Source: Gemmatimonadota bacterium
GTDB lineage: Bacteria; Gemmatimonadota; Gemmatimonadetes; Longimicrobiales; Gaopeijiaceae
Direction of reading: 5' to 3'
DNA length: 57,853 nt
NCBI GenBank assembly: GCA_003248075.1
Contig: QJYK01000180.1
Location: 1-57,853, forward strand
The position numbers and the translations under genes are program-made. How positions within the stretch are numbered: position 1 is the stretch's first letter; every line of letters begins with the position of its first letter. Below the pieces are notes generated by a model, which was not told the DNA's origin, ran no database searches, and was given only the letters and a program-made list of their open reading frames with translations. Positions 1 to 57,853 of the stretch are shown here, piece by piece.

Positions 1-507
1 CTCCATGGTGTTGCTGACCCCGGCCGCCTTCTCCAGCAGGTCGGGGCGTCCGACGTCGCCCACGAAGATGAAGTCGCCCGACAGGATGCCCATCGGACTG
101 TCCGACGCGGCCCCGTCCGTGACCTCGAAGGAGATGTGCTCCGGGGTGTGACCCGGTGTGTGCAGAACCCGGATGAGGATGTTGCCCAGCTCGAGCACGT
201 CCCCGTCGTGGACGATCCGGGCTCCGTCCGCCTCGGCGAAGCGGTACTGCCAGTCGGGAGGACCGTCTCCGGACAGGAGCAGGGTCGCACCCGTTCGCCG
301 GGCCAGCTCGCGAGAGCCGGAGAGATAGTCCGCGTGGATGTGCGTCTCCGTCACGTAGGCGATGGTCATCCCCTCCTCGTCCCCGGCACGCACGTACTGG
401 TCCGCATCCCGGTTGGGGTCGATGACGATCGCCTCGCCCGTGACCTGGCATCCGATCATGTAGCTCGCCTGCGCGAGCTTCTCGTCGTAGAACCGCCTGA
501 GCAGCAT
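1..507 (-). CDS. MBL-fold metallo-hydrolase, persulfide dioxygenase/rhodanese-linked type (C-terminus cut by window edge)
   Basis: The first 169 residues are present and the rest lies beyond base 1. The metal motif HIHADY (H56, H58, D60) is followed by the HTPGH motif (H120) and SGDFIFVGDVGRPDL (D145). This combination is typical of the glyoxalase II-like branch that includes ETHE1-type persulfide dioxygenases and proteins with C-terminal rhodanese domains, so a cytoplasmic role in sulfane-sulfur oxidation is likely. The usual second His of HxHxDH is Tyr here, which also occurs in rhodanese-linked members. The ATG at 507 has GGAGG seven bases upstream. Whether rhodanese domains follow cannot be seen. 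Confidence 0.85.
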   Translation of the reverse strand, partial: MLLRRFYDEKLAQASYMIGCQVTGEAIVIDPNRDADQYVRAGDEEGMTIAYVTETHIHADYLSGSRELARRTGATLLLSGDGPPDWQYRFAEADGARIVHDGDVLELGNILIRVLHTPGHTPEHISFEVTDGAASDSPMGILSGDFIFVGDVGRPDLLEKAAGVSNTME

Positions 508-677
508 CCTGTTCCTCCGCTCGTTATTCGCTCATGCGCTGAACCACGCGACCTACAGCCGCCCCGGAAGATAAGAAGCCGACGCCCCCTCCGCTCGGCG
601 CTTGCTCGGCACCCCGGACGCCGGGCATGTTGGCCCCCATCCCATCCCTACGCAGAAGCCCCCGGAGCGCCCTCGTC

Positions 678-3600
678 ATGTACGTGCCCCCGCGATGGTT
701 CCACCCCCTGTCCGCCACCGTCCTCCTCGTCTGCGCCGTGCGCGGGCTCGGTGCCCAGGCGATCGACGCCGAGGCGCTCTCGGGACTGCAACCTCGGGAG
801 ATCGGCCCCGCCGTGGTCAGCGGTCGGGTCGTGGACCTCGCGGTCGTCGAGGCGGACACGAAGGTCTTCTACGTCGCCTCCGCCACGGGCGGTGTGTGGA
901 AGACCACGGACAATGGGGTGCGCTTCACACCCGTGTTCTTCCGCGAGGGAACCCATTCCGTCGGCGCCATCGCGGTGCACCAGCGCGACACGAGCGTGGT
1001 CTGGGTGGGCACCGGGGAGCGGGCGAGCCGTCAGAGCTCCGGATGGGGGGACGGCGTCTACAAGTCGACCGACGGCGGCGGGACCTGGCGGAACATGGGC
1101 CTGCGGGACTCGAAGCACGTCGGCCGCATCGTGCTGCACCCGCAGAACCCGGATGTCGTCTTCGTCGCGGCCATGGGTCACCTGTGGGGTCCCAATGGGG
1201 AGCGTGGCCTCTACAAGTCCACGGACGGTGGTGAGACCTGGCGCCGCGTCCTCTTCGTGGACGACGAGACCGGCGCCGTGGACGTCGCGCTGGACCCGGT
1301 GGACCCCACCGTGATGTACGCGGCCATGTACCAGCGGCGACGCCGTCCGTGGGGCTTCCACGGAGGAGGACCCGGGAGCGGCCTGTACAAGTCCACCGAC
1401 GGAGGTGAGTCGTGGGCCAGGCTGACCAACGCCGGGCTGGACAACGGTCTGCCCCGGGCCGAGCTCGGGCGCATCGGGATCACCATCTACCGTTCGGACC
1501 CGCGTATCCTCTACGTCAGCATCGAGCAGGGCGAGCGCTACAACGCCTCAACGGCGTACGAGCAGCGCGTCGGGGGAATCTTCCGCTCGGAGGACCAGGG
1601 CGAGAGCTGGACCTTCCAGGGTGACTGGAATCCGAGGCCCATGTATGCCAGCCAGCCCCTGGTCGACCCGAACGACGACCAGCGTCTCTACATGCTCAAC
1701 GCCTACTCGTGGTCCGACGACGCGGGCAAGACGTTCACGACCCCACGCGAGGACCGCACCCACGGCGACGACCGCCTGGTATGGGTGGATCCGAACGACT
1801 CGCGGCACGTGATGAAGGCCGACGACGGTGGTCTCGCCATCAGCTACGACCGGGGTGAGCACTTCCTGTTCGTGACGCATCTCCCGTTGAGCCAGTGGTA
1901 CCACGTCGCGGTCGACATGGCCCACCCGTACAACGTGTACGGCGGACTCCAGGACAACGGCAGCTGGGCGGGACCGAACCAGGTGTACCGTTCCGAGGGC
2001 ATCCTCAACCAGGATTGGGTCCGGTGGGGTGGAGGCGACGGATTCTTGAGCCTGGTCGACACCACGAACGATCGCATCCTGTACGCAGAGAGCCAGTACC
2101 TGGGCCTGACGAGGAACGATCTGGTCACGGGCGAGGGAAAGGACATCCGCCCGAATCAGCCCGAGGGCTTCATCGGAGCGCGCCGGAACTGGACCACCTG
2201 GCCGGACCTCTCGGACCCCGAACAACGGTTGGGCAACGCGATGCCGCCCGGGAACTGGGACGGACCCTTCATCATCAGCCCACACGATCCGAACACGCTC
2301 TATGCGGGTCTGAACGAGCTGTTCAGGAGCACGGATCGGGGCGACACCTGGGTATCGCTGGGGGACCTGACCACGGGGACGGATCGCCGCACGCTCGAGA
2401 TCATGGGCGAGCGCCCCGATTCGTTCACGCTCTCACTCGACGACGGCATCCCCTATTGGCCCACGATCAGCGCGATCGCCGAGTCCGAGCACGTGCCCGG
2501 TACGCTGTATGCGGGCACCGACGACGGGCAGATGCGGGTATCCACGGACGCCGGGGCCACATGGAGGAACGTGACGGCCGCCGTGACGGGGCTCCCGAGG
2601 ATGGCATGGATCAACGCGGTCCATGCGTCGAGGCTCGTGGCGGGCCGGGTCTACCTGGTAGCCAACAACTACCGGAACGACGACTACGGGAACTATCTCT
2701 GGCGCTCCGACGACGACGGCAGGAGCTGGGTATCCATCACCGGTGACCTGCCTGCAGCCCGGGTGGCCCGGGCGATCCGGGAGGACCCGCGCAACCCCGA
2801 AGTGCTCTGGCTCGGCACCGAGCTCGGCGCATTCTGGTCCTGGAACGGCGGGCACGACTGGGTGGAGCTGCGGGGCGGCCTGCCCACGGTGGCGGTCAAC
2901 GACCTGCTGGTGCACCCCCGAGACAACGACCTCGTGCTCGCGACCCACGGGCGCGGCATCTGGATCCTCGATCAGGTGAACGCCCTGCAGGAGATGACGC
3001 CCGAGATCGCCGCACGTCGCTCCCACCTGTTCAGCGTCGAGCCGGCGGAGCAGATCCGCTACCGGGGAGAGCGGGCCCACACGGGCAACATGATCTTCGA
3101 GGGAGCGAATCCTCCGGATGGCGCCATCATCGACTACTGGCTGGGCGAGGCGGGCGGGAACGTCTCGCTCACCGTGCACGACGCTGCGGGGCGCAGGGTG
3201 GCGTCGGTTCGCGCCGGCGACGCGCGTGGCATGAACCGGGCGGTCTGGGACCTGCGTCACGGAGAGGCCGGGGGGCAGGATCAGGGCGGCGGGGGCCTCA
3301 GCGGAGGTCGCGAGCCGCTGGTGGTTCCCGGCGTGTACACCGTGCGGCTCGAAGCGGCCGGCGAGACCCACGAGCAAACCGTCCGGGTGAAGGAGGACCC
3401 TCGCATCGACGTCGAGCCGTCCGTTCGGGCCCGTTGGACGCAGGCGCTGCTGGACATCTCGTCCACGCTCGCCGAGTCCCGCGCGCTCGGGCGCGAGGTG
3501 GGCGCCGCGGCTCGAGCCCTCACGTCGGGCGAGCGCACTGCCTCGGGAACGGACGCGGCCAAGGTGCTCGACCTGGACCGGGAGCTCGGAGAGTTGACGT

Positions 3601-3758
3601 CGAGGCTGGCCCGCCTACGCAGCAGCGTGGAAGGCTGGGTCGGTCCCCTGTCCGCCGACCACGCTTCCCAGCAGGTCTTCCTGGAGGGGATGGCACGTAC
3701 GTTGGCGGACGAGTGGCGCGACGTGCGTGGACGGATCGGTGGCGACGGGGGACGATGA
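678..3758 (+). CDS. Secreted BNR/VPS10-type beta-propeller protein ('glycosyl hydrolase' family annotation)
   Basis: This is a secreted protein of about 1026 residues. The chosen ATG at 678 gives a standard signal peptide (hydrophobic LSATVLLVCAV, then GLGAQA); an in-frame ATG at 627 would add 17 residues in front of it. The body carries many Asp-box (BNR) repeats of the form S-x-D-x-G-x-T-W, such as YKSTDGGGTW, YKSTDGGETW, FRSTDRGDTW and VSTDAGATW, which build the sortilin/VPS10-like propellers. After the last repeat come a beta-rich segment ending GVYTVRLEAAGE and a helical tail. Family members are often called glycosyl hydrolases or sortilin-like proteins, but their substrate is generally unknown. 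The next gene starts one base after its stop. Confidence 0.85.
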   Translation: MYVPPRWFHPLSATVLLVCAVRGLGAQAIDAEALSGLQPREIGPAVVSGRVVDLAVVEADTKVFYVASATGGVWKTTDNGVRFTPVFFREGTHSVGAIAVHQRDTSVVWVGTGERASRQSSGWGDGVYKSTDGGGTWRNMGLRDSKHVGRIVLHPQNPDVVFVAAMGHLWGPNGERGLYKSTDGGETWRRVLFVDDETGAVDVALDPVDPTVMYAAMYQRRRRPWGFHGGGPGSGLYKSTDGGESWARLTNAGLDNGLPRAELGRIGITIYRSDPRILYVSIEQGERYNASTAYEQRVGGIFRSEDQGESWTFQGDWNPRPMYASQPLVDPNDDQRLYMLNAYSWSDDAGKTFTTPREDRTHGDDRLVWVDPNDSRHVMKADDGGLAISYDRGEHFLFVTHLPLSQWYHVAVDMAHPYNVYGGLQDNGSWAGPNQVYRSEGILNQDWVRWGGGDGFLSLVDTTNDRILYAESQYLGLTRNDLVTGEGKDIRPNQPEGFIGARRNWTTWPDLSDPEQRLGNAMPPGNWDGPFIISPHDPNTLYAGLNELFRSTDRGDTWVSLGDLTTGTDRRTLEIMGERPDSFTLSLDDGIPYWPTISAIAESEHVPGTLYAGTDDGQMRVSTDAGATWRNVTAAVTGLPRMAWINAVHASRLVAGRVYLVANNYRNDDYGNYLWRSDDDGRSWVSITGDLPAARVARAIREDPRNPEVLWLGTELGAFWSWNGGHDWVELRGGLPTVAVNDLLVHPRDNDLVLATHGRGIWILDQVNALQEMTPEIAARRSHLFSVEPAEQIRYRGERAHTGNMIFEGANPPDGAIIDYWLGEAGGNVSLTVHDAAGRRVASVRAGDARGMNRAVWDLRHGEAGGQDQGGGGLSGGREPLVVPGVYTVRLEAAGETHEQTVRVKEDPRIDVEPSVRARWTQALLDISSTLAESRALGREVGAAARALTSGERTASGTDAAKVLDLDRELGELTSRLARLRSSVEGWVGPLSADHASQQVFLEGMARTLADEWRDVRGRIGGDGGR

Positions 3759-3759
3759 C

Positions 3760-4113
3760 ATGCCCGTCTTCCAGCGGATCCAGGGCGGAGTCCTCATCGT
3801 CACGGTCGACGGGGACTTCACGGTCGACGAGGTCGTGCGCGTGGGCGGCACGGGGCTCAGCTCTCCCGACGCCATCAACCCCGCCTTCGTCATCCTCGAC
3901 CTCTCCGGTTCCGCCGGGGTCGATGCGTCCTCCGAACGCCTGCGATCGATCGCCACCTTCTTCGCCGGACCACAGACGCCGGTCGCCAAGCTCGCGGTGA
4001 TGGCGCTCGCCGAAGTGGCCGCGGTCGTGGTGGAGCACGCCCGCGATTCCGGGCTCGAGGCCGGAGCCTTCACCAGCAAGGCCGCCGCCATGGACTGGCT
4101 CCTTTCCGCGTGA
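3760..4113 (+). CDS. Small hypothetical protein, possibly STAS-like
   Basis: This 117-residue protein has no signal peptide or membrane segment. It starts with an ATG one base after the TGA of the upstream BNR protein, behind GGGGGACGATGAC, so translational coupling is likely. The pattern VFQRIQGGVLIVTVDGDFT, then FVILDLSGSAGVD, then alternating helices and strands resembles the STAS/SpoIIAA fold (beta strand, LDLSG loop). No catalytic motif is visible. The assignment rests only on this pattern; it could equally be an unrelated alpha/beta protein. It is the last gene of the two-gene unit. Confidence 0.6.
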   Translation: MPVFQRIQGGVLIVTVDGDFTVDEVVRVGGTGLSSPDAINPAFVILDLSGSAGVDASSERLRSIATFFAGPQTPVAKLAVMALAEVAAVVVEHARDSGLEAGAFTSKAAAMDWLLSA

Positions 4114-4195
4114 CGGTATCGCGGCCTGGCCGGCCGCGCGCCCGTCCCGCAACTTCCTCGACTGGCAGCAACCCGACATCGAGGAGGGGACCGGG

Positions 4196-5587
4196 ATGAG
4201 GAGCTCGACGCTTCGAGTGGCCGCGGTGCTCGCTCTGGCGCCGGTGGCGCTGGGGGCGCAGCAGGGCAGCTGGGCGTTCGTGGACGTGACCGTGATCCCC
4301 ATGGACCGCGAGGGGGCTCTTCCGGGCCAGACGGTCGTCGTCACCGACGGCGTGATCACCGCGGTCGGCCCCTCGGGCTCGGTGGCGATCCCCTCCGACG
4401 CGAGGCGAATCGACGGGGCCGGGCGCTTCCTGATGCCCGGGCTCGCGGAGATGCACGCCCACGTCCCTCCACAGCCCGATCCGCCTCAGGACGTCCTGGA
4501 CGACATCCTCTTCCTGTACGTGGCCAACGGTGTGACCACGATCCGGGGCATGTTGGGCCAGACCTACCAGCTCGAGCTGGCCGATCGGCTGGAGCGCAAC
4601 GAGCTGTTGGGGCCGACCTTCTACGTGGGCGCGCCATCCATCAACGGCTCCTCGGCGCCCGACCCGGCGACCGCCGAGAGGCTGGTGCGCGCGCATGCGG
4701 CTGCCGGGTACGACCTGCAGAAGATCCATCCCGGGGTGTCGCTCGTCACCTGGGACCGCATGGCCACGGTGGCCCGCGAGGTGGGGCTGCGCTTCGGCGG
4801 TCATGTCCCCGAGGACGTGGGCCTCGTGCACGCCCTGGAGACCGGCATGTCCACCGTGGACCACCTGGACGGCTACGTGGAGGCGGTCACCTCGGGTGAG
4901 GTCATGGCGAAGGTCGCGATGGGCGAGGACATCCGCCTGGACGAGCTGGTGCGGGGGGCGGACGAGGCGAAGATCCGCGACATCGTGCGCAGGAGCCTGG
5001 ACGCCGACGTCTACGTGGTTCCGACGATGTACCTGTGGGAGAACATCTTCGCGACCGCCGACCCGGAGCCGTTCCTCGAGCTGCCGGAGATGCGGTACGT
5101 ATCCGCCGGGCAGCGCGAGGCGTGGCGACGCCAGGCCGCGCCGGGCCCGCGCGCGGAGCCCCAGGTGCTCCAGGAGTTCTTCGCGCTCCGCAAGCGCATC
5201 CTGAAAGAGCTCTCGGACGCCGGCGTCGGGATCCTCATGGGAACCGACTCGCCACAGATGTTCAACGTGCCGGGCTTCGCGCTGTACCGGGAGATCGCCG
5301 TGATGTCCGAGGCCGGGATGTCCAACCGGGCGATTCTCCAGAGCGGTACGGTCTCCGTGTCTCGCTACGTGCGCGACCACCTCGGGCTGGACGGCTCCTT
5401 CGGATCCGTCACCGCGGGGAATCGCGCGGACCTGGTCCTCCTGGGCTCGAACCCCCTGGAGGACCTGGCCAATCTCACCGACCGGGTCGGCGTCATGGTC
5501 CGCGGTCGATGGGTGTCGCGCGCGGAGATCGACGCGGGGCTCGAGCGCCTCGCCGCCAAGCACGCAACGGCGAGCGACGGTTCGTAA
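4196..5587 (+). CDS. Secreted amidohydrolase family protein
   Basis: This 463-residue protein has a signal peptide (VAAVLALAPVALGAQ), so it is probably periplasmic or secreted. It has the amidohydrolase superfamily layout: an N-terminal beta-sandwich (VDVTVIPMDREG), then PGLAEMHAH with metal ligands H87 and H89, a TIM barrel with FGGHVPED, a late GTDSP aspartate and the closing GNRADLVLLGSNPLEDL. This branch is related to imidazolonepropionase and peptidase-like amidohydrolases; the substrate cannot be read from sequence. An SD of the AGGAGG type lies about ten bases before the ATG. It converges with the PNPOx gene, with seven bases between the stop codons. Confidence 0.85.
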   Translation: MRSSTLRVAAVLALAPVALGAQQGSWAFVDVTVIPMDREGALPGQTVVVTDGVITAVGPSGSVAIPSDARRIDGAGRFLMPGLAEMHAHVPPQPDPPQDVLDDILFLYVANGVTTIRGMLGQTYQLELADRLERNELLGPTFYVGAPSINGSSAPDPATAERLVRAHAAAGYDLQKIHPGVSLVTWDRMATVAREVGLRFGGHVPEDVGLVHALETGMSTVDHLDGYVEAVTSGEVMAKVAMGEDIRLDELVRGADEAKIRDIVRRSLDADVYVVPTMYLWENIFATADPEPFLELPEMRYVSAGQREAWRRQAAPGPRAEPQVLQEFFALRKRILKELSDAGVGILMGTDSPQMFNVPGFALYREIAVMSEAGMSNRAILQSGTVSVSRYVRDHLGLDGSFGSVTAGNRADLVLLGSNPLEDLANLTDRVGVMVRGRWVSRAEIDAGLERLAAKHATASDGS

Positions 5588-5594
5588 TCGACCT

Positions 5595-6191
5595 TCAGCC
5601 GTCCGCCGCGCGCCCGTGGTCCGGGAACGGGATCGGCATCGGCGGCAACTCGAAAGCGCCGGGAAAATCGGGGTCGGCCAGCTTCTGCTTCCCGCTCCAG
5701 GCCTCGATGTCGATGCGGAACACCGCGGTGCGCTGGAGCTCCGCGTCGGTGGTGCCCCGATAGTCCTCGCCGTAGCGGAGGTGCGGCGCGTACTTCTCGA
5801 GAAGGGCGCGCAGGGCCGCGCGCGCCTCCTCTTCGTCGGTCACGAGCGAGCCCCTACCGAAGGCGACGACCGCGGCGTACTCGACGCTGAACTCGAGCGC
5901 CTCTCGCGCGGGTAGGAGCCTCCCCGCCCCTGCGGCGGAGAACGCCACCTTGCCCCCGCTCGCGAGGTTGTCGCGCGTCCGGCCCGTGCGGTGCGTGTGC
6001 AGGTAGATGCAATGCCGCCGGGCGTCGAACACGAAGAGGTTCGAGTTCAGGAAAGGTTGGCCGTCCTCGCCCACGCTCGCGAGGAAGCCCCAGGGCGCAC
6101 GCTCGAGGAAGGCGTGTGTCCAGGCCTCGTCCTTGCCACGGTCCCGTCTGCGCAACGCGGCCCGTGGATCGGGTTCGACGGGGACGCTCAC
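5595..6191 (-). CDS. Pyridoxamine 5'-phosphate oxidase-like FMN-binding protein
   Basis: This protein of about 198 residues belongs to the split-barrel flavin-binding family. The diagnostic stretch is WGFLASVGEDGQPFLNSN, followed by FVFDARRHCIYLHTH and GRTRDNL, the usual FMN-contact pattern of PNPOx-like general stress or nitroimidazole-type oxidoreductases. I chose the GTG at 6191 because it overlaps the TGA of the upstream DinB gene (GTGA), a classic coupling arrangement. A longer open frame exists upstream but only as antisense to DinB. The function is probably flavin- or F420-linked reduction; the substrate is unknown. Confidence 0.8.
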   Translation of the reverse strand: MSVPVEPDPRAALRRRDRGKDEAWTHAFLERAPWGFLASVGEDGQPFLNSNLFVFDARRHCIYLHTHRTGRTRDNLASGGKVAFSAAGAGRLLPAREALEFSVEYAAVVAFGRGSLVTDEEEARAALRALLEKYAPHLRYGEDYRGTTDAELQRTAVFRIDIEAWSGKQKLADPDFPGAFELPPMPIPFPDHGRAADG

Positions 6192-6718
6192 GTCTGGGTG
6201 GCTGGCAGGTAGTTCCGCCTGAGCAGCTCCACGTGATAGAGCTCGTGGCCCGCGATGATCCAGGGGAACGACAGCGCACGGATGCCGTTCCCGCTCGCGC
6301 GACCCATCCGCTCCCATGCGATGCGGTCGAAGCCCGCGAACATGAGCACGATGTCCTGCCGCAGAGCGTTCCACTCCGCTGTCAGCTCCGCGAGCGGCCG
6401 GTCCGCCGCGTTCGACAGACGCGCCCACTCGTCCTGCTCGAAAGCGGGGAGGTCGAGCGTGACACCCCTCGCGATCCAGTGGCAGCGATTGGAGAACGCA
6501 CGCTCGACGTCCAACACGTGGCCCACGACCTGCCGCAGGCTCCACTTGGTCGGCTTGTAGCGGTACTCCTCGCGCGCGGCCGGCACCGTGGCCAGGAGCG
6601 CTTGGGTGCTCGCCCCCTGGGCACGGAGCGTTTCGAGGATGTCCCCATCCGGCACGAGGTCCACATAGCGCTTGTAGTAGACCGCATAATCCCCCGGTCC
6701 CGGCCTCCTGATCGTCAT
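6188..6718 (-). CDS. DinB family (YfiT-like) putative metal-dependent protein
   Basis: This 176-residue protein matches the four-helix DinB/YfiT fold. WSLRQVVGHVLDVER supplies the first metal-binding His, and AGHELYHVELLRR near the C-terminus supplies the other two. Related members act as thiol S-transferases (mycothiol or bacillithiol) or metal hydrolases; the cofactor here is not evident. The stop overlaps the GTG of the PNPOx-like gene by four bases, so the two form a coupled pair. Both families are linked to redox or detoxification chemistry, and joint action is an inference from that. Confidence 0.82.
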   Translation of the reverse strand: MTIRRPGPGDYAVYYKRYVDLVPDGDILETLRAQGASTQALLATVPAAREEYRYKPTKWSLRQVVGHVLDVERAFSNRCHWIARGVTLDLPAFEQDEWARLSNAADRPLAELTAEWNALRQDIVLMFAGFDRIAWERMGRASGNGIRALSFPWIIAGHELYHVELLRRNYLPATQT

Positions 6719-6740
6719 CCTCCCTGCTCCGCTGGGGTGT

Positions 6741-7895
6741 TCAGGGCCGATCCATGATCCCGCCGTCGAGGGCCTCGATCGTCGCCGTCGACGGGGGACG
6801 CTCTCGTTGCAGCCTCCGTGCCACGGCCTCGGCCTCGCGCATCACGCGCAAGATGTTCTCGCCGGCGAGCTTCGCCAAATCCTCCTCGCTCCAGCCACGG
6901 CGCGCGAGCTCCGCGAACAGGGCCGGGAAGGTGGAAACGTCCTCCAGTCCCAACGGCCAGGAATCGATGCCGTCGAAGTCCGACCCGATGCCCACATGAT
7001 CGTGGCCCGCGACGCCGACCACGTGCTCGATGTGGTCGGCCACGTCCGAGATCGTCGCCTGCGCGCGCTCGGTCAGGAAGCTCGGCACGAAGGTGACCAT
7101 GACCACGCCGCCGTTTTCCGGCAGTCTCCGCAGGACGTCGTCCGGCACGTTGCGCGGGTGGTCGCGCAGGCCGCCCGCGTCCGCGTGCGACCAGATCACG
7201 GGCGCCTCTGCGACGTCGAGTGCGTCGTGCATCGTCTCGGGCGAGGTGTGCGACAGGTCCACGAGCATGCCCAGGCGATTCATCTCCCGAACCACCTCCT
7301 TGCCGAACGCAGTCAGCCCCCCATGTCGGTGTTCGTCGAGTGCCGAGTCGGCCCAGTCGAGCGTGCCGTTGTGCGTCAGCGTCATGTATCGCGCACCCAT
7401 GGCGTAGAAGCCGCGGAGCGCGCCGAGCGAGTTCTCGATAGCGTGTCCGCCCTCCATACCCAGCATGGAGGCGATCCTCCCCGACGCGTAGATGCGCTCG
7501 ACGTCCGACGCGTCCAGGGCGAGCTCGAACACATCCGGATACCGATCGATCACCTGGAGCGCGATGTCGATCTGCTCGAGCTGCATCTTGGACGCACCGG
7601 TCTCCACCGACTCGTACGGGACGTACACCGACCAGAACTGCCCGCCGACCATGCCCGCCCGGAGCCGCGCGATGTCCGTCATGAACGGAGTGTGGGCGCG
7701 AAGGTCGTGCGCCGGCGTGCGGACGTCGCGCGGTCCCGCCTCGCTCTCCCGGATGGCCCAGGGAAGGTCGTTGTGCCCGTCGATGAGGGGGGTCCTGGCC
7801 AGCACCCGGCGGGCGAGCTCAAGGTTGGCATCCTGGGCCCTGGCGGGAGCCCCCGCCAGAATCGCGGCGAAAAGCAGGAATGCGACGCGTCTCAT
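6741..7895 (-). CDS. Membrane dipeptidase (peptidase family M19), exported
   Basis: This 384-residue zinc dipeptidase has a clear signal peptide (FLLFAAILAGAPARA) when started at the ATG at 7895; an in-frame upstream start at 7958 would only add a basic leader. The M19 metal ligands are intact: DGHNDLP (H41, D43), the EGGHAIEN glutamate, VDLSHTSPETM and the later WSHADAG histidines, then GIGSDFDG. It should cleave dipeptides, including D-residue-containing ones, in the periplasm. A second M19-like gene at 11550 lacks part of this site. It follows the DUF5916 gene on the same strand after a 124-base gap that contains a hairpin. Confidence 0.92.
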   Translation of the reverse strand: MRRVAFLLFAAILAGAPARAQDANLELARRVLARTPLIDGHNDLPWAIRESEAGPRDVRTPAHDLRAHTPFMTDIARLRAGMVGGQFWSVYVPYESVETGASKMQLEQIDIALQVIDRYPDVFELALDASDVERIYASGRIASMLGMEGGHAIENSLGALRGFYAMGARYMTLTHNGTLDWADSALDEHRHGGLTAFGKEVVREMNRLGMLVDLSHTSPETMHDALDVAEAPVIWSHADAGGLRDHPRNVPDDVLRRLPENGGVVMVTFVPSFLTERAQATISDVADHIEHVVGVAGHDHVGIGSDFDGIDSWPLGLEDVSTFPALFAELARRGWSEEDLAKLAGENILRVMREAEAVARRLQRERPPSTATIEALDGGIMDRP

Positions 7896-7925
7896 GGTCG
7901 TCCGTCTGTGTCTGGGTCGTGCGTG

Positions 7926-7943
7926 CCCGCGAAACGTCGCGGG
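7926..7943. repeat. Short perfect inverted repeat in the dipeptidase leader
   Basis: CCCGCGA and TCGCGGG flank a four-base AACG loop. It lies between the end of the DUF5916 gene and the dipeptidase start. No T-run follows on either strand, so it is not a convincing intrinsic terminator; it could be an intercistronic hairpin or chance in GC-rich DNA. Confidence 0.35.
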
Positions 7944-8019
7944 TGCACGCCCGGACATGCAAGACGGACTCCGTGGAGAAGTCCGACAGTACGGGGTCGA
8001 TGCCGGTCTGTGCGCGGCG

Positions 8020-10320
8020 TCAGAAGGCCAGGAGCCTCGTGGCCTTCAACGTGAGGAAGCGCTCCAGAACCCCGTCGCCGCTCGCGCTTCGCCGCTCGGT
8101 GAAGAGGAGGAAGAGGTCACTGAGCGGCGCGTGCACCAGCTGGGCGCGCAGATTGGTGACGATCTCGTCCACGTCGGCGTTGTACTGCACGTAGGCGCCG
8201 AAGTACAGGCGGGTCGACCACGCGTACTTGACGCGCGCCGAGTAGAGGTCCGCATTGAACTCGCTTCCCTGGACCGAGAGGCCGTTGTGCGACGCCGCGC
8301 CCTCCACGGTCAGGCGCGCGCCGGGCTGCCAACGCAGGCTCCCGGAAACCGAGCGCCGAGTGCCGCCGTAGAAGCCGCCGGACGTCACCGACACCATGGT
8401 CGACAGCGCCCGTCCCTGGCTCGACGCGTACCGCGCCGAGCCCTCGCTCCACCGGTAATCCCCCACCGGAATGCTGGTCCCCGGCCTGACGTTGAAGGGG
8501 GCATCCAAGCGCTCGAAGCGCTCGCTCCAGCCCAGCGTCAGCGAGGAGCGGTCCCAGAAGCTGAACCCGAGGTGCCCCTCTCCGGTCCAGGTCTGCACCC
8601 GCCCGTCCAGACCGGCGATGCGGGTCGCCTCGACGTAGGGATTCACCTCGAGGATCCGGGTGGAGGCGGGCCGTGGATGGACGCCCACCGTGGCATACGC
8701 CTCCTGGATTCCCTTCCGCCGCACGAAGCCGATGCCCGGGTCGAAATCCTCGCCGATGCGGCGGTACGCCGTGGACAGGTCCCAGAAGCGGTCGCGCCAC
8801 CCCACGGCGAGGCGCGCGGCTCCGTCCGACACGTCCCCCTCCCGCGAGCCCGCGAGGTAGCTGTTCACGAACATGGCGCCGAAGAGCCTCAGGTTGGCGT
8901 CGGCGCCGTAGGTGCGGTTCGTGAGCGCGGAGCCGACCCCAGCCCCGGTGCGCCGGTTGGTGAACATGACGCCGAGGTCCGAGTCGTTCCCGACGCCGGT
9001 GCGCAGGCGTACCACGGCGAAGTTCTCGGCCGGGTCTCCCTCGAAGGCTTCGCTCTCCACGTCCAGAAGCCCCAGCTCCAGCGCCCCGATCCTGCCCGTC
9101 ATGCGGGCGCCACCCAGCAGGGGCACCGGCCGACCGCCCTTGAGGCCGATCTGCCGGGAGTGGAAGAGCGTGAAGTCGCTCAGCGAGGATCCGTTGCGGG
9201 GCGACCCCGGTCCCCCGTCGACGTCCCCGAAGGTGAAGGTCCCCGAGTTCTCGAGGAAGAACTCGCGCTGCTCCGGGAAGAACAGGGGGAAGCGCGTGAG
9301 GTTCACCTGCTCCCGGTCCACCTCGACCTGCGAGAAGTCGGTCCGATACGAGACATCCATGGTCATGCTGGGGGTGATCCCCCACTTCAGGTCCAGGCCC
9401 CCGTCCACGTCGTCGCCCGCGACTCCCTCACCCAGCGCGGCGCCCGAGGCCCGTCCGGCGAGGACGAACGGTTTCAGCGTGATGTTGCGGTTGCCCGGCA
9501 ACCTGCCGATGCCCGACACCGTCCCGGCCAGTGACACCAGGAAGATCCGGTTGCGCCGGTCGAGCGGCGCCCAGTACGACACCTCGTTTCGCCGACGGAT
9601 GCGGCGCATCACGTTGAGCCCCCAGCGCTGGTCGGCGAGCGACGGATCGAAGCGCAGGGTCTTCCACGGGATCGCCATTTCCAGCGTCCATCCGCTGTCG
9701 TCGATCGTGGTCTTCACGTCGACGATGCCATCCCAGCCGTAATCGCGGGTGCGCCCGTTGTCGAAGCCCTGTCCGTCCTTGATGCCCCCCATCGGGTTCA
9801 CGAAGAAGAGGAAGGAGCTGCGGCGGTCGAGGAAGGTGTCCAGGGCGATCCCCAGGGCGTCCATCTCCTCGAAGAGGATCCCGGGCGAATCACGCTCCAG
9901 GCTCTTGATGATGATCCCGTCCGGGCTCCGGTCGTGCATGCGCGCGCCCACGTAGAGCGCGGTCCTGTCGAAGGCGATGCGGACCTCGGTCTCCTCCGAG
10001 GCGGGGGCCCCGGCGTCGGGCTCGGCCTGGACGAAGCGGGTGATGGGCTCGATCTGGCTCCAGGCCGCCTCGTCGAGGCGCCCGTCGATCACGATCCCCG
10101 TCACCCGGGCGAGGTGTAGCTCGGGCCGGGCCTCGGCCTCCAGGTCGCGCCCCACCCCGCCGTTCGCGATCTGTCCGCGGAGGTCGGGTGGCGTCGCGGC
10201 CATGAGCATGCACCCCGTGAGGAGCGCCCATCCGGTGGGGCGAGCCGGGAGCCCGACCCGCGTTGCCGGACGCGCCCACGCTTTCGCCTGCCGCGGCCGC
10301 GGCCGAAATTGGCCGACCAC
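8020..10320 (-). CDS. DUF5916 outer-membrane protein with N-terminal carbohydrate-binding-like domain
   Basis: This protein of about 766 residues has two parts. The N-terminal part (VTGIVIDGRLDEAAWSQ to WTLEMAIPWKTLRF) is a CBM9-like fold. The C-terminal part is a DUF5916 beta-barrel with the typical FSQVEVDREQVNLTRF and LFFPEQREFFLENSG motifs and a terminal Phe, as in outer-membrane proteins. The start is uncertain: the GTG at 10320 follows GGGGAGA, while ATGs at 10344 and 10353 would overlap the divergent gene. The signal peptide is short (WALLTGCMLMAATPP). A paralogue lies at 47156. The family's transported or bound ligand is unknown. Confidence 0.85.
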   Translation of the reverse strand: MVGQFRPRPRQAKAWARPATRVGLPARPTGWALLTGCMLMAATPPDLRGQIANGGVGRDLEAEARPELHLARVTGIVIDGRLDEAAWSQIEPITRFVQAEPDAGAPASEETEVRIAFDRTALYVGARMHDRSPDGIIIKSLERDSPGILFEEMDALGIALDTFLDRRSSFLFFVNPMGGIKDGQGFDNGRTRDYGWDGIVDVKTTIDDSGWTLEMAIPWKTLRFDPSLADQRWGLNVMRRIRRRNEVSYWAPLDRRNRIFLVSLAGTVSGIGRLPGNRNITLKPFVLAGRASGAALGEGVAGDDVDGGLDLKWGITPSMTMDVSYRTDFSQVEVDREQVNLTRFPLFFPEQREFFLENSGTFTFGDVDGGPGSPRNGSSLSDFTLFHSRQIGLKGGRPVPLLGGARMTGRIGALELGLLDVESEAFEGDPAENFAVVRLRTGVGNDSDLGVMFTNRRTGAGVGSALTNRTYGADANLRLFGAMFVNSYLAGSREGDVSDGAARLAVGWRDRFWDLSTAYRRIGEDFDPGIGFVRRKGIQEAYATVGVHPRPASTRILEVNPYVEATRIAGLDGRVQTWTGEGHLGFSFWDRSSLTLGWSERFERLDAPFNVRPGTSIPVGDYRWSEGSARYASSQGRALSTMVSVTSGGFYGGTRRSVSGSLRWQPGARLTVEGAASHNGLSVQGSEFNADLYSARVKYAWSTRLYFGAYVQYNADVDEIVTNLRAQLVHAPLSDLFLLFTERRSASGDGVLERFLTLKATRLLAF

Positions 10321-10344
10321 GTGTCTCCCCTGACTGCGCCTCAT

Positions 10345-11553
10345 ATGCTCCATCGAATCGGTTTCGTGACGGTCGCGCTGGCCATGGCCGGGGTCCCCTT
10401 GTCGATGGCACGGCCGCTGCACGCACAGCTTCCACCGGGGTTCGACACCGAGTGGAGCCTTCTTGCTGAACGCTGGCGGGCGGGGTTGCGCGACCAGGGC
10501 GTGGTCGGGGCGAGCCTCGCCTTCGTCGTGGGAGGAAAAGCGGTCCGGCTGGAGACCGAGGGCATGGCCGACCTCGGGCGCACGCTTCCGGTCGATACGG
10601 GCACCATCTACCACTGGGCCTCCATCACCAAGACGTTCACGGCGATCTCCATCCTCCAGCTGCGCGACCGTGGAATGCTGTCGCTCGACGACCCGGTCGT
10701 AGGGTACGTGCCCGAGCTGCGGGAAGTGTACGATCCCTTCGGATCGATCGAGAAGATCACGATCCGGATGCTGCTGTCGCATTCGGCGGGCTTCCGTGGC
10801 GGGACCTGGCCCTGGGGCGGTGACGAGCCGTGGGAGCCGTATGAGCCCACCGAGTGGAGCCAGCTGGTCGCCATGATGCCGTACACGCGGATCCTCTTCG
10901 AGCCCGGCACGAGGTTCAGTTATTCCAACCCCGGGATCATCTTTCTTGGCCGCGTCATCGAACGCGTGACGGGCGATGTCTTCGAGGCCTACGTCGACAA
11001 GAACATCTTCCGTCCCCTCGGGATGCGTGACGCGTACTTCGACTCCACCCCGTGGCACCTCCTGCCCAGGCGCGCGAACCACTATTTCGTTCGCGCCGGC
11101 CGACCCGAGCCGGGCGGCGTCGACTTCAACACGGGGATCACCGTGAGCAACGGGGGACTGAACGCCCCGATCCCCGACATGGTGCGTTACCTGGGCTTTC
11201 TCATGGGGGACCCGCCGGCAGGCACGGATGGGGACGCGATCCTCGCTCGCTCGAGCCTGGAGGAGATGTGGCTGACCGTGGTGCCGATCGGCGACTCGTC
11301 GATCGGAGCCGAGAGCATGGGGCTCGCGTTCTTCCTCTACGATCTCGGCGGTCGGAAGCTGGTGGGTCATACCGGCACCCAGCGTGCGTTCTATTCGTTC
11401 TTCGTCATCGACCCGACCGCGCGCATCGGCACCATCGGGGCGTTCAACACCGTGGGCGTGGACGGGCCGCCGGATACCGACGCCCTCCGAGTCTCGACGC
11501 GTGCCGACGTGGTGGAGCGGGTCTTCCCCCTCTTCGGCGGGGGGCACCGATGA
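10345..11553 (+). CDS. Serine hydrolase, class C beta-lactamase/esterase family, exported
   Basis: This 402-residue protein starts at the ATG at 10345 with a signal peptide (VTVALAMAGVPLSMARPLHA). The serine-hydrolase triad of the beta-lactamase-related family is present: S93-I-T-K96, Y193-S-N195 and H342-T-G344, the last replacing KTG as is usual in the non-lactamase members. A periplasmic D-amino-acid peptidase, esterase or DD-peptidase-like activity is more likely than antibiotic resistance. Its TGA overlaps the ATG of the following M19-like gene by four bases, so the two are probably co-translated and may act on the same peptide substrates. Confidence 0.88.
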   Translation: MLHRIGFVTVALAMAGVPLSMARPLHAQLPPGFDTEWSLLAERWRAGLRDQGVVGASLAFVVGGKAVRLETEGMADLGRTLPVDTGTIYHWASITKTFTAISILQLRDRGMLSLDDPVVGYVPELREVYDPFGSIEKITIRMLLSHSAGFRGGTWPWGGDEPWEPYEPTEWSQLVAMMPYTRILFEPGTRFSYSNPGIIFLGRVIERVTGDVFEAYVDKNIFRPLGMRDAYFDSTPWHLLPRRANHYFVRAGRPEPGGVDFNTGITVSNGGLNAPIPDMVRYLGFLMGDPPAGTDGDAILARSSLEEMWLTVVPIGDSSIGAESMGLAFFLYDLGGRKLVGHTGTQRAFYSFFVIDPTARIGTIGAFNTVGVDGPPDTDALRVSTRADVVERVFPLFGGGHR

Positions 11554-12704
11554 GCATCGCCCGCCGAGACTTCGTCAGGCTCGCCGGCGCCGCCGTCCTC
11601 GCGCCGACGTCCGTGCGGTTCGGTTCGCCCGAGGCCCCTGTGCGGCCGACCCTCCCGCGACGAGGGCGCTGGCCGGGATACGAGCGCGCCGTCGTCGTCG
11701 ACGCCCTCGCCAGCCCCGGGGCCTTCAACGTGCCGGACGCGGTGGAAGGCGGGTTGGGACCGGGCGCGCTGTCGTCCGCGCGTCGGTCGGGAATCACGGC
11801 GGTGAACGTCACGGTCGGGGTCATCGGCGAGATGCCGAACCCGTTCGAGGAGACGGTCAAGGACCTGGCGCGCTGGGAGCGGGAGATCGACCGGCACGCC
11901 GACGTGTTCACGCGCGTCCGTACCGCAGAGGACCTGCGCCGGACGAAGGACGCCGGAAGGGTCGGTCTGATCTACGGGTTCCAGGACACGGTGGCCCTCG
12001 AGGCCGACCTCGAGAGGATGGACGCGTTCCACGCCCTCGGCGTCCGGATCGTGCAGCTCACCTACAACGGCCGCAACCGGGTCGGTGACGGGAGCCTGGA
12101 GCCTGGAAACGCCGGCCTTTCCCGGTTCGGCGCGGCGCTCGTCGAGCGCATGAACCACCTCGGGGTGCTCGTCGACCTGTCGCACTGCGGACAGCGCACC
12201 ACCGCCGAGGGAATCGCCGGGTCGCAGCGTCCGGTCGCGATCACCCACACCGGCTGCCGGGCGGTGTTCGATCACCCCCGGAACAAGCGTGACGAGGAGT
12301 TGCGCGCCTGCGCGGAGCGCGGAGGCGTCGTGGGGATCTACCTGATGCCCTATCTGAACGCCTCGGGCCCGCCCACCGCCGACGACGTCGTGCGGCACCT
12401 CGAGCACGCGCTCGGGACGTGCGGAGAGGACCACGTCGGCATCGGCAGTGACCAGTCGATCCATCCCATCGACGCGTCGCCGGACTACTACCTGAGGGTG
12501 GAGGAGGAGGTCGCGCGCAGGCGGGCCCTGGGAGTGTCCGCCCCGCGGGAGGACACCGCGCCGTTCGTGCCGGAGCTCAACGATGCGCGCCGCATGGAGC
12601 TGCTCGCGGACCGGATGGCGGCGCGTGGGCACCCGGACCGGATCATCGAGAAGGTCCTGGGCGCCAACTTCGAGCGGCTGTTCGGGGACGTGTGGACGGG
12701 CTGA
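11550..12704 (+). CDS. M19-like dipeptidase family protein with Tat-type leader and altered first metal motif
   Basis: This 384-residue protein begins with a twin-arginine-like leader (RRDFVRLAGAAVL), suggesting folded export. The M19 barrel is recognisable from LIYGFQDT, LGVRIVQLTYNGRN, LGVLVDLSHCGQ, THTGCRAV, HPRN and DHVGIGSD. However, the N-terminal metal motif, normally DxHxD, reads VVVDALASPG, so the first His and one Asp are missing, and the EGG glutamate site reads FQDT. It may therefore bind one metal, use different chemistry, or be non-catalytic. It overlaps the serine hydrolase gene upstream (ATGA) and ends three bases before the convergent HprK-like gene. Confidence 0.82.
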   Translation: MSIARRDFVRLAGAAVLAPTSVRFGSPEAPVRPTLPRRGRWPGYERAVVVDALASPGAFNVPDAVEGGLGPGALSSARRSGITAVNVTVGVIGEMPNPFEETVKDLARWEREIDRHADVFTRVRTAEDLRRTKDAGRVGLIYGFQDTVALEADLERMDAFHALGVRIVQLTYNGRNRVGDGSLEPGNAGLSRFGAALVERMNHLGVLVDLSHCGQRTTAEGIAGSQRPVAITHTGCRAVFDHPRNKRDEELRACAERGGVVGIYLMPYLNASGPPTADDVVRHLEHALGTCGEDHVGIGSDQSIHPIDASPDYYLRVEEEVARRRALGVSAPREDTAPFVPELNDARRMELLADRMAARGHPDRIIEKVLGANFERLFGDVWTG

Positions 12705-12707
12705 GCC

Positions 12708-13682
12708 TCACGCACCACGCTCGATCCGATCGAGGAGACCCGCCACCAGGTCGGCCGCCGCGTGGGGGTCACACCCGAGGTGGAGCGTCCAGGCTCCCAC
12801 CTCCGAGAGCCGCTCGGGCACGCCGTCCATCGCGTCCCGGAAGACGTCGAAGCCCGGCTCGTCCGGCTGTCCGACCGCGCGCTCCACGGCGGCAGGAGAG
12901 GCTCGCTCGACGCGAGGGCTCCCCCGCGACGGACGCAGAAGGCAGATGCCGGCCCGCTCGCGGACCGGTGGAAGTCCCGGGACCTGCACAGGGAGCGGGA
13001 CCGCCACCTTGGTGGTGCCGTTTCCGCGCACGACAGGACGTACCTCCGTCATCTCAGGAAAGAAACGGAGGGACTCCTCGGGCAGATGCGTCGGGCCGGG
13101 CATGCCCCAGACCCGGAAAGGCGGGCCCACCTGCACGTACACACAGTCCTCCGCGAGAACGGTCAGGCCTCGAAGCGCGCACGCCAGCGTGAGCGTGCTC
13201 TTCCCCACCCCTGACGGACCGTGGAGGAGAAGGGCTCCCGTGCGACCCGCGACCGCGCCGGCGTGCACGGGGCGGCGGTCGTGGGCGGTGACCAGATAGA
13301 GCGTGAGGGCCGATAGGACGGCGAAACGGAAGTGCGCCCCCCGGGAGACGAGCGTCGGCGTGATCCAGGCGTACGCTTCGCCCGTGGCGAGATCCGCGAA
13401 CGCCAGGCTCCCGGGAGTCGCCACCACGAGTCGATCGGCGCCCGCCTTGCGGTAGCGGACGTCCGCGTTGTCGGCGTCCGAGGGGTCGTCCTCGTGGAAG
13501 GCCAGGCGAACGACCACCCGAGCGTCCGCCAGCGGGCCAACGTGCTCTTCGAGACCGCGCCACGGCCCGAATGCTTCCACGACCTGTTCCAGCAGGGCGG
13601 GCTCGGACGCCTCGAAGCAGGTAGCGACACCCAGCACCGGTAGCTCGATGCGATGTGGGAAGCCCACGTCGCGGTAGAGCAT
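12708..13682 (-). CDS. HPr-kinase-like (HprK-related) P-loop protein, last gene of the EPS operon
   Basis: This 324-residue protein carries a Walker A of the HprK type, GPSGVGKST (residues 155-163), preceded by VHAGAVA and followed by LAEDCVYV where HprK has a DD pair. The N-terminal 130 residues are unlike the HprK N-domain. HprK-related proteins occur in polysaccharide and lasso-peptide clusters, where some phosphorylate a small-molecule or peptide product rather than HPr. No HPr, PTS, PqqD or lasso genes are seen here. It follows the glycosyltransferase gene after four bases. Phosphorylation of the polymer or a precursor is an inference. The ATG at 13682 was chosen over a longer antisense extension. 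Confidence 0.78.
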   Translation of the reverse strand: MLYRDVGFPHRIELPVLGVATCFEASEPALLEQVVEAFGPWRGLEEHVGPLADARVVVRLAFHEDDPSDADNADVRYRKAGADRLVVATPGSLAFADLATGEAYAWITPTLVSRGAHFRFAVLSALTLYLVTAHDRRPVHAGAVAGRTGALLLHGPSGVGKSTLTLACALRGLTVLAEDCVYVQVGPPFRVWGMPGPTHLPEESLRFFPEMTEVRPVVRGNGTTKVAVPLPVQVPGLPPVRERAGICLLRPSRGSPRVERASPAAVERAVGQPDEPGFDVFRDAMDGVPERLSEVGAWTLHLGCDPHAAADLVAGLLDRIERGA

Positions 13683-13686
13683 GTCC

Positions 13687-14802
13687 CTAGGCGTGGCGCC
13701 CACTGCGCATCTCCTTGGCCTGGGCGTACAGATCGATCCAGCGCTCTTGCACGCGGGTGACGTCGTGCTCGCCCAGTCGTGACGCCGCCACCCGTGCGAG
13801 CTGCTCGCGCCGCCCCGGGTGCTCCAGCAGGTCCAACGCGGCCGAAGCCACCGCACCCGGCGTCCAGGTCCGGACGGTCGTCGCGGCGTGCGGCGCCCAC
13901 TCGGTGAGGATCCCCACTTCGGGGCCCAGCGAGGGTACGCCCTGGGTCGCAGCTTCCAGGACGATGCGCGGCCCGGACTCGTAGCGCGAGGTCACGAGCA
14001 GCACATGGGCCGCGGCGAGCCGTTCCCGGACGCCCGTGGGAGGCAGGAGCCCGTGGAAGCGAACCTGGGCCTCGACCCCCACCTCCCGGGCCAGCGCGCG
14101 AACCGCGCCCCCGGAGAAATCCTCGCCGACGACATCCACCCGTACGTCCGCTCCTCGGCTCCGCATGTGTCCCACAACCTTCACCAGGAAGGCCGGGTCC
14201 TTGACGGGTGCGAGCGAGCCCACCCATGCGATCCGCCAGGGAGGGCCGGGCGGCTTCGGCCGCTCCGCCGCGGGCCACAGCCCCGTGTCGATCTCGAGCG
14301 GCACGGTCACCGCTTCGAATCCGCGGGTCCGGGCATCGGCCCGTGCCGGCGCGGAGGGAACCGCCAGGGGTCCTGCGGTCGCGGCGAAGCGAATCCATGC
14401 GCGACCGGGCGCGCGGCGCCAGCCCCCGAAGCCCACCTCCGGCAGGGACGCGAACTCCCCACCCCGAGCTTCGAGCACGGCGGGTACGCCGAGCGCCCTT
14501 CCCGCCACGGCCACGACCACCCCCTGGGGCACGAGCCCGAAGGCGTGGAGCACGTCCAGCGGCCGCTCACGGTGCAGGCGCGCGAGGACGCGGAGGGCGC
14601 CCAGTCTCCGAGGACGAAGCCCGACGTTGTGCACGGTCGCATTCCCGAGAGTCCATCGGGCGGGCGCGGGCTCCTGACGCAGCGCCACGACCTGGACGTC
14701 GTGGGCGCGTGACAGAGCATATACGCGCTCCACGAGGTGCGGGACCACCCGAAGCCCACCCTCCCGCGCCACGCCCCCCGCGGTGACCAGGCCGATTCTC
14801 AT
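13687..14802 (-). CDS. GT4-type glycosyltransferase of the EPS operon
   Basis: This 371-residue GT-B glycosyltransferase opens with MRIGLVTAGGVAREGGL and contains the interdomain IAWVGSLAPVKDPAFLVK, VDVVGEDFSGG and the donor-binding ESGPRIVLEAATQGVP, a variant of the EX7E motif. It has no membrane segment and should add a sugar to the lipid-linked repeat unit at the inner face of the membrane. Donor and acceptor cannot be predicted. It lies 60 bases after the preceding glycosyltransferase and four bases before the HprK-like gene. Confidence 0.85.
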   Translation of the reverse strand: MRIGLVTAGGVAREGGLRVVPHLVERVYALSRAHDVQVVALRQEPAPARWTLGNATVHNVGLRPRRLGALRVLARLHRERPLDVLHAFGLVPQGVVVAVAGRALGVPAVLEARGGEFASLPEVGFGGWRRAPGRAWIRFAATAGPLAVPSAPARADARTRGFEAVTVPLEIDTGLWPAAERPKPPGPPWRIAWVGSLAPVKDPAFLVKVVGHMRSRGADVRVDVVGEDFSGGAVRALAREVGVEAQVRFHGLLPPTGVRERLAAAHVLLVTSRYESGPRIVLEAATQGVPSLGPEVGILTEWAPHAATTVRTWTPGAVASAALDLLEHPGRREQLARVAASRLGEHDVTRVQERWIDLYAQAKEMRSGRHA

Positions 14803-14862
14803 GGCCGCCTCACCTGCCGGAGCTCGGGTCCCGCCGGCTTCGGGCCCTCGGTCCGAGGACCC

Positions 14863-15978
14863 TCATGCGCGATGAGCGGGCCGGGAAGCCCCGGACATGA
14901 CCCGGTCGACCTCCCTCCTCATCCCCTCCAGGAACCGATCCCGTCCGAACGGTCGAGCCGATGCCACCAACCGCGCCGGTTCGAACGTGCGCGCCTCGAA
15001 GCGCAGCAGCGCCTCGACGAGCGCGTCCACCGTGGGCTCCACGAAGAACTCTCCGGTTTCCTCCGTGACCGAATCCCTGACCCCGCCGGTTCCCAGCGCA
15101 ACGACGGGCGTCCCGGACGCCAGCGCCTCCACCACCGAGATGCCGAAGTCCTCGACGCCCGGAAGCACCAGGGCGCGCGCGCGTCTGAGAACGTCTGCGA
15201 CTTCCTCGTCGGTCAGGCGGCCCGAAAGCGTGACCCGGTCCCCCGCCTCGATGCGCACCGTGCCGCTCGCTCCCGCCCCCACCCCCTCACCCACGACCAG
15301 GAGCGACCTGCCGAGGCGGCGCGCGGCCTCCACGGCGAGGTCGACCCGCTTGTACGGGGCCTGAGCCCCGAGGACCAGGTAGAAGTCCTCCTTCGGTCCC
15401 GGCGCGAAGCGCGCCAGGTCCACGGGAGGGTGGACGACCGATGCATCTCGACCGTACAGGAGTCGGATCCGGTCCCCGACGAACGTCGAGTTCGCGACGA
15501 ACGCATCCACCGACCGCGAGCTGCGCACGTCCCAGGCGCGGAGGGCGGGCGCGACGAGCTGCATGGCGGCGCGCACCGGGATCGACGCGCGACCGGGCCC
15601 GAAGTACGCGTCGTACTGGTCCCACACGTAGCGCATGGGCGTGTGGCAGTAGCAGAGGTGCCGGGCACCCGGCGGGATGCGGACCCCCTTTGCCACACAG
15701 TGGCTCGACGACAACACCAGATCGACATTCGGGAGCTCCATCGATCCCACGGCCAGGGGGAAGGAAGGGAGCAGGTATCGGTAGCGCGACGCCGCTCCCG
15801 GAACGGACTGGAGAAACGAGGTCCGGATTTCTCGAGACTCGATCACGTCGGAGACCGATCCCGGGACGTAGATGAGCGTGTGGAGCGACGCCTCGGGGAA
15901 GAGCTCGAACAGGGCCTCGAGAACGCGTTCCCCGCCGCGCATCCCCGTAATCCAGTCGTGGACGACCGCGACCTTCAT
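14863..15978 (-). CDS. GT4-type glycosyltransferase (WbaZ-like) of the EPS operon
   Basis: This 371-residue protein starts with MKVAVVHDWITGMRGGERV and carries CYCHTPMRYVWDQYDAYFG, a stretch characteristic of WbaZ/mannosyltransferase-like GT4 enzymes, then LVLGAQAPYKRVDLAVEA and the EX7E motif EDFGISVVEALASGTPVV. It is a cytoplasmic repeat-unit glycosyltransferase; a mannosyl or related transfer is suggested only by similarity. The ATG overlaps the stop of the upstream glycosyltransferase by four bases. Confidence 0.87.
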   Translation of the reverse strand: MKVAVVHDWITGMRGGERVLEALFELFPEASLHTLIYVPGSVSDVIESREIRTSFLQSVPGAASRYRYLLPSFPLAVGSMELPNVDLVLSSSHCVAKGVRIPPGARHLCYCHTPMRYVWDQYDAYFGPGRASIPVRAAMQLVAPALRAWDVRSSRSVDAFVANSTFVGDRIRLLYGRDASVVHPPVDLARFAPGPKEDFYLVLGAQAPYKRVDLAVEAARRLGRSLLVVGEGVGAGASGTVRIEAGDRVTLSGRLTDEEVADVLRRARALVLPGVEDFGISVVEALASGTPVVALGTGGVRDSVTEETGEFFVEPTVDALVEALLRFEARTFEPARLVASARPFGRDRFLEGMRREVDRVMSGASRPAHRA

Positions 15979-17057
15979 CCACCCTCCGCGACCCGGCGAC
16001 AGAGATCGAGCAGCGCGTCCGCGCTGTCGTCCCATCGGTGGTTGGCAGCCTGCTTGCGCCCGGCATCCACGCGGCGCGCCCGCGCGCTCGAGTCCTCGGT
16101 GAGCAGCGTCCAAAGGGTCCGTCGCCAGGCCGCGGGATCGAGCGGGACGATCTCGGCGGCGTCGGCCAGGACCTCCCGTGCGGGCCCGTAGGGAGCGACG
16201 ACCGCGGGTGTGCCGCACGCCAGGGCCTCGAGGGGCGGCCGCCCGAACCCCTCCGAGCGCGAAGGGTGCAGAAGCGCCACGGCCCCTCCGACCAGCGCGC
16301 GGAGCGTGTCGTCGGACGGGGCGCCCAGGTCGCGCACGCCCGGCGTCGACGCGCCGAGGCGCCGCCGATCCAACGCCCGTCCCCGACTACGGCCGACCAC
16401 GACCAACGTAGGACGGTCACCGTCCTCCCAGTCCTCCCAGAGCCGCTCGAGGAAGTCGAGTCCCTTGCGGGGATCGCCACGGACGAGAGCGAGGAAGTAG
16501 GGGCCCGCGAGGCCATGCTCCCGGCGGGCGGCGACGACGGCCTCCGGCTGGACCGGGCCCTCCAGGGGAGCGGCCCCCTGGGACACCACCACGATCTCCT
16601 CCTGGGAGCGTCCGATCCGTCGAGCCAGAGTCGCCGCCGACCAACGCGATACGGTGGCCACCCCGGCGGCGCGCCGCGCGGGTCCGAGATGCCCGACGCG
16701 CACCCAGAGCCGGTATGCGACGCGGAAGTCGCGTGGCTCCGTCAGCGGAGCCAGGTCGTGGAGCACGACGACATGCGGTCCGCCCCACCAGGGTGCGGCG
16801 TTGGCGGGATGGAGCACCACGTCGGCTCCCGCTCGGCGAGCGGCCAGGGGCAGCTCGAGCTGCTCCCACGCCACGCCCGGGAGCCGACCCTGGATCCGCC
16901 GTGCGGAGGGTACCTCATCCGCGGCGAACACGGCGTCGGATGGCGTGAGGAGGACCACCTCGGTCCGGTCGGCAAGGCGCCGTGTGACCTCGCGGGCGAA
17001 GCGTTGCACCCCGGTGGGCGGCGCCCCGAGAAAGCGGCCGTTCACGCAGACCCTCAT
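15975..17057 (-). CDS. GT4-type glycosyltransferase of the EPS operon
   Basis: This 360-residue GT-B enzyme begins MRVCVNGRFLGAPPTGVQRF, has VVVLHDLAPLTEPRDF in the N-domain and the donor-site motif SRSEGFGRPPLEALACGTP (EX7E). It resembles GT4 enzymes that extend O-antigen-like repeat units. The long open frame upstream overlaps the ligase gene, so the ATG at 17057 was chosen, which overlaps the ligase stop by four bases. Its own stop overlaps the next glycosyltransferase start in the same way. Confidence 0.86.
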   Translation of the reverse strand: MRVCVNGRFLGAPPTGVQRFAREVTRRLADRTEVVLLTPSDAVFAADEVPSARRIQGRLPGVAWEQLELPLAARRAGADVVLHPANAAPWWGGPHVVVLHDLAPLTEPRDFRVAYRLWVRVGHLGPARRAAGVATVSRWSAATLARRIGRSQEEIVVVSQGAAPLEGPVQPEAVVAARREHGLAGPYFLALVRGDPRKGLDFLERLWEDWEDGDRPTLVVVGRSRGRALDRRRLGASTPGVRDLGAPSDDTLRALVGGAVALLHPSRSEGFGRPPLEALACGTPAVVAPYGPAREVLADAAEIVPLDPAAWRRTLWTLLTEDSSARARRVDAGRKQAANHRWDDSADALLDLCRRVAEGG

Positions 17058-18436
17058 CGCGGCAGCGGGCCTCCGCCCGCCCTGGCGAGCCCCAGGGCCG
17101 CCACCAGTACGATCAGCTCCCCGACGCCGTGGGCGAAGGGCCACTCGAACAACGAAACGACGATGGCCGTGGTGAAGGACCACAGACAGGTGATCCGTGC
17201 CCACCGCTCGACCACGGGCGCCTCGCGCCGCGCGCTACGCAGGAGCCCGAGCCAGGTCGATCCGAGAAAGGCCAGCAACCCGAGCAGTCCGAGGACTCCG
17301 GCCTCGGCCGCGACGTGGACGTAACCGTTGTGCGCTGAGCCCACGAAGTCGAACAGCCCGGCGATCTGAGGCCCGAATTGCTCGAGGGCATCGCCGAAGC
17401 CGCCGGGTCCCACGCCCACGATGGGGTGCGCCTGGAACATCAGAAGGCCGGCCCCCGTGAGCAGCAGCCGCTGGGCGACGAGCACGTCACCCGTCGTCCC
17501 CGCGAGGCGCGTCGACAGGGCGCCACCCGTCACGACGTCGACCGCGAGGGCCCCCACGAGCCCCAGACCCCAGAGCCGAACCAGGGTCCGCCCCTCGCCG
17601 ACCAGCAGGAGGACCGCCGGCGCGGCGGCGACGGCCAGCCAGCTGCCCCTCGAGAATGTCGAGCCCAGGCCGAGACCGATGATCACCGCCCCGGCGCACC
17701 AGGCGGCCCGCTGTGCCCCCCTGGACGTCAGCAGCCCCTGAACGGCGAACGGGGCCGAGATGGCCAGATACATCCCCAGCTCGTTCGGCCACCCGAAGCC
17801 GCCCGCTGCACGGTAGAGCGACGATTCCGGAAGCGGAAAGCGGCCGGAGGCGGCCCCGAGGGCTTCCAGCACCGCCGCGCCACCCGCCACCGCCGCCGTC
17901 GCGACGATCCAGCCTGAGGCACTCCGCCATCCGGCCGGACGTGCACGTCCCCTGTCCAGCAGCACCCAGAAGAGCGCGAACAGGAGGACGAAGTTCACGG
18001 CTTCCCGGAGGGCGGCGATCCGCTCACCGGCGAACAGCGCGGAGACGCAGACCGCCGCCGTGAGGAGCCCCAGGGGCACCAACGAGCGCGTGGAGAATGG
18101 AGCTGGTCGTGGATCCAGGCCGCGTCCCAACACCCATCCCACGACCACGACCGCGGCGACAGGCAGGACCGGGGGCAGGCGAACAGCGTCCGTGGACAGG
18201 AACGCGGGGAGGGGCAACGACACAGCGAGCAGGGGAAGGGGCTCGACCCATCCGGCCGTCAGGATCACCGCGAGCGCCGCGGCCGCGAGGCCGCCCGCCA
18301 CGAGCGCCAAGGGCAGGGACATGGAGCTCCACGCGGCGAGTCCGAGGAATGCGGCCGCACCGAGCACCGCCGAAGCGAGCCCCGCGGTCCAGACGTCCGC
18401 ACGCGGATCCAACGCACGCACCCCCGCCGCCGTCAT
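17054..18436 (-). CDS. O-antigen ligase/polymerase (Wzy/WaaL family) membrane protein
   Basis: This 460-residue protein has about eleven to twelve hydrophobic segments. The Wzy_C-type region contains GLGLGSTFSRGSWLAV, followed by FQAHPIVGVGPGGFGDAL and SAHNGYVHVAAEAGVLG, the conserved periplasmic-loop pattern with the H-N of SAHNGYV and the P-x-x-G-x-GPGG motif. It probably polymerises or ligates repeat units on the periplasmic side after flipping. Being the only member of this family in the operon, it is more likely the Wzy polymerase. Four-base ATGA overlaps join it to both neighbours. Confidence 0.85.
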   Translation of the reverse strand: MTAAGVRALDPRADVWTAGLASAVLGAAAFLGLAAWSSMSLPLALVAGGLAAAALAVILTAGWVEPLPLLAVSLPLPAFLSTDAVRLPPVLPVAAVVVVGWVLGRGLDPRPAPFSTRSLVPLGLLTAAVCVSALFAGERIAALREAVNFVLLFALFWVLLDRGRARPAGWRSASGWIVATAAVAGGAAVLEALGAASGRFPLPESSLYRAAGGFGWPNELGMYLAISAPFAVQGLLTSRGAQRAAWCAGAVIIGLGLGSTFSRGSWLAVAAAPAVLLLVGEGRTLVRLWGLGLVGALAVDVVTGGALSTRLAGTTGDVLVAQRLLLTGAGLLMFQAHPIVGVGPGGFGDALEQFGPQIAGLFDFVGSAHNGYVHVAAEAGVLGLLGLLAFLGSTWLGLLRSARREAPVVERWARITCLWSFTTAIVVSLFEWPFAHGVGELIVLVAALGLARAGGGPLPR

Positions 18437-19911
18437 GCCGGGCCCTCCAGCTGTGCGTCCCCCGCCCCGGAGCCGAAGCCCACGGCTCGCCGCAGGGCCA
18501 GGAGCTCGAGCGGGCTCAGCGCGCGGCCGCGAACGTAGACCGAGCCGGCCACGACCAGAAAAGCCAGGCCGCGGAGCCACCCCCCGGTGGGGTCGGGCAG
18601 CAAACGACAGGCGAGTGCCCCGATCCCGCAAGCCGCTGCCAGGACCAGGGCACGCCGGCGAGGGGCGGCCCCTGCCACGATCGGCAGGGCGATCAGGAAG
18701 CCGGTCACCAGGAACGCCTCCGAGACGAGACGGGCCGTGGCTGCGCCCACGGCGCCCATCGCGGGAACGAGGGAGCGGTTCAGCAGGAAGTTGGCGACGA
18801 CGGCGACCAGGTAGAGCGCGGCCACCGGTCCCATCCGGCCTGAGGCTCCCATGACGTAGCCGCCGACGATGGTGAGCCCCAGGAGGGGAAGCAGCAACGC
18901 GAGCAACGCCAGGACCTGGGCAGCGCTCCCGTACTGCACGCCAAAGACGAGTCCGACGACCGGAGACGCCACCAGGTGGAGCGCGAGGCCAGCGGGCACG
19001 GCAGCCAGGAGCACGACCTCCATGTACCGCGCCGCAGGCGCGCCGTCACCCGTCCCCGCATGACGCGAGAGCTGCGGGTACACCGCGCCAGCGGCAACGA
19101 CGAGCAGCGCTTGGAACACGTCCACGAACTTGTACGCGGCAGTATAGACGCCGGCTTCGGCGGATCCGCTCCAGCGTTCGACGAGCAGGACGTCCATCTT
19201 CGAGTAGAGGGCGATCCCGACGAAGGCCGCGGCGAACGGGGCCAGGCCGGTGACGAGGCCCCGGACCGTGCGCGCGTCTCCGATGCCTCCCCCCCGTGCC
19301 TCTCGCGGCAGTCCCAGCCACAGCCAGGCGAAGGCGGCGCTCCACCCGGCCACGAAGCCCCAGCAGTAGAGCACCAGATCGTCGGTCACCACCAGGAGCG
19401 GGACACCCACCACAGCGGACACGATCCCGAACAACGCCGAGGCCTGGGTCCAGCGGGCCATGCGCTCCACGGCCTGATAGTACGCGGCCAGGTTCTCGGC
19501 GAACGCGTTCATCACCCACCCCAGGGAGAGCACCAGCGCCGCCGCCCGGGCTTGCGGGTCGCCGAACAGCAGACGGGCCGCCCAGAGGGTCGCGAGGACC
19601 ATCAGCCCACCCGAGAACCACTTCACGGTGTGCGCGGCCCCGAGAAGCCGTGCCGCCGAGGTCGGGGCCCTCGCGATCTCGCGGACCAGGAGGGGCAGCA
19701 TGCCCAGCGTGGCCACCACCGAAATGATGACCGCGAGAGCGGCGGCGGCGCCGTACACCCCGAAGGCCTCCGTCCCGAGCCAGCGGGCTGCCACGATCAC
19801 CGAGGCGAGCGTGAACAGGCGCGGCACCGCGAAGGCGAGGAGCAACGCGACGCCGTTCCGGAGGATCCGGTGGACCCGTCCATCTCGTTGGGTCCCCTCG
19901 AGCCCGGTCAT
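18433..19911 (-). CDS. Oligosaccharide flippase family protein (Wzx-like)
   Basis: This 492-residue membrane protein of the MATE/MOP superfamily has around twelve to fourteen membrane segments. GVALLLAFAVPRLFTL, ARWLGTEAFGVYGAAAAL and YSKMDVLLVERWSGSAEAGVY follow the order seen in Wzx/polysaccharide exporter proteins. It should translocate undecaprenyl-linked repeat units to the periplasmic face. The ATG at 19911 overlaps the stop of the sugar transferase. A longer upstream open frame is only the antisense or other-frame extension through that gene. Confidence 0.88.
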   Translation of the reverse strand: MTGLEGTQRDGRVHRILRNGVALLLAFAVPRLFTLASVIVAARWLGTEAFGVYGAAAALAVIISVVATLGMLPLLVREIARAPTSAARLLGAAHTVKWFSGGLMVLATLWAARLLFGDPQARAAALVLSLGWVMNAFAENLAAYYQAVERMARWTQASALFGIVSAVVGVPLLVVTDDLVLYCWGFVAGWSAAFAWLWLGLPREARGGGIGDARTVRGLVTGLAPFAAAFVGIALYSKMDVLLVERWSGSAEAGVYTAAYKFVDVFQALLVVAAGAVYPQLSRHAGTGDGAPAARYMEVVLLAAVPAGLALHLVASPVVGLVFGVQYGSAAQVLALLALLLPLLGLTIVGGYVMGASGRMGPVAALYLVAVVANFLLNRSLVPAMGAVGAATARLVSEAFLVTGFLIALPIVAGAAPRRRALVLAAACGIGALACRLLPDPTGGWLRGLAFLVVAGSVYVRGRALSPLELLALRRAVGFGSGAGDAQLEGPA

Positions 19912-20504
19912 CCGTCGCGCTGTCCCTGGAGGACGGCAACGACGGACCGGACCAGGATCGCCAGGTCCCCCCTCCAGCTCCGCCCCCGAACGTACTCCAC
20001 CTCGATCCTGGCTCGCTCCGGGTACGGCGGGCGGGCCCGTCCCCTCGAGTTCCAGGCGCCGAAGATGCCCGGCTTGACGCCGAGCAGGGTCTCCCGGTCC
20101 TCCCCGAAGAGGTCCAGCTCCTCCGGTACGATGGGTCTCGGCCCGACGAGACCCATGCACCCGGCCAGCACGTTGTAGAGCTGTGGTAGCTCGTCCACGT
20201 AGGTCTGCCGGAGCAGACGCCCCCACCACGGGACCCTCGGGTCCTCTCGGGACGGAAGCTTGAACCCGTTTTCTCGGTGGCGGTCGCGCAGGCCGGATTC
20301 ACGCTTCAGCAGCGCTTCTGCCTCCCGCGTCATCGTGCGGAGCTTCCAGCAGCGGAAGACACGCCCCCCACGCCCCAGACGATGATGACCGAAGAACACG
20401 GGCCGCCCCCCCGCCAACAGCACGAACAGGGCGGCCCCCGCCAGGAGGGGGAGCGCAAGGGCGAGCAGCAACGCCGCGGTGACGATGTCGAAGATCCTGC
20501 GCAC
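19908..20504 (-). CDS. Priming undecaprenyl-phosphate sugar-1-phosphate transferase, short form
   Basis: This is a 198-residue Bac_transf protein with a single N-terminal membrane segment (TAALLLALALPLLAGAAL), then GHHRLGRGGRVFRCWKLRTM, the catalytic DELPQLYNVLAGCMGLVGPRP and KPGIFGAWNSRGR. It lacks the extra membrane helices and CoA-binding-like domain of WbaP/WcaJ and so resembles the minimal PglC-type enzyme. It loads the first sugar-phosphate on the lipid carrier. The GTG at 20504 has GGAAGGG just upstream; a TTG near 20549 overlapping the previous stop is an alternative. Confidence 0.87.
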   Translation of the reverse strand: MRRIFDIVTAALLLALALPLLAGAALFVLLAGGRPVFFGHHRLGRGGRVFRCWKLRTMTREAEALLKRESGLRDRHRENGFKLPSREDPRVPWWGRLLRQTYVDELPQLYNVLAGCMGLVGPRPIVPEELDLFGEDRETLLGVKPGIFGAWNSRGRARPPYPERARIEVEYVRGRSWRGDLAILVRSVVAVLQGQRDG

Positions 20505-20545
20505 CGACCCTTCCGGGAGCCTGGGGGGGCACAGGGGAAGCTCCG

Positions 20546-22474
20546 TCAATCCCACAGGGCAGCGACCTCCGAGCGCCTTCGCACCACCACCACCGAGCCG
20601 CTCACGGGGCACCCCGCCCTCGACAGCCACGCCGACACCCGCTCCACGTCCTGGCGCCGGCTGCGTCCCGAGACGCAGGCGAGGACGCAGCGGCGCGCCT
20701 CGCCTGCCAGAACGGTGGCGTCGGCGAAGCTGGCCACGGCCCGCGCGCGTGCGGGCTCCCTCACCGCGTCGAGGACCTGGGCCCCCAGCGGGTGCATTGG
20801 CCCGATGGGCACGATCACCCCCGTCTCACCCAGCCACGAGCGCAGGGTCGCGAGCTCCGCTTCCGAGGGCGGGGCTCCGGCGCGCAGCGCCACCACGGGC
20901 GACCCGGTGGCGTCTTCCAGCCAGCGGGCCGAGCGCACCGTGGGGTCCGCGCGCTCGACGACGACCATCCCCAGCAGACCGGCGCCGCTCGCGATCAACA
21001 GTCCGGCGGCGAGCCCGAGCTTCTTGCGCGGCCACACGGGCCGATAGCGGAGGGCGGGAGGGTCGACCACCTGCACGTTCGAAAAGGCGAGCGCGAGCCT
21101 GAGCTCCTCCTGCCGCAGTCGCTGCTCGGTGAGGACCGAGACTTCGGACAGCACGCGGACCTCGCGCTGGCCGCGCCCGAATGCGACCGCCTGGGCGGGG
21201 AGTGCACCGACCACTCTCTCCAGCTCGGCGCGCCGGTGCTCGAGCTCGGCAACTCCATCGGCCAGCGACGTCCGATACTCGCTCACCAGCTTGCGGAGCG
21301 CCTCGTCGAGCTGCCGGATCTGTTGGTCCAGGGTGCGTGCCTCGCGCGACTCCGGCTGGCGTACCGCCAACGTCGCCGTGCGCTGCTCCTCCAGAAGCGT
21401 GAGCCGCTCGAGGAGCGTCCCGACGGTCTGATTCTCCAGGAAGCGGGGATGGGCCACCAGCGTGGACCATGCCGACATCGGGTCCGCCGCCTCGTCCACG
21501 CGGATCAGCTGTCGATCGAGCAGGTCGAGCTCGGCGCGGGCCTGCGTGAGCTCCTGGTAGACGATCTCGTAGCGCTGCACCAACGCCTCGCTCTGAGCGT
21601 CCGGGGCGACCAGCCCCGTACGCCTCTGCACCCGTTCCAGCGAGTCCTCCGCAGCTCGGAGCTCGGCGCGCGTGCCACGAGCCACAGTCTTGAGCGAGTC
21701 GACCGTCTGGTCGCTCTCCTGCCGGAAGAGTCGGGCTCGGAGGCGGATGAACTCGGACACGGCGGCGTTCACGACCGCATCGGCGACGCCGGGATCGTCG
21801 TGCGTGTACGAGATCTGCAGGACGTTCGCGTCGCGTCGTGTGCGGACCAGCGAGATCCCTCCCGAGGCGCTGCGCACGGCTTCGCCGAACGGCCGGGTCA
21901 CGAGGTGGATGGTGGTCGGTCCCCCTTCCCGGCGCGGAGCGAACGTGAGCTCCATGCCCCCGAACTCCGCCGCCTCACCGACCCGGAAGCGACCCACCTC
22001 CCCGCGCTGCGGAGCGGTGCGCTCCACGCGCACCTGATCGCCTTCCCAGGTCGCTTCCCAGGTGGCCTTGAAGGTCGTGTCCCGTGACGAGAGGCCGACC
22101 GCGGTGAACAGCGAATCACGGGTCCACCCCCGCGGCGCGTCGAGTCTCACGCTCAACGCGACCGTCCGCACCACCTCCTCGGCCAGGGTGCGGCTCGAAA
22201 GGATCTCCAGGTCGTTCGCGAAGGGATCGCCTCCCGTACGCAGGAAGCTGAGCAGCCCGCCCGTCGCCGAGACCCCGGGGCTCGGCGGCGGCTCACCGAT
22301 GCGCAGCCGGGCTTCGGCCCGGTACACCGGGCGGGAGAGGAGGAGGACCAGAGCAACCACAACCATCACCGCGGCCGCGATGCCTGCGCCCCAGGGCAGA
22401 CGGCGGGCGAGCACGCGGATCACCGAGCGCAAGAAGTCCGGCCGCGCTGTCACGCCCCGCCCCGCGTCCGTCAT
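20546..22474 (-). CDS. Polysaccharide co-polymerase (Wzz/GumC-like) with non-kinase C-terminal domain
   Basis: This 642-residue inner-membrane protein has a first membrane helix (AAAVMVVVALVLLLSR, about residues 34-49), a long periplasmic region rich in coiled coil (residues 250-450), and a second helix around 486-503 followed by ERADPTVRS, the usual Wzz-to-kinase junction. The C-terminal 130 residues sit where BY-kinases have their ATP domain, yet show no Walker A. They may be a degenerate kinase-like domain. The protein sets chain length and links polymerisation to export. The ATG overlaps the stop of the export gene by four bases. Confidence 0.87.
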   Translation of the reverse strand: MTDAGRGVTARPDFLRSVIRVLARRLPWGAGIAAAVMVVVALVLLLSRPVYRAEARLRIGEPPPSPGVSATGGLLSFLRTGGDPFANDLEILSSRTLAEEVVRTVALSVRLDAPRGWTRDSLFTAVGLSSRDTTFKATWEATWEGDQVRVERTAPQRGEVGRFRVGEAAEFGGMELTFAPRREGGPTTIHLVTRPFGEAVRSASGGISLVRTRRDANVLQISYTHDDPGVADAVVNAAVSEFIRLRARLFRQESDQTVDSLKTVARGTRAELRAAEDSLERVQRRTGLVAPDAQSEALVQRYEIVYQELTQARAELDLLDRQLIRVDEAADPMSAWSTLVAHPRFLENQTVGTLLERLTLLEEQRTATLAVRQPESREARTLDQQIRQLDEALRKLVSEYRTSLADGVAELEHRRAELERVVGALPAQAVAFGRGQREVRVLSEVSVLTEQRLRQEELRLALAFSNVQVVDPPALRYRPVWPRKKLGLAAGLLIASGAGLLGMVVVERADPTVRSARWLEDATGSPVVALRAGAPPSEAELATLRSWLGETGVIVPIGPMHPLGAQVLDAVREPARARAVASFADATVLAGEARRCVLACVSGRSRRQDVERVSAWLSRAGCPVSGSVVVVRRRSEVAALWD

Positions 22475-23118
22475 CTGATCAGCAGGGCGGTGAGCACGGA
22501 AGCCACCAGTGACGCCCCGGCTCCCAGGAGGAACGGGAGGTTCTCGGACGCCCAGGAGCGTCGGCCGACCAGGAGCCGATCGCCGGAGCGCAGGGGCTCT
22601 CGCAGTAGACGCGCATCATCCGCGGTGAGCACGACGACCGTGGAGTCCCCACGGACGAGACGGACGTCCCCCCGGTCCGCGGATTCGGTCAGACCCCCGG
22701 CAGCCGCGAGCACGTCGGAGAACGTCATGGTGGGATCCACGGGCTGGAGCCCCGGGACACGTACCTCGCCGAGCACGGCGATCCGGAGCAGAGGCACCAG
22801 CCGCACCGCCGCATCCCTGAACTCCGCAGCGAACGCCCTGCGCACCTCCTCCTCCACCTCCGCGAAAGGCCGTTCCGCGACCTGGATCAGCCCGGCCACC
22901 GGGAGAAGGACCTGGCCCCGGTGGTCGACCTCGAACTGGAGCGGCTGCCGGGCCTCGGTGGGGTCGGGCACCAGCGCGGTCTCTGGGAAGACCTCGAGGC
23001 GCACCATGTCGCCCGGCAGAAGGCGCAGGGTATCCGCCGCAGACCGTTGCTGCGCCGCCCCGCCCGTGACCACGGCGAGCAGAAGCGCGATCGCTGAAGA
23101 CTCGAATGGCAGGCGCAT
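22471..23118 (-). CDS. Polysaccharide export protein (Wza-like, PES plus SLBB domains)
   Basis: This 215-residue protein has a signal peptide (AIALLLAVVTGGAA) and then the PES domain (LLPGDMVRLEVFPE, FEVDHRGQVLLPVAGLIQV) and one SLBB domain (AVLGEVRVPGLQPVDPTMTFSDVLAAAGGL). A hydrophobic segment closes the protein (FLLGAGASLVASVLTALLI). It has no lipobox. Short GumB-like exporters have this layout. It is the first gene of the minus-strand EPS operon, and the promoter and inverted repeat lie directly upstream. Confidence 0.88.
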   Translation of the reverse strand: MRLPFESSAIALLLAVVTGGAAQQRSAADTLRLLPGDMVRLEVFPETALVPDPTEARQPLQFEVDHRGQVLLPVAGLIQVAERPFAEVEEEVRRAFAAEFRDAAVRLVPLLRIAVLGEVRVPGLQPVDPTMTFSDVLAAAGGLTESADRGDVRLVRGDSTVVVLTADDARLLREPLRSGDRLLVGRRSWASENLPFLLGAGASLVASVLTALLIR

Positions 23119-23151
23119 CGGATCCCGGGGATGACAAGGAGCAGCGGCTTT

Positions 23152-23171
23152 GCTTGCCGAGGGGGGCAAGC
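23152..23171. promoter_or_regulatory. Inverted repeat over the predicted EPS operon start site
   Basis: GCTTGCC and GGCAAGC are separated by six bases (GAGGGG). The repeat touches the proposed -10 box and covers the predicted start of the minus-strand transcript, a position typical for a repressor operator. It could also form a 5'-end hairpin in the RNA. The regulator is unknown. Confidence 0.45.
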
Positions 23172-23198
23172 TTAAAGATCCTAAAGTCGTATAGTCAA
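23171..23198 (-). promoter_or_regulatory. Sigma-70-type promoter of the EPS operon
   Basis: On the minus strand TTGACT (23198-23193) is followed after 16 bases by TTTAAG (23176-23171). It is the only AT-rich stretch between the divergent export and nucleotidyltransferase genes, which supports a promoter role. The predicted start falls inside the adjacent inverted repeat. Confidence 0.5.
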
Positions 23199-23262
23199 CC
23201 GATTCGCGAACCGATGCCCTCCGGCCTCGCCGGACGCCCGTTCGACCCGCGCCCCACCCGCC

Positions 23263-24588
23263 GTGACCGCATCCGCACCGCTGTCGTTCGACGCGTTGGA
23301 CCTCTCGCCCACCGAGGTGGCACAGAGGTTCCGTTGGGCCCGGCGCCAGGGCCACCCTTCATACGTCTGGCCCGACGTCCCGATGGCAGGGTGGTCCGCC
23401 GCGGCCCGGGCGATCGAGTCGGTCACCGCCGCGGCGCTCGCTTCGGGCGTCGCCGTTTCGCCACCCCTGCGGCTCGGGCTGAGTGCTCCCGGGGATGCCG
23501 TGGAGCCGGCGCGCGCATTGGGTGTCGCCGCCTTCACCTCGGGCATGGGCCCCTGGTTGGGTCGGTGGATCGAGGACGGGACTCTCCTGGCCGACCCCGA
23601 CACGGCCGCCGTGCTCGAGCTCCACCTGCGTCATGCCCGGGTCCGGGCGGGGCGTGTCCTGGAGCTCCTGGGCTCCCTGGGGCCGACGCTCCGTGGCCTC
23701 GACCCCTGCCCTTTGATCCTGAAGGGCGTGCACACGGGCTGGATGTATTTCCCGGAGCCCTCCTGCCGCCCCGCCGCGGACGTGGACCTCCTCGTGGCCC
23801 CGGAGCTCCGCCGGGCGACGGAGCAGGCGCTCGAGTCGAGAGGCTACACGCTCACACAGCGCCAGCGTCGGCCCATCCGATCGGTCTGGCGTCCCCCCGG
23901 GGCCCCGAACGCGCTCCCGTCCCTGTCGCTGAGCCACGGGCAGGGCCCCCTGACCGTGGACCTCCACGCCTCGCTGGAGCGGAGCTTCCTCGGCATCCGC
24001 GCGGTCGCCCTCGCCTGGCCGCGCGCCCCGGACACCGTGGCGATTCCAGGGCTGCCGGATCCGTTCCGGGGCCTCGCGGCCCCGCACCTGGTCCTTTCCC
24101 TCGCGCTCCACGCCTCGGAGGACCTCCACAACATGCAGCTCCTTCGCGTCGTGGAGATCGTTCTGGTGGCCCGTTCCATGGGCGACGGTGACTGGGATCG
24201 GGTCATCCACCTGGCCGACGGCTCGGACGCGCTGCGTTTCGCCTGGCCCGCGCTGGCTCTCGCGGACCAGCTGGCGCCGGGAGCGGTGCGCTCGGACGTC
24301 CTCCGGGCGGCGACGGCGCGCGTCCCCGAGCGGATCCGCCGGGTCGTGACCGGCCTCACGCCCGGCACTGCTCTTCGCCTGGATGGCCTGTCCATCGAGG
24401 AGCGTTTGATGGGGGCGAGCACCCGAGGTGAGCTGCTCCGGCGGATCGGTCACATGCTGCTTCCGTCCCGGGCGGGCAATTCACCCCGGGAGCTGGGACG
24501 CATCTACCTGGAACGCGTCTACCGCCTCTTCCGTGGGCGCGTCCGCCTCCGCTCCGGCCGCGCGGACGGAGGTCGATCGGAGTCCTAG
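23263..24588 (+). CDS. Nucleotidyltransferase family protein (PF14907-like), divergent from the EPS operon
   Basis: This 441-residue protein shows the minimal nucleotidyltransferase signature of this family: LILKGVHTGWMYFPEPSCRP followed by AADVDLLV (D173, D175), with a downstream VDLHASLE stretch. Members occur in polysaccharide and lasso-peptide clusters, often together with HprK-related kinases, and are thought to transfer nucleotide or phosphate groups. Here the partner HprK-like gene ends the divergent EPS operon, which suggests a joint modification step (inference). The GTG at 23263 is the first usable start and has no obvious SD, so the true start is uncertain. Confidence 0.8.
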   Translation: MTASAPLSFDALDLSPTEVAQRFRWARRQGHPSYVWPDVPMAGWSAAARAIESVTAAALASGVAVSPPLRLGLSAPGDAVEPARALGVAAFTSGMGPWLGRWIEDGTLLADPDTAAVLELHLRHARVRAGRVLELLGSLGPTLRGLDPCPLILKGVHTGWMYFPEPSCRPAADVDLLVAPELRRATEQALESRGYTLTQRQRRPIRSVWRPPGAPNALPSLSLSHGQGPLTVDLHASLERSFLGIRAVALAWPRAPDTVAIPGLPDPFRGLAAPHLVLSLALHASEDLHNMQLLRVVEIVLVARSMGDGDWDRVIHLADGSDALRFAWPALALADQLAPGAVRSDVLRAATARVPERIRRVVTGLTPGTALRLDGLSIEERLMGASTRGELLRRIGHMLLPSRAGNSPRELGRIYLERVYRLFRGRVRLRSGRADGGRSES

Positions 24589-24624
24589 CCCCGGGGCGGC
24601 CCGTAGGCGCGTGTACGCGGCGCC

Positions 24625-25845
24625 TCACCCCGGATGCCGGGCCAGCGCCCGGGTCAGGAGTCCCCCGCCCACGGCCGCTACGAGCGCCGCCGTCGTGAAG
24701 AGTGCAGCGAAGGAGCCGGCGCCCAGAAGCAGGCCGCCGGCGCTCGCGCCCATCAAGCCGCTGAGCTCGGTCGCCGCATTCCGCCACGAGGACACCGCTC
24801 CCCGCTCGGAAGCCGCGGCCTCGTCCAGCAGCAGCTCGTCCAGGAGCGGATTCGTCGCCGGTGGCGCGAGGCCCTGAAGCGCGTACCACACCGTCGCGAG
24901 CAACGCGCCCCCCGCGAAGGCCAGGCCCACGAGCGCGACCGGGAAGAACAATACCCACCCCACCAGAACGCGGAGTGGGCCGGCGCGCTGCGCGAGCTCC
25001 CCGCCGGCCACGAGGAGAAGCGCCGTAACCGCCTGCATGAGCCCGAAGAGGAGCCCGATCCGCTCCACGCTCCAGCCGTGGACACGCAGGAAGTAGAGGT
25101 TGAAGAAGGGCAGGACCATCCCCGCGGCGAGCATCCAGATCAGAACCAGTCCGACCAGCAGGCGTATCCGGGGGCGGACCGCCAACGTTCGCCAGCCATG
25201 GCCTCGGCGGTTCGGTGCGCCGGTGGGAGCCGAGGACGGCGTGGCCGTGACGCCGAGGATCCGCACCGCCAGCGGGCCCGAAAGCAGCGTACCTGCGGCA
25301 CACAGGAGAAGGCCCGCGCGGATTCCCGCGATGCTGGACGCGCCCGTCAGGTCGGACCACCAGGTCGGAAGCGCACCCGCCGCCGCCGTCCACACCGACC
25401 CGGACGCCAGCAGCGCGGCCACGTTCCACGAGAAGGCCCGGGACCGGATGTCGGGCGGCGCGATCGCCATGAGCACCGGACCCATGGTGACCCGCCACGT
25501 GGCGGTTCCCGCTCCGGCCATCATCGCGCCGGCGAGGATGCCGGCACCCGACTCCGCCAGCGCACCCCAGGCGAGTCCTGCGGTCCCCAGGAGCGAGGCC
25601 AGGACATACGACCGAGCGGCTCCGAACCGGTCGAGCAGGAACCCTGCCGGGGCCAGCGCGATCAGGCCGCCAGCGGTCATCGACGAGGCGGCAAGCCCCA
25701 TGAAGGCCTCTCCGCGACCCAGGGCATCCAGATAGAAGTTGTAGAGGAAGGCGTGCGCGAAGAGTCCGGCCCCGAAGAGGACATTGGCCGCGAGAAAGGG
25801 CCCAACGCCCGCCCAGCTCGAGCGCTTTTCGGCCCCAGACCCCAC
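24625..25845 (-). CDS. MFS transporter
   Basis: This 406-residue protein has about twelve hydrophobic segments in two halves linked near residues 195-215. The N-half contains ALAPAGFLLDRFGAARSYV, matching the loop 2-3 motif of the major facilitator superfamily (G-x-L-x-D-R-x-G). The substrate cannot be inferred. It lies tail-to-tail with the nucleotidyltransferase gene (36-base gap) and head-to-head with the TonB-dependent receptor gene, so it could share a transport task with the receptor, but no direct evidence shows this. Confidence 0.85.
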   Translation of the reverse strand: MGSGAEKRSSWAGVGPFLAANVLFGAGLFAHAFLYNFYLDALGRGEAFMGLAASSMTAGGLIALAPAGFLLDRFGAARSYVLASLLGTAGLAWGALAESGAGILAGAMMAGAGTATWRVTMGPVLMAIAPPDIRSRAFSWNVAALLASGSVWTAAAGALPTWWSDLTGASSIAGIRAGLLLCAAGTLLSGPLAVRILGVTATPSSAPTGAPNRRGHGWRTLAVRPRIRLLVGLVLIWMLAAGMVLPFFNLYFLRVHGWSVERIGLLFGLMQAVTALLLVAGGELAQRAGPLRVLVGWVLFFPVALVGLAFAGGALLATVWYALQGLAPPATNPLLDELLLDEAAASERGAVSSWRNAATELSGLMGASAGGLLLGAGSFAALFTTAALVAAVGGGLLTRALARHPG

Positions 25846-25949
25846 CAGACCTCCTCTCCGTCGTCCACGCAGGCGCGGTCAGGATCCCGCGTCCCCGTCG
25901 TAGAAGCAAGAACGCCGCATACGTGTCAACCTTGAACTGCTGACGGGTC

Positions 25950-25966
25950 GGGGATCAATTGTCCCC
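25950..25966. promoter_or_regulatory. Small inverted repeat upstream of the TonB-dependent receptor gene
   Basis: GGGGA and TCCCC flank seven bases (TCAATTG) about 40 bases before the receptor ATG, in the 161-base MFS/receptor intergenic region. It could be an operator. I see no cobalamin riboswitch here despite the BtuB-like receptor. Confidence 0.3.
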
Positions 25967-26006
25967 TCCATACGGAATCGCCCCCACGGCTCAACATCGG
26001 CTCGCC

Positions 26007-27983
26007 ATGTCCCTTGCACGTTCGACCCTGCGCTCCGCCCTTGCCGTCCTGATCGGGTGGCCACTCGCGGCCCAGCAACCGACGGACACGCTCCGGGTCC
26101 GGCCCGACACCGTCTTCGCGCTGTCACCGATCGTCGTCACCGCGAGTCGACTCCCCACGAGGCCCGAGCGCTTGGGCTTCGCGCTGACCGTGGTGCGCCC
26201 GAGGCCGCGGTCGTCCCCCTGGCCGGCCGACCTGGTCCAGAAGGGGCCCGGTGCCTTCCTGGACCAGGCCGCCGGGCCGGGAGGCCCCGCCATCGTCCGC
26301 CTTCGAGGTGGAGAGGAGGTGTTCACCCAGATCCTCGTCGACGGCGTCCAGGTCAACCAAAACGGCGGATTCTTCGACTTCCAGGGCTTCGGGCTGTCCA
26401 ATCTCGCCGACGTGCAGATCGCCCGGGGACCCCAGAGCGCCGTGTACGGCTCCTCGGCGGTCAGCGGAGTGGTCCATTTCACGACGCCGAGAGGCGAGCC
26501 GGGCGCACCGGTGGTCTCCGTCCGCGGCGAGGGAGGAGGGGCGACCGAGCACGGGGGCAGTTGGCGAGGGGCAGGTACGGTACGCGGCGGCACCCCGACG
26601 TTCCGCTACTCGGCAGGCGTGGGATCGGCCTACTCGAGAGGCGTCTACGCTGTTGCACATGATACACGCACCGACGACGGATCGGTGCGGCTCGATTGGG
26701 CCCCGAGCCCCGGATGGGAGACCACACTGCTGGCGCGGCGCATCGAGATGTCGTCGAATCTTCCCGTGAGGGATCCCGGCGCGACGCGTGTCCCTCTGGA
26801 CCCCAACGCCCGCAACGACCGCGATCGAACCGTGGCTTCGGTGGCGATCCGGCGCGCCTCGGAGTCGCGTGAGCATCACCTCAAGGTCTCGACCTATCGC
26901 GAGTCCTTCCGGTACGAGGATCGCTTCGACGGGATCGCGCCGCCGGTGGAGGCGGGCTTCTTCGTCTTCGACGCCAACCTCCTGTTCACCAGCCATCTCG
27001 ATCGCGTCTCGGCGGAGCTGGGCGGCTCGTCGCAGGCCGGCGTCTTCGCGCTGGCGTACGGGGGCGCGCTCGAGCGCGAGGCGCTGGAAGACCGGGTTTC
27101 GGGCGACTTCGGGGGAGACCCGCTCCTCCTGGATCGGTCCTCGGTGGCCGGCTTCGGCGAGCTCGCCTGGCGGCCGACGGACGCCCTCGCGCTCACCGGG
27201 GGCGTGCGCGTCGAGAAGTACGAAGCGCTCGATGCGGAGGCCACGCCCCGAGCGAGCCTGCGGTGGTCGCCCGTCGAAGGGCGCCTGTCCCTCCGCCTGG
27301 CAGCGGGCAGGGCGTACAAGGCGCCGAACCTGCAGCAACAATACGTGGACAATCCCTTCATCGTGGCGAACCCCGAGCTGCGCGCCGAGCGCAGCTCGTC
27401 CATTGAAATGGGTGTGGACGTCTCGTCCCCCGGCGGCGACCGGAGCCTGGGCGTCACCGTCTTCCGGCAACGCTTCGACGACCTGATCCGCACCGTCGGT
27501 ATCGAGAACGACTCGAGGCAGATCAACAGGAACCTCGGCGCGAGTCGGGCCACCGGGCTCGAATGGGAGGCCGGAATGGCGCTGGCGGGCCCCTGGAAGG
27601 TGGCGACATCGGGGACGTGGCTGCGCACCGAGGTGCTCGACAACGTCGGGCTGTCACCCTCCGAGTTCCCGATCGGAGAAGCGCTTCCGTTCCGACCCAA
27701 GGTCGTCGGTACGCTCTCGCTGGAGTATGACGACGACGTGGTGGGCGCGAGCCTGGATGTCCGCAGGATCGGCAGCCAGATCGTCCTCTCCGAGCGTTTC
27801 AGCGGGCGCCGCGTCGCCCTCGACCCGTACACCCTCGTCGGGGTGTCGGGTCGGTGGACGGTGCGCGAAGGGCTGAGCCTGTTCGTGAGAGCGGAGAACC
27901 TGCTCGACACGGAGTACGCGACGGCGTTCGATCGGCACGGCATCCCCGCCACCGGAACCGCGGGCTTCGAGATCGTGTTCTGA
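26007..27983 (+). CDS. TonB-dependent receptor, BtuB-like
   Basis: This 658-residue outer-membrane receptor has a signal peptide (LAVLIGWPLAAQ) from the ATG at 26007. The plug domain follows (VTASRLPTRPERLG, RLRGGEEVFTQILVDGVQVN, VQIARGPQSAVYGSSAVSG), then a beta-barrel ending in Phe (EIVF) with the late SLFVRAENLLDTEYAT motif. The size and short plug resemble BtuB and other small-ligand receptors rather than SusC-like ones. The ligand is not determined: there is no B12 riboswitch or adjacent uptake ABC transporter. Energy comes from TonB encoded elsewhere. Confidence 0.9.
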   Translation: MSLARSTLRSALAVLIGWPLAAQQPTDTLRVRPDTVFALSPIVVTASRLPTRPERLGFALTVVRPRPRSSPWPADLVQKGPGAFLDQAAGPGGPAIVRLRGGEEVFTQILVDGVQVNQNGGFFDFQGFGLSNLADVQIARGPQSAVYGSSAVSGVVHFTTPRGEPGAPVVSVRGEGGGATEHGGSWRGAGTVRGGTPTFRYSAGVGSAYSRGVYAVAHDTRTDDGSVRLDWAPSPGWETTLLARRIEMSSNLPVRDPGATRVPLDPNARNDRDRTVASVAIRRASESREHHLKVSTYRESFRYEDRFDGIAPPVEAGFFVFDANLLFTSHLDRVSAELGGSSQAGVFALAYGGALEREALEDRVSGDFGGDPLLLDRSSVAGFGELAWRPTDALALTGGVRVEKYEALDAEATPRASLRWSPVEGRLSLRLAAGRAYKAPNLQQQYVDNPFIVANPELRAERSSSIEMGVDVSSPGGDRSLGVTVFRQRFDDLIRTVGIENDSRQINRNLGASRATGLEWEAGMALAGPWKVATSGTWLRTEVLDNVGLSPSEFPIGEALPFRPKVVGTLSLEYDDDVVGASLDVRRIGSQIVLSERFSGRRVALDPYTLVGVSGRWTVREGLSLFVRAENLLDTEYATAFDRHGIPATGTAGFEIVF

Positions 27984-28022
27984 GCCCGACGGTCGCGCCG
28001 TCGAGAAGCTCCGGCGTCGGGC
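27984..28022. terminator. Possible bidirectional terminator between convergent genes
   Basis: GCCCGACG (27984-27991) pairs with CGTCGGGC (28015-28022), with an inner GACGG/CCGTC stem. It fills the short gap between the receptor and Wzi-like stop codons. No T-run follows, so it is a weak call. Confidence 0.35.
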
Positions 28023-28025
28023 GAT

Positions 28026-29441
28026 TCAGAAACGGCGGGCCAGGAACGCGCTCCATTGCCAGGCGGACGACCCCGAGCCCGCCCCGGTGACGGAGGAAGC
28101 GACGCCCCACTCCCATCCGCCCCGCCAGCCGCGCGCCTCGAGCTCCGCGAGCAGTCCGTTTCCCGCCAGATCCGGCGCGAGGAGGTTATGGTCGCCGCGC
28201 CGGACGAGGCCCGACCCGAGCTCGATCGCCGTCCCCGGCAACGCGATGCCCCAGGTGGCCGCCACAGAGAGGCCCTGACCCGCGAGAGGATCCCCCAACG
28301 GCACGCCGCGGTCCGTCCATCCCCAGGCCAGGGCGCCGTGCCGGTACCACGGCGGATAGGTCGCGGTGGGCCCGGCAAGCCAGGTGACCTCGAGCCCGCT
28401 CCAGCTGTCCGGTAGAGGTCCCACGCGCGCTTCGGCGTCGAAGCGAAGTCCGGGCACGCGCGCGAACGCGAATCCGGCGTCGTCCGCCGCATACTCGGCA
28501 CCGATGCGGACGGGCCGCCCGGACAGTCGCGTCCGCCAGCGGACGTCCACCGACGCCACCTGGTTCTCGAAGTCGGAGTCCTTCCCGCGGGTATCCGTGA
28601 TCCCGAGGAGCATGAGGCCCACCGTGCGTGGCGTGACGGGGATCTCCGAAGCCGATCCCCCGAAGATCACCGCACGGTTGAGCCCGATCACCACGTCATG
28701 CGAGGGACGAAGCTCGACACGCATCGCGTGGAAGAGCGGCCGTCGGTTGCCCGGGCCCGCCTCCGGGAGCGCGCCGATCTGCAGCCCCACGGTGAAGCCT
28801 CCGAGCACCGGGATGCGAAAGCCCCGGCGTTGACGGACGTCCAACCCCCACAGGGGTCCCGCTCCCCCGCCGAGCACCAGACCATGCGCGCACCCGGGGC
28901 CGGTCCGCAGGGGGAGCGCGCCCGCCTGCGCCGCGAGGCGCCCCGAACCCACGCCGACGCTCAGGGACCGGACGAACGGGCGTCCTCGTCCGGCCGCGAC
29001 GTCCGCGGACAAGACCCATCGCCCCGGGAGGAGCTCCACGGACCATCGCACGGCGGGGGCCCGGGGCGGTACGAGCCGGGGCCCGGGGTAGGAATAGCCG
29101 GCCTGCGCGCTCCCCTCCATCGCCCCGGCCGCGCCGGGACCGCCCCCGCCCCGCCCCGAGATGCCGACCGTGAAGGCCCCCGCGTCACGGGACCGGAGCA
29201 GCGCCGACTCCGCGGCGCGGGCCGGGATCGACTCCGAGCCCGACACCGGGACCGCGGGCAGGGGACGCGCGCCGAAGGTGAGGAGGGGCGCATCGCCGGA
29301 CCCACCTTCGGTCCAACCCCGCAGCACCCCCAGACACACCACGTCCAGCCCGACCCCCGACTCGGCGACGACCTGACCCGCAACGCCAGCCGCGATGACG
29401 AGCATGGGGGCCGCACCGACGATCAGCGCGCGGACGGTCAT
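28026..29441 (-). CDS. Capsule assembly Wzi family protein
   Basis: This 471-residue protein has a signal peptide (LIVGAAPMLVIAAGVAG) from the ATG at 29441 and ends in Phe like outer-membrane barrels. The stretch LFHAMRVELRPSHDVVIGLNRAVIFGG and the later TRLSGRPVRIGAEYAADDAG match the Wzi beta-barrel family, which anchors capsule at the cell surface. This fits the EPS operon five kilobases away. An alternative GTG at 29525 overlaps the upstream gene's stop (GTGA) but would put 28 residues before the signal peptide. Confidence 0.78.
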   Translation of the reverse strand: MTVRALIVGAAPMLVIAAGVAGQVVAESGVGLDVVCLGVLRGWTEGGSGDAPLLTFGARPLPAVPVSGSESIPARAAESALLRSRDAGAFTVGISGRGGGGPGAAGAMEGSAQAGYSYPGPRLVPPRAPAVRWSVELLPGRWVLSADVAAGRGRPFVRSLSVGVGSGRLAAQAGALPLRTGPGCAHGLVLGGGAGPLWGLDVRQRRGFRIPVLGGFTVGLQIGALPEAGPGNRRPLFHAMRVELRPSHDVVIGLNRAVIFGGSASEIPVTPRTVGLMLLGITDTRGKDSDFENQVASVDVRWRTRLSGRPVRIGAEYAADDAGFAFARVPGLRFDAEARVGPLPDSWSGLEVTWLAGPTATYPPWYRHGALAWGWTDRGVPLGDPLAGQGLSVAATWGIALPGTAIELGSGLVRRGDHNLLAPDLAGNGLLAELEARGWRGGWEWGVASSVTGAGSGSSAWQWSAFLARRF

Positions 29442-29521
29442 GATCCCGCGCTTCGCGACCCTGCTCCGCAGGAGGGCATGCGGCGCGGGGACGCCGGCCG
29501 GGTGGCCCGCCGGAGCCGAGC

Positions 29522-29815
29522 TCACCCCGGTGGGGCCGAGCCCCCCCGTCCTTGCAGGAGCTTCTGGTCGAAGTCCTTCGCCTCGCGCAGACGTCGCACC
29601 TCCGCCGTGAGCACCTCGATCTGCTCCTGCAGGTCCTGCATCTGCATCTGAGCCGCGCCCGAGGGCGCGCCCAGGCCCGACCCCCGGAGCTCCTTGGCGA
29701 GGGACTCCACGAACGGCTTCAAGCCGAAGCGGAGGGTGAGCACGGTCGTGAGCCCGATGATGGGAACCAGCACGATCAGGATCCCGAAGATCGGGATGAG
29801 GGCCTCGAATCCCAT
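29522..29815 (-). CDS. Small membrane protein with C-terminal coiled coil
   Basis: This 97-residue protein has one N-terminal membrane segment (IFGILIVLVPIIGLTTVLTL) and a cytoplasmic coiled-coil segment (QMQDLQEQIEVLTAEVRRLR). This layout resembles PspB-like or envelope-stress small proteins, but no specific motif proves that. The ATG at 29815 has AGGAG at good spacing. It lies between the M24 peptidase and Wzi-like genes on the same strand and may be co-transcribed with both. Confidence 0.65.
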   Translation of the reverse strand: MGFEALIPIFGILIVLVPIIGLTTVLTLRFGLKPFVESLAKELRGSGLGAPSGAAQMQMQDLQEQIEVLTAEVRRLREAKDFDQKLLQGRGGSAPPG

Positions 29816-29843
29816 GATGCGCTCCTGCGGGGGTGCGTCTCGC

Positions 29844-31370
29844 CTACCTACGCTCGCCTGTCGGTCCCGGATTCGCGCTCCGCGCCTCCGACATGGCACG
29901 CTCGATGTCCTCGACGCTCTTGGGAGCCCTCGCCGACAGGTTCTCCGAGCCGTCCTCGGTGACGAGAACGACGTCCTCGATCATGATGGCGACGTCCAGG
30001 TCCGGGACGTAGAGCTTGGGCTCCACCGTGAACACCATCCCTGGCTCGAGCGGCGTCGAATAGTCGCGCCCGTCGGTGGCTTCGAGCCCGACGTGGTGTC
30101 CGATATCGCGGACGCCCAGCCCCCCCACCGCGGTGTACCGAGTGAGGCCCCCTTCGCGCGCCAGGTAGTGCGTGGGGGAAGGCATCACCCCCCACACGTG
30201 CTCCACGCCCATGAGGTCGATGTCTTCCCGCTCCTCCAGACCGTGCGCACGGTACACACCGGCCGCGGCGCGGATGACGTCGAGGATGGTTACGCCTGGT
30301 CTCACGGCGGCGATGGCAGCCTCCTGTGCCTCGAGCACGATCTCGTACAGGCGACGCTGCTCGTCCGTGAAGTGTCCAGAGGCCGGATAGGTTCGGCACA
30401 CGTCGGACCCGTACATGGCCCACTCGGCCGCACCGTAGTCGATGAACACGAGATCCCCGTCGCGCGCGACCCGGTTCACCGAGTTGTAGTTCTCCGACCG
30501 GATCGTGAACAACGAGATCGCGTCCGACCCGGAGGCCACGATCGGCGAGAAGGCGGGTCGCGGGGACCCCAGACGCTTCCAGGTCCATTCCATGATGCCC
30601 GCGACCTCGAGGTCGTTCATCCCCGGCCGCAGCCGACGGAGCACCTCGATGAGACCCTCGGCGGAAATGGCGGCCGCGCGTCGGAGCGCCTCGATCTCCC
30701 AGCGGTCCTTGATGACGCGCAGCCGCTCGATCGCGGGGGTCGCGTCCCGGAGCTCGCGTCCGCCGAGGAGGCGCGCCACGGACGCCTCGAGCTGTTGCCG
30801 GACGCTGAGCGGGCGCTCGAGACCATCGGGTGCGTACAGCGCCTCGGTGTCGCGGGCGAAGTACACACGAGGGGCGTCGCCGACGATGGACGGAAGGCGC
30901 GCGGACAGCTCTGAGAGCGCGTACGTCTCCCCGATGCCGGTGGCGGCCTGGGCTTCAGCGCCCGGGGAGAGGCGACGGATCATCCGGTTCCACGCGGCGC
31001 CGGCGAGTCGCTGGTCCTGGTAGGGGTACTGGGCGCCCGCGAACTGGCGCGATTCCGGCAGGAACAGGACCTCTCGCGCCGGGCTTCCGGGGCGCGGCAC
31101 GAGCACGAGGATCGCGTACGGCGATTCCACGCCCGTCAGGTAGGCGAAATTCGGGTCCTGCTTCTTCACGCCCTCGTGCCGGATCATGTACTCACCGGGG
31201 ACGACCACAGGTCCCTGCAGTCGCTCCATCAACCGCGCCCTTCGCCCTGCGTACACCTCGGGCGGGAACGCGACGTCCGACTGGGCCGCCACCCCCGACG
31301 GAGCGACGAGCGTCAGCGCGATCGACAGGACCGGGGCAAGTCGGGTTTGGATGCGGCGTCGGCTCGGCAT
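29844..31370 (-). CDS. Xaa-Pro aminopeptidase (peptidase M24), exported
   Basis: This 508-residue protein has a signal peptide (LSIALTLVAPSGVAAQ), an aminopeptidase P N-terminal domain (residues 35-210) and the pita-bread catalytic domain. The five metal ligands are visible: D311 (VFIDYG), D323 (GSDVCRTYP), H425 (GHHVGLE), E450 (TVEPKLY) and E465 (MIEDVV). It should remove N-terminal residues before proline from peptides in the periplasm. It is divergent from the PadR gene, with 133 bases between the starts. Confidence 0.92.
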   Translation of the reverse strand: MPSRRRIQTRLAPVLSIALTLVAPSGVAAQSDVAFPPEVYAGRRARLMERLQGPVVVPGEYMIRHEGVKKQDPNFAYLTGVESPYAILVLVPRPGSPAREVLFLPESRQFAGAQYPYQDQRLAGAAWNRMIRRLSPGAEAQAATGIGETYALSELSARLPSIVGDAPRVYFARDTEALYAPDGLERPLSVRQQLEASVARLLGGRELRDATPAIERLRVIKDRWEIEALRRAAAISAEGLIEVLRRLRPGMNDLEVAGIMEWTWKRLGSPRPAFSPIVASGSDAISLFTIRSENYNSVNRVARDGDLVFIDYGAAEWAMYGSDVCRTYPASGHFTDEQRRLYEIVLEAQEAAIAAVRPGVTILDVIRAAAGVYRAHGLEEREDIDLMGVEHVWGVMPSPTHYLAREGGLTRYTAVGGLGVRDIGHHVGLEATDGRDYSTPLEPGMVFTVEPKLYVPDLDVAIMIEDVVLVTEDGSENLSARAPKSVEDIERAMSEARSANPGPTGERR

Positions 31371-31450
31371 GGCGTGGGGGTCGGGGGAGCGTTGGGGCTC
31401 GACGCGGCACGATAGCCCGGAGGCCGCCCCGGCGCACCCGGATACCCGAC

Positions 31451-31478
31451 TTGCCCAAAAGACTCACAATGTTATTTT
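31451..31478 (+). promoter_or_regulatory. Promoter of the PadR-ADOP operon
   Basis: TTGCCC (31451-31456) and TATTTT (31473-31478) are 16 bases apart, in an AT-rich patch that stands out from its surroundings. The -10 lies inside the PadR-type palindrome, so binding there would block RNA polymerase. Confidence 0.5.
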
Positions 31479-31487
31479 TAACATTGT
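31466..31487. promoter_or_regulatory. PadR-type operator
   Basis: ACAATGTT and AACATTGT flank six bases (ATTTTT). This contains ATGT-N8-ACAT, the core of known PadR-family operators. It overlaps the proposed -10 and sits 17 bases before the PadR ATG, so PadR autoregulation is very likely (inference). Confidence 0.75.
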
Positions 31488-31503
31488 TAAACACGGAGGC
31501 CAG

Positions 31504-31857
31504 ATGGCGAAGACGGACAACCTGGGCGAGTTCGAGCAGCTGGCGCTGCTCGCCGTGATGCGCCTCGGAGACGATGCCTATGGGGCGCGCATCCAGGAGG
31601 AGCTCGAGGTCATCGCCGGGCGGGATGCGGCGATCAGCGCGATCTACATCACCCTCACCCGTCTCGAGTCGAAGGGGATGGTCCAATCGGAGTTGGGCGA
31701 CCCCACCGAGGAGCGGGGCGGTAAGGCCCGCCGCTACTTCCGGGTCGAGCCGGCGGGCGTAGCCGCGCTCGTCGAGACACGCGAACGCCTCCTCTCCATG
31801 TGGTCCGGACTGGAGGACGCGCTGGACACCCGGGGAACGTCCGCCCATGGGGGGTGA
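31504..31857 (+). CDS. PadR family transcriptional regulator
   Basis: This 117-residue winged-helix protein is of the short PadR type. LGEFEQLALLAVMRLGDDAYGA opens the HTH, AIYITLTRLESKGMVQSE is the recognition/wing region, and GKARRYFRVEPAG the wing, followed by a single dimerisation helix. It is preceded by GGAGG and an exact PadR-like operator. The downstream ADOP permease overlaps it by 11 bases. In Acidobacteria and Gemmatimonadota, PadR genes often sit directly before ADOP permeases, so it probably represses this unit in response to an unknown ligand. Confidence 0.92.
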   Translation: MAKTDNLGEFEQLALLAVMRLGDDAYGARIQEELEVIAGRDAAISAIYITLTRLESKGMVQSELGDPTEERGGKARRYFRVEPAGVAALVETRERLLSMWSGLEDALDTRGTSAHGG

Positions 31858-34498
31858 CGGGCCGGGCCCGGGCATTCGGGCGCTACTCCGCGTGCTGGTC
31901 CCGGGGGGGCTCCACGACGAGCTCGTCGGGGACCTGACCGAGCGGTACCGCCGCATCCGCGCGACGCGTGGACGACGGGCCGCCGGGGTGTGGATCTGGT
32001 GGCAGGTCGTGCGCCTGAAGCCCCTGGCGTTGCGGCGATCGTTCGGAAGGGGGCACGGAGAGACGGCGATGGGTGGATGGGGAAGCGACCTGCGACATGC
32101 GGCCCGGAGCCTGCGCAAGCGGCCGGGCTTCGCCGCCATCGTGGTGCTCACGGTGGCGGTCGCCGTGGGCTCGACGACCACGGTGTTCAGCGTGGTGAAC
32201 GGGGTGCTGCTCCGCCCCCTGAGCCTGCCCGAGCCCGACCGCCTCGTGCTCGCGTGGCAGACGCACCCCGAGTGGATCGACCATCCCAACAGCCAGCTCC
32301 GCGGGTTCGGCCAGCGGTTCCCACTCTCGGTGCCCACCTATGACGACTGGGCCGCCACGCGCACGGGGCTGGAGTCCATGGGGATCTTCACCGGTGGCAC
32401 CTGGGTCCTGCAGTCCGCCGACGGGGCCGAGGTGCTGCGGGGTCAGATCGCGACGTCCGGCGCGTTCGCGGCGTCGGGTGTCGGGGCGGCGCTCGGCCGC
32501 ACCCTCCTGCCCCAGGACGACGCGGTCGGCGCGCCCTCCGTCGCGCTCCTCTCGCACGAGCTCTGGCGCGACCGCTTCGGCTCGGACCGCGACATCGTGG
32601 GCCGGGTGCTCTCGTTGTACGGAATTCCCCACACGGTGGTCGGCGTGATGCCCTCCGGCTTCCAGCTCGCCGGCCAGGGTGCGCAGCTCTGGACCGACCT
32701 CTCGGACGAGGACAAGCTCGGTGAGCGCGACTCGCAGTCGTACACGGTACTCGGACGGTTGCGCCCCGGGGCGACGCTCGAGAGCCTCGAAGCCGACCTC
32801 GTGGCCATCCAGGAGCGCCTCGGGGTCGAATACCCGGACGACCAGGGAGACAATGGAGCCCACGTGGAAGGGCTCCAGGACTACCTGGTCGGCTCGGTCC
32901 GGTCGACGCTCTGGTTCCTGCTCGGCGCGGTGGGCCTCGTGCTGGCGATCGCCTGTGTGAACCTGGCGAACATGCTCTCGGTGGCGGGGCTCGCGCGCCG
33001 TCGGGAGCTCGCAGTGAAAGCCGCGCTCGGCGCCGGGCGTGGCCGCCTCGTGCGCGGCATGCTGGTGGAGAGCGCCTGCCTCGGGATCACCGGAGGCGTG
33101 ATCGGCGTCGGGCTGACCGCCGCCTCGCTCGGCTTGCTGACCCGCGTGCTTCCGGCCACCCTGCCGCGCACCGACGCGATCGCGGTCGATGCGCGCGTGC
33201 TCGCGTTCGGGCTGCTCCTCACGCTCGTGACCTCGGTGCTGGTCGGCGTCGTCCCCGCGCTGCAGGCGGGGGGGGCGTCCCCCCGGCAGACCATGGACGC
33301 GACGTCCCGGGGCCTCGCCGGGGGCACCGCGGGTCAGCGCGTCCGCACCGCGCTGGTCGTCTCCGAGGTGGCGATGGCGTTCCTCCTGCTGGCGGGAGCG
33401 ATGCTCCTCGGGACCAGCTTCGCCCGGCTGTGGGCCGTCGACCGTGGCTTCGACACCGAGGGGCTCGTGACGATGCGGGTCGTCCCCGATCGGCTCACGT
33501 GGCCGGAGCAGGACGACCGAACCCGCTTCGTGGACGAGCTGCGCGGGCAGCTCGCGGGGATCCCGGGGACGGAGGTGTCGGCCACCAGTCAGGTCCCGCT
33601 GACCGGCTCCACGTCGTCGACCACCTTCGAGATCGAGCGTGCCGACGGCGCGATGGAGGACGGCACTCTGCTCATCTCGGTCGTCCTGCCCGATTACCTC
33701 CAGGTCATGCGCATCCCGCTGCTCGAGGGACGTGGGCTGCTCGAGTCGGACCGTGCCGACGCACCCGCGGTGGCAGTCGTGAATCAGGCGTTCGCCCGGC
33801 GGTACTTTCCCGGCGGCTCTCCGGTCGGGCACCGCGTGCGCGACGACGAAGACACCCCGTGGGTGACCGTCGTGGGCGTGGCGGCGGACGTCCGCCATCA
33901 GGGGCTGCACCTTCCCGCCGAGCCGACGATCTACCTCCCCTCGGCGCAGAATGGTCGCGCGGTGACGCAGTGGCTCCTCCGCGTGCGTGGCGACCTCCAG
34001 GGCGCCGTGGAGCTCGCCCGGAACGCCGTGCACACGGTGTCGGCGAGCACGCCGGTGGCACGGGTCCAGATCCTCGACGAGGAGATCTCACGCTCGGTGG
34101 CCGTGCCCCGCTTCCGGATGCTGTTCGTGGTCGGCCTGTCCGGGATGGCCACCCTGCTCGCGCTCCTCGGGATCTATGGCGTCGTCGCCTTTGCGGTGTC
34201 ACAGCGGACACGCGAGCTGGCGGTGCGTGTCGCCCTGGGCGCCCGCTCGGCCCAGCTCCTGCGCGGCACGCTCGGCGAGGGTCTCTTCGTGTCCGTGGTG
34301 GGCGTCGTGCTCGGGAGCGCGGTGGCGTGGCCGGCGACGCGCCTCGTGAGCGAGTTCCTGTTCGACGTCGAAGTGACCAGCCTCGGGACGTGGATCGCGG
34401 TGGCGGTGGTGGTGACCTCGGTGGCGCTGCTGGCGTCGTGGCTCCCGGCGCGTCGCGCGGCTCGCGTCGACCCGGTCACAGTGCTCTCCTCCGAGTAG
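31847..34498 (+). CDS. ADOP-type ABC transporter permease (MacB/FtsX-like) with permease-prefix domain
   Basis: This 883-residue protein begins with a permease-prefix domain (ELVGDLTERYRRIRATRG, membrane-proximal GVWIWWQVVR), then a first membrane helix (FAAIVVLTVAVAVGSTT), the MacB periplasmic core, a three-helix FtsX domain (FLLGAVGLVLAIACVNLANM), and a second core plus FtsX copy ending LLASWLPARRAARVDPV. ADOP proteins join two permease halves. They export or sense peptides or lipids, but substrates are unknown. No ATPase gene lies adjacent. It starts inside the end of padR, so translation is coupled. Confidence 0.9.
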   Translation: MGGDGPGPGIRALLRVLVPGGLHDELVGDLTERYRRIRATRGRRAAGVWIWWQVVRLKPLALRRSFGRGHGETAMGGWGSDLRHAARSLRKRPGFAAIVVLTVAVAVGSTTTVFSVVNGVLLRPLSLPEPDRLVLAWQTHPEWIDHPNSQLRGFGQRFPLSVPTYDDWAATRTGLESMGIFTGGTWVLQSADGAEVLRGQIATSGAFAASGVGAALGRTLLPQDDAVGAPSVALLSHELWRDRFGSDRDIVGRVLSLYGIPHTVVGVMPSGFQLAGQGAQLWTDLSDEDKLGERDSQSYTVLGRLRPGATLESLEADLVAIQERLGVEYPDDQGDNGAHVEGLQDYLVGSVRSTLWFLLGAVGLVLAIACVNLANMLSVAGLARRRELAVKAALGAGRGRLVRGMLVESACLGITGGVIGVGLTAASLGLLTRVLPATLPRTDAIAVDARVLAFGLLLTLVTSVLVGVVPALQAGGASPRQTMDATSRGLAGGTAGQRVRTALVVSEVAMAFLLLAGAMLLGTSFARLWAVDRGFDTEGLVTMRVVPDRLTWPEQDDRTRFVDELRGQLAGIPGTEVSATSQVPLTGSTSSTTFEIERADGAMEDGTLLISVVLPDYLQVMRIPLLEGRGLLESDRADAPAVAVVNQAFARRYFPGGSPVGHRVRDDEDTPWVTVVGVAADVRHQGLHLPAEPTIYLPSAQNGRAVTQWLLRVRGDLQGAVELARNAVHTVSASTPVARVQILDEEISRSVAVPRFRMLFVVGLSGMATLLALLGIYGVVAFAVSQRTRELAVRVALGARSAQLLRGTLGEGLFVSVVGVVLGSAVAWPATRLVSEFLFDVEVTSLGTWIAVAVVVTSVALLASWLPARRAARVDPVTVLSSE

Positions 34499-34580
34499 TC
34501 GGGTCGGCCCCTCGCCGGAACGTGCTCGGTGCCGTAGGGTCTACGTCTGCCGACACCCAGACCCGACAGGACCATCCATC

Positions 34581-35051
34581 ATGAACCGTGCACCCTCCCG
34601 ACTGTCGACCGCGCTCGCCCTCCTGCTGCTCGCCGCGTGCGGGGGTGACGCCCGCCACGACGCGGGCAACGCCGAGGACGCGGCCGCCCCCGCCCCGGCG
34701 CCCGCCGAGGCGATGGCGAGCGTCACGATCCTCGAGCCCGCGGAGGGCTCGGAGGTCGGGTCCTCGGTCCTCGTGCGTCTCCAGGCGGCCGGCGTGACGA
34801 TCGTGCCGGCCGGAGACATGACGCCCGGTACCGGCCACCACCACCTCTACCTCGACGAAGACGTGGCACCCGCCGGCGCGCCCGTGCCGACGGTCCCGGG
34901 ACACGTGGTGCATCTCGGCACCGGCGTATCCGAATACACCTTCGAGGATGTCGCACCCGGTGCGCACCGGCTCATCGCGGTCGTGGCGGACGGGGCGCAC
35001 GTGCCGCTTCAGCCGTGGGTGACCGACACGGTCAGGTTCACGGTACATTGA
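34581..35051 (+). CDS. DUF4399 lipoprotein
   Basis: This 156-residue lipoprotein has the lipobox LLAAC at the end of a short signal and an Ala/Pro-rich linker. The DUF4399 part carries TILEPAEGSEVGSS, the characteristic PGTGHHHLYLD and GAHRLIAVVADGAHVPL. The domain is a small beta-sandwich of unknown function; a His-rich GHHH suggests metal binding (inference). A strong palindromic terminator follows 24 bases after the stop. Confidence 0.85.
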   Translation: MNRAPSRLSTALALLLLAACGGDARHDAGNAEDAAAPAPAPAEAMASVTILEPAEGSEVGSSVLVRLQAAGVTIVPAGDMTPGTGHHHLYLDEDVAPAGAPVPTVPGHVVHLGTGVSEYTFEDVAPGAHRLIAVVADGAHVPLQPWVTDTVRFTVH

Positions 35052-35074
35052 GCCGGCACCGAATCCTGATGTGA

Positions 35075-35102
35075 CGAAGGGCGGCCCGCGGGCCGCCCTT
35101 CG
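35075..35102. terminator. Bidirectional terminator-like palindrome
   Basis: A perfect 28-base palindrome: CGAAGGGCGGCCCG followed directly by its complement. It lies between the convergent DUF4399 and TolB-amidohydrolase genes and is followed by GTTT on the plus strand. It should form a stable 12-pair stem with a four-base loop. Confidence 0.65.
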
Positions 35103-35124
35103 CGTTTCAGGGCCACCCGCCGAG

Positions 35125-38100
35125 TCAGCGGATGCCGGCTGCGGCCTGAGGGGTGGCCGGGTCCTTCTGCCAGTGGAACGGTCCCGCCTGCCGACGTCGA
35201 GGCCACACCTCGTCGAGCGTGTCGCCGTCGTAGAGGCGTCCGTTCTTCATGACCCGGTCGATCTCCCGGCTGTTGCGCAGGTCCGCCAGCGGGTTCCCAC
35301 GCAGGATCACGAGATCGGCGAGCTTTCCCGGCTCCAGCGAGCCCAGATCCTCGTCCAGGCCGAGGGCGTCGGCACCGACGATGGTCGCGATCCGCAGCGC
35401 CTCGTGGGGTGTCACGTCCGGACCCGCTCCCATGGCCCACAGCTCCCAGTGGTACCCGAGGCCCTGGAGCTGGCCGTGGCTGCCGATGCCGCCACGTCCA
35501 CCCTGCTCCACCACGCGGTCGACGAAGTCCGCGATCATGGGGAACGGAAACTGGTTGTCGTGGAACCAGCCGTTCGACCCCGCCCCCGTCGGACCGGGCC
35601 GCCGAAGCGTACGCTGCTGAACGTCCTCGAACGGGGTGAAGCGCCGCAGCTTCTCGTCCTCGAACACCCGCTCGCGGGCATAGAAGTAGTTCTCCGCCCA
35701 GGGACCACCGTAGGTCACGAGCATCGTGGGCGTCGTGGCCATCTTCGACGCCACCAGGAGCTTCACGACATCGTCGAAGAGCGGCATGCCGGGCAGGTTG
35801 TGCTCGGTTCCGGCGTACCCGTCCTGGGCCATGGTGAGGTTCACCTCGAGGTCGAGGCTTCCCTCGGTCGTGGGCATGAGCTCGAGCTCCCGGGCGGCCT
35901 GGATGATCCATTGGCGCTGCTGACGGTTCCCCGCGCCGTACATCTTCAGGGTCTGGGTGTCATAGTAAGACGAATAACGCCTCAGGACGTCGCGGGCGTG
36001 CTCGAGGCTCTCGATGTTCTCGCTGGAAAACACGCCCGGACCCGTCGAGTAGATGCGGGGCCCCAGCGCCCGCCCGGCGCGCACCATGTCCTCGTAGGTG
36101 AAGAAGTCGGTGGTCGCCGTCTGTGGGTCGCGGGCAGTGGTGACTCCGTAGGCGAGGTTCGCCGCGAAGGACCATGGCTGGCTCCGGTGGAAGACGTATG
36201 CGGGCCGCAGGTGCGCGTGCGTGTCCACGTATCCCGGCACGATGGTCCTCCCGGACACGTCGAGGACCTCCGCGCCCTCCGGGACGGTCACGCTTCCCCG
36301 CGGCCCGACGGCTTCGATGCGATCGTCGCGCACGACGATCACGCCGTCCTCGATCACCTCGTCGCCGCGCATCGTGACGATGCGCCCCCCGCTCAGCGCC
36401 ACGACCCCCCTGGGAATGTCGCGCGGGTAGGAGATCTCGATGCGGCGCTCGACCGGCTCGTAGACCTCGCGGCGGCCAGAGGTCCCGGACGAGTCCGCAG
36501 CGGCGGTGTCCGCCACCGCGGCGGTGTCCCGCGGCGCCCGAGACGCAGCACGAAGGCTGTCGTCGAAAGCCTGGGCAGCATCGAGGTCGTACACGAGGTG
36601 CGCGTTTCCAATGGACCAGTGCACGGCACGCCCGTCAGCAGCCCAAACGGGGAACTGCCCGCCGATCGTCGTCAGCTTACGCGCAGGAAACTGGGCGTTG
36701 TCGGGATTCGACACCGAGATCGTCGGGGCCTCACCTCCTACGTAGGGCACCGTGACCACGTACAGGTCGTTGACCACCTGTACCAGCGCCTGATCCCCGC
36801 GGGGCGCCATCAGGATGGACGAGGCGTTTTGGCCCTGACTGCCACCGGAAGACGTACGGCCGCGGACCTTGACGTGGGACCGTCGGTCGGTCCCGTCCCA
36901 GCGCATCGACACGAGCCCGTCCGACGAGCTGAAAGCCCAGATCCTGCTCGAGTCCGTCGTGAAGTGGAACGAGGAGAGCCCTCCCGTGGGCGTTACCAGC
37001 GCGGCATCTCCCCCGGTCGAGGGGATCCACACGACGTCGGTCGGCTCTCCGAGGTTCCCTCGCTGGATCGCTTCCTCGTAGTCTCGTGTGCTGGCCCGCT
37101 CGGCGAGGATGCGCGCTCCGTCGGGAGACCACTTGGGCTGCAGGTACAAGGCGGCGGTTCGTGTCAACCGCTCGGGAGCGCCGCCCCCGTCCGCGCGGAC
37201 CCGATACAGGTGGCCTCCCCCGCCCTCGGTCCAGCCACCGAACGCGATCCAGCGCCCGTCGGGAGACCATGCGGGGTGCTGCTGCACTGCACCCTGGTCG
37301 GCCGCGAGTCGCCTTGGCGTCCCGTCGGGCCAGTCCATGACGTAAAGCTCGGACAGCACGGTGAACGCGAGCCGCGAGCCGTCCGGTGACGGCACCGCAT
37401 CCCGGATCTGCTTCGCGATGAACGTGGGGGTGTCCTCGACCCGGTAGGAGAAGTCCACCTCGGGTCCGATGGGCAGATCGACCTCCACCTCGAACGGGAC
37501 CTCCACGGCATCCCCACCGTCCACCGGAATGCGCCAGATCCGACCGCCGTACGTGGCCACCACTTCCCGCGAATCGGGGGTGAAGCTCATGCCCGGGTAC
37601 ACGTCGCGCTGCGACGCGGACTCCTGGTCGTCGCGCTGAACCGGCCACGCGAGCCAGCGCTCCTCCCCGCTCGCGAGGTCCCTCAGTCGAAGGCCGGTGT
37701 CGGCCACGTGGCGCGACCCGTACACGAGCCAGCGCCCGTCCGGGGAGAGCGTGGGCTGGAAGCCGCCGCCCCAGCGGTCGGTGCGCGACGCGATCTCGCC
37801 GGTCTCGCGATCGTAGACGGCGAGCTGGTAGAGGTTCATCCCATTGTTGTAGAGGCTCCCCTGGGAGAGCCGCCCGCTGAACCAGATGTAGCGGGCATCG
37901 GAGCCGAACGCCGCGCCGATGGTGCGGAGGTTCCCCGGCTCGCGGATGAGCTGGGCACCTGCGCCGCCCGACCGATGCCAGAGGTGCAGCTTGTTGTCCT
38001 TGGTGGCCACGACGTATTCGCCGTCCGGCGTCCACTCGGGACTCACGTAGCGGTCGTGCTTGCCCTTGGTGACCTGGACGGTGTCGGAAAGGTCGGTGGC

Positions 38101-38466
38101 GACGATCCAGAGGTTCTCGCCGCCGTCGCGGTCCGAGGTGAAGACCACGTGCGATCCGTCCGGGCTGAAGCGCGGCTGGCCGTCGAAGCCCATTCCGCTC
38201 GTCAGGCGGGTCGCCCGCCCACCCGCGAGGGGCACCGTGAACAGGTCGCCCAGGTGGTCGAAGACGATCGTGCCACCGTCCGGACTGACGTCGAGGGAAA
38301 TCCAGGAGCCCTCGCGCGCGGTGTAACGGAGGTGGCGGCCGACCTCGAGAGGGAGCCCTTCCTGCTCCGGGTCCTTCTCGTCTGCGCCGGTTTGGGCGCT
38401 CACGGACGGCGCAGGCAGGAAAAGAAGACACGCCGCACAAGCGGCAAGGAAGTGTCGTGCGTTCAT
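35125..38466 (-). CDS. TolB-like beta-propeller fused to amidohydrolase, exported
   Basis: This 1113-residue protein starts with a signal peptide (CAACLLFLPAPSVSAQ). The first 700 residues hold PD40/TolB-type repeats (FSPDGSHVVFTSDRDG, WSPDGRWIAFGG, WSPDGARILAE). The remainder is an amidohydrolase with VPGYVDTHAH (H750, H752), a GVTTARDP segment, GSHGQLQG and the closing GSLEPGKLADLVILRGNPL. Such fusions are common in Gemmatimonadota and related soil phyla; they are thought to be periplasmic peptidase-like hydrolases, with the propeller possibly binding substrate or controlling access. The activity is inferred from the HxH site. Confidence 0.88.
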   Translation of the reverse strand: MNARHFLAACAACLLFLPAPSVSAQTGADEKDPEQEGLPLEVGRHLRYTAREGSWISLDVSPDGGTIVFDHLGDLFTVPLAGGRATRLTSGMGFDGQPRFSPDGSHVVFTSDRDGGENLWIVATDLSDTVQVTKGKHDRYVSPEWTPDGEYVVATKDNKLHLWHRSGGAGAQLIREPGNLRTIGAAFGSDARYIWFSGRLSQGSLYNNGMNLYQLAVYDRETGEIASRTDRWGGGFQPTLSPDGRWLVYGSRHVADTGLRLRDLASGEERWLAWPVQRDDQESASQRDVYPGMSFTPDSREVVATYGGRIWRIPVDGGDAVEVPFEVEVDLPIGPEVDFSYRVEDTPTFIAKQIRDAVPSPDGSRLAFTVLSELYVMDWPDGTPRRLAADQGAVQQHPAWSPDGRWIAFGGWTEGGGGHLYRVRADGGGAPERLTRTAALYLQPKWSPDGARILAERASTRDYEEAIQRGNLGEPTDVVWIPSTGGDAALVTPTGGLSSFHFTTDSSRIWAFSSSDGLVSMRWDGTDRRSHVKVRGRTSSGGSQGQNASSILMAPRGDQALVQVVNDLYVVTVPYVGGEAPTISVSNPDNAQFPARKLTTIGGQFPVWAADGRAVHWSIGNAHLVYDLDAAQAFDDSLRAASRAPRDTAAVADTAAADSSGTSGRREVYEPVERRIEISYPRDIPRGVVALSGGRIVTMRGDEVIEDGVIVVRDDRIEAVGPRGSVTVPEGAEVLDVSGRTIVPGYVDTHAHLRPAYVFHRSQPWSFAANLAYGVTTARDPQTATTDFFTYEDMVRAGRALGPRIYSTGPGVFSSENIESLEHARDVLRRYSSYYDTQTLKMYGAGNRQQRQWIIQAARELELMPTTEGSLDLEVNLTMAQDGYAGTEHNLPGMPLFDDVVKLLVASKMATTPTMLVTYGGPWAENYFYARERVFEDEKLRRFTPFEDVQQRTLRRPGPTGAGSNGWFHDNQFPFPMIADFVDRVVEQGGRGGIGSHGQLQGLGYHWELWAMGAGPDVTPHEALRIATIVGADALGLDEDLGSLEPGKLADLVILRGNPLADLRNSREIDRVMKNGRLYDGDTLDEVWPRRRQAGPFHWQKDPATPQAAAGIR

Positions 38467-38644
38467 CTCATCGTCACCGGTTCAGAAAAGTCACCCCACC
38501 ACCCCCCACGGGCCGCGAGAGGGCCGAATCTGGCGACGCACCGCCGGTCGAGCCACCCATCTCTTGCCACCCCTCGGCGAGCGGACCAAAGCTCCCGGAC
38601 CCGCCCGCCCCGGGCCGAACCTCCGCACACCACAGGACTGCCCC

Positions 38645-39140
38645 ATGGCGCGCCCCGAAAACGGGTCCCCGCCCGCCGGGCCGATGCCGAGGGGCGGCCC
38701 TTCCGGGCCCTCACCGCACCCGAAGCCGAGGCGCTCGACGCGGTCACCTCCCGGATCATCCCCACCGACGACACTCCGGGCGCCCGAGAAGCCGGCGTGG
38801 TCCGCTTCATCGACCAGGCGCTCGCGGAGACGTACCTGCCCGGGATCGACGAGCCCCTTCGGGCGGCGATCGCGCTGGCGGACGATCGCGCGGCCCGGTT
38901 CGGCGCGGCATCGTTCGCCGAGCTGCCCGAGAGCGCGCAGGACGGGGTCCTGCGCGAGCTGGCGGAGATGGAGAACTCGCCCTTCGGCACCCTGTGGACC
39001 CTCACGATGATGGGCATGTTCTCCAACCCGGAGTACGGTGGGAACCGGGACGAGGTCGGCTGGAGGCTCCTGGGCTTCCAGCAGGCGTCCGGATTCGAGC
39101 CGCCCTTCGGCGGTACCACGAACTCGGGGGCGGCGCGTGA
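38645..39140 (+). pseudogene. Gluconate 2-dehydrogenase subunit 3-like protein, interrupted by two apparent frameshifts
   Basis: The core (ALTAPEAEALDAVTSRIIP, TDDTPGAREAGVVRFIDQA, LTMMGMFSNPEYGGNRDE, GWRLLGFQQASGFEPPFG) is typical of the small subunit of membrane-bound sugar/alcohol dehydrogenases. It has no start codon in its frame. The ATG at 38645 is in another frame that joins the core if one base were added in the GGGG run at 38691-38694. At the end, one extra base near 39109-39114 would continue into YHELGGGA and a TGA at 39138 that overlaps the GTG of the GMC gene. Both breaks look like single-base losses, either sequence error or true decay. Confidence 0.75.
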
Positions 39141-40816
39141 CGCCGCGGGCCGTTCCCCTGCAGGAGGGGACCAGCAGGACGTTCCCGATCCGGGAGCCGG
39201 TCGACTTCGTCGTCGTCGGGTCCGGTGCGGCCGGAGGCGTGATGGCCCGGGAGCTGTCCACTGCCGGCTTCGACGTGGTCGTGCTCGAGCAGGGCCCGTA
39301 CATCCGCCCGGAACAGTTCCGGCACGACGAGTTCGCCTACACGTTCCGCAATGAGCTCCTCGCCTCGGCGACGGATTTTCCGGTCTTCTTCCGCACCCGG
39401 GTGGACGAGGCCCCGAGCGTGAACTCCGACCTACCGGCGGCGACCTACGCGCGCATGGTCGGCGGCAGCAGCGTCCATTTCACGGCCAACTACTGGCGCT
39501 TCCGGCCCGTGGACTTCGAGGAGCGCACCCGGCTCGGGCCGATTTCGGGAACCGGGTTCGCCGACTGGCCAATCACCTACGACGAGCTCGAGCCCTACCA
39601 CACGAAGGTCGAATGGGAGGTCGGCGTGTCCGGCGCGACCGGACCCGACGACCCCCCGCGTTCCCGGCCCTTCCCACACCCGCCCCTCGATGTGAAGTCC
39701 TCCGGCGTGCTCCTCGAGAGGGGGGCGCGCAAGCTGGGCTACACCCCGAAGCCCGCCCCCATGGCGATCCTGCCCGAGCCCCGTCCCGGTCGGAGCGCCT
39801 ACCAGCGATGCGGTTATTGCATGGGCTTCGGGTGCGAGTACAACGCCAAGTCCTCCACCCTCGCGTCGATGATCCTGGAGGCGGAACGAACCGGCCGGTG
39901 CGAAGTCCGCGCGGACAGCACCGTGTTCCGCGTCGACACGGACGACCGTGGCCGCGCGACCCAGGTGCGCTATTTCGACGGGGAGGGGACGGAGCACGCC
40001 CAGGCGGCCCGAGCCGTGATCCTGTGCGCCAACGGGGCCGAGACGCCCCGTCTCCTCCTCGATTCGGACTCGAGCCTCTTCCCCCACGGGCTCGCCAACG
40101 GGAGCGGCATGGTGGGCAAGTACCTCATGTTCAACGGGAACGGGTTCGTCGGCGCCCGCTTCGAGCACCCCCTGAACGGGTACAAGAGCGTCCAGGTCAC
40201 GCGCATCTGCCAGGACTGGTACGACTCCGACCCCCGGCGTGGCTTCTACGGCGGTGGGGGTATCGACGGCCGCTTCATGGGATCACCCATCGCGTTCGCG
40301 TTGTCCTACCTGCCCTCGGACACGCCGCGCTTCGGGACCGGCCTCAAGCGCGTCCTCGAGCAGTACACGCATCACATGCACGTCGCGACCCACTCGACGT
40401 CCCTCGCCGTGGAGAGCAACTCGGTCGCATTGCACCCGGACCGCAAGGACCGATTCGGGCGCCGAGCCCTCTTGGTCACCCACCTGGACCACGACGACGA
40501 TCTCGAGATGGTTGCCTTCCTCCAAGACCGGGGGACCGAGATCATGGAGGCCGCGGGGGCTCTGAAGACCTGGAGCCAGCCTAATCGCCCCCAGCACGTC
40601 GGCTTCCACCTGCTGGGGACCTGCCGCATGGTAGACGATCCGGACACGTCCGTGGTCGACCGCTTCCACCGCACGCACGAGGTGCCGAACCTCTTCATCT
40701 GCGACGGCTCCAGCTTCGTCACCTCGGGACGCGGTCAGCCGACAATGACGATCCAGGCGTTGGCGTTTCGCGCGGCGGAGCACATCGGGCGCTTCGCCCG
40801 CAACGGCGAGATCTGA
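39137..40816 (+). CDS. GMC family oxidoreductase, large subunit of a sugar/alcohol dehydrogenase
   Basis: This 559-residue flavoprotein has the FAD-binding VVVGSGAAGG (residues 25-34), the FAD-linked VGGSSVHFTANYWRFRP region, CGYCMGFGCEYNAKS, and the C-terminal catalytic area with HVGFHLLGTCRMVDDP and PNLFICDGSSFVTSGRGQ. It matches the large subunit of gluconate 2-dehydrogenase-type complexes and probably oxidises a sugar or alcohol, passing electrons to a cytochrome not found nearby. The GTG start overlaps the TGA of the subunit 3 reading frame. Because the small subunit is frame-broken, activity in this strain is uncertain. Confidence 0.88.
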   Translation: MTPRAVPLQEGTSRTFPIREPVDFVVVGSGAAGGVMARELSTAGFDVVVLEQGPYIRPEQFRHDEFAYTFRNELLASATDFPVFFRTRVDEAPSVNSDLPAATYARMVGGSSVHFTANYWRFRPVDFEERTRLGPISGTGFADWPITYDELEPYHTKVEWEVGVSGATGPDDPPRSRPFPHPPLDVKSSGVLLERGARKLGYTPKPAPMAILPEPRPGRSAYQRCGYCMGFGCEYNAKSSTLASMILEAERTGRCEVRADSTVFRVDTDDRGRATQVRYFDGEGTEHAQAARAVILCANGAETPRLLLDSDSSLFPHGLANGSGMVGKYLMFNGNGFVGARFEHPLNGYKSVQVTRICQDWYDSDPRRGFYGGGGIDGRFMGSPIAFALSYLPSDTPRFGTGLKRVLEQYTHHMHVATHSTSLAVESNSVALHPDRKDRFGRRALLVTHLDHDDDLEMVAFLQDRGTEIMEAAGALKTWSQPNRPQHVGFHLLGTCRMVDDPDTSVVDRFHRTHEVPNLFICDGSSFVTSGRGQPTMTIQALAFRAAEHIGRFARNGEI

Positions 40817-40845
40817 CGCGGAAGCGAGACGGGGACCGACGAGGC

Positions 40846-42297
40846 TCAGCTGATCGGGCGTCGGCGGACGGGCCGGCCCGGTCTGGCCTGCTCGACGATC
40901 TCGCCATCGCGCACCACGAAGCTCCCCGCGACGAGCACGTGGGGGATCCCATCACTTCCCTGGGCGGGCGCGGCGAACGTGGCCCGATCGATGACGCGCT
41001 CGGGATCGAAGACCGTCAGGTCTGCGTCCGCCCCCACCGCGACCCGACCCTTGCGCCGCATCTCGGGGACCGCGTCCTGAAGGCGTTCGGCGGGCATGAG
41101 CGTCATCTTGCGCAGCGCGTCCATGAGGCCCAGGGCCCCTTGCTCGCGCACATAGCGACCGAGCACACGAGCGAAGGTCCCGGCGCCGCGCGGATGCGCC
41201 CGGCCGTCCACGAACGGAACGCCGTCCGATGCGATCATCACACCCGGATGGCCCACCGCATAGGCCACCGCGTCCTCCGGGATGATGTGCGCGATGATCG
41301 GGCCACCCTCCGCGCGCCGACGCGAGAAGGACGCCGAGTCGAGCCGCTCGCCCGTCGCCACCCACTCGATGTCTCCGTAATCCCCCGCCAACCGCTCACG
41401 CCACCCGGGATCGAAAATGGCGGATTGGATGGCGGTCGACGCGGCCGTGTAGGGGTAGACCTCCGTCGTGACGTCGAGGCCGGCGGCTTGGGCGGCGTCG
41501 ATCATGTCCAGGAGCACCGGGACCTGCTTCAGTCCGCTCGATCCGATGTGGACGATGTGCACCGACGTGTTCGCCCCGGCGGCGTCGGCGATCATCTCCT
41601 GGATCGCTGATATACTGCTCTCCGGCTCCAACACCCCGGCGTAGCGCACGTGCACGAAGCTCGTCACACCCCATTGCCCGGCCGTCTGGAAGAGCCGGAA
41701 GATCTCTTCCCTCGAAGCGCCCGGCACATACTGGATGCCAAAGCCGATCCCGATGGCGCCCTCCGCGAGGCCCCGCGACACCAACTCCTGCATCCTCCGC
41801 ACCTGCTCCGGCGTGGCCACGGCATAGACGCTGCCCTCGCGGTCGTCGCCGAAGACTGCACGACGGATGGCCCCGTGGGAGACCGTCGCTCCGAAGTTGA
41901 TGCGCCATCCGTCGGAACGCTCGCCGTACCAATCCGCGACCGGGAAGCTCCCGCCCTCGAGCTCGAGGGCGGTCGTGACGCCGTCCCGCGCCTGGAGGTC
42001 CGCGCTGAACGCGTCCTGCCCGTGCGCGTGCAGGTCGATGAAGCCCGGGGCCACGACCAGCCCCGACACGTCCACCACCTCACGACCGAGCAACGGACCC
42101 TCGATGATGGCGGCGATACGGCCGTCGCGGATCCCCACGTCGCGGATCCCGTCCAGACCCGACTCCGGGTCCATGACCCGTCCACCCCGCAGCACCAGGT
42201 CGTAGGTCTGGGCCGCCGCGTCGTGCGCAGGCGCCAGCGCCGTGATCAGACATGCCAGGAGCAGAGGCGCGCACGGCGGTCGGAGGCGATCGTTCAT
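40846..42297 (-). CDS. Amidohydrolase, D-aminoacylase-like, exported
   Basis: This 483-residue protein has a signal peptide (LLLACLITALAPAHDAAA). It has the N-acyl-D-amino-acid deacylase layout: YDLVLRGGRVMDPESGLDG, then VVAPGFIDLHAHGQD (H90, H92), GVTTALELEGG, VHIVHIGSSGLKQ and EVYPYTAAST, MIASDGVPFVDGRAHPR, and the closing GRVAVGADADLTVFDP. It should hydrolyse N-acyl-D-amino acids or related amides in the periplasm. It converges with the GMC gene and lies downstream of the NtrC-type regulator gene on the same strand, so read-through regulation is possible. Confidence 0.88.
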   Translation of the reverse strand: MNDRLRPPCAPLLLACLITALAPAHDAAAQTYDLVLRGGRVMDPESGLDGIRDVGIRDGRIAAIIEGPLLGREVVDVSGLVVAPGFIDLHAHGQDAFSADLQARDGVTTALELEGGSFPVADWYGERSDGWRINFGATVSHGAIRRAVFGDDREGSVYAVATPEQVRRMQELVSRGLAEGAIGIGFGIQYVPGASREEIFRLFQTAGQWGVTSFVHVRYAGVLEPESSISAIQEMIADAAGANTSVHIVHIGSSGLKQVPVLLDMIDAAQAAGLDVTTEVYPYTAASTAIQSAIFDPGWRERLAGDYGDIEWVATGERLDSASFSRRRAEGGPIIAHIIPEDAVAYAVGHPGVMIASDGVPFVDGRAHPRGAGTFARVLGRYVREQGALGLMDALRKMTLMPAERLQDAVPEMRRKGRVAVGADADLTVFDPERVIDRATFAAPAQGSDGIPHVLVAGSFVVRDGEIVEQARPGRPVRRRPIS

Positions 42298-42365
42298 CGC
42301 GGGAGCCGGTCGGGGTGGACGGACCGGGCAAGTGACGGAGCCGGCGCAGCCGGCGCAAGCACCTG

Positions 42366-43766
42366 CTACTCTGGGCGCTGCAAACCCAGGGAGCGGATCT
42401 TCCTGTGCAACGTGCGGTCGGAGATCCCGAGCAGCTCCGCGGCCCGCCCCTGGTGCCATCCCGTGGAGATGAGCGCCAACTCGAGGGCGATGCGCTCGAG
42501 CTCATCCAGGCGAAGCGTGGGAAGGGACGCGCCGGATTCGGCCGCGGGCTCGTCCGTGATGCGTGGGGGTGCGGCAGCGAGCGACGTGCCCAGATCACCG
42601 GCTCGGATCGTGCGCCCACGACAGAGCAGGGCGGCACGCTCCACCACGTTCCGCAGCTCGCGCACGTTGCCGGGCCAGGCGTACGAAGCCAGGACCTCCT
42701 CCGCCTCTTCGGTCAGGGTCCACTCGCCCTCCTCCCCGGGGTGCAGCTCCTCCAGGAAGTGACGTGCGAGCAACAGCACGTCCGCCGGGCGTTCACGCAG
42801 CGGCGGCAGCTCGAGGACGATGGAGTTGATCCGGTAGAAGAGGTCTCCGCGGAACGAGCCTTCGTCGACCAGCTCCTGGAGTGGCCGGTTGGTGGCGGAT
42901 ACGAGCCGAAACGCGCTGGGGATCTCCTTCAGTCCGCCGACGCGGCGGAAGGTGCGGGTCTCCAGCGCCCGCAGGAGCTTCGCCTGCAGGGGCAGCTCGA
43001 GCTCACCGATCTCGTCCAGGAACAACGTGCCTCCGTCGGCCAGCTCGACCAAACCGATCTTCGTGCCCGCGGCGCCGGTGAAAGCACCCTTCTCGTGACC
43101 GAAGAGCTCCGACTCGGCCAGGGATTCGGAGACGGCCGCGCAGTTGAGGGCCACCATGGGCTCGCCCTGCCTCCCCGACACTCGGTGCAGCTCTCGGGCG
43201 ACCAGCTCCTTCCCGGTTCCCGACTCCCCCACCACGAGGACGGACACGTCGGACGGGGCGACGCGCTGGATCATCTCGATCACGTCGAGCATGCGCGGGT
43301 CCTCGGTCACGAATCCCGCCCCGTCGACCCGTCGACTGACCACGGCCCCGAGTCGCTCCGAGCGTGATTGGACCCGCCGCGCCTCGGCGGCCCGCCACAC
43401 CAGAGCGAGCAGCCGCTCCCGGTCCACCGGCTTCTCGACGAAGTCGTACGCGCCGAGCTGCATGGCCCGGGTCGCGACCGCTACGGTGCCGTGCCCCGAC
43501 ACGAAGATGACCTGGGGCCTGACCGGGTCGCCGGAGATCGCCTCGAGCACCTCCAATCCGTCCAGACCGGGCATGCTCAGGTCGAGGAGGACGACGTCGA
43601 ACACGTGCTCCCGCAGCGCCGTCAACGCCGAAGTCCCGTCGGGCACCTCGGTGACGCGGTGGTGGCCTTCCTCGGATTCCTCCAGGACGGAACGAATGAG
43701 GATGCGTTGCTCCTCGTCGTCGTCGGCGACCAGAACCGAGATCGTGCGGTCGTTGCGCAGGCCCAT
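42366..43766 (-). CDS. Sigma-54-dependent response regulator (NtrC family), no adjacent histidine kinase
   Basis: This 466-residue protein has three domains. The receiver (residues 9-125) has phospho-acceptor D62 (LLDLSMPG) and K112. The AAA+ domain has Walker A GESGTGKE (180-187), GAFTGA (227-232, the sigma-54 contact loop) and LFLDEIGELEL as Walker B. The C-terminal Fis-type HTH carries GRAAELLGISDRTLHRKI. It should activate sigma-54 promoters when phosphorylated. The ATG at 43766 was chosen; an in-frame start at 43805 would add 13 residues. No kinase gene is seen nearby. The upstream non-coding region carries a fitting sigma-54-type promoter and palindromes, suggesting autoregulation. Confidence 0.9.
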   Translation of the reverse strand: MGLRNDRTISVLVADDDEEQRILIRSVLEESEEGHHRVTEVPDGTSALTALREHVFDVVLLDLSMPGLDGLEVLEAISGDPVRPQVIFVSGHGTVAVATRAMQLGAYDFVEKPVDRERLLALVWRAAEARRVQSRSERLGAVVSRRVDGAGFVTEDPRMLDVIEMIQRVAPSDVSVLVVGESGTGKELVARELHRVSGRQGEPMVALNCAAVSESLAESELFGHEKGAFTGAAGTKIGLVELADGGTLFLDEIGELELPLQAKLLRALETRTFRRVGGLKEIPSAFRLVSATNRPLQELVDEGSFRGDLFYRINSIVLELPPLRERPADVLLLARHFLEELHPGEEGEWTLTEEAEEVLASYAWPGNVRELRNVVERAALLCRGRTIRAGDLGTSLAAAPPRITDEPAAESGASLPTLRLDELERIALELALISTGWHQGRAAELLGISDRTLHRKIRSLGLQRPE

Positions 43767-43810
43767 GTAGGAACGCTTGCTGGGCGAGGGGGATGCCGCA
43801 AGCACCTGCG

Positions 43811-43845
43811 AAAAACCGAGGCCCCGCGGGCAAGCCCGCGGGGCC
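43811..43845 (-). terminator. Intrinsic terminator-like hairpin in the regulator leader
   Basis: GGCCCCGCGGG and CCCGCGGGGCC (43820-43845) form an 11-base-pair stem with a four-base loop. On the minus strand it is followed after a few bases by TTTTT (43815-43811). It lies about 45 bases before the regulator start, so it would end or attenuate a minus-strand transcript entering that gene. The plus strand has no T-run. Confidence 0.65.
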
Positions 43846-44024
43846 GAAAGGATGCCACCCAGGAGATGTGAGCACGGCGGGGGGTGGGCACCCTCGCTGG
43901 CGGGGCCGCGGGACCCAACTTCCAGGGGGTTTCCGCTTCTCTGGTCTTCCGGGATCCGTCCTCGCTCTCGGCGATGTCGGACCGTCCCGCAGCCCCATCG
44001 TCTCTTATGTCGGACACAGTTAAG

Positions 44025-44039
44025 GCAAGACCGATGCCA
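44025..44039 (-). promoter_or_regulatory. Sigma-54-type promoter (-24/-12)
   Basis: The minus strand reads TGGCATCGGTCTTGC, against the consensus TGGCACGNNNNTTGC. The GG (44038-44037) and GC (44026-44025) are exactly ten bases apart. The predicted start is near 44014, about 250 bases before the regulator ATG. It lies upstream of a gene whose protein carries GAFTGA. Confidence 0.6.
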
Positions 44040-44116
44040 AACCGGGCCATAACCCGTAAGTCGTTTTTCTACATGGTGTTACACCCAAGTGTCGACCCCT
44101 CTTGTCCTGGGGCGAT

Positions 44117-44170
44117 TGTCCGGACAGAATGACCGAATCGGACACTGTTGCCGGTCACTCTGTCCGGACA
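44117..44170. promoter_or_regulatory. Large imperfect palindrome with paired TGTCCGGACA sites, possible enhancer
   Basis: The 19-base arms 44117-44135 and 44152-44170 are complementary except at one position and are separated by 16 bases. Each arm contains TGTCCGGACA, itself a palindrome. It sits about 100-155 bases upstream of the predicted sigma-54 start, the usual place for activator sites of NtrC-type proteins. It could alternatively be a regulator site for the plus-strand gene. Confidence 0.55.
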
Positions 44171-44237
44171 CCTATTTCACTCGAACCCAAGACGGTCAGC
44201 GCTCCGTAAGGGGAGCAGCCACCGGAGAGCGACCAGC

Positions 44238-44603
44238 ATGAGAAACCTCCTGATCCGCCTCATCGTCAACGCCTTTGCCCTTTCGGCGGCGGCCTACCTC
44301 GTGGACGGCATCACGCTGGCGGGCGGCTTCTGGGACGTCCTGCTCGTCGCCCTGGTGTTCGGACTCGTGAACGCTCTCCTGAAGCCGGCCCTGCTGCTGC
44401 TGTCCTTGCCGATTCTCCTGATCACGCTGGGCCTGTTCACGTTCGTGGTGAACGGAGCGCTCCTGCTGCTCACCGCGCGCTTGACCTCACACCTGGCCGT
44501 GAGCGGCTTCGGCTCCGCGTTCCTGGGGAGCATCGTGATCTCCGTCGTCTCGGTGGTGCTGGGCGCCTGGTTGAAGGACGAGCGCAGGAAGGCACGGGGG
44601 TAG
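44238..44603 (+). CDS. Phage holin family protein (PF04020/YvlD-like), small membrane protein
   Basis: This 121-residue protein has four hydrophobic helices. MRNLLIRLIVNAFALSAAAYL, FGLVNALLKPALLLLSLPI, LGLFTFVVNGALLLLTARL and a C-terminal SVVLGAWLKD match the YvlD/PF04020 family, named 'phage holin family' in databases though no lysis role is shown for chromosomal members. It is divergent from the regulator gene and convergent with an ADOP permease. The ATG at 44238 follows GGAGAGCGACC. Confidence 0.88.
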   Translation: MRNLLIRLIVNAFALSAAAYLVDGITLAGGFWDVLLVALVFGLVNALLKPALLLLSLPILLITLGLFTFVVNGALLLLTARLTSHLAVSGFGSAFLGSIVISVVSVVLGAWLKDERRKARG

Positions 44604-44645
44604 GCGCCCGAAGGCTCCCCCGCGGCGAACTGGACCCGATCTGGC

Positions 44646-47054
44646 TCAATCCACCCGCATGGTCTGTAGCGGGTCGACCCTCGCGGCGCGACGCGCGGGT
44701 ACCCATGCGGCGGCGACGGCCACCGCGAGAAGGAGCGCCGCCGCAGCGCCCAGTGAGAGCGGGTCCACCGGGCTGATCCCGTGGGCGACGCCCGCCAGCA
44801 CCCTTCCCGTGAACACCGACGCCACGAGCCCCACCCCGATCCCGGCCATCGACATGAGGAGGCTCGACCGCAGGACCAGCCCGATCACGTCGTTCCTTCG
44901 CGCCCCCAGCGCCATGCGCACGCCGATCTCGCGCACCCGCCGCGCGACCCCGTAGGCGACGACCGCGTAGACGCCGATCGCCGACAGCGCGAGGGCTGCG
45001 AGCGCGAACACGGAGAGGACGACCATCTCGAAGCGGGGGCGCACCAGAGCCCGCCGCTCCTGCGCCACCAGGGGCCGGGGCGTTCCCAGCGAAAGGTCCG
45101 GATCGGCCTGCAGCGCGGCGGCGGTCACGGCCGGGGCCAGTCCGGCGGGGTCCCCTGCGGTCCGGACCAGGAAGAACGTGGCTGGACGCCCGAGTTGACG
45201 GTCCGGCCACCAGATCTGGGGAGTCACCGGCTCTCCCGGGGTGAGCGGGGCCACATCGGCCACCACGCCGACGACCTCTACGACGAGGCCCTCGTCCGGA
45301 AGCCGCACGGTCCGTCCGACGGCTCGCCCGTCCCGCCACGCCGCGGTCACGAACGCCTCGTTGACGACGGCGACGCGCGGCGCTTCGAGCCCGTCCGTCT
45401 CCGAGAACTCCCGTCCGGCCACCACCGCGACACCGAGCGTCGAGAAGTAGTCGGGGCCCACGTCGAACCACTGGGCCGACGGCAGCGCTCCCGTCTCGTC
45501 GGCGCCCTCTGCCAAGAACGGCGTCTGGCCGTCGCCACCCCCGAATAACGGTCCGGCCGACGCGGTAGACGCGGACAGGACGCCGGGTACGGCAGCGATG
45601 TGACGCAGCGCCTCGCGCCACATCATGAACAGCTCGGCGCGGGAGCCGTACTTGCTCACGTCCGCGAAGGCGCTCACGGCCATGAGCGACTCGCGCTCGA
45701 ACCCCGGGGCCCAGGACAGATAGCGCGCGAAGCTCCGGGTGAGCACGCCGGCCGAGGCCAGCAGGACGAGGGACAGTCCCACCTCTGCGACCACGAGGGC
45801 GCTCCGGAGTCGGGTGGCGGCGCGGCCCTCACCCCCGCGGGACCCCGAGCCCAGCGTCTCGGCCAGGTTCCATCCTGTGACCCGGAGTGCGGGGAGCACG
45901 GCGAACACCACCGTCGCGAACAGCGCGATCATCGCGGCGAACGCGAAGACCCGGGGGTTCACCGAGACCTCCGTGAGCCGGGGTATCTCCGGGGGTGCCA
46001 ACCACACGAGCAGGCGCGTCGCGCTCCCGGTCAGCGCCAGGGCCACCACGGTCGCCGTACCGGCAAGGATCAGCCCTTCGGTCAGGATTCCGCCCACGAG
46101 GCTAGAACGAGCCGCGCCGAGGGCCGCGCGCACCGAGAGCTCCCGGTGACGGCCCAGCCCCCGCGCCAGGACGAGGTTCGCTAGGTTGGCGCACACGATG
46201 AGCAGCAGCAGCCCGGCAGCGCCGAGGAAGGCCAGGAGGACGGGGCGCGTACCGCCCACCACGACGTCGAGGAGCGACGAGACACGGAGTCTCCACTCCT
46301 CGTTCACCTCCTCGTGGACGCGTCCGATCGAGGCATAGATGGAGGCCAGCTCCGACCGCGCCGACTCCAGCGTGGCGCCCGAGGCGAGACGGCCGATGGC
46401 GCGGAAGCCACGCCAACCCCGGACCTCGGGGTCGAACGGGTCGAAGTGGGGCGGCGTCCAGAGCTGGATCCCGGTGAGGTCGAAGGGCACTTCGAAGCCC
46501 TCCGGCAGCACGCCCACCACCTCGTAGGCGTTTCCGTCCATGTGGAGCACGGTCCCGACCACGCCCGGGTCGGCGCCGAAGCGCGAGGTCCAGAACCCGA
46601 ACGAGAGCAGAGCGACCTTGTTGTGGTCCGGTCCGACCTCGTCGTCGGTGAACCCACGACCGAGCGCCGGCGTGGCGCCCAGGGCACGGAAGAAGGCCGC
46701 GGTGCCCAGCCCGCCGTCCACGCCGACCGTGGCTCCTCCCACCGAGAGCGCGAAGGGCCACCCGCGTCCGAAGCCGAGCTCCTCGAGCGCCGCTGCGCCC
46801 CGCAGGTCCTCCGTGTTCCCCGGCGAGGCGATGCATGCGCCGCCCAGGCGCGGGTGGTCCTCGCACAGGATCACAAGCCGATCGGCCTCTGGAAGGTCGA
46901 GCGGCCGGAACACGATGGAATCGACCACGGTGAAGATGGCCGTGGCCGCCGACACGCCGATGGCCAGGATGGCCAGCGCCGGTAGCGTGAATCCGGGTGA
47001 CCGCAGCAGACTCCGCGCCGACGTGCGCAGGACGCCCATAAGCCTACCCATCAT
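44646..47054 (-). CDS. ADOP-type ABC transporter permease (MacB/FtsX-like)
   Basis: This 802-residue protein has a first membrane helix (LPALAILAIGVSAATAIF) followed by FRPLDLPEADRLV, a MacB-like periplasmic core, an FtsX domain (ANLANLVLARGLGRHRELSV), and a second copy ending AAAWVPARRAARVDPLQTM. It lacks the N-terminal permease-prefix domain of the copy at 31847. The start could be at 47054 or the downstream ATG at 47036. No ATPase or PadR gene is adjacent. It follows the DUF5916 gene on the same strand after 101 bases. Confidence 0.88.
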   Translation of the reverse strand: MMGRLMGVLRTSARSLLRSPGFTLPALAILAIGVSAATAIFTVVDSIVFRPLDLPEADRLVILCEDHPRLGGACIASPGNTEDLRGAAALEELGFGRGWPFALSVGGATVGVDGGLGTAAFFRALGATPALGRGFTDDEVGPDHNKVALLSFGFWTSRFGADPGVVGTVLHMDGNAYEVVGVLPEGFEVPFDLTGIQLWTPPHFDPFDPEVRGWRGFRAIGRLASGATLESARSELASIYASIGRVHEEVNEEWRLRVSSLLDVVVGGTRPVLLAFLGAAGLLLLIVCANLANLVLARGLGRHRELSVRAALGAARSSLVGGILTEGLILAGTATVVALALTGSATRLLVWLAPPEIPRLTEVSVNPRVFAFAAMIALFATVVFAVLPALRVTGWNLAETLGSGSRGGEGRAATRLRSALVVAEVGLSLVLLASAGVLTRSFARYLSWAPGFERESLMAVSAFADVSKYGSRAELFMMWREALRHIAAVPGVLSASTASAGPLFGGGDGQTPFLAEGADETGALPSAQWFDVGPDYFSTLGVAVVAGREFSETDGLEAPRVAVVNEAFVTAAWRDGRAVGRTVRLPDEGLVVEVVGVVADVAPLTPGEPVTPQIWWPDRQLGRPATFFLVRTAGDPAGLAPAVTAAALQADPDLSLGTPRPLVAQERRALVRPRFEMVVLSVFALAALALSAIGVYAVVAYGVARRVREIGVRMALGARRNDVIGLVLRSSLLMSMAGIGVGLVASVFTGRVLAGVAHGISPVDPLSLGAAAALLLAVAVAAAWVPARRAARVDPLQTMRVD

Positions 47055-47101
47055 CTCCCATCCCTCACGTCTTCACCCGACCCGCCCTCGCCGGTTGGAC
47101 G

Positions 47102-47118
47102 CTCGCGTGCCACGCGAG
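47102..47118. repeat. Inverted repeat between DUF5916 and ADOP genes
   Basis: CTCGCGT and ACGCGAG flank GCC. It is followed by GTTTA on the plus strand and lies in the 101-base gap. It may be an intercistronic hairpin; a terminator role is weakly supported. Confidence 0.3.
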
Positions 47119-47155
47119 GTTTACCCCGGAGGGTCGGCCAGGAGCCGCTCTCCGA

Positions 47156-49405
47156 TCATCCCCCCCATGTGTGCGTGTACTTGACGATCAGGGCACGGGA
47201 CAGAGACCGGGGCAGCCGCGGCTCGGCCGGATCCGCGAGGCGGTCGGTGGTGAGTCCCTCGTCGAACACGATCCAGAGGTCTTCGCCCTCCCGGAAGTTG
47301 TAGCGGAGACGCACGTTCAGGCCGAGCTCGCCCGTGGTCGAATTGTACTGCACGAACGCGTTCCCCGAGGCGCGACTGTCGAGCGCCGTGTTCACCCGGG
47401 CTCGTGCTACGTGGATGTCGGTGCCCTGGCCCCGATCGTCGAAGCGGAGACGCGTCCACTGGTAGTCCGCCCCGACCTCGACGTGCGGGGACAGGTTCCA
47501 CGTGGGACCGAGCACGAGCTGGGTGCGGCTGCCGTCGAAGAAGGTTCCCGAGCGGAGGTCGACGGAGGTCCGCATCCTCTCGCCCGCGGGCATGTACCAA
47601 TAGAGCTGGAGGTCGGCGTACGCATAGCGCCCCGCGGGGATCTCCACGTCGGAACCGATGGGAAATTGTGACGCCACGTCTTCCACGAAGAGCTTCGGCT
47701 CGATCCAGCCGCCACCGCCCGCCTTGGTATCCCACTGGACCCAGACCGCGTACTGCCCCGACTCCAGCGCTCCGTCCGTGTTGCGAAACGTGGAGAACGC
47801 CAGCGCTCCGGGCCACACACGCCGGAGGAACGGGTGGCCGTCGGTGAAGAAATACCAGTTGCCGAGCAGGTTGGCCTGCGTGAAATCGCTCCGCCGGGCG
47901 AAGCCCGCCTCGGGCAGGAAAGCGGCGCCGGATCGTGCGACGTCCACGTCGAAGGCGAGCCCCCGACTGGTGCGACGTTGCCACCGCAGCTGGGCATGTC
48001 CCCGCGCCAGCATGTCCACGTCTGATCCATCCCGATCGTCGAAGGTGCTGGCGCCTTTCACGGTCAGGTAGTGGTCTCCGAAGAGTCGGAAGGAGCCGTC
48101 GATCCCCACGGCGACATTGTATCGTCCATCGGACCGACGGGTCGTGACCATGCCCCCCAGATACGAGAAGGGATTGAGCACGCGACGGCGTGCCCGGGCC
48201 ACCCCGAAGTTCTCGGTCGGCGTCGCGTCGACCCGCTCGGTCTGCATGTCCAGGACGCCCACGTCCCACTCGCCGACCCGGCCGACGAGCCGGGCTCCGC
48301 CCAACACCGGCACCACCTCGCGCTGGGCGTCCAGGCCGATGCGTCGCGAATGGAAGAGCCGGGTTCCGCCTCCCAGCGGGAAGTCGAAGACGCCGCTCTG
48401 CTCCTGGAAGAAGCGGCGCTTCTCCGGGAAGAAGAGGGAGAAGCGGTCGAGGTTGACCTGTTCGTCGTCCGCCTCGACCTGGGCGAAGTCCGTGTTGGCC
48501 GTCACATCGAGCGTTGCGTTCGGGGAGAAGGCGTAGCGGAGGTCGAGTCCCGCCTCGCGCGGGTAGCTCCGCTCGGGGGTGAACGCCGCGCCGTCACGCA
48601 CCGTTTCCCGGCCGAACCCGGAGAGCAGGTAGGGCGTCACGTACACGGGGCGTCGGCTCTCGACGCCCCGCACCACGACGTCCCGGGCGACCGAGGGCCG
48701 GCGGAACTCGAAGCGGGGATCGATGTCAGGAAAGGTGACCCGCTCCCCGGACCGTGACACCAGTCGCGTGACCGTCAGCCCCATGACGACCTCCTCCGCG
48801 TCGCCGACCTGGAAGCCGAGGCTGGAAAAGGGGATGCGGATCTCGGCGAACCAGCCGCCGGCGTCCCGGGTGGTCGCCGCGTCCCAGAAGGTGTCCCAGC
48901 TCCCGTTGAGCGACGCGCCGTCGTCGGTCACGAGCTGATCGAAGCGGATGCCGCCCGGGGTGGTACCGAACCATTTCGCGGTCTGGTTGTCGTTGAACGC
49001 GTCGACATAGATCGCGAAGGCGTCATCGCCGTTCCAGCGGTCACGGTACAGGGAGTTGACGCGAATCCCGTTCGGGTCGGAGTCGTAGAACCATCCGGCC
49101 GCGTAGAGGTAGCGATCGTCGTAGGCCACACGGATCTCCGTGCGCTCGCGCGGAGTTCCCCGGTAGGTCGGCGCGTAGAGCGTGAGCGGCAGCAGCGGAA
49201 CGCTCGACCATGCCGGTTCGTCCGGACGGCCGTCGACCTCGACCGGACCGGTCAGCCTCGGAAGCTCCAGTGGCTCGAGCTCCTGCGCCCGCGCGTCTCC
49301 CCGACCGACCGACGCGACGAGCACCAGCGCCACGCGGCCCACCGCGCGGGCGGTCCATCGCCCCGGGCCACCCAACTCACCCCAATTCACCCCCGTCGCC
49401 CCCAT
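47156..49405 (-). CDS. DUF5916 outer-membrane protein with N-terminal carbohydrate-binding-like domain (second copy)
   Basis: This 749-residue protein matches the gene at 8020: a CBM9-like part (VEVDGRPDEPAWSSVPLL, YAAGWFYDSDPNGIRVNSL, WFAEIRIPFSSLGF) and a barrel part with FAQVEADDEQVNLDRFSLF and FFPEKRRFFQEQSGVF. The ATG at 49405 has GGGAGAGGGC just upstream, preferred over an in-frame start at 49435. Unlike the other copy it does not end in Phe (THTWGG). The function is unknown; family members are often near peptidase genes. Confidence 0.87.
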   Translation of the reverse strand: MGATGVNWGELGGPGRWTARAVGRVALVLVASVGRGDARAQELEPLELPRLTGPVEVDGRPDEPAWSSVPLLPLTLYAPTYRGTPRERTEIRVAYDDRYLYAAGWFYDSDPNGIRVNSLYRDRWNGDDAFAIYVDAFNDNQTAKWFGTTPGGIRFDQLVTDDGASLNGSWDTFWDAATTRDAGGWFAEIRIPFSSLGFQVGDAEEVVMGLTVTRLVSRSGERVTFPDIDPRFEFRRPSVARDVVVRGVESRRPVYVTPYLLSGFGRETVRDGAAFTPERSYPREAGLDLRYAFSPNATLDVTANTDFAQVEADDEQVNLDRFSLFFPEKRRFFQEQSGVFDFPLGGGTRLFHSRRIGLDAQREVVPVLGGARLVGRVGEWDVGVLDMQTERVDATPTENFGVARARRRVLNPFSYLGGMVTTRRSDGRYNVAVGIDGSFRLFGDHYLTVKGASTFDDRDGSDVDMLARGHAQLRWQRRTSRGLAFDVDVARSGAAFLPEAGFARRSDFTQANLLGNWYFFTDGHPFLRRVWPGALAFSTFRNTDGALESGQYAVWVQWDTKAGGGGWIEPKLFVEDVASQFPIGSDVEIPAGRYAYADLQLYWYMPAGERMRTSVDLRSGTFFDGSRTQLVLGPTWNLSPHVEVGADYQWTRLRFDDRGQGTDIHVARARVNTALDSRASGNAFVQYNSTTGELGLNVRLRYNFREGEDLWIVFDEGLTTDRLADPAEPRLPRSLSRALIVKYTHTWGG

Positions 49406-49487
49406 GCCCTCTCCCGTGCTGATGCGCGTCCGCATCCAAGGAGCGCAAGGAGCCGTCTCACCTCAAGAGGACAGGGTCAGGACGGGG

Positions 49488-50573
49488 TCAATTCCGCGTC
49501 AACTCCAGCCGTTCCGAGATCGCGACCCCCTCCAGCTCGAGGAGCCTGCGCTTCCGCCACACGCCACCCCCGTACCCGGTGAGGGCGCCATCCGAGCCGA
49601 CGACCCGATGGCAGGGGACGAGGATCGCCACGCGATTCGCACCGTTCGCCGCCGCGACCGCACGCACGGCCGAAGGTCGTCCGACGCGACGGGCGAGCTC
49701 GGCATAGGAGAGGGTCGAGCCGCGGGGGATCCGTCGCAGCTCGTTCCACACCCGCTCTTGGAATGGCGTGCCGCGAAGCACGAGTGGAACGTCGTCGTCG
49801 ATCGCCTCGCCCTGGAAGTACCGCTCGAGCGCCTCCTTCAGGGCCCCCAGCACGTCATTGGTGCCCGGAGCCAGTACACAACCCATGCGTCGCGTCAGCA
49901 CGCCGAGCTGGGCCGGTAGCATCCTCCGGTCCGCGAACTCGAGCAGACACACCGCGTCGGCGGTGGCTCCGGCGACCATGGGCCCGAGGGGCGTGGGAAT
50001 CCGGGTGAGCACCACCAGAGGGGCGTCGAGGGCTTCGGTGGGCGTCGTCCCGGCCAGCTTGCGGAAGGCCTCGTTGAATCCGCTCAGCGAATCGTAGCCG
50101 CTGCCGAACGCCACCCCGCTGACCGGATCCCCCTCCTGGATCCTGCCGAGCGCCTGGCCGAGCCGCCGCGCGCGGCTGTAGGCGTGGAAGGTCATCCCGT
50201 GGTGCCGCTGGAACCACCGGCGCACCCGACCCGGATCGAGCCCGAGGTGTCGGATGTCCCGGTCACGCCACCTGCGGGTCGGCTCGCGCTCCACCCGATC
50301 CACCAGCGGGCGAAGCCAGGCGGGAGCCCCACCGGGCACGCGCATCGGCTCGCACCGTCGACAGGGTCGGTAGCCCGCGAGAAGCGCGGCGGCCGTCGAA
50401 CCGAAGAACTCGACGTTCTCGATCCTGGGCTTCCGGGCCGGGCAGGTGGGGCGACAGAAGATCCCCGTCGTACGGACGCCGGTGTAGAACAACCCCTCGT
50501 AGCGCGCGTCCCGCTCCAGGAAGGCGCGCAGCATCTCCGCTCGCCGCGGCATCGGACTCATGGTCGTTTCCAT
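49488..50573 (-). CDS. ada: Bifunctional DNA repair/regulatory protein Ada (AraC-type plus O6-methylguanine methyltransferase)
   Basis: This 361-residue protein has the full Ada layout. The N-terminal zinc-binding domain has C40, C44, C71 and C74; an AraC-like HTH region follows (residues about 85-180, SGFNEAFRKLAGTTPTEAL). The C-terminal methyltransferase has PCHRV with acceptor Cys at about residue 321, plus GYGGGVWRKRRLLELE. It removes methyl groups from O6-methylguanine and, when methylated on the N-domain Cys, can activate alkylation-response genes. Spacing of the cysteines matches E. coli Ada closely. No alkA or alkB gene is adjacent. Confidence 0.94.
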   Translation of the reverse strand: METTMSPMPRRAEMLRAFLERDARYEGLFYTGVRTTGIFCRPTCPARKPRIENVEFFGSTAAALLAGYRPCRRCEPMRVPGGAPAWLRPLVDRVEREPTRRWRDRDIRHLGLDPGRVRRWFQRHHGMTFHAYSRARRLGQALGRIQEGDPVSGVAFGSGYDSLSGFNEAFRKLAGTTPTEALDAPLVVLTRIPTPLGPMVAGATADAVCLLEFADRRMLPAQLGVLTRRMGCVLAPGTNDVLGALKEALERYFQGEAIDDDVPLVLRGTPFQERVWNELRRIPRGSTLSYAELARRVGRPSAVRAVAAANGANRVAILVPCHRVVGSDGALTGYGGGVWRKRRLLELEGVAISERLELTRN

Positions 50574-50637
50574 GCCCGGAAAGATGGCGCCTCGGCCTCT
50601 CGACGCTACCGGAAAACGAGCGCCGAATCCGCGGGGC

Positions 50638-52260
50638 TCAGCGCACGACGAGCGGCGTGTACAACCCGGTTACTGGATTCGTCCAGCCCTGCTTGGACTC
50701 GGCGACGGTGCGCACGACGCGCTCGATGAGCACCGCGTTGTCGAAGACGATCCCGTCCTTGATGGTCCAGCGCACCCCTCCCCGTCGAATGATCCGCCCC
50801 GCTCCATCGACGTGGAGCGCCCCGAACGCGTAGAGGTAGCGGAGATTGTCCAGAGGGTTGCCGTCGACGATCGCCAGGTCGGCGGTGAACCCCGTCTGGA
50901 CGAGACCCAGGTCAGGGCGCTTGAGCGTGCGGGCGCTGGTGAAGGTGGCCGCCCGGATCACCTCCAGTGGGTCGAGCCCGGACTCCTGCATGAGCTGCAG
51001 CTCGCGGACGTTGCCGAGCCCGGACGTGTTCCACAGGTAGGGATCGTCCACACCGTAGCCCAGGCGACCTCCCTTGTCCTGGAACGCGTGGACCAGGGAC
51101 TCCCACTTCCGATAGGCGTCGGCCCAGCTGGCCTCGTCGCGTGACGTCCAGTCCCAGTGGTGGGCCGCGTGGTAGGCGGGGTCGGGATAGTACCATTCGA
51201 TGAGCTGCCGGTGCGTATAGAGGTCGTGCCACGGAAGGCCCACCGCGCGGTTGAAGTCGCGATTGACCTCATAGGCGCTCATGGTCGGGACGAGCGTGAC
51301 GCCCGACGCGACCAGCCGGTCGACGACCTCGCCCACCAGCACGCTCTCTTCGGCCTGCCGCCAGACCGCACCGGCCTGACGGAAGCGGTGGGCCTCGTCC
51401 ATATAGTTGTAGTCGGCGGGCAGGTCGGGCAGCCCGCCAGGTCCGAGCGCGGATTCGGCATAGCCGTAATGATGCTCGATCATCGTCACGCCCAGCTCGG
51501 CCGCCCGTGCGGCGTCGACCACGGCGAGGTCCGACGGCGGCAGGTGGACCGTGGTGATGCCGCCGGCCTCGTCCACGGCGTGCGCCACCGCGCCGAAGAG
51601 CTCTGCGTTCCACGCCAGGCTGCCGATGCGCACTACGTGCGCCCTCCCCTCGCCGACCACGCGCCCGACCAGCTCGGACACCCGGGCCGGATCGTACCAC
51701 GGCTCGATCTCGGCCGCCGGGGGCGCCTGGCCGGGGTCGCGCCCCCTCGACGGTCCCCAGTCGGCGATGGGGTACATACGGGGCGCGGTGATGCGGTTCT
51801 CGTCGGAGAGGCGCTGCTGCTCCAGCGCCGACGCCCAACCCCGATCCGCCCCGTTCACCATCGTCGTCACCCCGTGGGCGAGCTTGAGGTCGTAGACGTA
51901 CTGCAGCGGCAACGGCTCGGAGCGAACGTGGGTGTGAAGGTCGATGAGCCCCGGCATCACGTACATCCCGGTCGCGTCGATCACGCGGTCGGCGCCGTAG
52001 TCGTCAGTGTCCGCCGGGCGCCCCGAGAATCCGTTGTACGAGACGATACGTTCGATCCTGGATCCCTCGATCACGATGTCCGCCGGCCCGAACGCCGGTC
52101 CGCCGTGGCCGGGGATGACCATCGCGTTCAGGATCGCGAGGCGCCGGTACGGGCCTTCCCTCGCCGGATCGGAGCTCGCCTGTGCGTAGAGGGGGGCGGG
52201 CGTCAGGCCCGACGTGAGCGTGACCGCGACGACGAGGAGGCGACGGATGGAAGGCGGCAT
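50638..52260 (-). CDS. Amidohydrolase family protein, exported
   Basis: This 540-residue protein has a signal peptide (LLVVAVTLTSGLTPAPLYAQ). It shows LAILNAMVIPGHGGPAFGP, YVMPGLIDLHTHV (H109, H111), GVTTMVNGAD, TVHLPPSDLA, MIEHHYGY and the closing TGFTADLAIVDGNPLDNL. It falls in the imidazolonepropionase-like/peptidase-like amidohydrolase group, and no specific substrate can be named. It is the fourth exported amidohydrolase in the window. It shares orientation with the downstream ada gene but is separated from it by 64 bases. Confidence 0.86.
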   Translation of the reverse strand: MPPSIRRLLVVAVTLTSGLTPAPLYAQASSDPAREGPYRRLAILNAMVIPGHGGPAFGPADIVIEGSRIERIVSYNGFSGRPADTDDYGADRVIDATGMYVMPGLIDLHTHVRSEPLPLQYVYDLKLAHGVTTMVNGADRGWASALEQQRLSDENRITAPRMYPIADWGPSRGRDPGQAPPAAEIEPWYDPARVSELVGRVVGEGRAHVVRIGSLAWNAELFGAVAHAVDEAGGITTVHLPPSDLAVVDAARAAELGVTMIEHHYGYAESALGPGGLPDLPADYNYMDEAHRFRQAGAVWRQAEESVLVGEVVDRLVASGVTLVPTMSAYEVNRDFNRAVGLPWHDLYTHRQLIEWYYPDPAYHAAHHWDWTSRDEASWADAYRKWESLVHAFQDKGGRLGYGVDDPYLWNTSGLGNVRELQLMQESGLDPLEVIRAATFTSARTLKRPDLGLVQTGFTADLAIVDGNPLDNLRYLYAFGALHVDGAGRIIRRGGVRWTIKDGIVFDNAVLIERVVRTVAESKQGWTNPVTGLYTPLVVR

Positions 52261-52395
52261 GCCGCGAGGCTCCGGAGCAGGTGGATCGTCGCGGCCAAGG
52301 TATCCCTCGACGGTCCGCCTCCACCATCCGTCGCCACGAGCGATGCGCCGGGCGGCGGCGCCCCTGCGTGAGGGGGTCTCCCTCGTCACGGCCCG

Positions 52396-53679
52396 TCAGA
52401 ACCACGACTCCGGCATGCCGCTGCCGAGAAGCTCGGCCAGGTCGAAGGCGTGCACGCCCGCGTCCTCCGCGACCTCCGACGTAAAGGGCGAGGCCCCGAA
52501 GCTGCGCACGATCACGTACGCTGCTGGGTGTCGCTTCCGGACCATGAGCGCCGCGTGAAGGTTCGTGCCATCGCTGCCCGACCCGAGGATCACCACCGGA
52601 TCGTGACCACGGGCCCGCGCCAGCTCGCCAACCTGTTGCCAGATGTCGGGATCGAGCAGATCGCCATCGGTGACCATGCGCTCGTAGCCGCCCGTGAACC
52701 CCGGCTGGTCCGCGAACGCCCGTGCCTGCCGCGTGGCATCGGTGTCGATGATCACGACGTACCCGAAGCTGCCCCCGGCGTGCTCCTGCAGCTGTTGCAG
52801 CACCGTCTGCCCGAAGCGCCCGAACCCGGCCAGAACCACCAGGTCGCGGTGGGGCGTCGCGTGGAACCGGTCGAGCAGATGGTTGCGGACCAGGCTTCTC
52901 GCTGCCGCCTCGTGCCCGTTGAAGATCTCGCAAGCGCGGCCGACGCTGGAGTCGCCGGTTTCCCGCATGAAGCCCAGGTCGGACACGTGGACGACGACCC
53001 GCCCCCTGAGCTCGGGCGCCAGCCGAAGGATCCGCGCCGCCGCGTCGAGGTTCGCGAAGTCGTCGTCGGTCATCAGGAGCACGCGGTGGGCCCGTTCCAG
53101 CCGCAGCCCGCGCAGCACCTGCTCGCTCCGGACGTCGCCGGTCACCACCACCGCGCGGTGCACGGCCCGGAGCTCGTTCACGAACGAGCGGCCGGGCTCG
53201 CGCTCGACCACGACGATGGTGCGCCTCCCGTCCCGCTCCCGGAGCCTACGCACGTAGAGGAGGGTGAGCCGACCGGCACCAGCCAGCACCACGTGTCGCG
53301 CGAGAGGCCGCACGCGCAAGGCCAGCGGGCTGACGAGCCGGACCGCGGTCTCGATGAGCGCCGACGCCGTGATCAGGGGAGCGAGGAAGTACGCGGACCA
53401 GAGCAGGACCTGCCCGACGACCGGACCCGCGACCGGGGTCCCCAGGTCGAGGCCTCCGAGCACGAAGAGGCCGAGCGCGTAGTACGCCTTGGCGGCGAGC
53501 CCGGCGCCGATGAGCGAGCGGTCGCTGACCTGGACACCGGACAGGAGCCCGAACAGGCCGGCCAGATACACCAGGCCGAACGCGAGGCCGCGCCAGAGCA
53601 CGGCCCGGAACGGGTGGAATCGGCCGCGACCCCGACGCGTCCGCCTGGGTGGGTCCGTTTCGGTGCCTTCGTCCGGCAT
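52396..53679 (-). CDS. NAD-binding K+-channel-like protein with two TrkA-N (RCK-type) domains
   Basis: This 427-residue protein has two or three N-terminal hydrophobic segments (LAFGLVYLAGLFGLLSGV; VGQVLLWSAYFLAPLITASA) separated by AYYALGLFVLGGLDLGTP, at the position of a pore loop but without the K+ filter TVGYG. Two Rossmann domains follow: HVVLAGAGRLTLLYVRRL and VVLAGFGRFGQTVLQQL, each with a later acidic residue. Related proteins gate ion flux in response to NAD or other ligands. Ion specificity is uncertain because the filter is unusual. It could be a regulatory NAD-binding membrane protein rather than a channel. Confidence 0.75.
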   Translation of the reverse strand: MPDEGTETDPPRRTRRGRGRFHPFRAVLWRGLAFGLVYLAGLFGLLSGVQVSDRSLIGAGLAAKAYYALGLFVLGGLDLGTPVAGPVVGQVLLWSAYFLAPLITASALIETAVRLVSPLALRVRPLARHVVLAGAGRLTLLYVRRLRERDGRRTIVVVEREPGRSFVNELRAVHRAVVVTGDVRSEQVLRGLRLERAHRVLLMTDDDFANLDAAARILRLAPELRGRVVVHVSDLGFMRETGDSSVGRACEIFNGHEAAARSLVRNHLLDRFHATPHRDLVVLAGFGRFGQTVLQQLQEHAGGSFGYVVIIDTDATRQARAFADQPGFTGGYERMVTDGDLLDPDIWQQVGELARARGHDPVVILGSGSDGTNLHAALMVRKRHPAAYVIVRSFGASPFTSEVAEDAGVHAFDLAELLGSGMPESWF

Positions 53680-53874
53680 GGCTCGACCACCTGGCGCAGG
53701 GGGCAGGGACTGGATACCCCGCAGATGGCCGGCATTCTCCCGTGACACCCCTGTCGGACGCAAGTGACCGTCCTGGCCCGGAGCGCTTCTCGGGTAGCGT
53801 CCCGCGCCCGCTCGGCGGTACCTTCAGGGGACGACCTGCCCAGCCGATCCCGGAACCCCCATCCGGTGGAAGAC

Positions 53875-54249
53875 ATGAAGAAGCTGGCATCGACGCTGGC
53901 GGTCGCGCTCACCCTCGCGGCCTGCGCGGCCGGAGCCCCGTCCGGATCGTCCTTCAACGCGGAGCGGATCTCTCGCGCGGAGATCGATGCAGAGAGCCCT
54001 GGCTCCGCGTTCGATCTCATCCAGAAGGTCCGTCCCGTATGGCTGCGCTGGCGCGGCTCGACGAGCTTCACCCAGGAGACCGACGTCCAGGTGTACCTGG
54101 ACGGAACCCGCATGGGTGGGCGCGAGGCGCTTCGCGAGATCGGCACCCAGGACGTGGACACCATGGAGCACCTCGATGCCCGTCGTGCCACGGCACGCTT
54201 CGGCTCGGGGCACGTGAACGGCGCGATCCTGATCCGCACGCGGGGGTAG
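53875..54249 (+). CDS. Small lipoprotein made of a TonB-receptor plug-like domain
   Basis: This 124-residue lipoprotein has the signal ASTLAVALTLAAC (lipobox LAAC). The rest resembles only the plug of TonB-dependent receptors: VYLDGTRMGGREALREIG, then VDTMEHLDARRATARFGSG and GAILIRTR, matching the 'DG...L..I...D...E...G...A..YG...G.I.I.T' pattern. No barrel follows, so it cannot be a receptor by itself. The ATG at 53875 has GGTGGAAG upstream. A second lipoprotein gene follows 46 bases later. Function unknown. Confidence 0.7.
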   Translation: MKKLASTLAVALTLAACAAGAPSGSSFNAERISRAEIDAESPGSAFDLIQKVRPVWLRWRGSTSFTQETDVQVYLDGTRMGGREALREIGTQDVDTMEHLDARRATARFGSGHVNGAILIRTRG

Positions 54250-54295
54250 TCGACCGCGCCCACTGGAAAGAGGCGCCGAGCTCGGGAGGCTCGTG

Positions 54296-54664
54296 ATGAC
54301 GAAACCGATGAGGATCAGGTGGCTGGGCGCCTGCCTCGCTTCCCTCGCAGGCGCGAGCGCGTGCGTGAAAGCCACGTTCGTTCCGACGGGCGGCGCGTCA
54401 CCTCCAAAGGCGCCGGACTGCCAGATCCAGGTCTTCAGCTCCGCCGTGCCGGACCGCCCCTACGAGGAGATGGGCATCGTTGAGGGAGAGGGGAGCCTGT
54501 GGAAGGCCGACCTCGAGGACGTCCTTCCCAAGCTCAAGGAGGAGGCGTGCCTAGCGGGCGGCGACGCCATCATCATGCAGTCGAACAACACCTTCGCGGA
54601 GGGCGAGGACGGAGTCCGGGTCCAGCGGATCACCGCCACCGTGATCCGCTGGAGGGGCAAGTAG
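54296..54664 (+). CDS. Small lipoprotein of unknown function
   Basis: This 122-residue protein has a lipobox-like LAGASAC (Cys near residue 23) and a short domain with CQIQVFSSAVPDRPYEEMG, then CLAGGDAIIMQSNN, a GGDAI pattern reminiscent of small envelope lipoproteins of the RcsF/DUF4156 type. The ATG at 54296 has GGGAGG seven bases upstream; a GTG at 54293 overlaps it. Its stop overlaps the convergent NTF2-like gene by 35 bases. Confidence 0.7.
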   Translation: MTKPMRIRWLGACLASLAGASACVKATFVPTGGASPPKAPDCQIQVFSSAVPDRPYEEMGIVEGEGSLWKADLEDVLPKLKEEACLAGGDAIIMQSNNTFAEGEDGVRVQRITATVIRWRGK

Positions 54665-55184
54665 GTCGGAGGGGCCGGCGGGCCGGCGGCGGCGCCCCAT
54701 GAAGTAGATCCAAAGCGAGGTTCTCGAGATCGACGTCGTCTCGGAGCCCCGGTGTCGCCTGAGCGCGGAACGTCACCACCTGCCAGTGACCTCCGAGCCA
54801 TCGGTAGATCTTGGAGAACGTCCAGTCGTCCTCCGCGAGACGCCCACCAAAATCACGCTGTCGCCAGAGGCGGCCACGGACGATCACCGAATCTCGCTCG
54901 ATACGCACCTCGATGCCCGACGTCTCGTACGCACGGATGTTGCTCCCTCCTCCCCGCCAGAAGGCCAGTGCATCGCCCTTGGACATCGGCGTCATCCCAG
55001 GGACTTCGATGCGCAGGTCGTCCGCCCACAGCTGAGCGAGAACGGCGGTGTCCCCCTGAACATGGGCCTGGTTCCAGACCCGTTCGAGACGGAGGAACTC
55101 CGAGGAGTCGGCCTGCTGGTGGGCGTTCCCCTGGCTGCTTGCGCCCAGCGGTAGGGCGGTAAGGGCGAAGATCCAGGGGCTCAT
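54630..55184 (-). CDS. Nuclear transport factor 2-like (DUF4440/SnoaL-type) protein, exported
   Basis: This 184-residue protein has a short signal peptide (IFALTALPLGASS), then the NTF2-like cone fold: FLRLERVWNQAHVQGDTA, LAQLWADDLRIEVPG, GDALAFWRGGG, IVRGRLWRQRDFGG and WQVVTFRAQATP. The final 35 residues are basic and Pro-rich and overlap the end of the convergent lipoprotein gene, so the true C-terminus could be shorter in relatives. The catalytic or ligand role is unknown. Confidence 0.72.
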   Translation of the reverse strand: MSPWIFALTALPLGASSQGNAHQQADSSEFLRLERVWNQAHVQGDTAVLAQLWADDLRIEVPGMTPMSKGDALAFWRGGGSNIRAYETSGIEVRIERDSVIVRGRLWRQRDFGGRLAEDDWTFSKIYRWLGGHWQVVTFRAQATPGLRDDVDLENLALDLLHGAPPPARRPLRPTCPSSGSRWR

Positions 55185-55293
55185 TCCATCGACGCTCGGG
55201 GGGCCGAGCTGCGCGACGCGCGCATGTCGCCGCCCATGCAGGGGTCACTTCGGGGAGTCCAGCGGCTCGTGAGAATGCCGACGCGGTCATGCA

Positions 55294-55307
55294 GCGGGCA
55301 AGCCCGC
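55294..55307. repeat. Inverted repeat upstream of the interrupted ADOP gene
   Basis: GCGGGC and GCCCGC flank AA. The same 14-base sequence is found inside the hairpin at 43826-43839. TATAGA at 55340-55345 is a possible -10, without a convincing -35. Confidence 0.3.
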
Positions 55308-55354
55308 CCGCCCCGCAAGATCGGCCGCCCGGCAGACACTATAGAAGGACCGTC

Positions 55355-55363
55355 AGGAGGTGA
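55355..55363 (+). promoter_or_regulatory. Near-perfect ribosome binding site of the interrupted ADOP gene
   Basis: AGGAGGTGA lies four bases before the ATG at 55368. It fixes the original start of the interrupted gene and shows the translation signal is still intact. Confidence 0.7.
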
Positions 55364-55367
55364 CTTC

Positions 55368-57785
55368 ATGGGGGCGATCCTTCAGCACACCCGCGTCGCG
55401 CTGCGGGGATTCGCGCGCTCACCGGGTCTCGTGACCGCGGTGTGTCTATCCCTGGGCCTGAGCGCGGGCGCGAACACGACCGTGGTCAGCGGGATCGAGA
55501 GTCTCGTGCTCGACCCCTATCCGCGGGTTGCCGACGCCTGACGACTCGTCGCGCCGAACGTGCGCGGCCCCGACGGCGACGACTGGCCGATCTCCTACCC
55601 CATCCTTCGCGAGTGGGAACTGGGCGGGGTCTTCCAGGACGTGTCGGGGTGGGCCCCGATGAAGCTGGTGTTCAGACGCCCGGCCGCGGAGGGGACCCGG
55701 CCCGTTTAGGCGATGCTGGTATCGGGAAGCTACTTCGAGGTCCTCGGGGTGCCGGCGACCCTGGGCACGACGTTCGGCAAGGAGGATGAGCACGAGGCCT
55801 CGGGCGTCGCCGTCGTGAGCGACCTCTTCTGGCGCCGGGAGTTGGCCGCGGACCCGCACGTCGTGGGCTCCGCGGCGCTACTCGATGGGGAGCCCTTCAC
55901 GATCCTCGGGGTCGCGCCTCCGGACTTCTTCGGAACCTATCTCGGCGCCAACGTGGACCTCTGGGTCCCGCTCACCGTGCACCCACGCCTCACCGGCTCG
56001 GGATCGGTGCTGGAGGACCGGGGCGCGCGATGGCTCCAGGGCTTCGCCCGACTCAGGCCGGGCACGACGCGTGAGACCGCCGGCGAGGTGCTGAGCCGCC
56101 TGACCTTGGCGAGCAGCGCGGCTGCGGGCGACCGGCCGGTCACGGGGGCGCTGGTGCGTCGGCTGCGGGACCAGTTCCTGGGCTCGCTCGTCACGCCGCT
56201 GTTGACCCTGCTCCTGGCGGTGACCTCGCTGGTCCTGCTCGTGGCCTGCGCCAACCTGGCGAACCTCCTGCTCGCGCGGGCGGTCGCTCGATCCGGCGAG
56301 ATGGCGCTCCGGCGAGCCCTGGGCGCGAGCCGTCCCCGCTTGCTGAGACTCGCGCTCGTCGAGAGCGCGTTGCTCGGACTGGCCGGCTCGGCGCTGGGAG
56401 TGGCGGTGGCGTTCGCGGCCCGGAATGCCCTCGCGACCCTCATTCCTCCGGCTCCGGTGCCCGTGATCCTTCCCATTCGACTGGATGGTCGCGTGATGCT
56501 CGTCGCCACCGCGGTCGGGGTGGTCGCGGTCCTTCTTTTCGGAACGGTTCCAGCCCTGCGGGCGTCGGCCGTCCGGGCGCCTCGGTCACGCGGCGCGTCC
56601 GGCGGACCCGGCCGGTCACGCACGCAGGACCTTCTGGTGGTGTCGCAGGTCGCCCTGTCGTTGACCTCCCTCCTGAGCGCCGGGCTCTTCCTCCGTAGCC
56701 TGTCGGCCGCGCGCAGCATCGACATCGGCATCACCGACCCCGGCGGGATCTTCGTGGTGAACACGAGCTTCGACGTCCTTGGACCCGACACCACCGCAGC
56801 ACGGGTCGCGTCCAGACGCCTGCTGCAAGAGATGCGCGCCCTCCCCGGGGTGGAGCGCGCGGCCCTGTCCACGATGGTGCCCCTGGGTTTCGGTGGACAC
56901 CGCTACGCCGACGTGAGCGCGGACGGCTACGTCGCGAGCGAGGACGAGGATGTGGCTGCGGAAGCGGTCTCGGTGAGCGACGGGTACTTCGAGACCATGG
57001 GGATCCGAATGGTGGCGGGCCGGGGCATCGACGAGAGCGATCGGTCCGATGCCGCCCCCGTGGTCGTGGTCAACGAGGCCTTCGCACGCCGCTTCTGGCC
57101 CGGTGCGGACGCGTTGGGGCGAGAGGTCGATCAGGGTCGTGGGTCCGCTACGGTGATCGGGGTCGCCGAGGATGGTCGTTATCGCGACCTGGACGACCAC
57201 GAGTACATGGTGGCGTACTGGCCGTTGGAGCAGTGGCGTCAACCCTCCGTCGCCGTCCAGGTCCGGTTCGCGACTCCGGGGCGGCGGCCCACGGACGCGG
57301 ACATGAGGTCCGCCTTCCGTCGCGTCGCCCCCGACCTGCCGTTCGACTCGCCGCGGTCGCTCGAAGAGCACATGAAGGCGTCGACGTTCGTTCAGCGAGT
57401 CGCCGCGACCATGATCGCAGCCTTCGCGCTGCTCTCCCTCTCGATCACGACGGTAGGCCTCCACGGCCTCGTTGCGTATCGGGTCGCGTGTCGTACCCGA
57501 GAGGTCGGAGTGCGCATCGCCCTGGGGGCAGAGCGGCGCGAGATCGTGTCGCTCGTCCTGCGAGAAGCCGCGGTGCTCGGTCTATCGGGGCTCGCCACGG
57601 GCGCGCCGCTCGCCCTCCTGGCCGGTGCGGCGGTGCGCGCCCAGCTGTTGGGCGTCGGCGTGACGGATCCGGTCTCCTTCGGAGCCGCCGCCGGCACGAT
57701 CTTCGTGGTCACCCTCGCCGCCGCGTGCGGGCCGGCGCTTCGGGCCAGCGCCGTGAGCCCGGTCCGAGCCCTGGGCACGATGTGA
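55368..57785 (+). pseudogene. ADOP-type ABC permease interrupted by two in-frame stop codons
   Basis: A single frame runs from the ATG at 55368 to the TGA at 57783, but a TGA (55539-55541) and a TAG (55707-55709) break it. The translated segments on both sides match the family: SPGLVTAVCLSLGLSAGANT, RLVAPNVRGPDGDDWPISYP, MLVSGSYFEVLGVPATLG, the ANLANLLLARAVARSGEMAL FtsX region and the terminal AACGPALRASAVSPVRAL. Each stop could come from one substitution (GGA to TGA; TGG to TAG). The part after 55713 is a clean 690-codon frame without the first membrane helix. It is likely a recent pseudogene or a sequence error; read-through cannot be excluded. Confidence 0.8.
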
Positions 57786-57853
57786 CGAAAGGAGCGCGAC
57801 AGAGCTTCCCTAGGTGGAAGGAGGCCCCTCGTCTTGCTCCGCTGCCACCGCGT

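Follow-up and report, generated by a model that had tools for sequence, protein, structure and literature searches.

What might a kinase and a nucleotidyltransferase (NT) of two families that cooperate on lasso peptides do at an exopolysaccharide (EPS) operon? The question is raised by a locus on contig QJYK01000180.1 of a Gemmatimonadota bacterium, in a stretch of 57,853 nucleotides that was analysed as a whole (hereafter the window). HprK-like and NT families act together in lasso clusters, where PsmK converts a Ser to phosphoserine and PsmN adds hexose(s) to it (PMC9266682), and lasso peptides are the setting of the studied HprK-like kinase/PF14907 pairing found in the literature. A first-pass annotation of the locus had proposed a phosphate or nucleotidyl modification of the polysaccharide, or of a small hidden peptide, as a new use of the pair.

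The nine minus-strand genes of the operon were confirmed in the order given by that annotation (Table 1), and exact ATGA overlaps join five of their junctions (wza/wzz, PGT/wzx, wzx/wzy, wzy/GT4c, and GT4c/GT4b). Wza (PF02563, SLBB), Wzx, Wzy, PGT, and the three GT4 proteins score above the Pfam cut-offs. The Wzz/GNVR protein stays slightly below them (25.9 vs. 27.7 and 22.1 vs. 25.5 bits), but its TIGR03007 match (8e-17) clearly marks it as a chain-length determinant. One operon thus holds a PGT, flippase, polymerase, chain-length determinant, exporter, and glycosyltransferases, i.e., the complete Wzx/Wzy-type pathway that the annotation had recognized and that is familiar from Wzx/Wzy-dependent EPS and capsule operons (Wza-Wzz-PGT-Wzx-Wzy-GT). 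In contrast to those systems, the operon of the window terminates in a kinase gene and faces an NT gene; no such combination was found in the literature searched, and the open-access literature returned no paper on the kinase/NT pair in polysaccharide loci.

Table 1. Genes and intergenic region of the locus, with positions in the window.
Feature	Position	Strand	Remarks
HprK/PEPCK-fold kinase, 324 aa (predicted fold)	12708..13682	-	Cassette core; last operon gene
GT4a, cassette-specific family-4 glycosyltransferase	13687..14802	-	Directly upstream of kinase; relatives at ~13 other loci
GT4b, family-4 glycosyltransferase	14863..15978	-	54-62% to G006 and G250 copies
GT4c, family-4 glycosyltransferase	15975..17057	-	
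Wzy-type O-antigen/EPS polymerase	17054..18436	-	PF04932
Wzx-type flippase	18433..19911	-	PF01943
PGT, polyprenyl-phosphate sugar phosphotransferase	19908..20504	-	PF02397; start uncertain, 20504 or 20555
Wzz/GNVR chain-length determinant	20546..22474	-	TIGR03007
Wza-type export protein	22471..23118	-	Poly_export (PF02563) + SLBB
Divergent intergenic region, wza to NT	23119..23262		144 bp
PF14907 nucleotidyltransferase (NT), 441 aa	23263..24588	+	Pol-beta/MNT fold
MFS transporter	24625..25845	-	Cassette member by restricted distribution
TonB-dependent receptor	25959..27983	+	Adjoins MFS gene in all type-A cassettes
Wzi-like capsule assembly outer-membrane protein	28026..29525	-	PF14052; possibly in polysaccharide system

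By sequence, the kinase is only weakly HprK-like: it falls below the cut-offs of PF07475 (17.7 vs. 33.3 bits) and TIGR00679 (15 vs. 240 bits), and its best family match, the HprK-related kinase A family TIGR04352 (26.4 bits, cut-off 200), does not include it as a member either. The AF2 model (pLDDT 87.7), however, unambiguously predicts an HprK/PEPCK fold, which bears out the earlier reading of an HprK-like P-loop protein: the model aligns with PEPCK at Z 14.7, and residues 135-324 match the C-terminal domain of HprK/P (1kkl; VIA-align Z 12.7, 132 residues, 2.8 Å). H140, the P-loop K161, E178-D179, and K225 are kept; within the His-Lys-Asp-Asp motif, H140, K161, and D179 are invariant or nearly so, and at the position of the first Asp most sequences have D or E (E178 in the window). 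The shared kinase domain could suggest that the protein regulates the EPS operon by acting on HPr or another protein. Yet residues 1-134 align with PEPCK and not with the HprK N-domain, the gene neighbourhood differs from that of HPr kinase/phosphorylase, and the conserved partners are NT and glycosyltransferase genes, which, together with the scores below the PF07475 and TIGR00679 cut-offs, makes a regulatory role very unlikely.

The family assignment of the divergent gene was upheld: its product matches PF14907 (NTP_transf_5) with 78.4 bits, well above the gathering cut-off of 31.2. This family is annotated as “uncharacterised nucleotidyltransferase” only. The fold is of the pol-beta type and resembles ANT(2'')-Ia, MenT-type enzymes, and LnuA; K154, the D173xD175 (DxD) motif, and the third Asp, D233, are kept, and these four residues are invariant in 12 relatives. 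Compared with ANT(2'')-Ia and MenT-type nucleotidyltransferases, the window NT carries additional helical regions at both termini, shares very little sequence identity, and sits in another genomic context; no PDB sequence matched the NT profile.

The pair is not confined to this genome. Among 249 Gemmatimonadota genomes, the kinase clade and the NT clade each occur in 16 and both occur in 14, usually at a distance of 0.4-10.5 kb, which leaves two singletons of either kind and lies far beyond chance (Fisher 5e-19, uncorrected for phylogeny and partly selected, since NTs from the vicinity of the kinase were used to build the NT clade profile). An NT lies within 12 kb of 13/16 clade kinases; in G043 and G239, the kinase gene is the last on its contig, and the clade NT and the MFS gene are found on a different one. 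The distribution of the cassette within the phylum is patchy. An NT alignment search of genome contigs found seven loci, all from Gemmatimonadota, while a single-protein scan of these contigs and a plasmid tblastn with kinase, NT, and MFS gave no match. Some twenty related genomes also carry the kinase and NT together, in most cases beside genes for sugar transfer and with no genes for making peptides. Flanking tRNA and integrase features at cassette loci suggest mobility.

The first-pass annotation had reported no peptide-processing genes at the locus, and the survey agrees: the lasso B protein (PF13471) was found within 12 kb of 0/16 clade kinases and near 21/62 other HprK-like matches, and a PqqD-type recognition protein (RRE, B1) was present in none of the cassette loci read vs. 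5/5 comparison loci (L078, L079, L094, L095, and L096). A search for a conserved small ORF at cassette loci found none; an apparent match between L076 and L077 resulted from inaccurate gene prediction at lower GC and disappeared after retraining. The proposed hidden peptide target is therefore not borne out, and a lasso/RiPP reading for this clade was dismissed on these three absences. A wider version, in which the pair tailors a lasso or other ribosomal peptide with a hidden precursor or one encoded at another place, could appeal to the cooperation of both families in lasso clusters, to the PF13471 genes near other pairs of the phylum, and to B12-radical SAM and SPASM-radical SAM genes at some loci; it is nevertheless improbable, as the lasso-type kinases of the phylum also form a separate, well-supported branch (100/98). 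With PF13471 and PqqD lacking, the pair is best seen as a non-lasso relative of PsmK/PsmN: like the pseudomycoidin cluster (and the PadeK/ThcoK kinases), it combines an HprK-like kinase that keeps the His-Lys-(Asp/Glu)-Asp motif with an NT partner, but there is no lasso B protein, PqqD/RRE, or precursor, and glycosyltransferases replace the peptide genes. A real and recurrent pair without lasso/RiPP genes implies a use outside lasso peptides.

In most loci, GT4/GT2 genes are no more than five genes away from the kinase or the NT. HprK-GT2 fusions occur in G213, G012, G219, and G156, with an NT 1.7-2.6 kb from each, and the NT of G213 is itself fused to a NAD-dependent epimerase in a locus with ABC, Wzz, and Wza genes; these fusions tie the pair to sugars. 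Together with the intact active-site residues of both enzymes, these observations point to a sugar product with a phosphate-based decoration that has not been described so far. Our preferred, still tentative interpretation (probability roughly 0.45) is that the kinase and NT might together form the core of a cassette that tailors a glycan or glycoside by attaching a phosphate-linked group and that has become integrated with EPS synthesis in the window. The two folds, the co-occurrence of the clades, the PsmK/PsmN precedent, and the orthologous EPS operons beside the pair in G006 and G250 favour it as well. Several points speak against it: no glycosyltransferase adjoins the pair in L063 and L105 and none is in reach in L075, the phosphodiester chemistry is modelled on a single remote precedent, which can itself be read in another way, and a TonB/MFS set is easier to reconcile with the transport of small molecules than of a polymer.

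The cassette also includes two genes downstream of the NT, those of the MFS protein and the TonB receptor, whose membership the first-pass annotation had missed: the MFS gene occurs in only 7/249 genomes, and each of these has both the clade kinase and the clade NT. At other loci, the pair and its GT4/GT2 genes are accompanied either by MFS and TonB receptor genes or by B12-radical SAM, methyltransferase, and amidohydrolase genes. Since these two companion sets are mutually exclusive among loci, the acceptor is suggested to be either imported or made on site. Alternatively, the cassette might make or salvage a specialised small molecule (resembling a metallophore or a nucleoside) that the MFS protein exports or imports and the TonB receptor takes up, the EPS neighbourhood in the window being incidental. 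The exclusive MFS gene with its adjoining receptor, the minimal loci L063 and L105 (TonB receptor-MFS-NT-kinase only), the B12-radical SAM, methyltransferase, and deaminase-like amidohydrolase modules, the likeness of the NT to ANT(2'') and LnuA, which nucleotidylate small molecules, and the putative mobility would all fit. However, type-A loci lack a scaffold-forming enzyme, glycosyltransferases and HprK-GT2 fusions predominate, and the pair-adjoining EPS operon is orthologous in three loci, so that this explanation is possible without being probable. A separate corrinoid reading, cobinamide salvage with TonB/MFS import and a CobU-like kinase plus NT, was rejected as largely refuted and is extremely improbable: the best family match of the receptor is BtuB-like (far below the cut-off), sister loci encode B12-dependent enzymes, and no CobU was found in G000, but CobS is absent from 15/16 cassette genomes, which would make the salvage product a dead end, and no cobalamin riboswitch was present in the 14 sources scanned.

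A full EPS operon shares a contig with the pair in only three loci (the window, G006, and G250); in G116 it lies on another contig, and most pair loci have no export pathway nearby. The three operons are orthologous (Wzz 47-51%, GT4b 54-62%), and an initial view of the cassette as independent of EPS was given up when those of G006 and G250 were found. Of the modification proposed by the first-pass annotation, the use outside lasso peptides stands, with glycosyltransferases adjoining the pair in most loci and GT2 fusions of related kinases in its favour; a general tie to Wza/Wzz does not.

If the pair is a glycan- or glycoside-tailoring core, GT4a and its partner glycosyltransferases, assigned by family, would build the presumed sugar part. 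The kinase, whose fold and catalytic residues are in place, would use a nucleoside triphosphate to phosphorylate a hydroxyl of this glycoside or of a small-molecule aglycone in the cytoplasm. The NT could then move an NMP, or a hexose as reported for PsmN, onto the new phosphate or a neighbouring hydroxyl, creating a phosphodiester-type decoration; its catalytic Asp residues are observed, and the chemistry is proposed by analogy. In the window, Wzx would flip the decorated lipid-linked unit, Wzy would polymerise it, and Wzz/Wza would export it; where a cassette lacks EPS genes, the associated MFS protein and TonB receptor might carry product or precursor across the membranes in either direction. 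A fuller model is a peptide-independent kinase-NT system for glycans or glycosides with interchangeable front ends for acceptor import (TonB receptor and MFS) and acceptor synthesis (B12-radical SAM/methyltransferase/amidohydrolase), wired to EPS in some lineages to give phosphate- or nucleotidyl-decorated EPS; in its entirety, this is doubtful. A non-peptide, glycosyltransferase-linked and sometimes fused branch would reveal the pair as a general phosphate-based tailoring device. It opens PF14907 chemistry to experimental tests and could extend the known modifications of bacterial polysaccharides or of secreted glycosides, in a phylum that has received little study. Beyond the receptor gene of the window, the Wzi-like protein (PF14052) is possibly part of the polysaccharide system as well.

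The nucleotidyltransferase (NT; PF14907) and HprK-like kinase that the first-pass annotation had paired in the window's 5.6-Mb genome (there on contig C244) also occur together elsewhere: among the 249 Gemmatimonadota genomes searched, full-length kinases of this clade are present in 16, NTs of the clade in 16, and both in 14 (Fisher 5e-19, uncorrected for phylogeny and partly selected, as the NT profile was derived from NTs near the kinase). An independent PF14907 search recovered the same neighbours. The NT lies within 12 kb of 13/16 clade kinases, at a distance of 0.4-10.5 kb; in G043 and G239, where the contig ends at the kinase, a clade NT is located elsewhere in the assembly, and for G116, with its kinase near a contig end, no clade NT was found. 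A search of genome contigs yielded seven named relatives, all from Gemmatimonadota MAGs. The patchy distribution of the cassette (at least six families, ~6% of genomes), together with the tRNA genes or integrase adjoining some copies (loci L062 and L063), fits horizontal transfer. Two cassette ends lie by a tRNA gene, L062:11695-12757 (with a phage-type integrase) and L063:11621-11693, which suggests insertion at tRNA sites.

By sequence, the window kinase barely resembles HprK: it scores below the cut-offs of PF07475 (17.7 bits; cut-off 33.3) and TIGR04352 (26 bits; cut-off 200). The protein was modelled, as the first-pass annotation had proposed: an AlphaFold2 model built from 14 relatives (pLDDT 87.7) aligns with PEPCK from end to end (Z 14.7), and its residues 135-324 align with HprK/P (Z 12.7, 2.8 A). 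H140, the P-loop GKS, D179, Q184 and R190 vary little or not at all among relatives. This agrees with the His-Lys-Asp-Asp motif that has been reported in lasso kinases (PMC9266682), save that the first Asp position usually holds either Asp or Glu. In the model of the NT (pLDDT 83), the core is a nucleotidyltransferase fold of pol-beta type resembling those of MenT1 (Z 11.7) and ANT(2'')-Ia (Z 10.2), and K154, D173xD175 and D233 are invariant in its relatives. Judged by residues and fold, both proteins look catalytically competent.

The pair as such is already known from lasso peptides (PsmK/PsmN of the pseudomycoidin cluster). A lasso peptide was nevertheless rejected as its context here: PF13471, the lasso B protein, is encoded within 12 kb of 0/16 clade kinases vs 21/62 other HprK-like hits, a PqqD profile search had hits at each of the five comparison loci but at none of the cassette loci, and kinases of lasso-type loci form a separate branch (support 100/98). 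The lack of peptide-processing genes first noticed in the window holds, for PF13471 and PqqD, at the other cassette loci too, and the small hidden peptide considered as a substrate found no support, no small ORF conserved between loci being found. None of the open-access papers searched describes a clade that is devoid of peptide machinery and has EPS, MFS/TonB or radical-SAM partners. The tree also holds a second, divergent HprK-like subgroup (L071, L080, L027; branch 2.77), whose kinases in L071 and L080 accompany, in identical order, genes for a sulfotransferase, PIG-L deacetylase, GNAT and B12-radical SAM protein.

Two main kinds of locus were distinguished. Type A comprises TonB receptor, MFS, NT, (glycosyltransferases) and kinase (window, L062, L063, L066, L069, L070/L071, L065/L081, L100, L105); type B comprises two B12-radical SAM proteins, two to three methyltransferases, amidohydrolase, GT4, NT and kinase (L064, L067, L072-L075, L077, L103), some members being absent from some loci, and L068 carries part of this set. 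The MFS gene is limited to seven genomes, all with the pair (7/7), and a 505-aa radical SAM protein (63-76% identity among most copies) occurs in seven other kinase genomes, never in an MFS genome; by hand calculation, two such sets among 16 would be disjoint by chance with a probability of 36/11440 (~0.003). GT4a, a distinct family-4 glycosyltransferase subfamily, is found at ~14 loci including the window. L103:12879-15626 encodes a 915-aa protein with fused amidohydrolase, GT2 and FkbM methyltransferase domains. Cobinamide salvage was rejected because CobS is missing in 15/16 cassette genomes.

As first described, the window operon has nine minus-strand genes with the HprK-like gene last; exact ATGA overlaps occur at five of its junctions (Table).

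Table. Genes of the window and fusion genes of related loci.
Feature	Position	Strand	Remark
Wza	22471-23118	-	1st in transcription order
Wzz/GNVR	20546-22474	-	2nd
Polyprenyl-phosphate sugar transferase (PGT)	19908-20504	-	3rd
Wzx	18433-19911	-	4th
Wzy	17054-18436	-	5th
GT4c	15975-17057	-	6th
GT4b	14863-15978	-	7th
GT4a	13687-14802	-	8th
HprK-like protein	12708-13682	-	9th, final
NT	23263-24588	+	start 144 bp from wza, opposite strand
MFS transporter	24625-25845	-	downstream of NT
TonB receptor	25959-27983	+	downstream of NT
Wzi-like capsule protein	28026-29525	-	downstream of NT
HprK-like kinase with C-terminal GT2-type glycosyltransferase, ~600 aa	L018, L020, L021, L028 (G213, G012, G219, G156); L078:9166-10950		near PF14907 NT genes
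PF14907 NT with N-terminal NAD-dependent epimerase domain	L078:10947-12938		fused

Orthologues of this EPS operon share the pair's contig in G006 (L082+L072) and G250 (L103+L108), with identities to the window of 47-51% for Wzz, 59% for PGT, 44-49% for Wzx, 40-49% for Wzy and 54-62% for GT4b; in G116 the operon is on a separate contig (L110). The proposed flanking of Wza/Wzz genes therefore recurs, yet as a minority context among pair loci. Wider evidence for sugars as the field of the pair comes from the GT2 fusions (Pfam-confirmed for G213 alone, read from sequence in the other three), with the NT 1.7-2.6 kb off, and from the epimerase-NT fusion of G213, whose locus also encodes an ABC exporter, Wzz and Wza. 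PqqD, which the window's clade lacks, is encoded at the locus of G213 (L078) and at a related one without the fusion (G178; L079).

The data show which genes are present and associated, the catalytic residues, the fusions and, by prediction, the folds. On the best-supported reading, neighbouring glycosyltransferases would make a glycan or glycoside acceptor, to which the kinase and then the NT would add a phosphate-linked group; acceptor, donor nucleotide and order of steps are putative. In the window, the lipid-linked EPS unit would be decorated ahead of flipping. The main alternative, a small-molecule pathway using MFS and TonB, whose direction of transport is likewise presumed, is favoured by the minimal loci L063 and L105 (TonB-MFS-NT-kinase, without glycosyltransferase), where DNA conservation stops at the kinase. 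The Wzi-like capsule assembly gene near the EPS operon suggests a cell-attached capsule, not free EPS. Two membrane dipeptidase (M19) genes are located at 6741-7895 and 11550-12704, the latter following a beta-lactamase-fold gene (10345-11553) with a four-base overlap.
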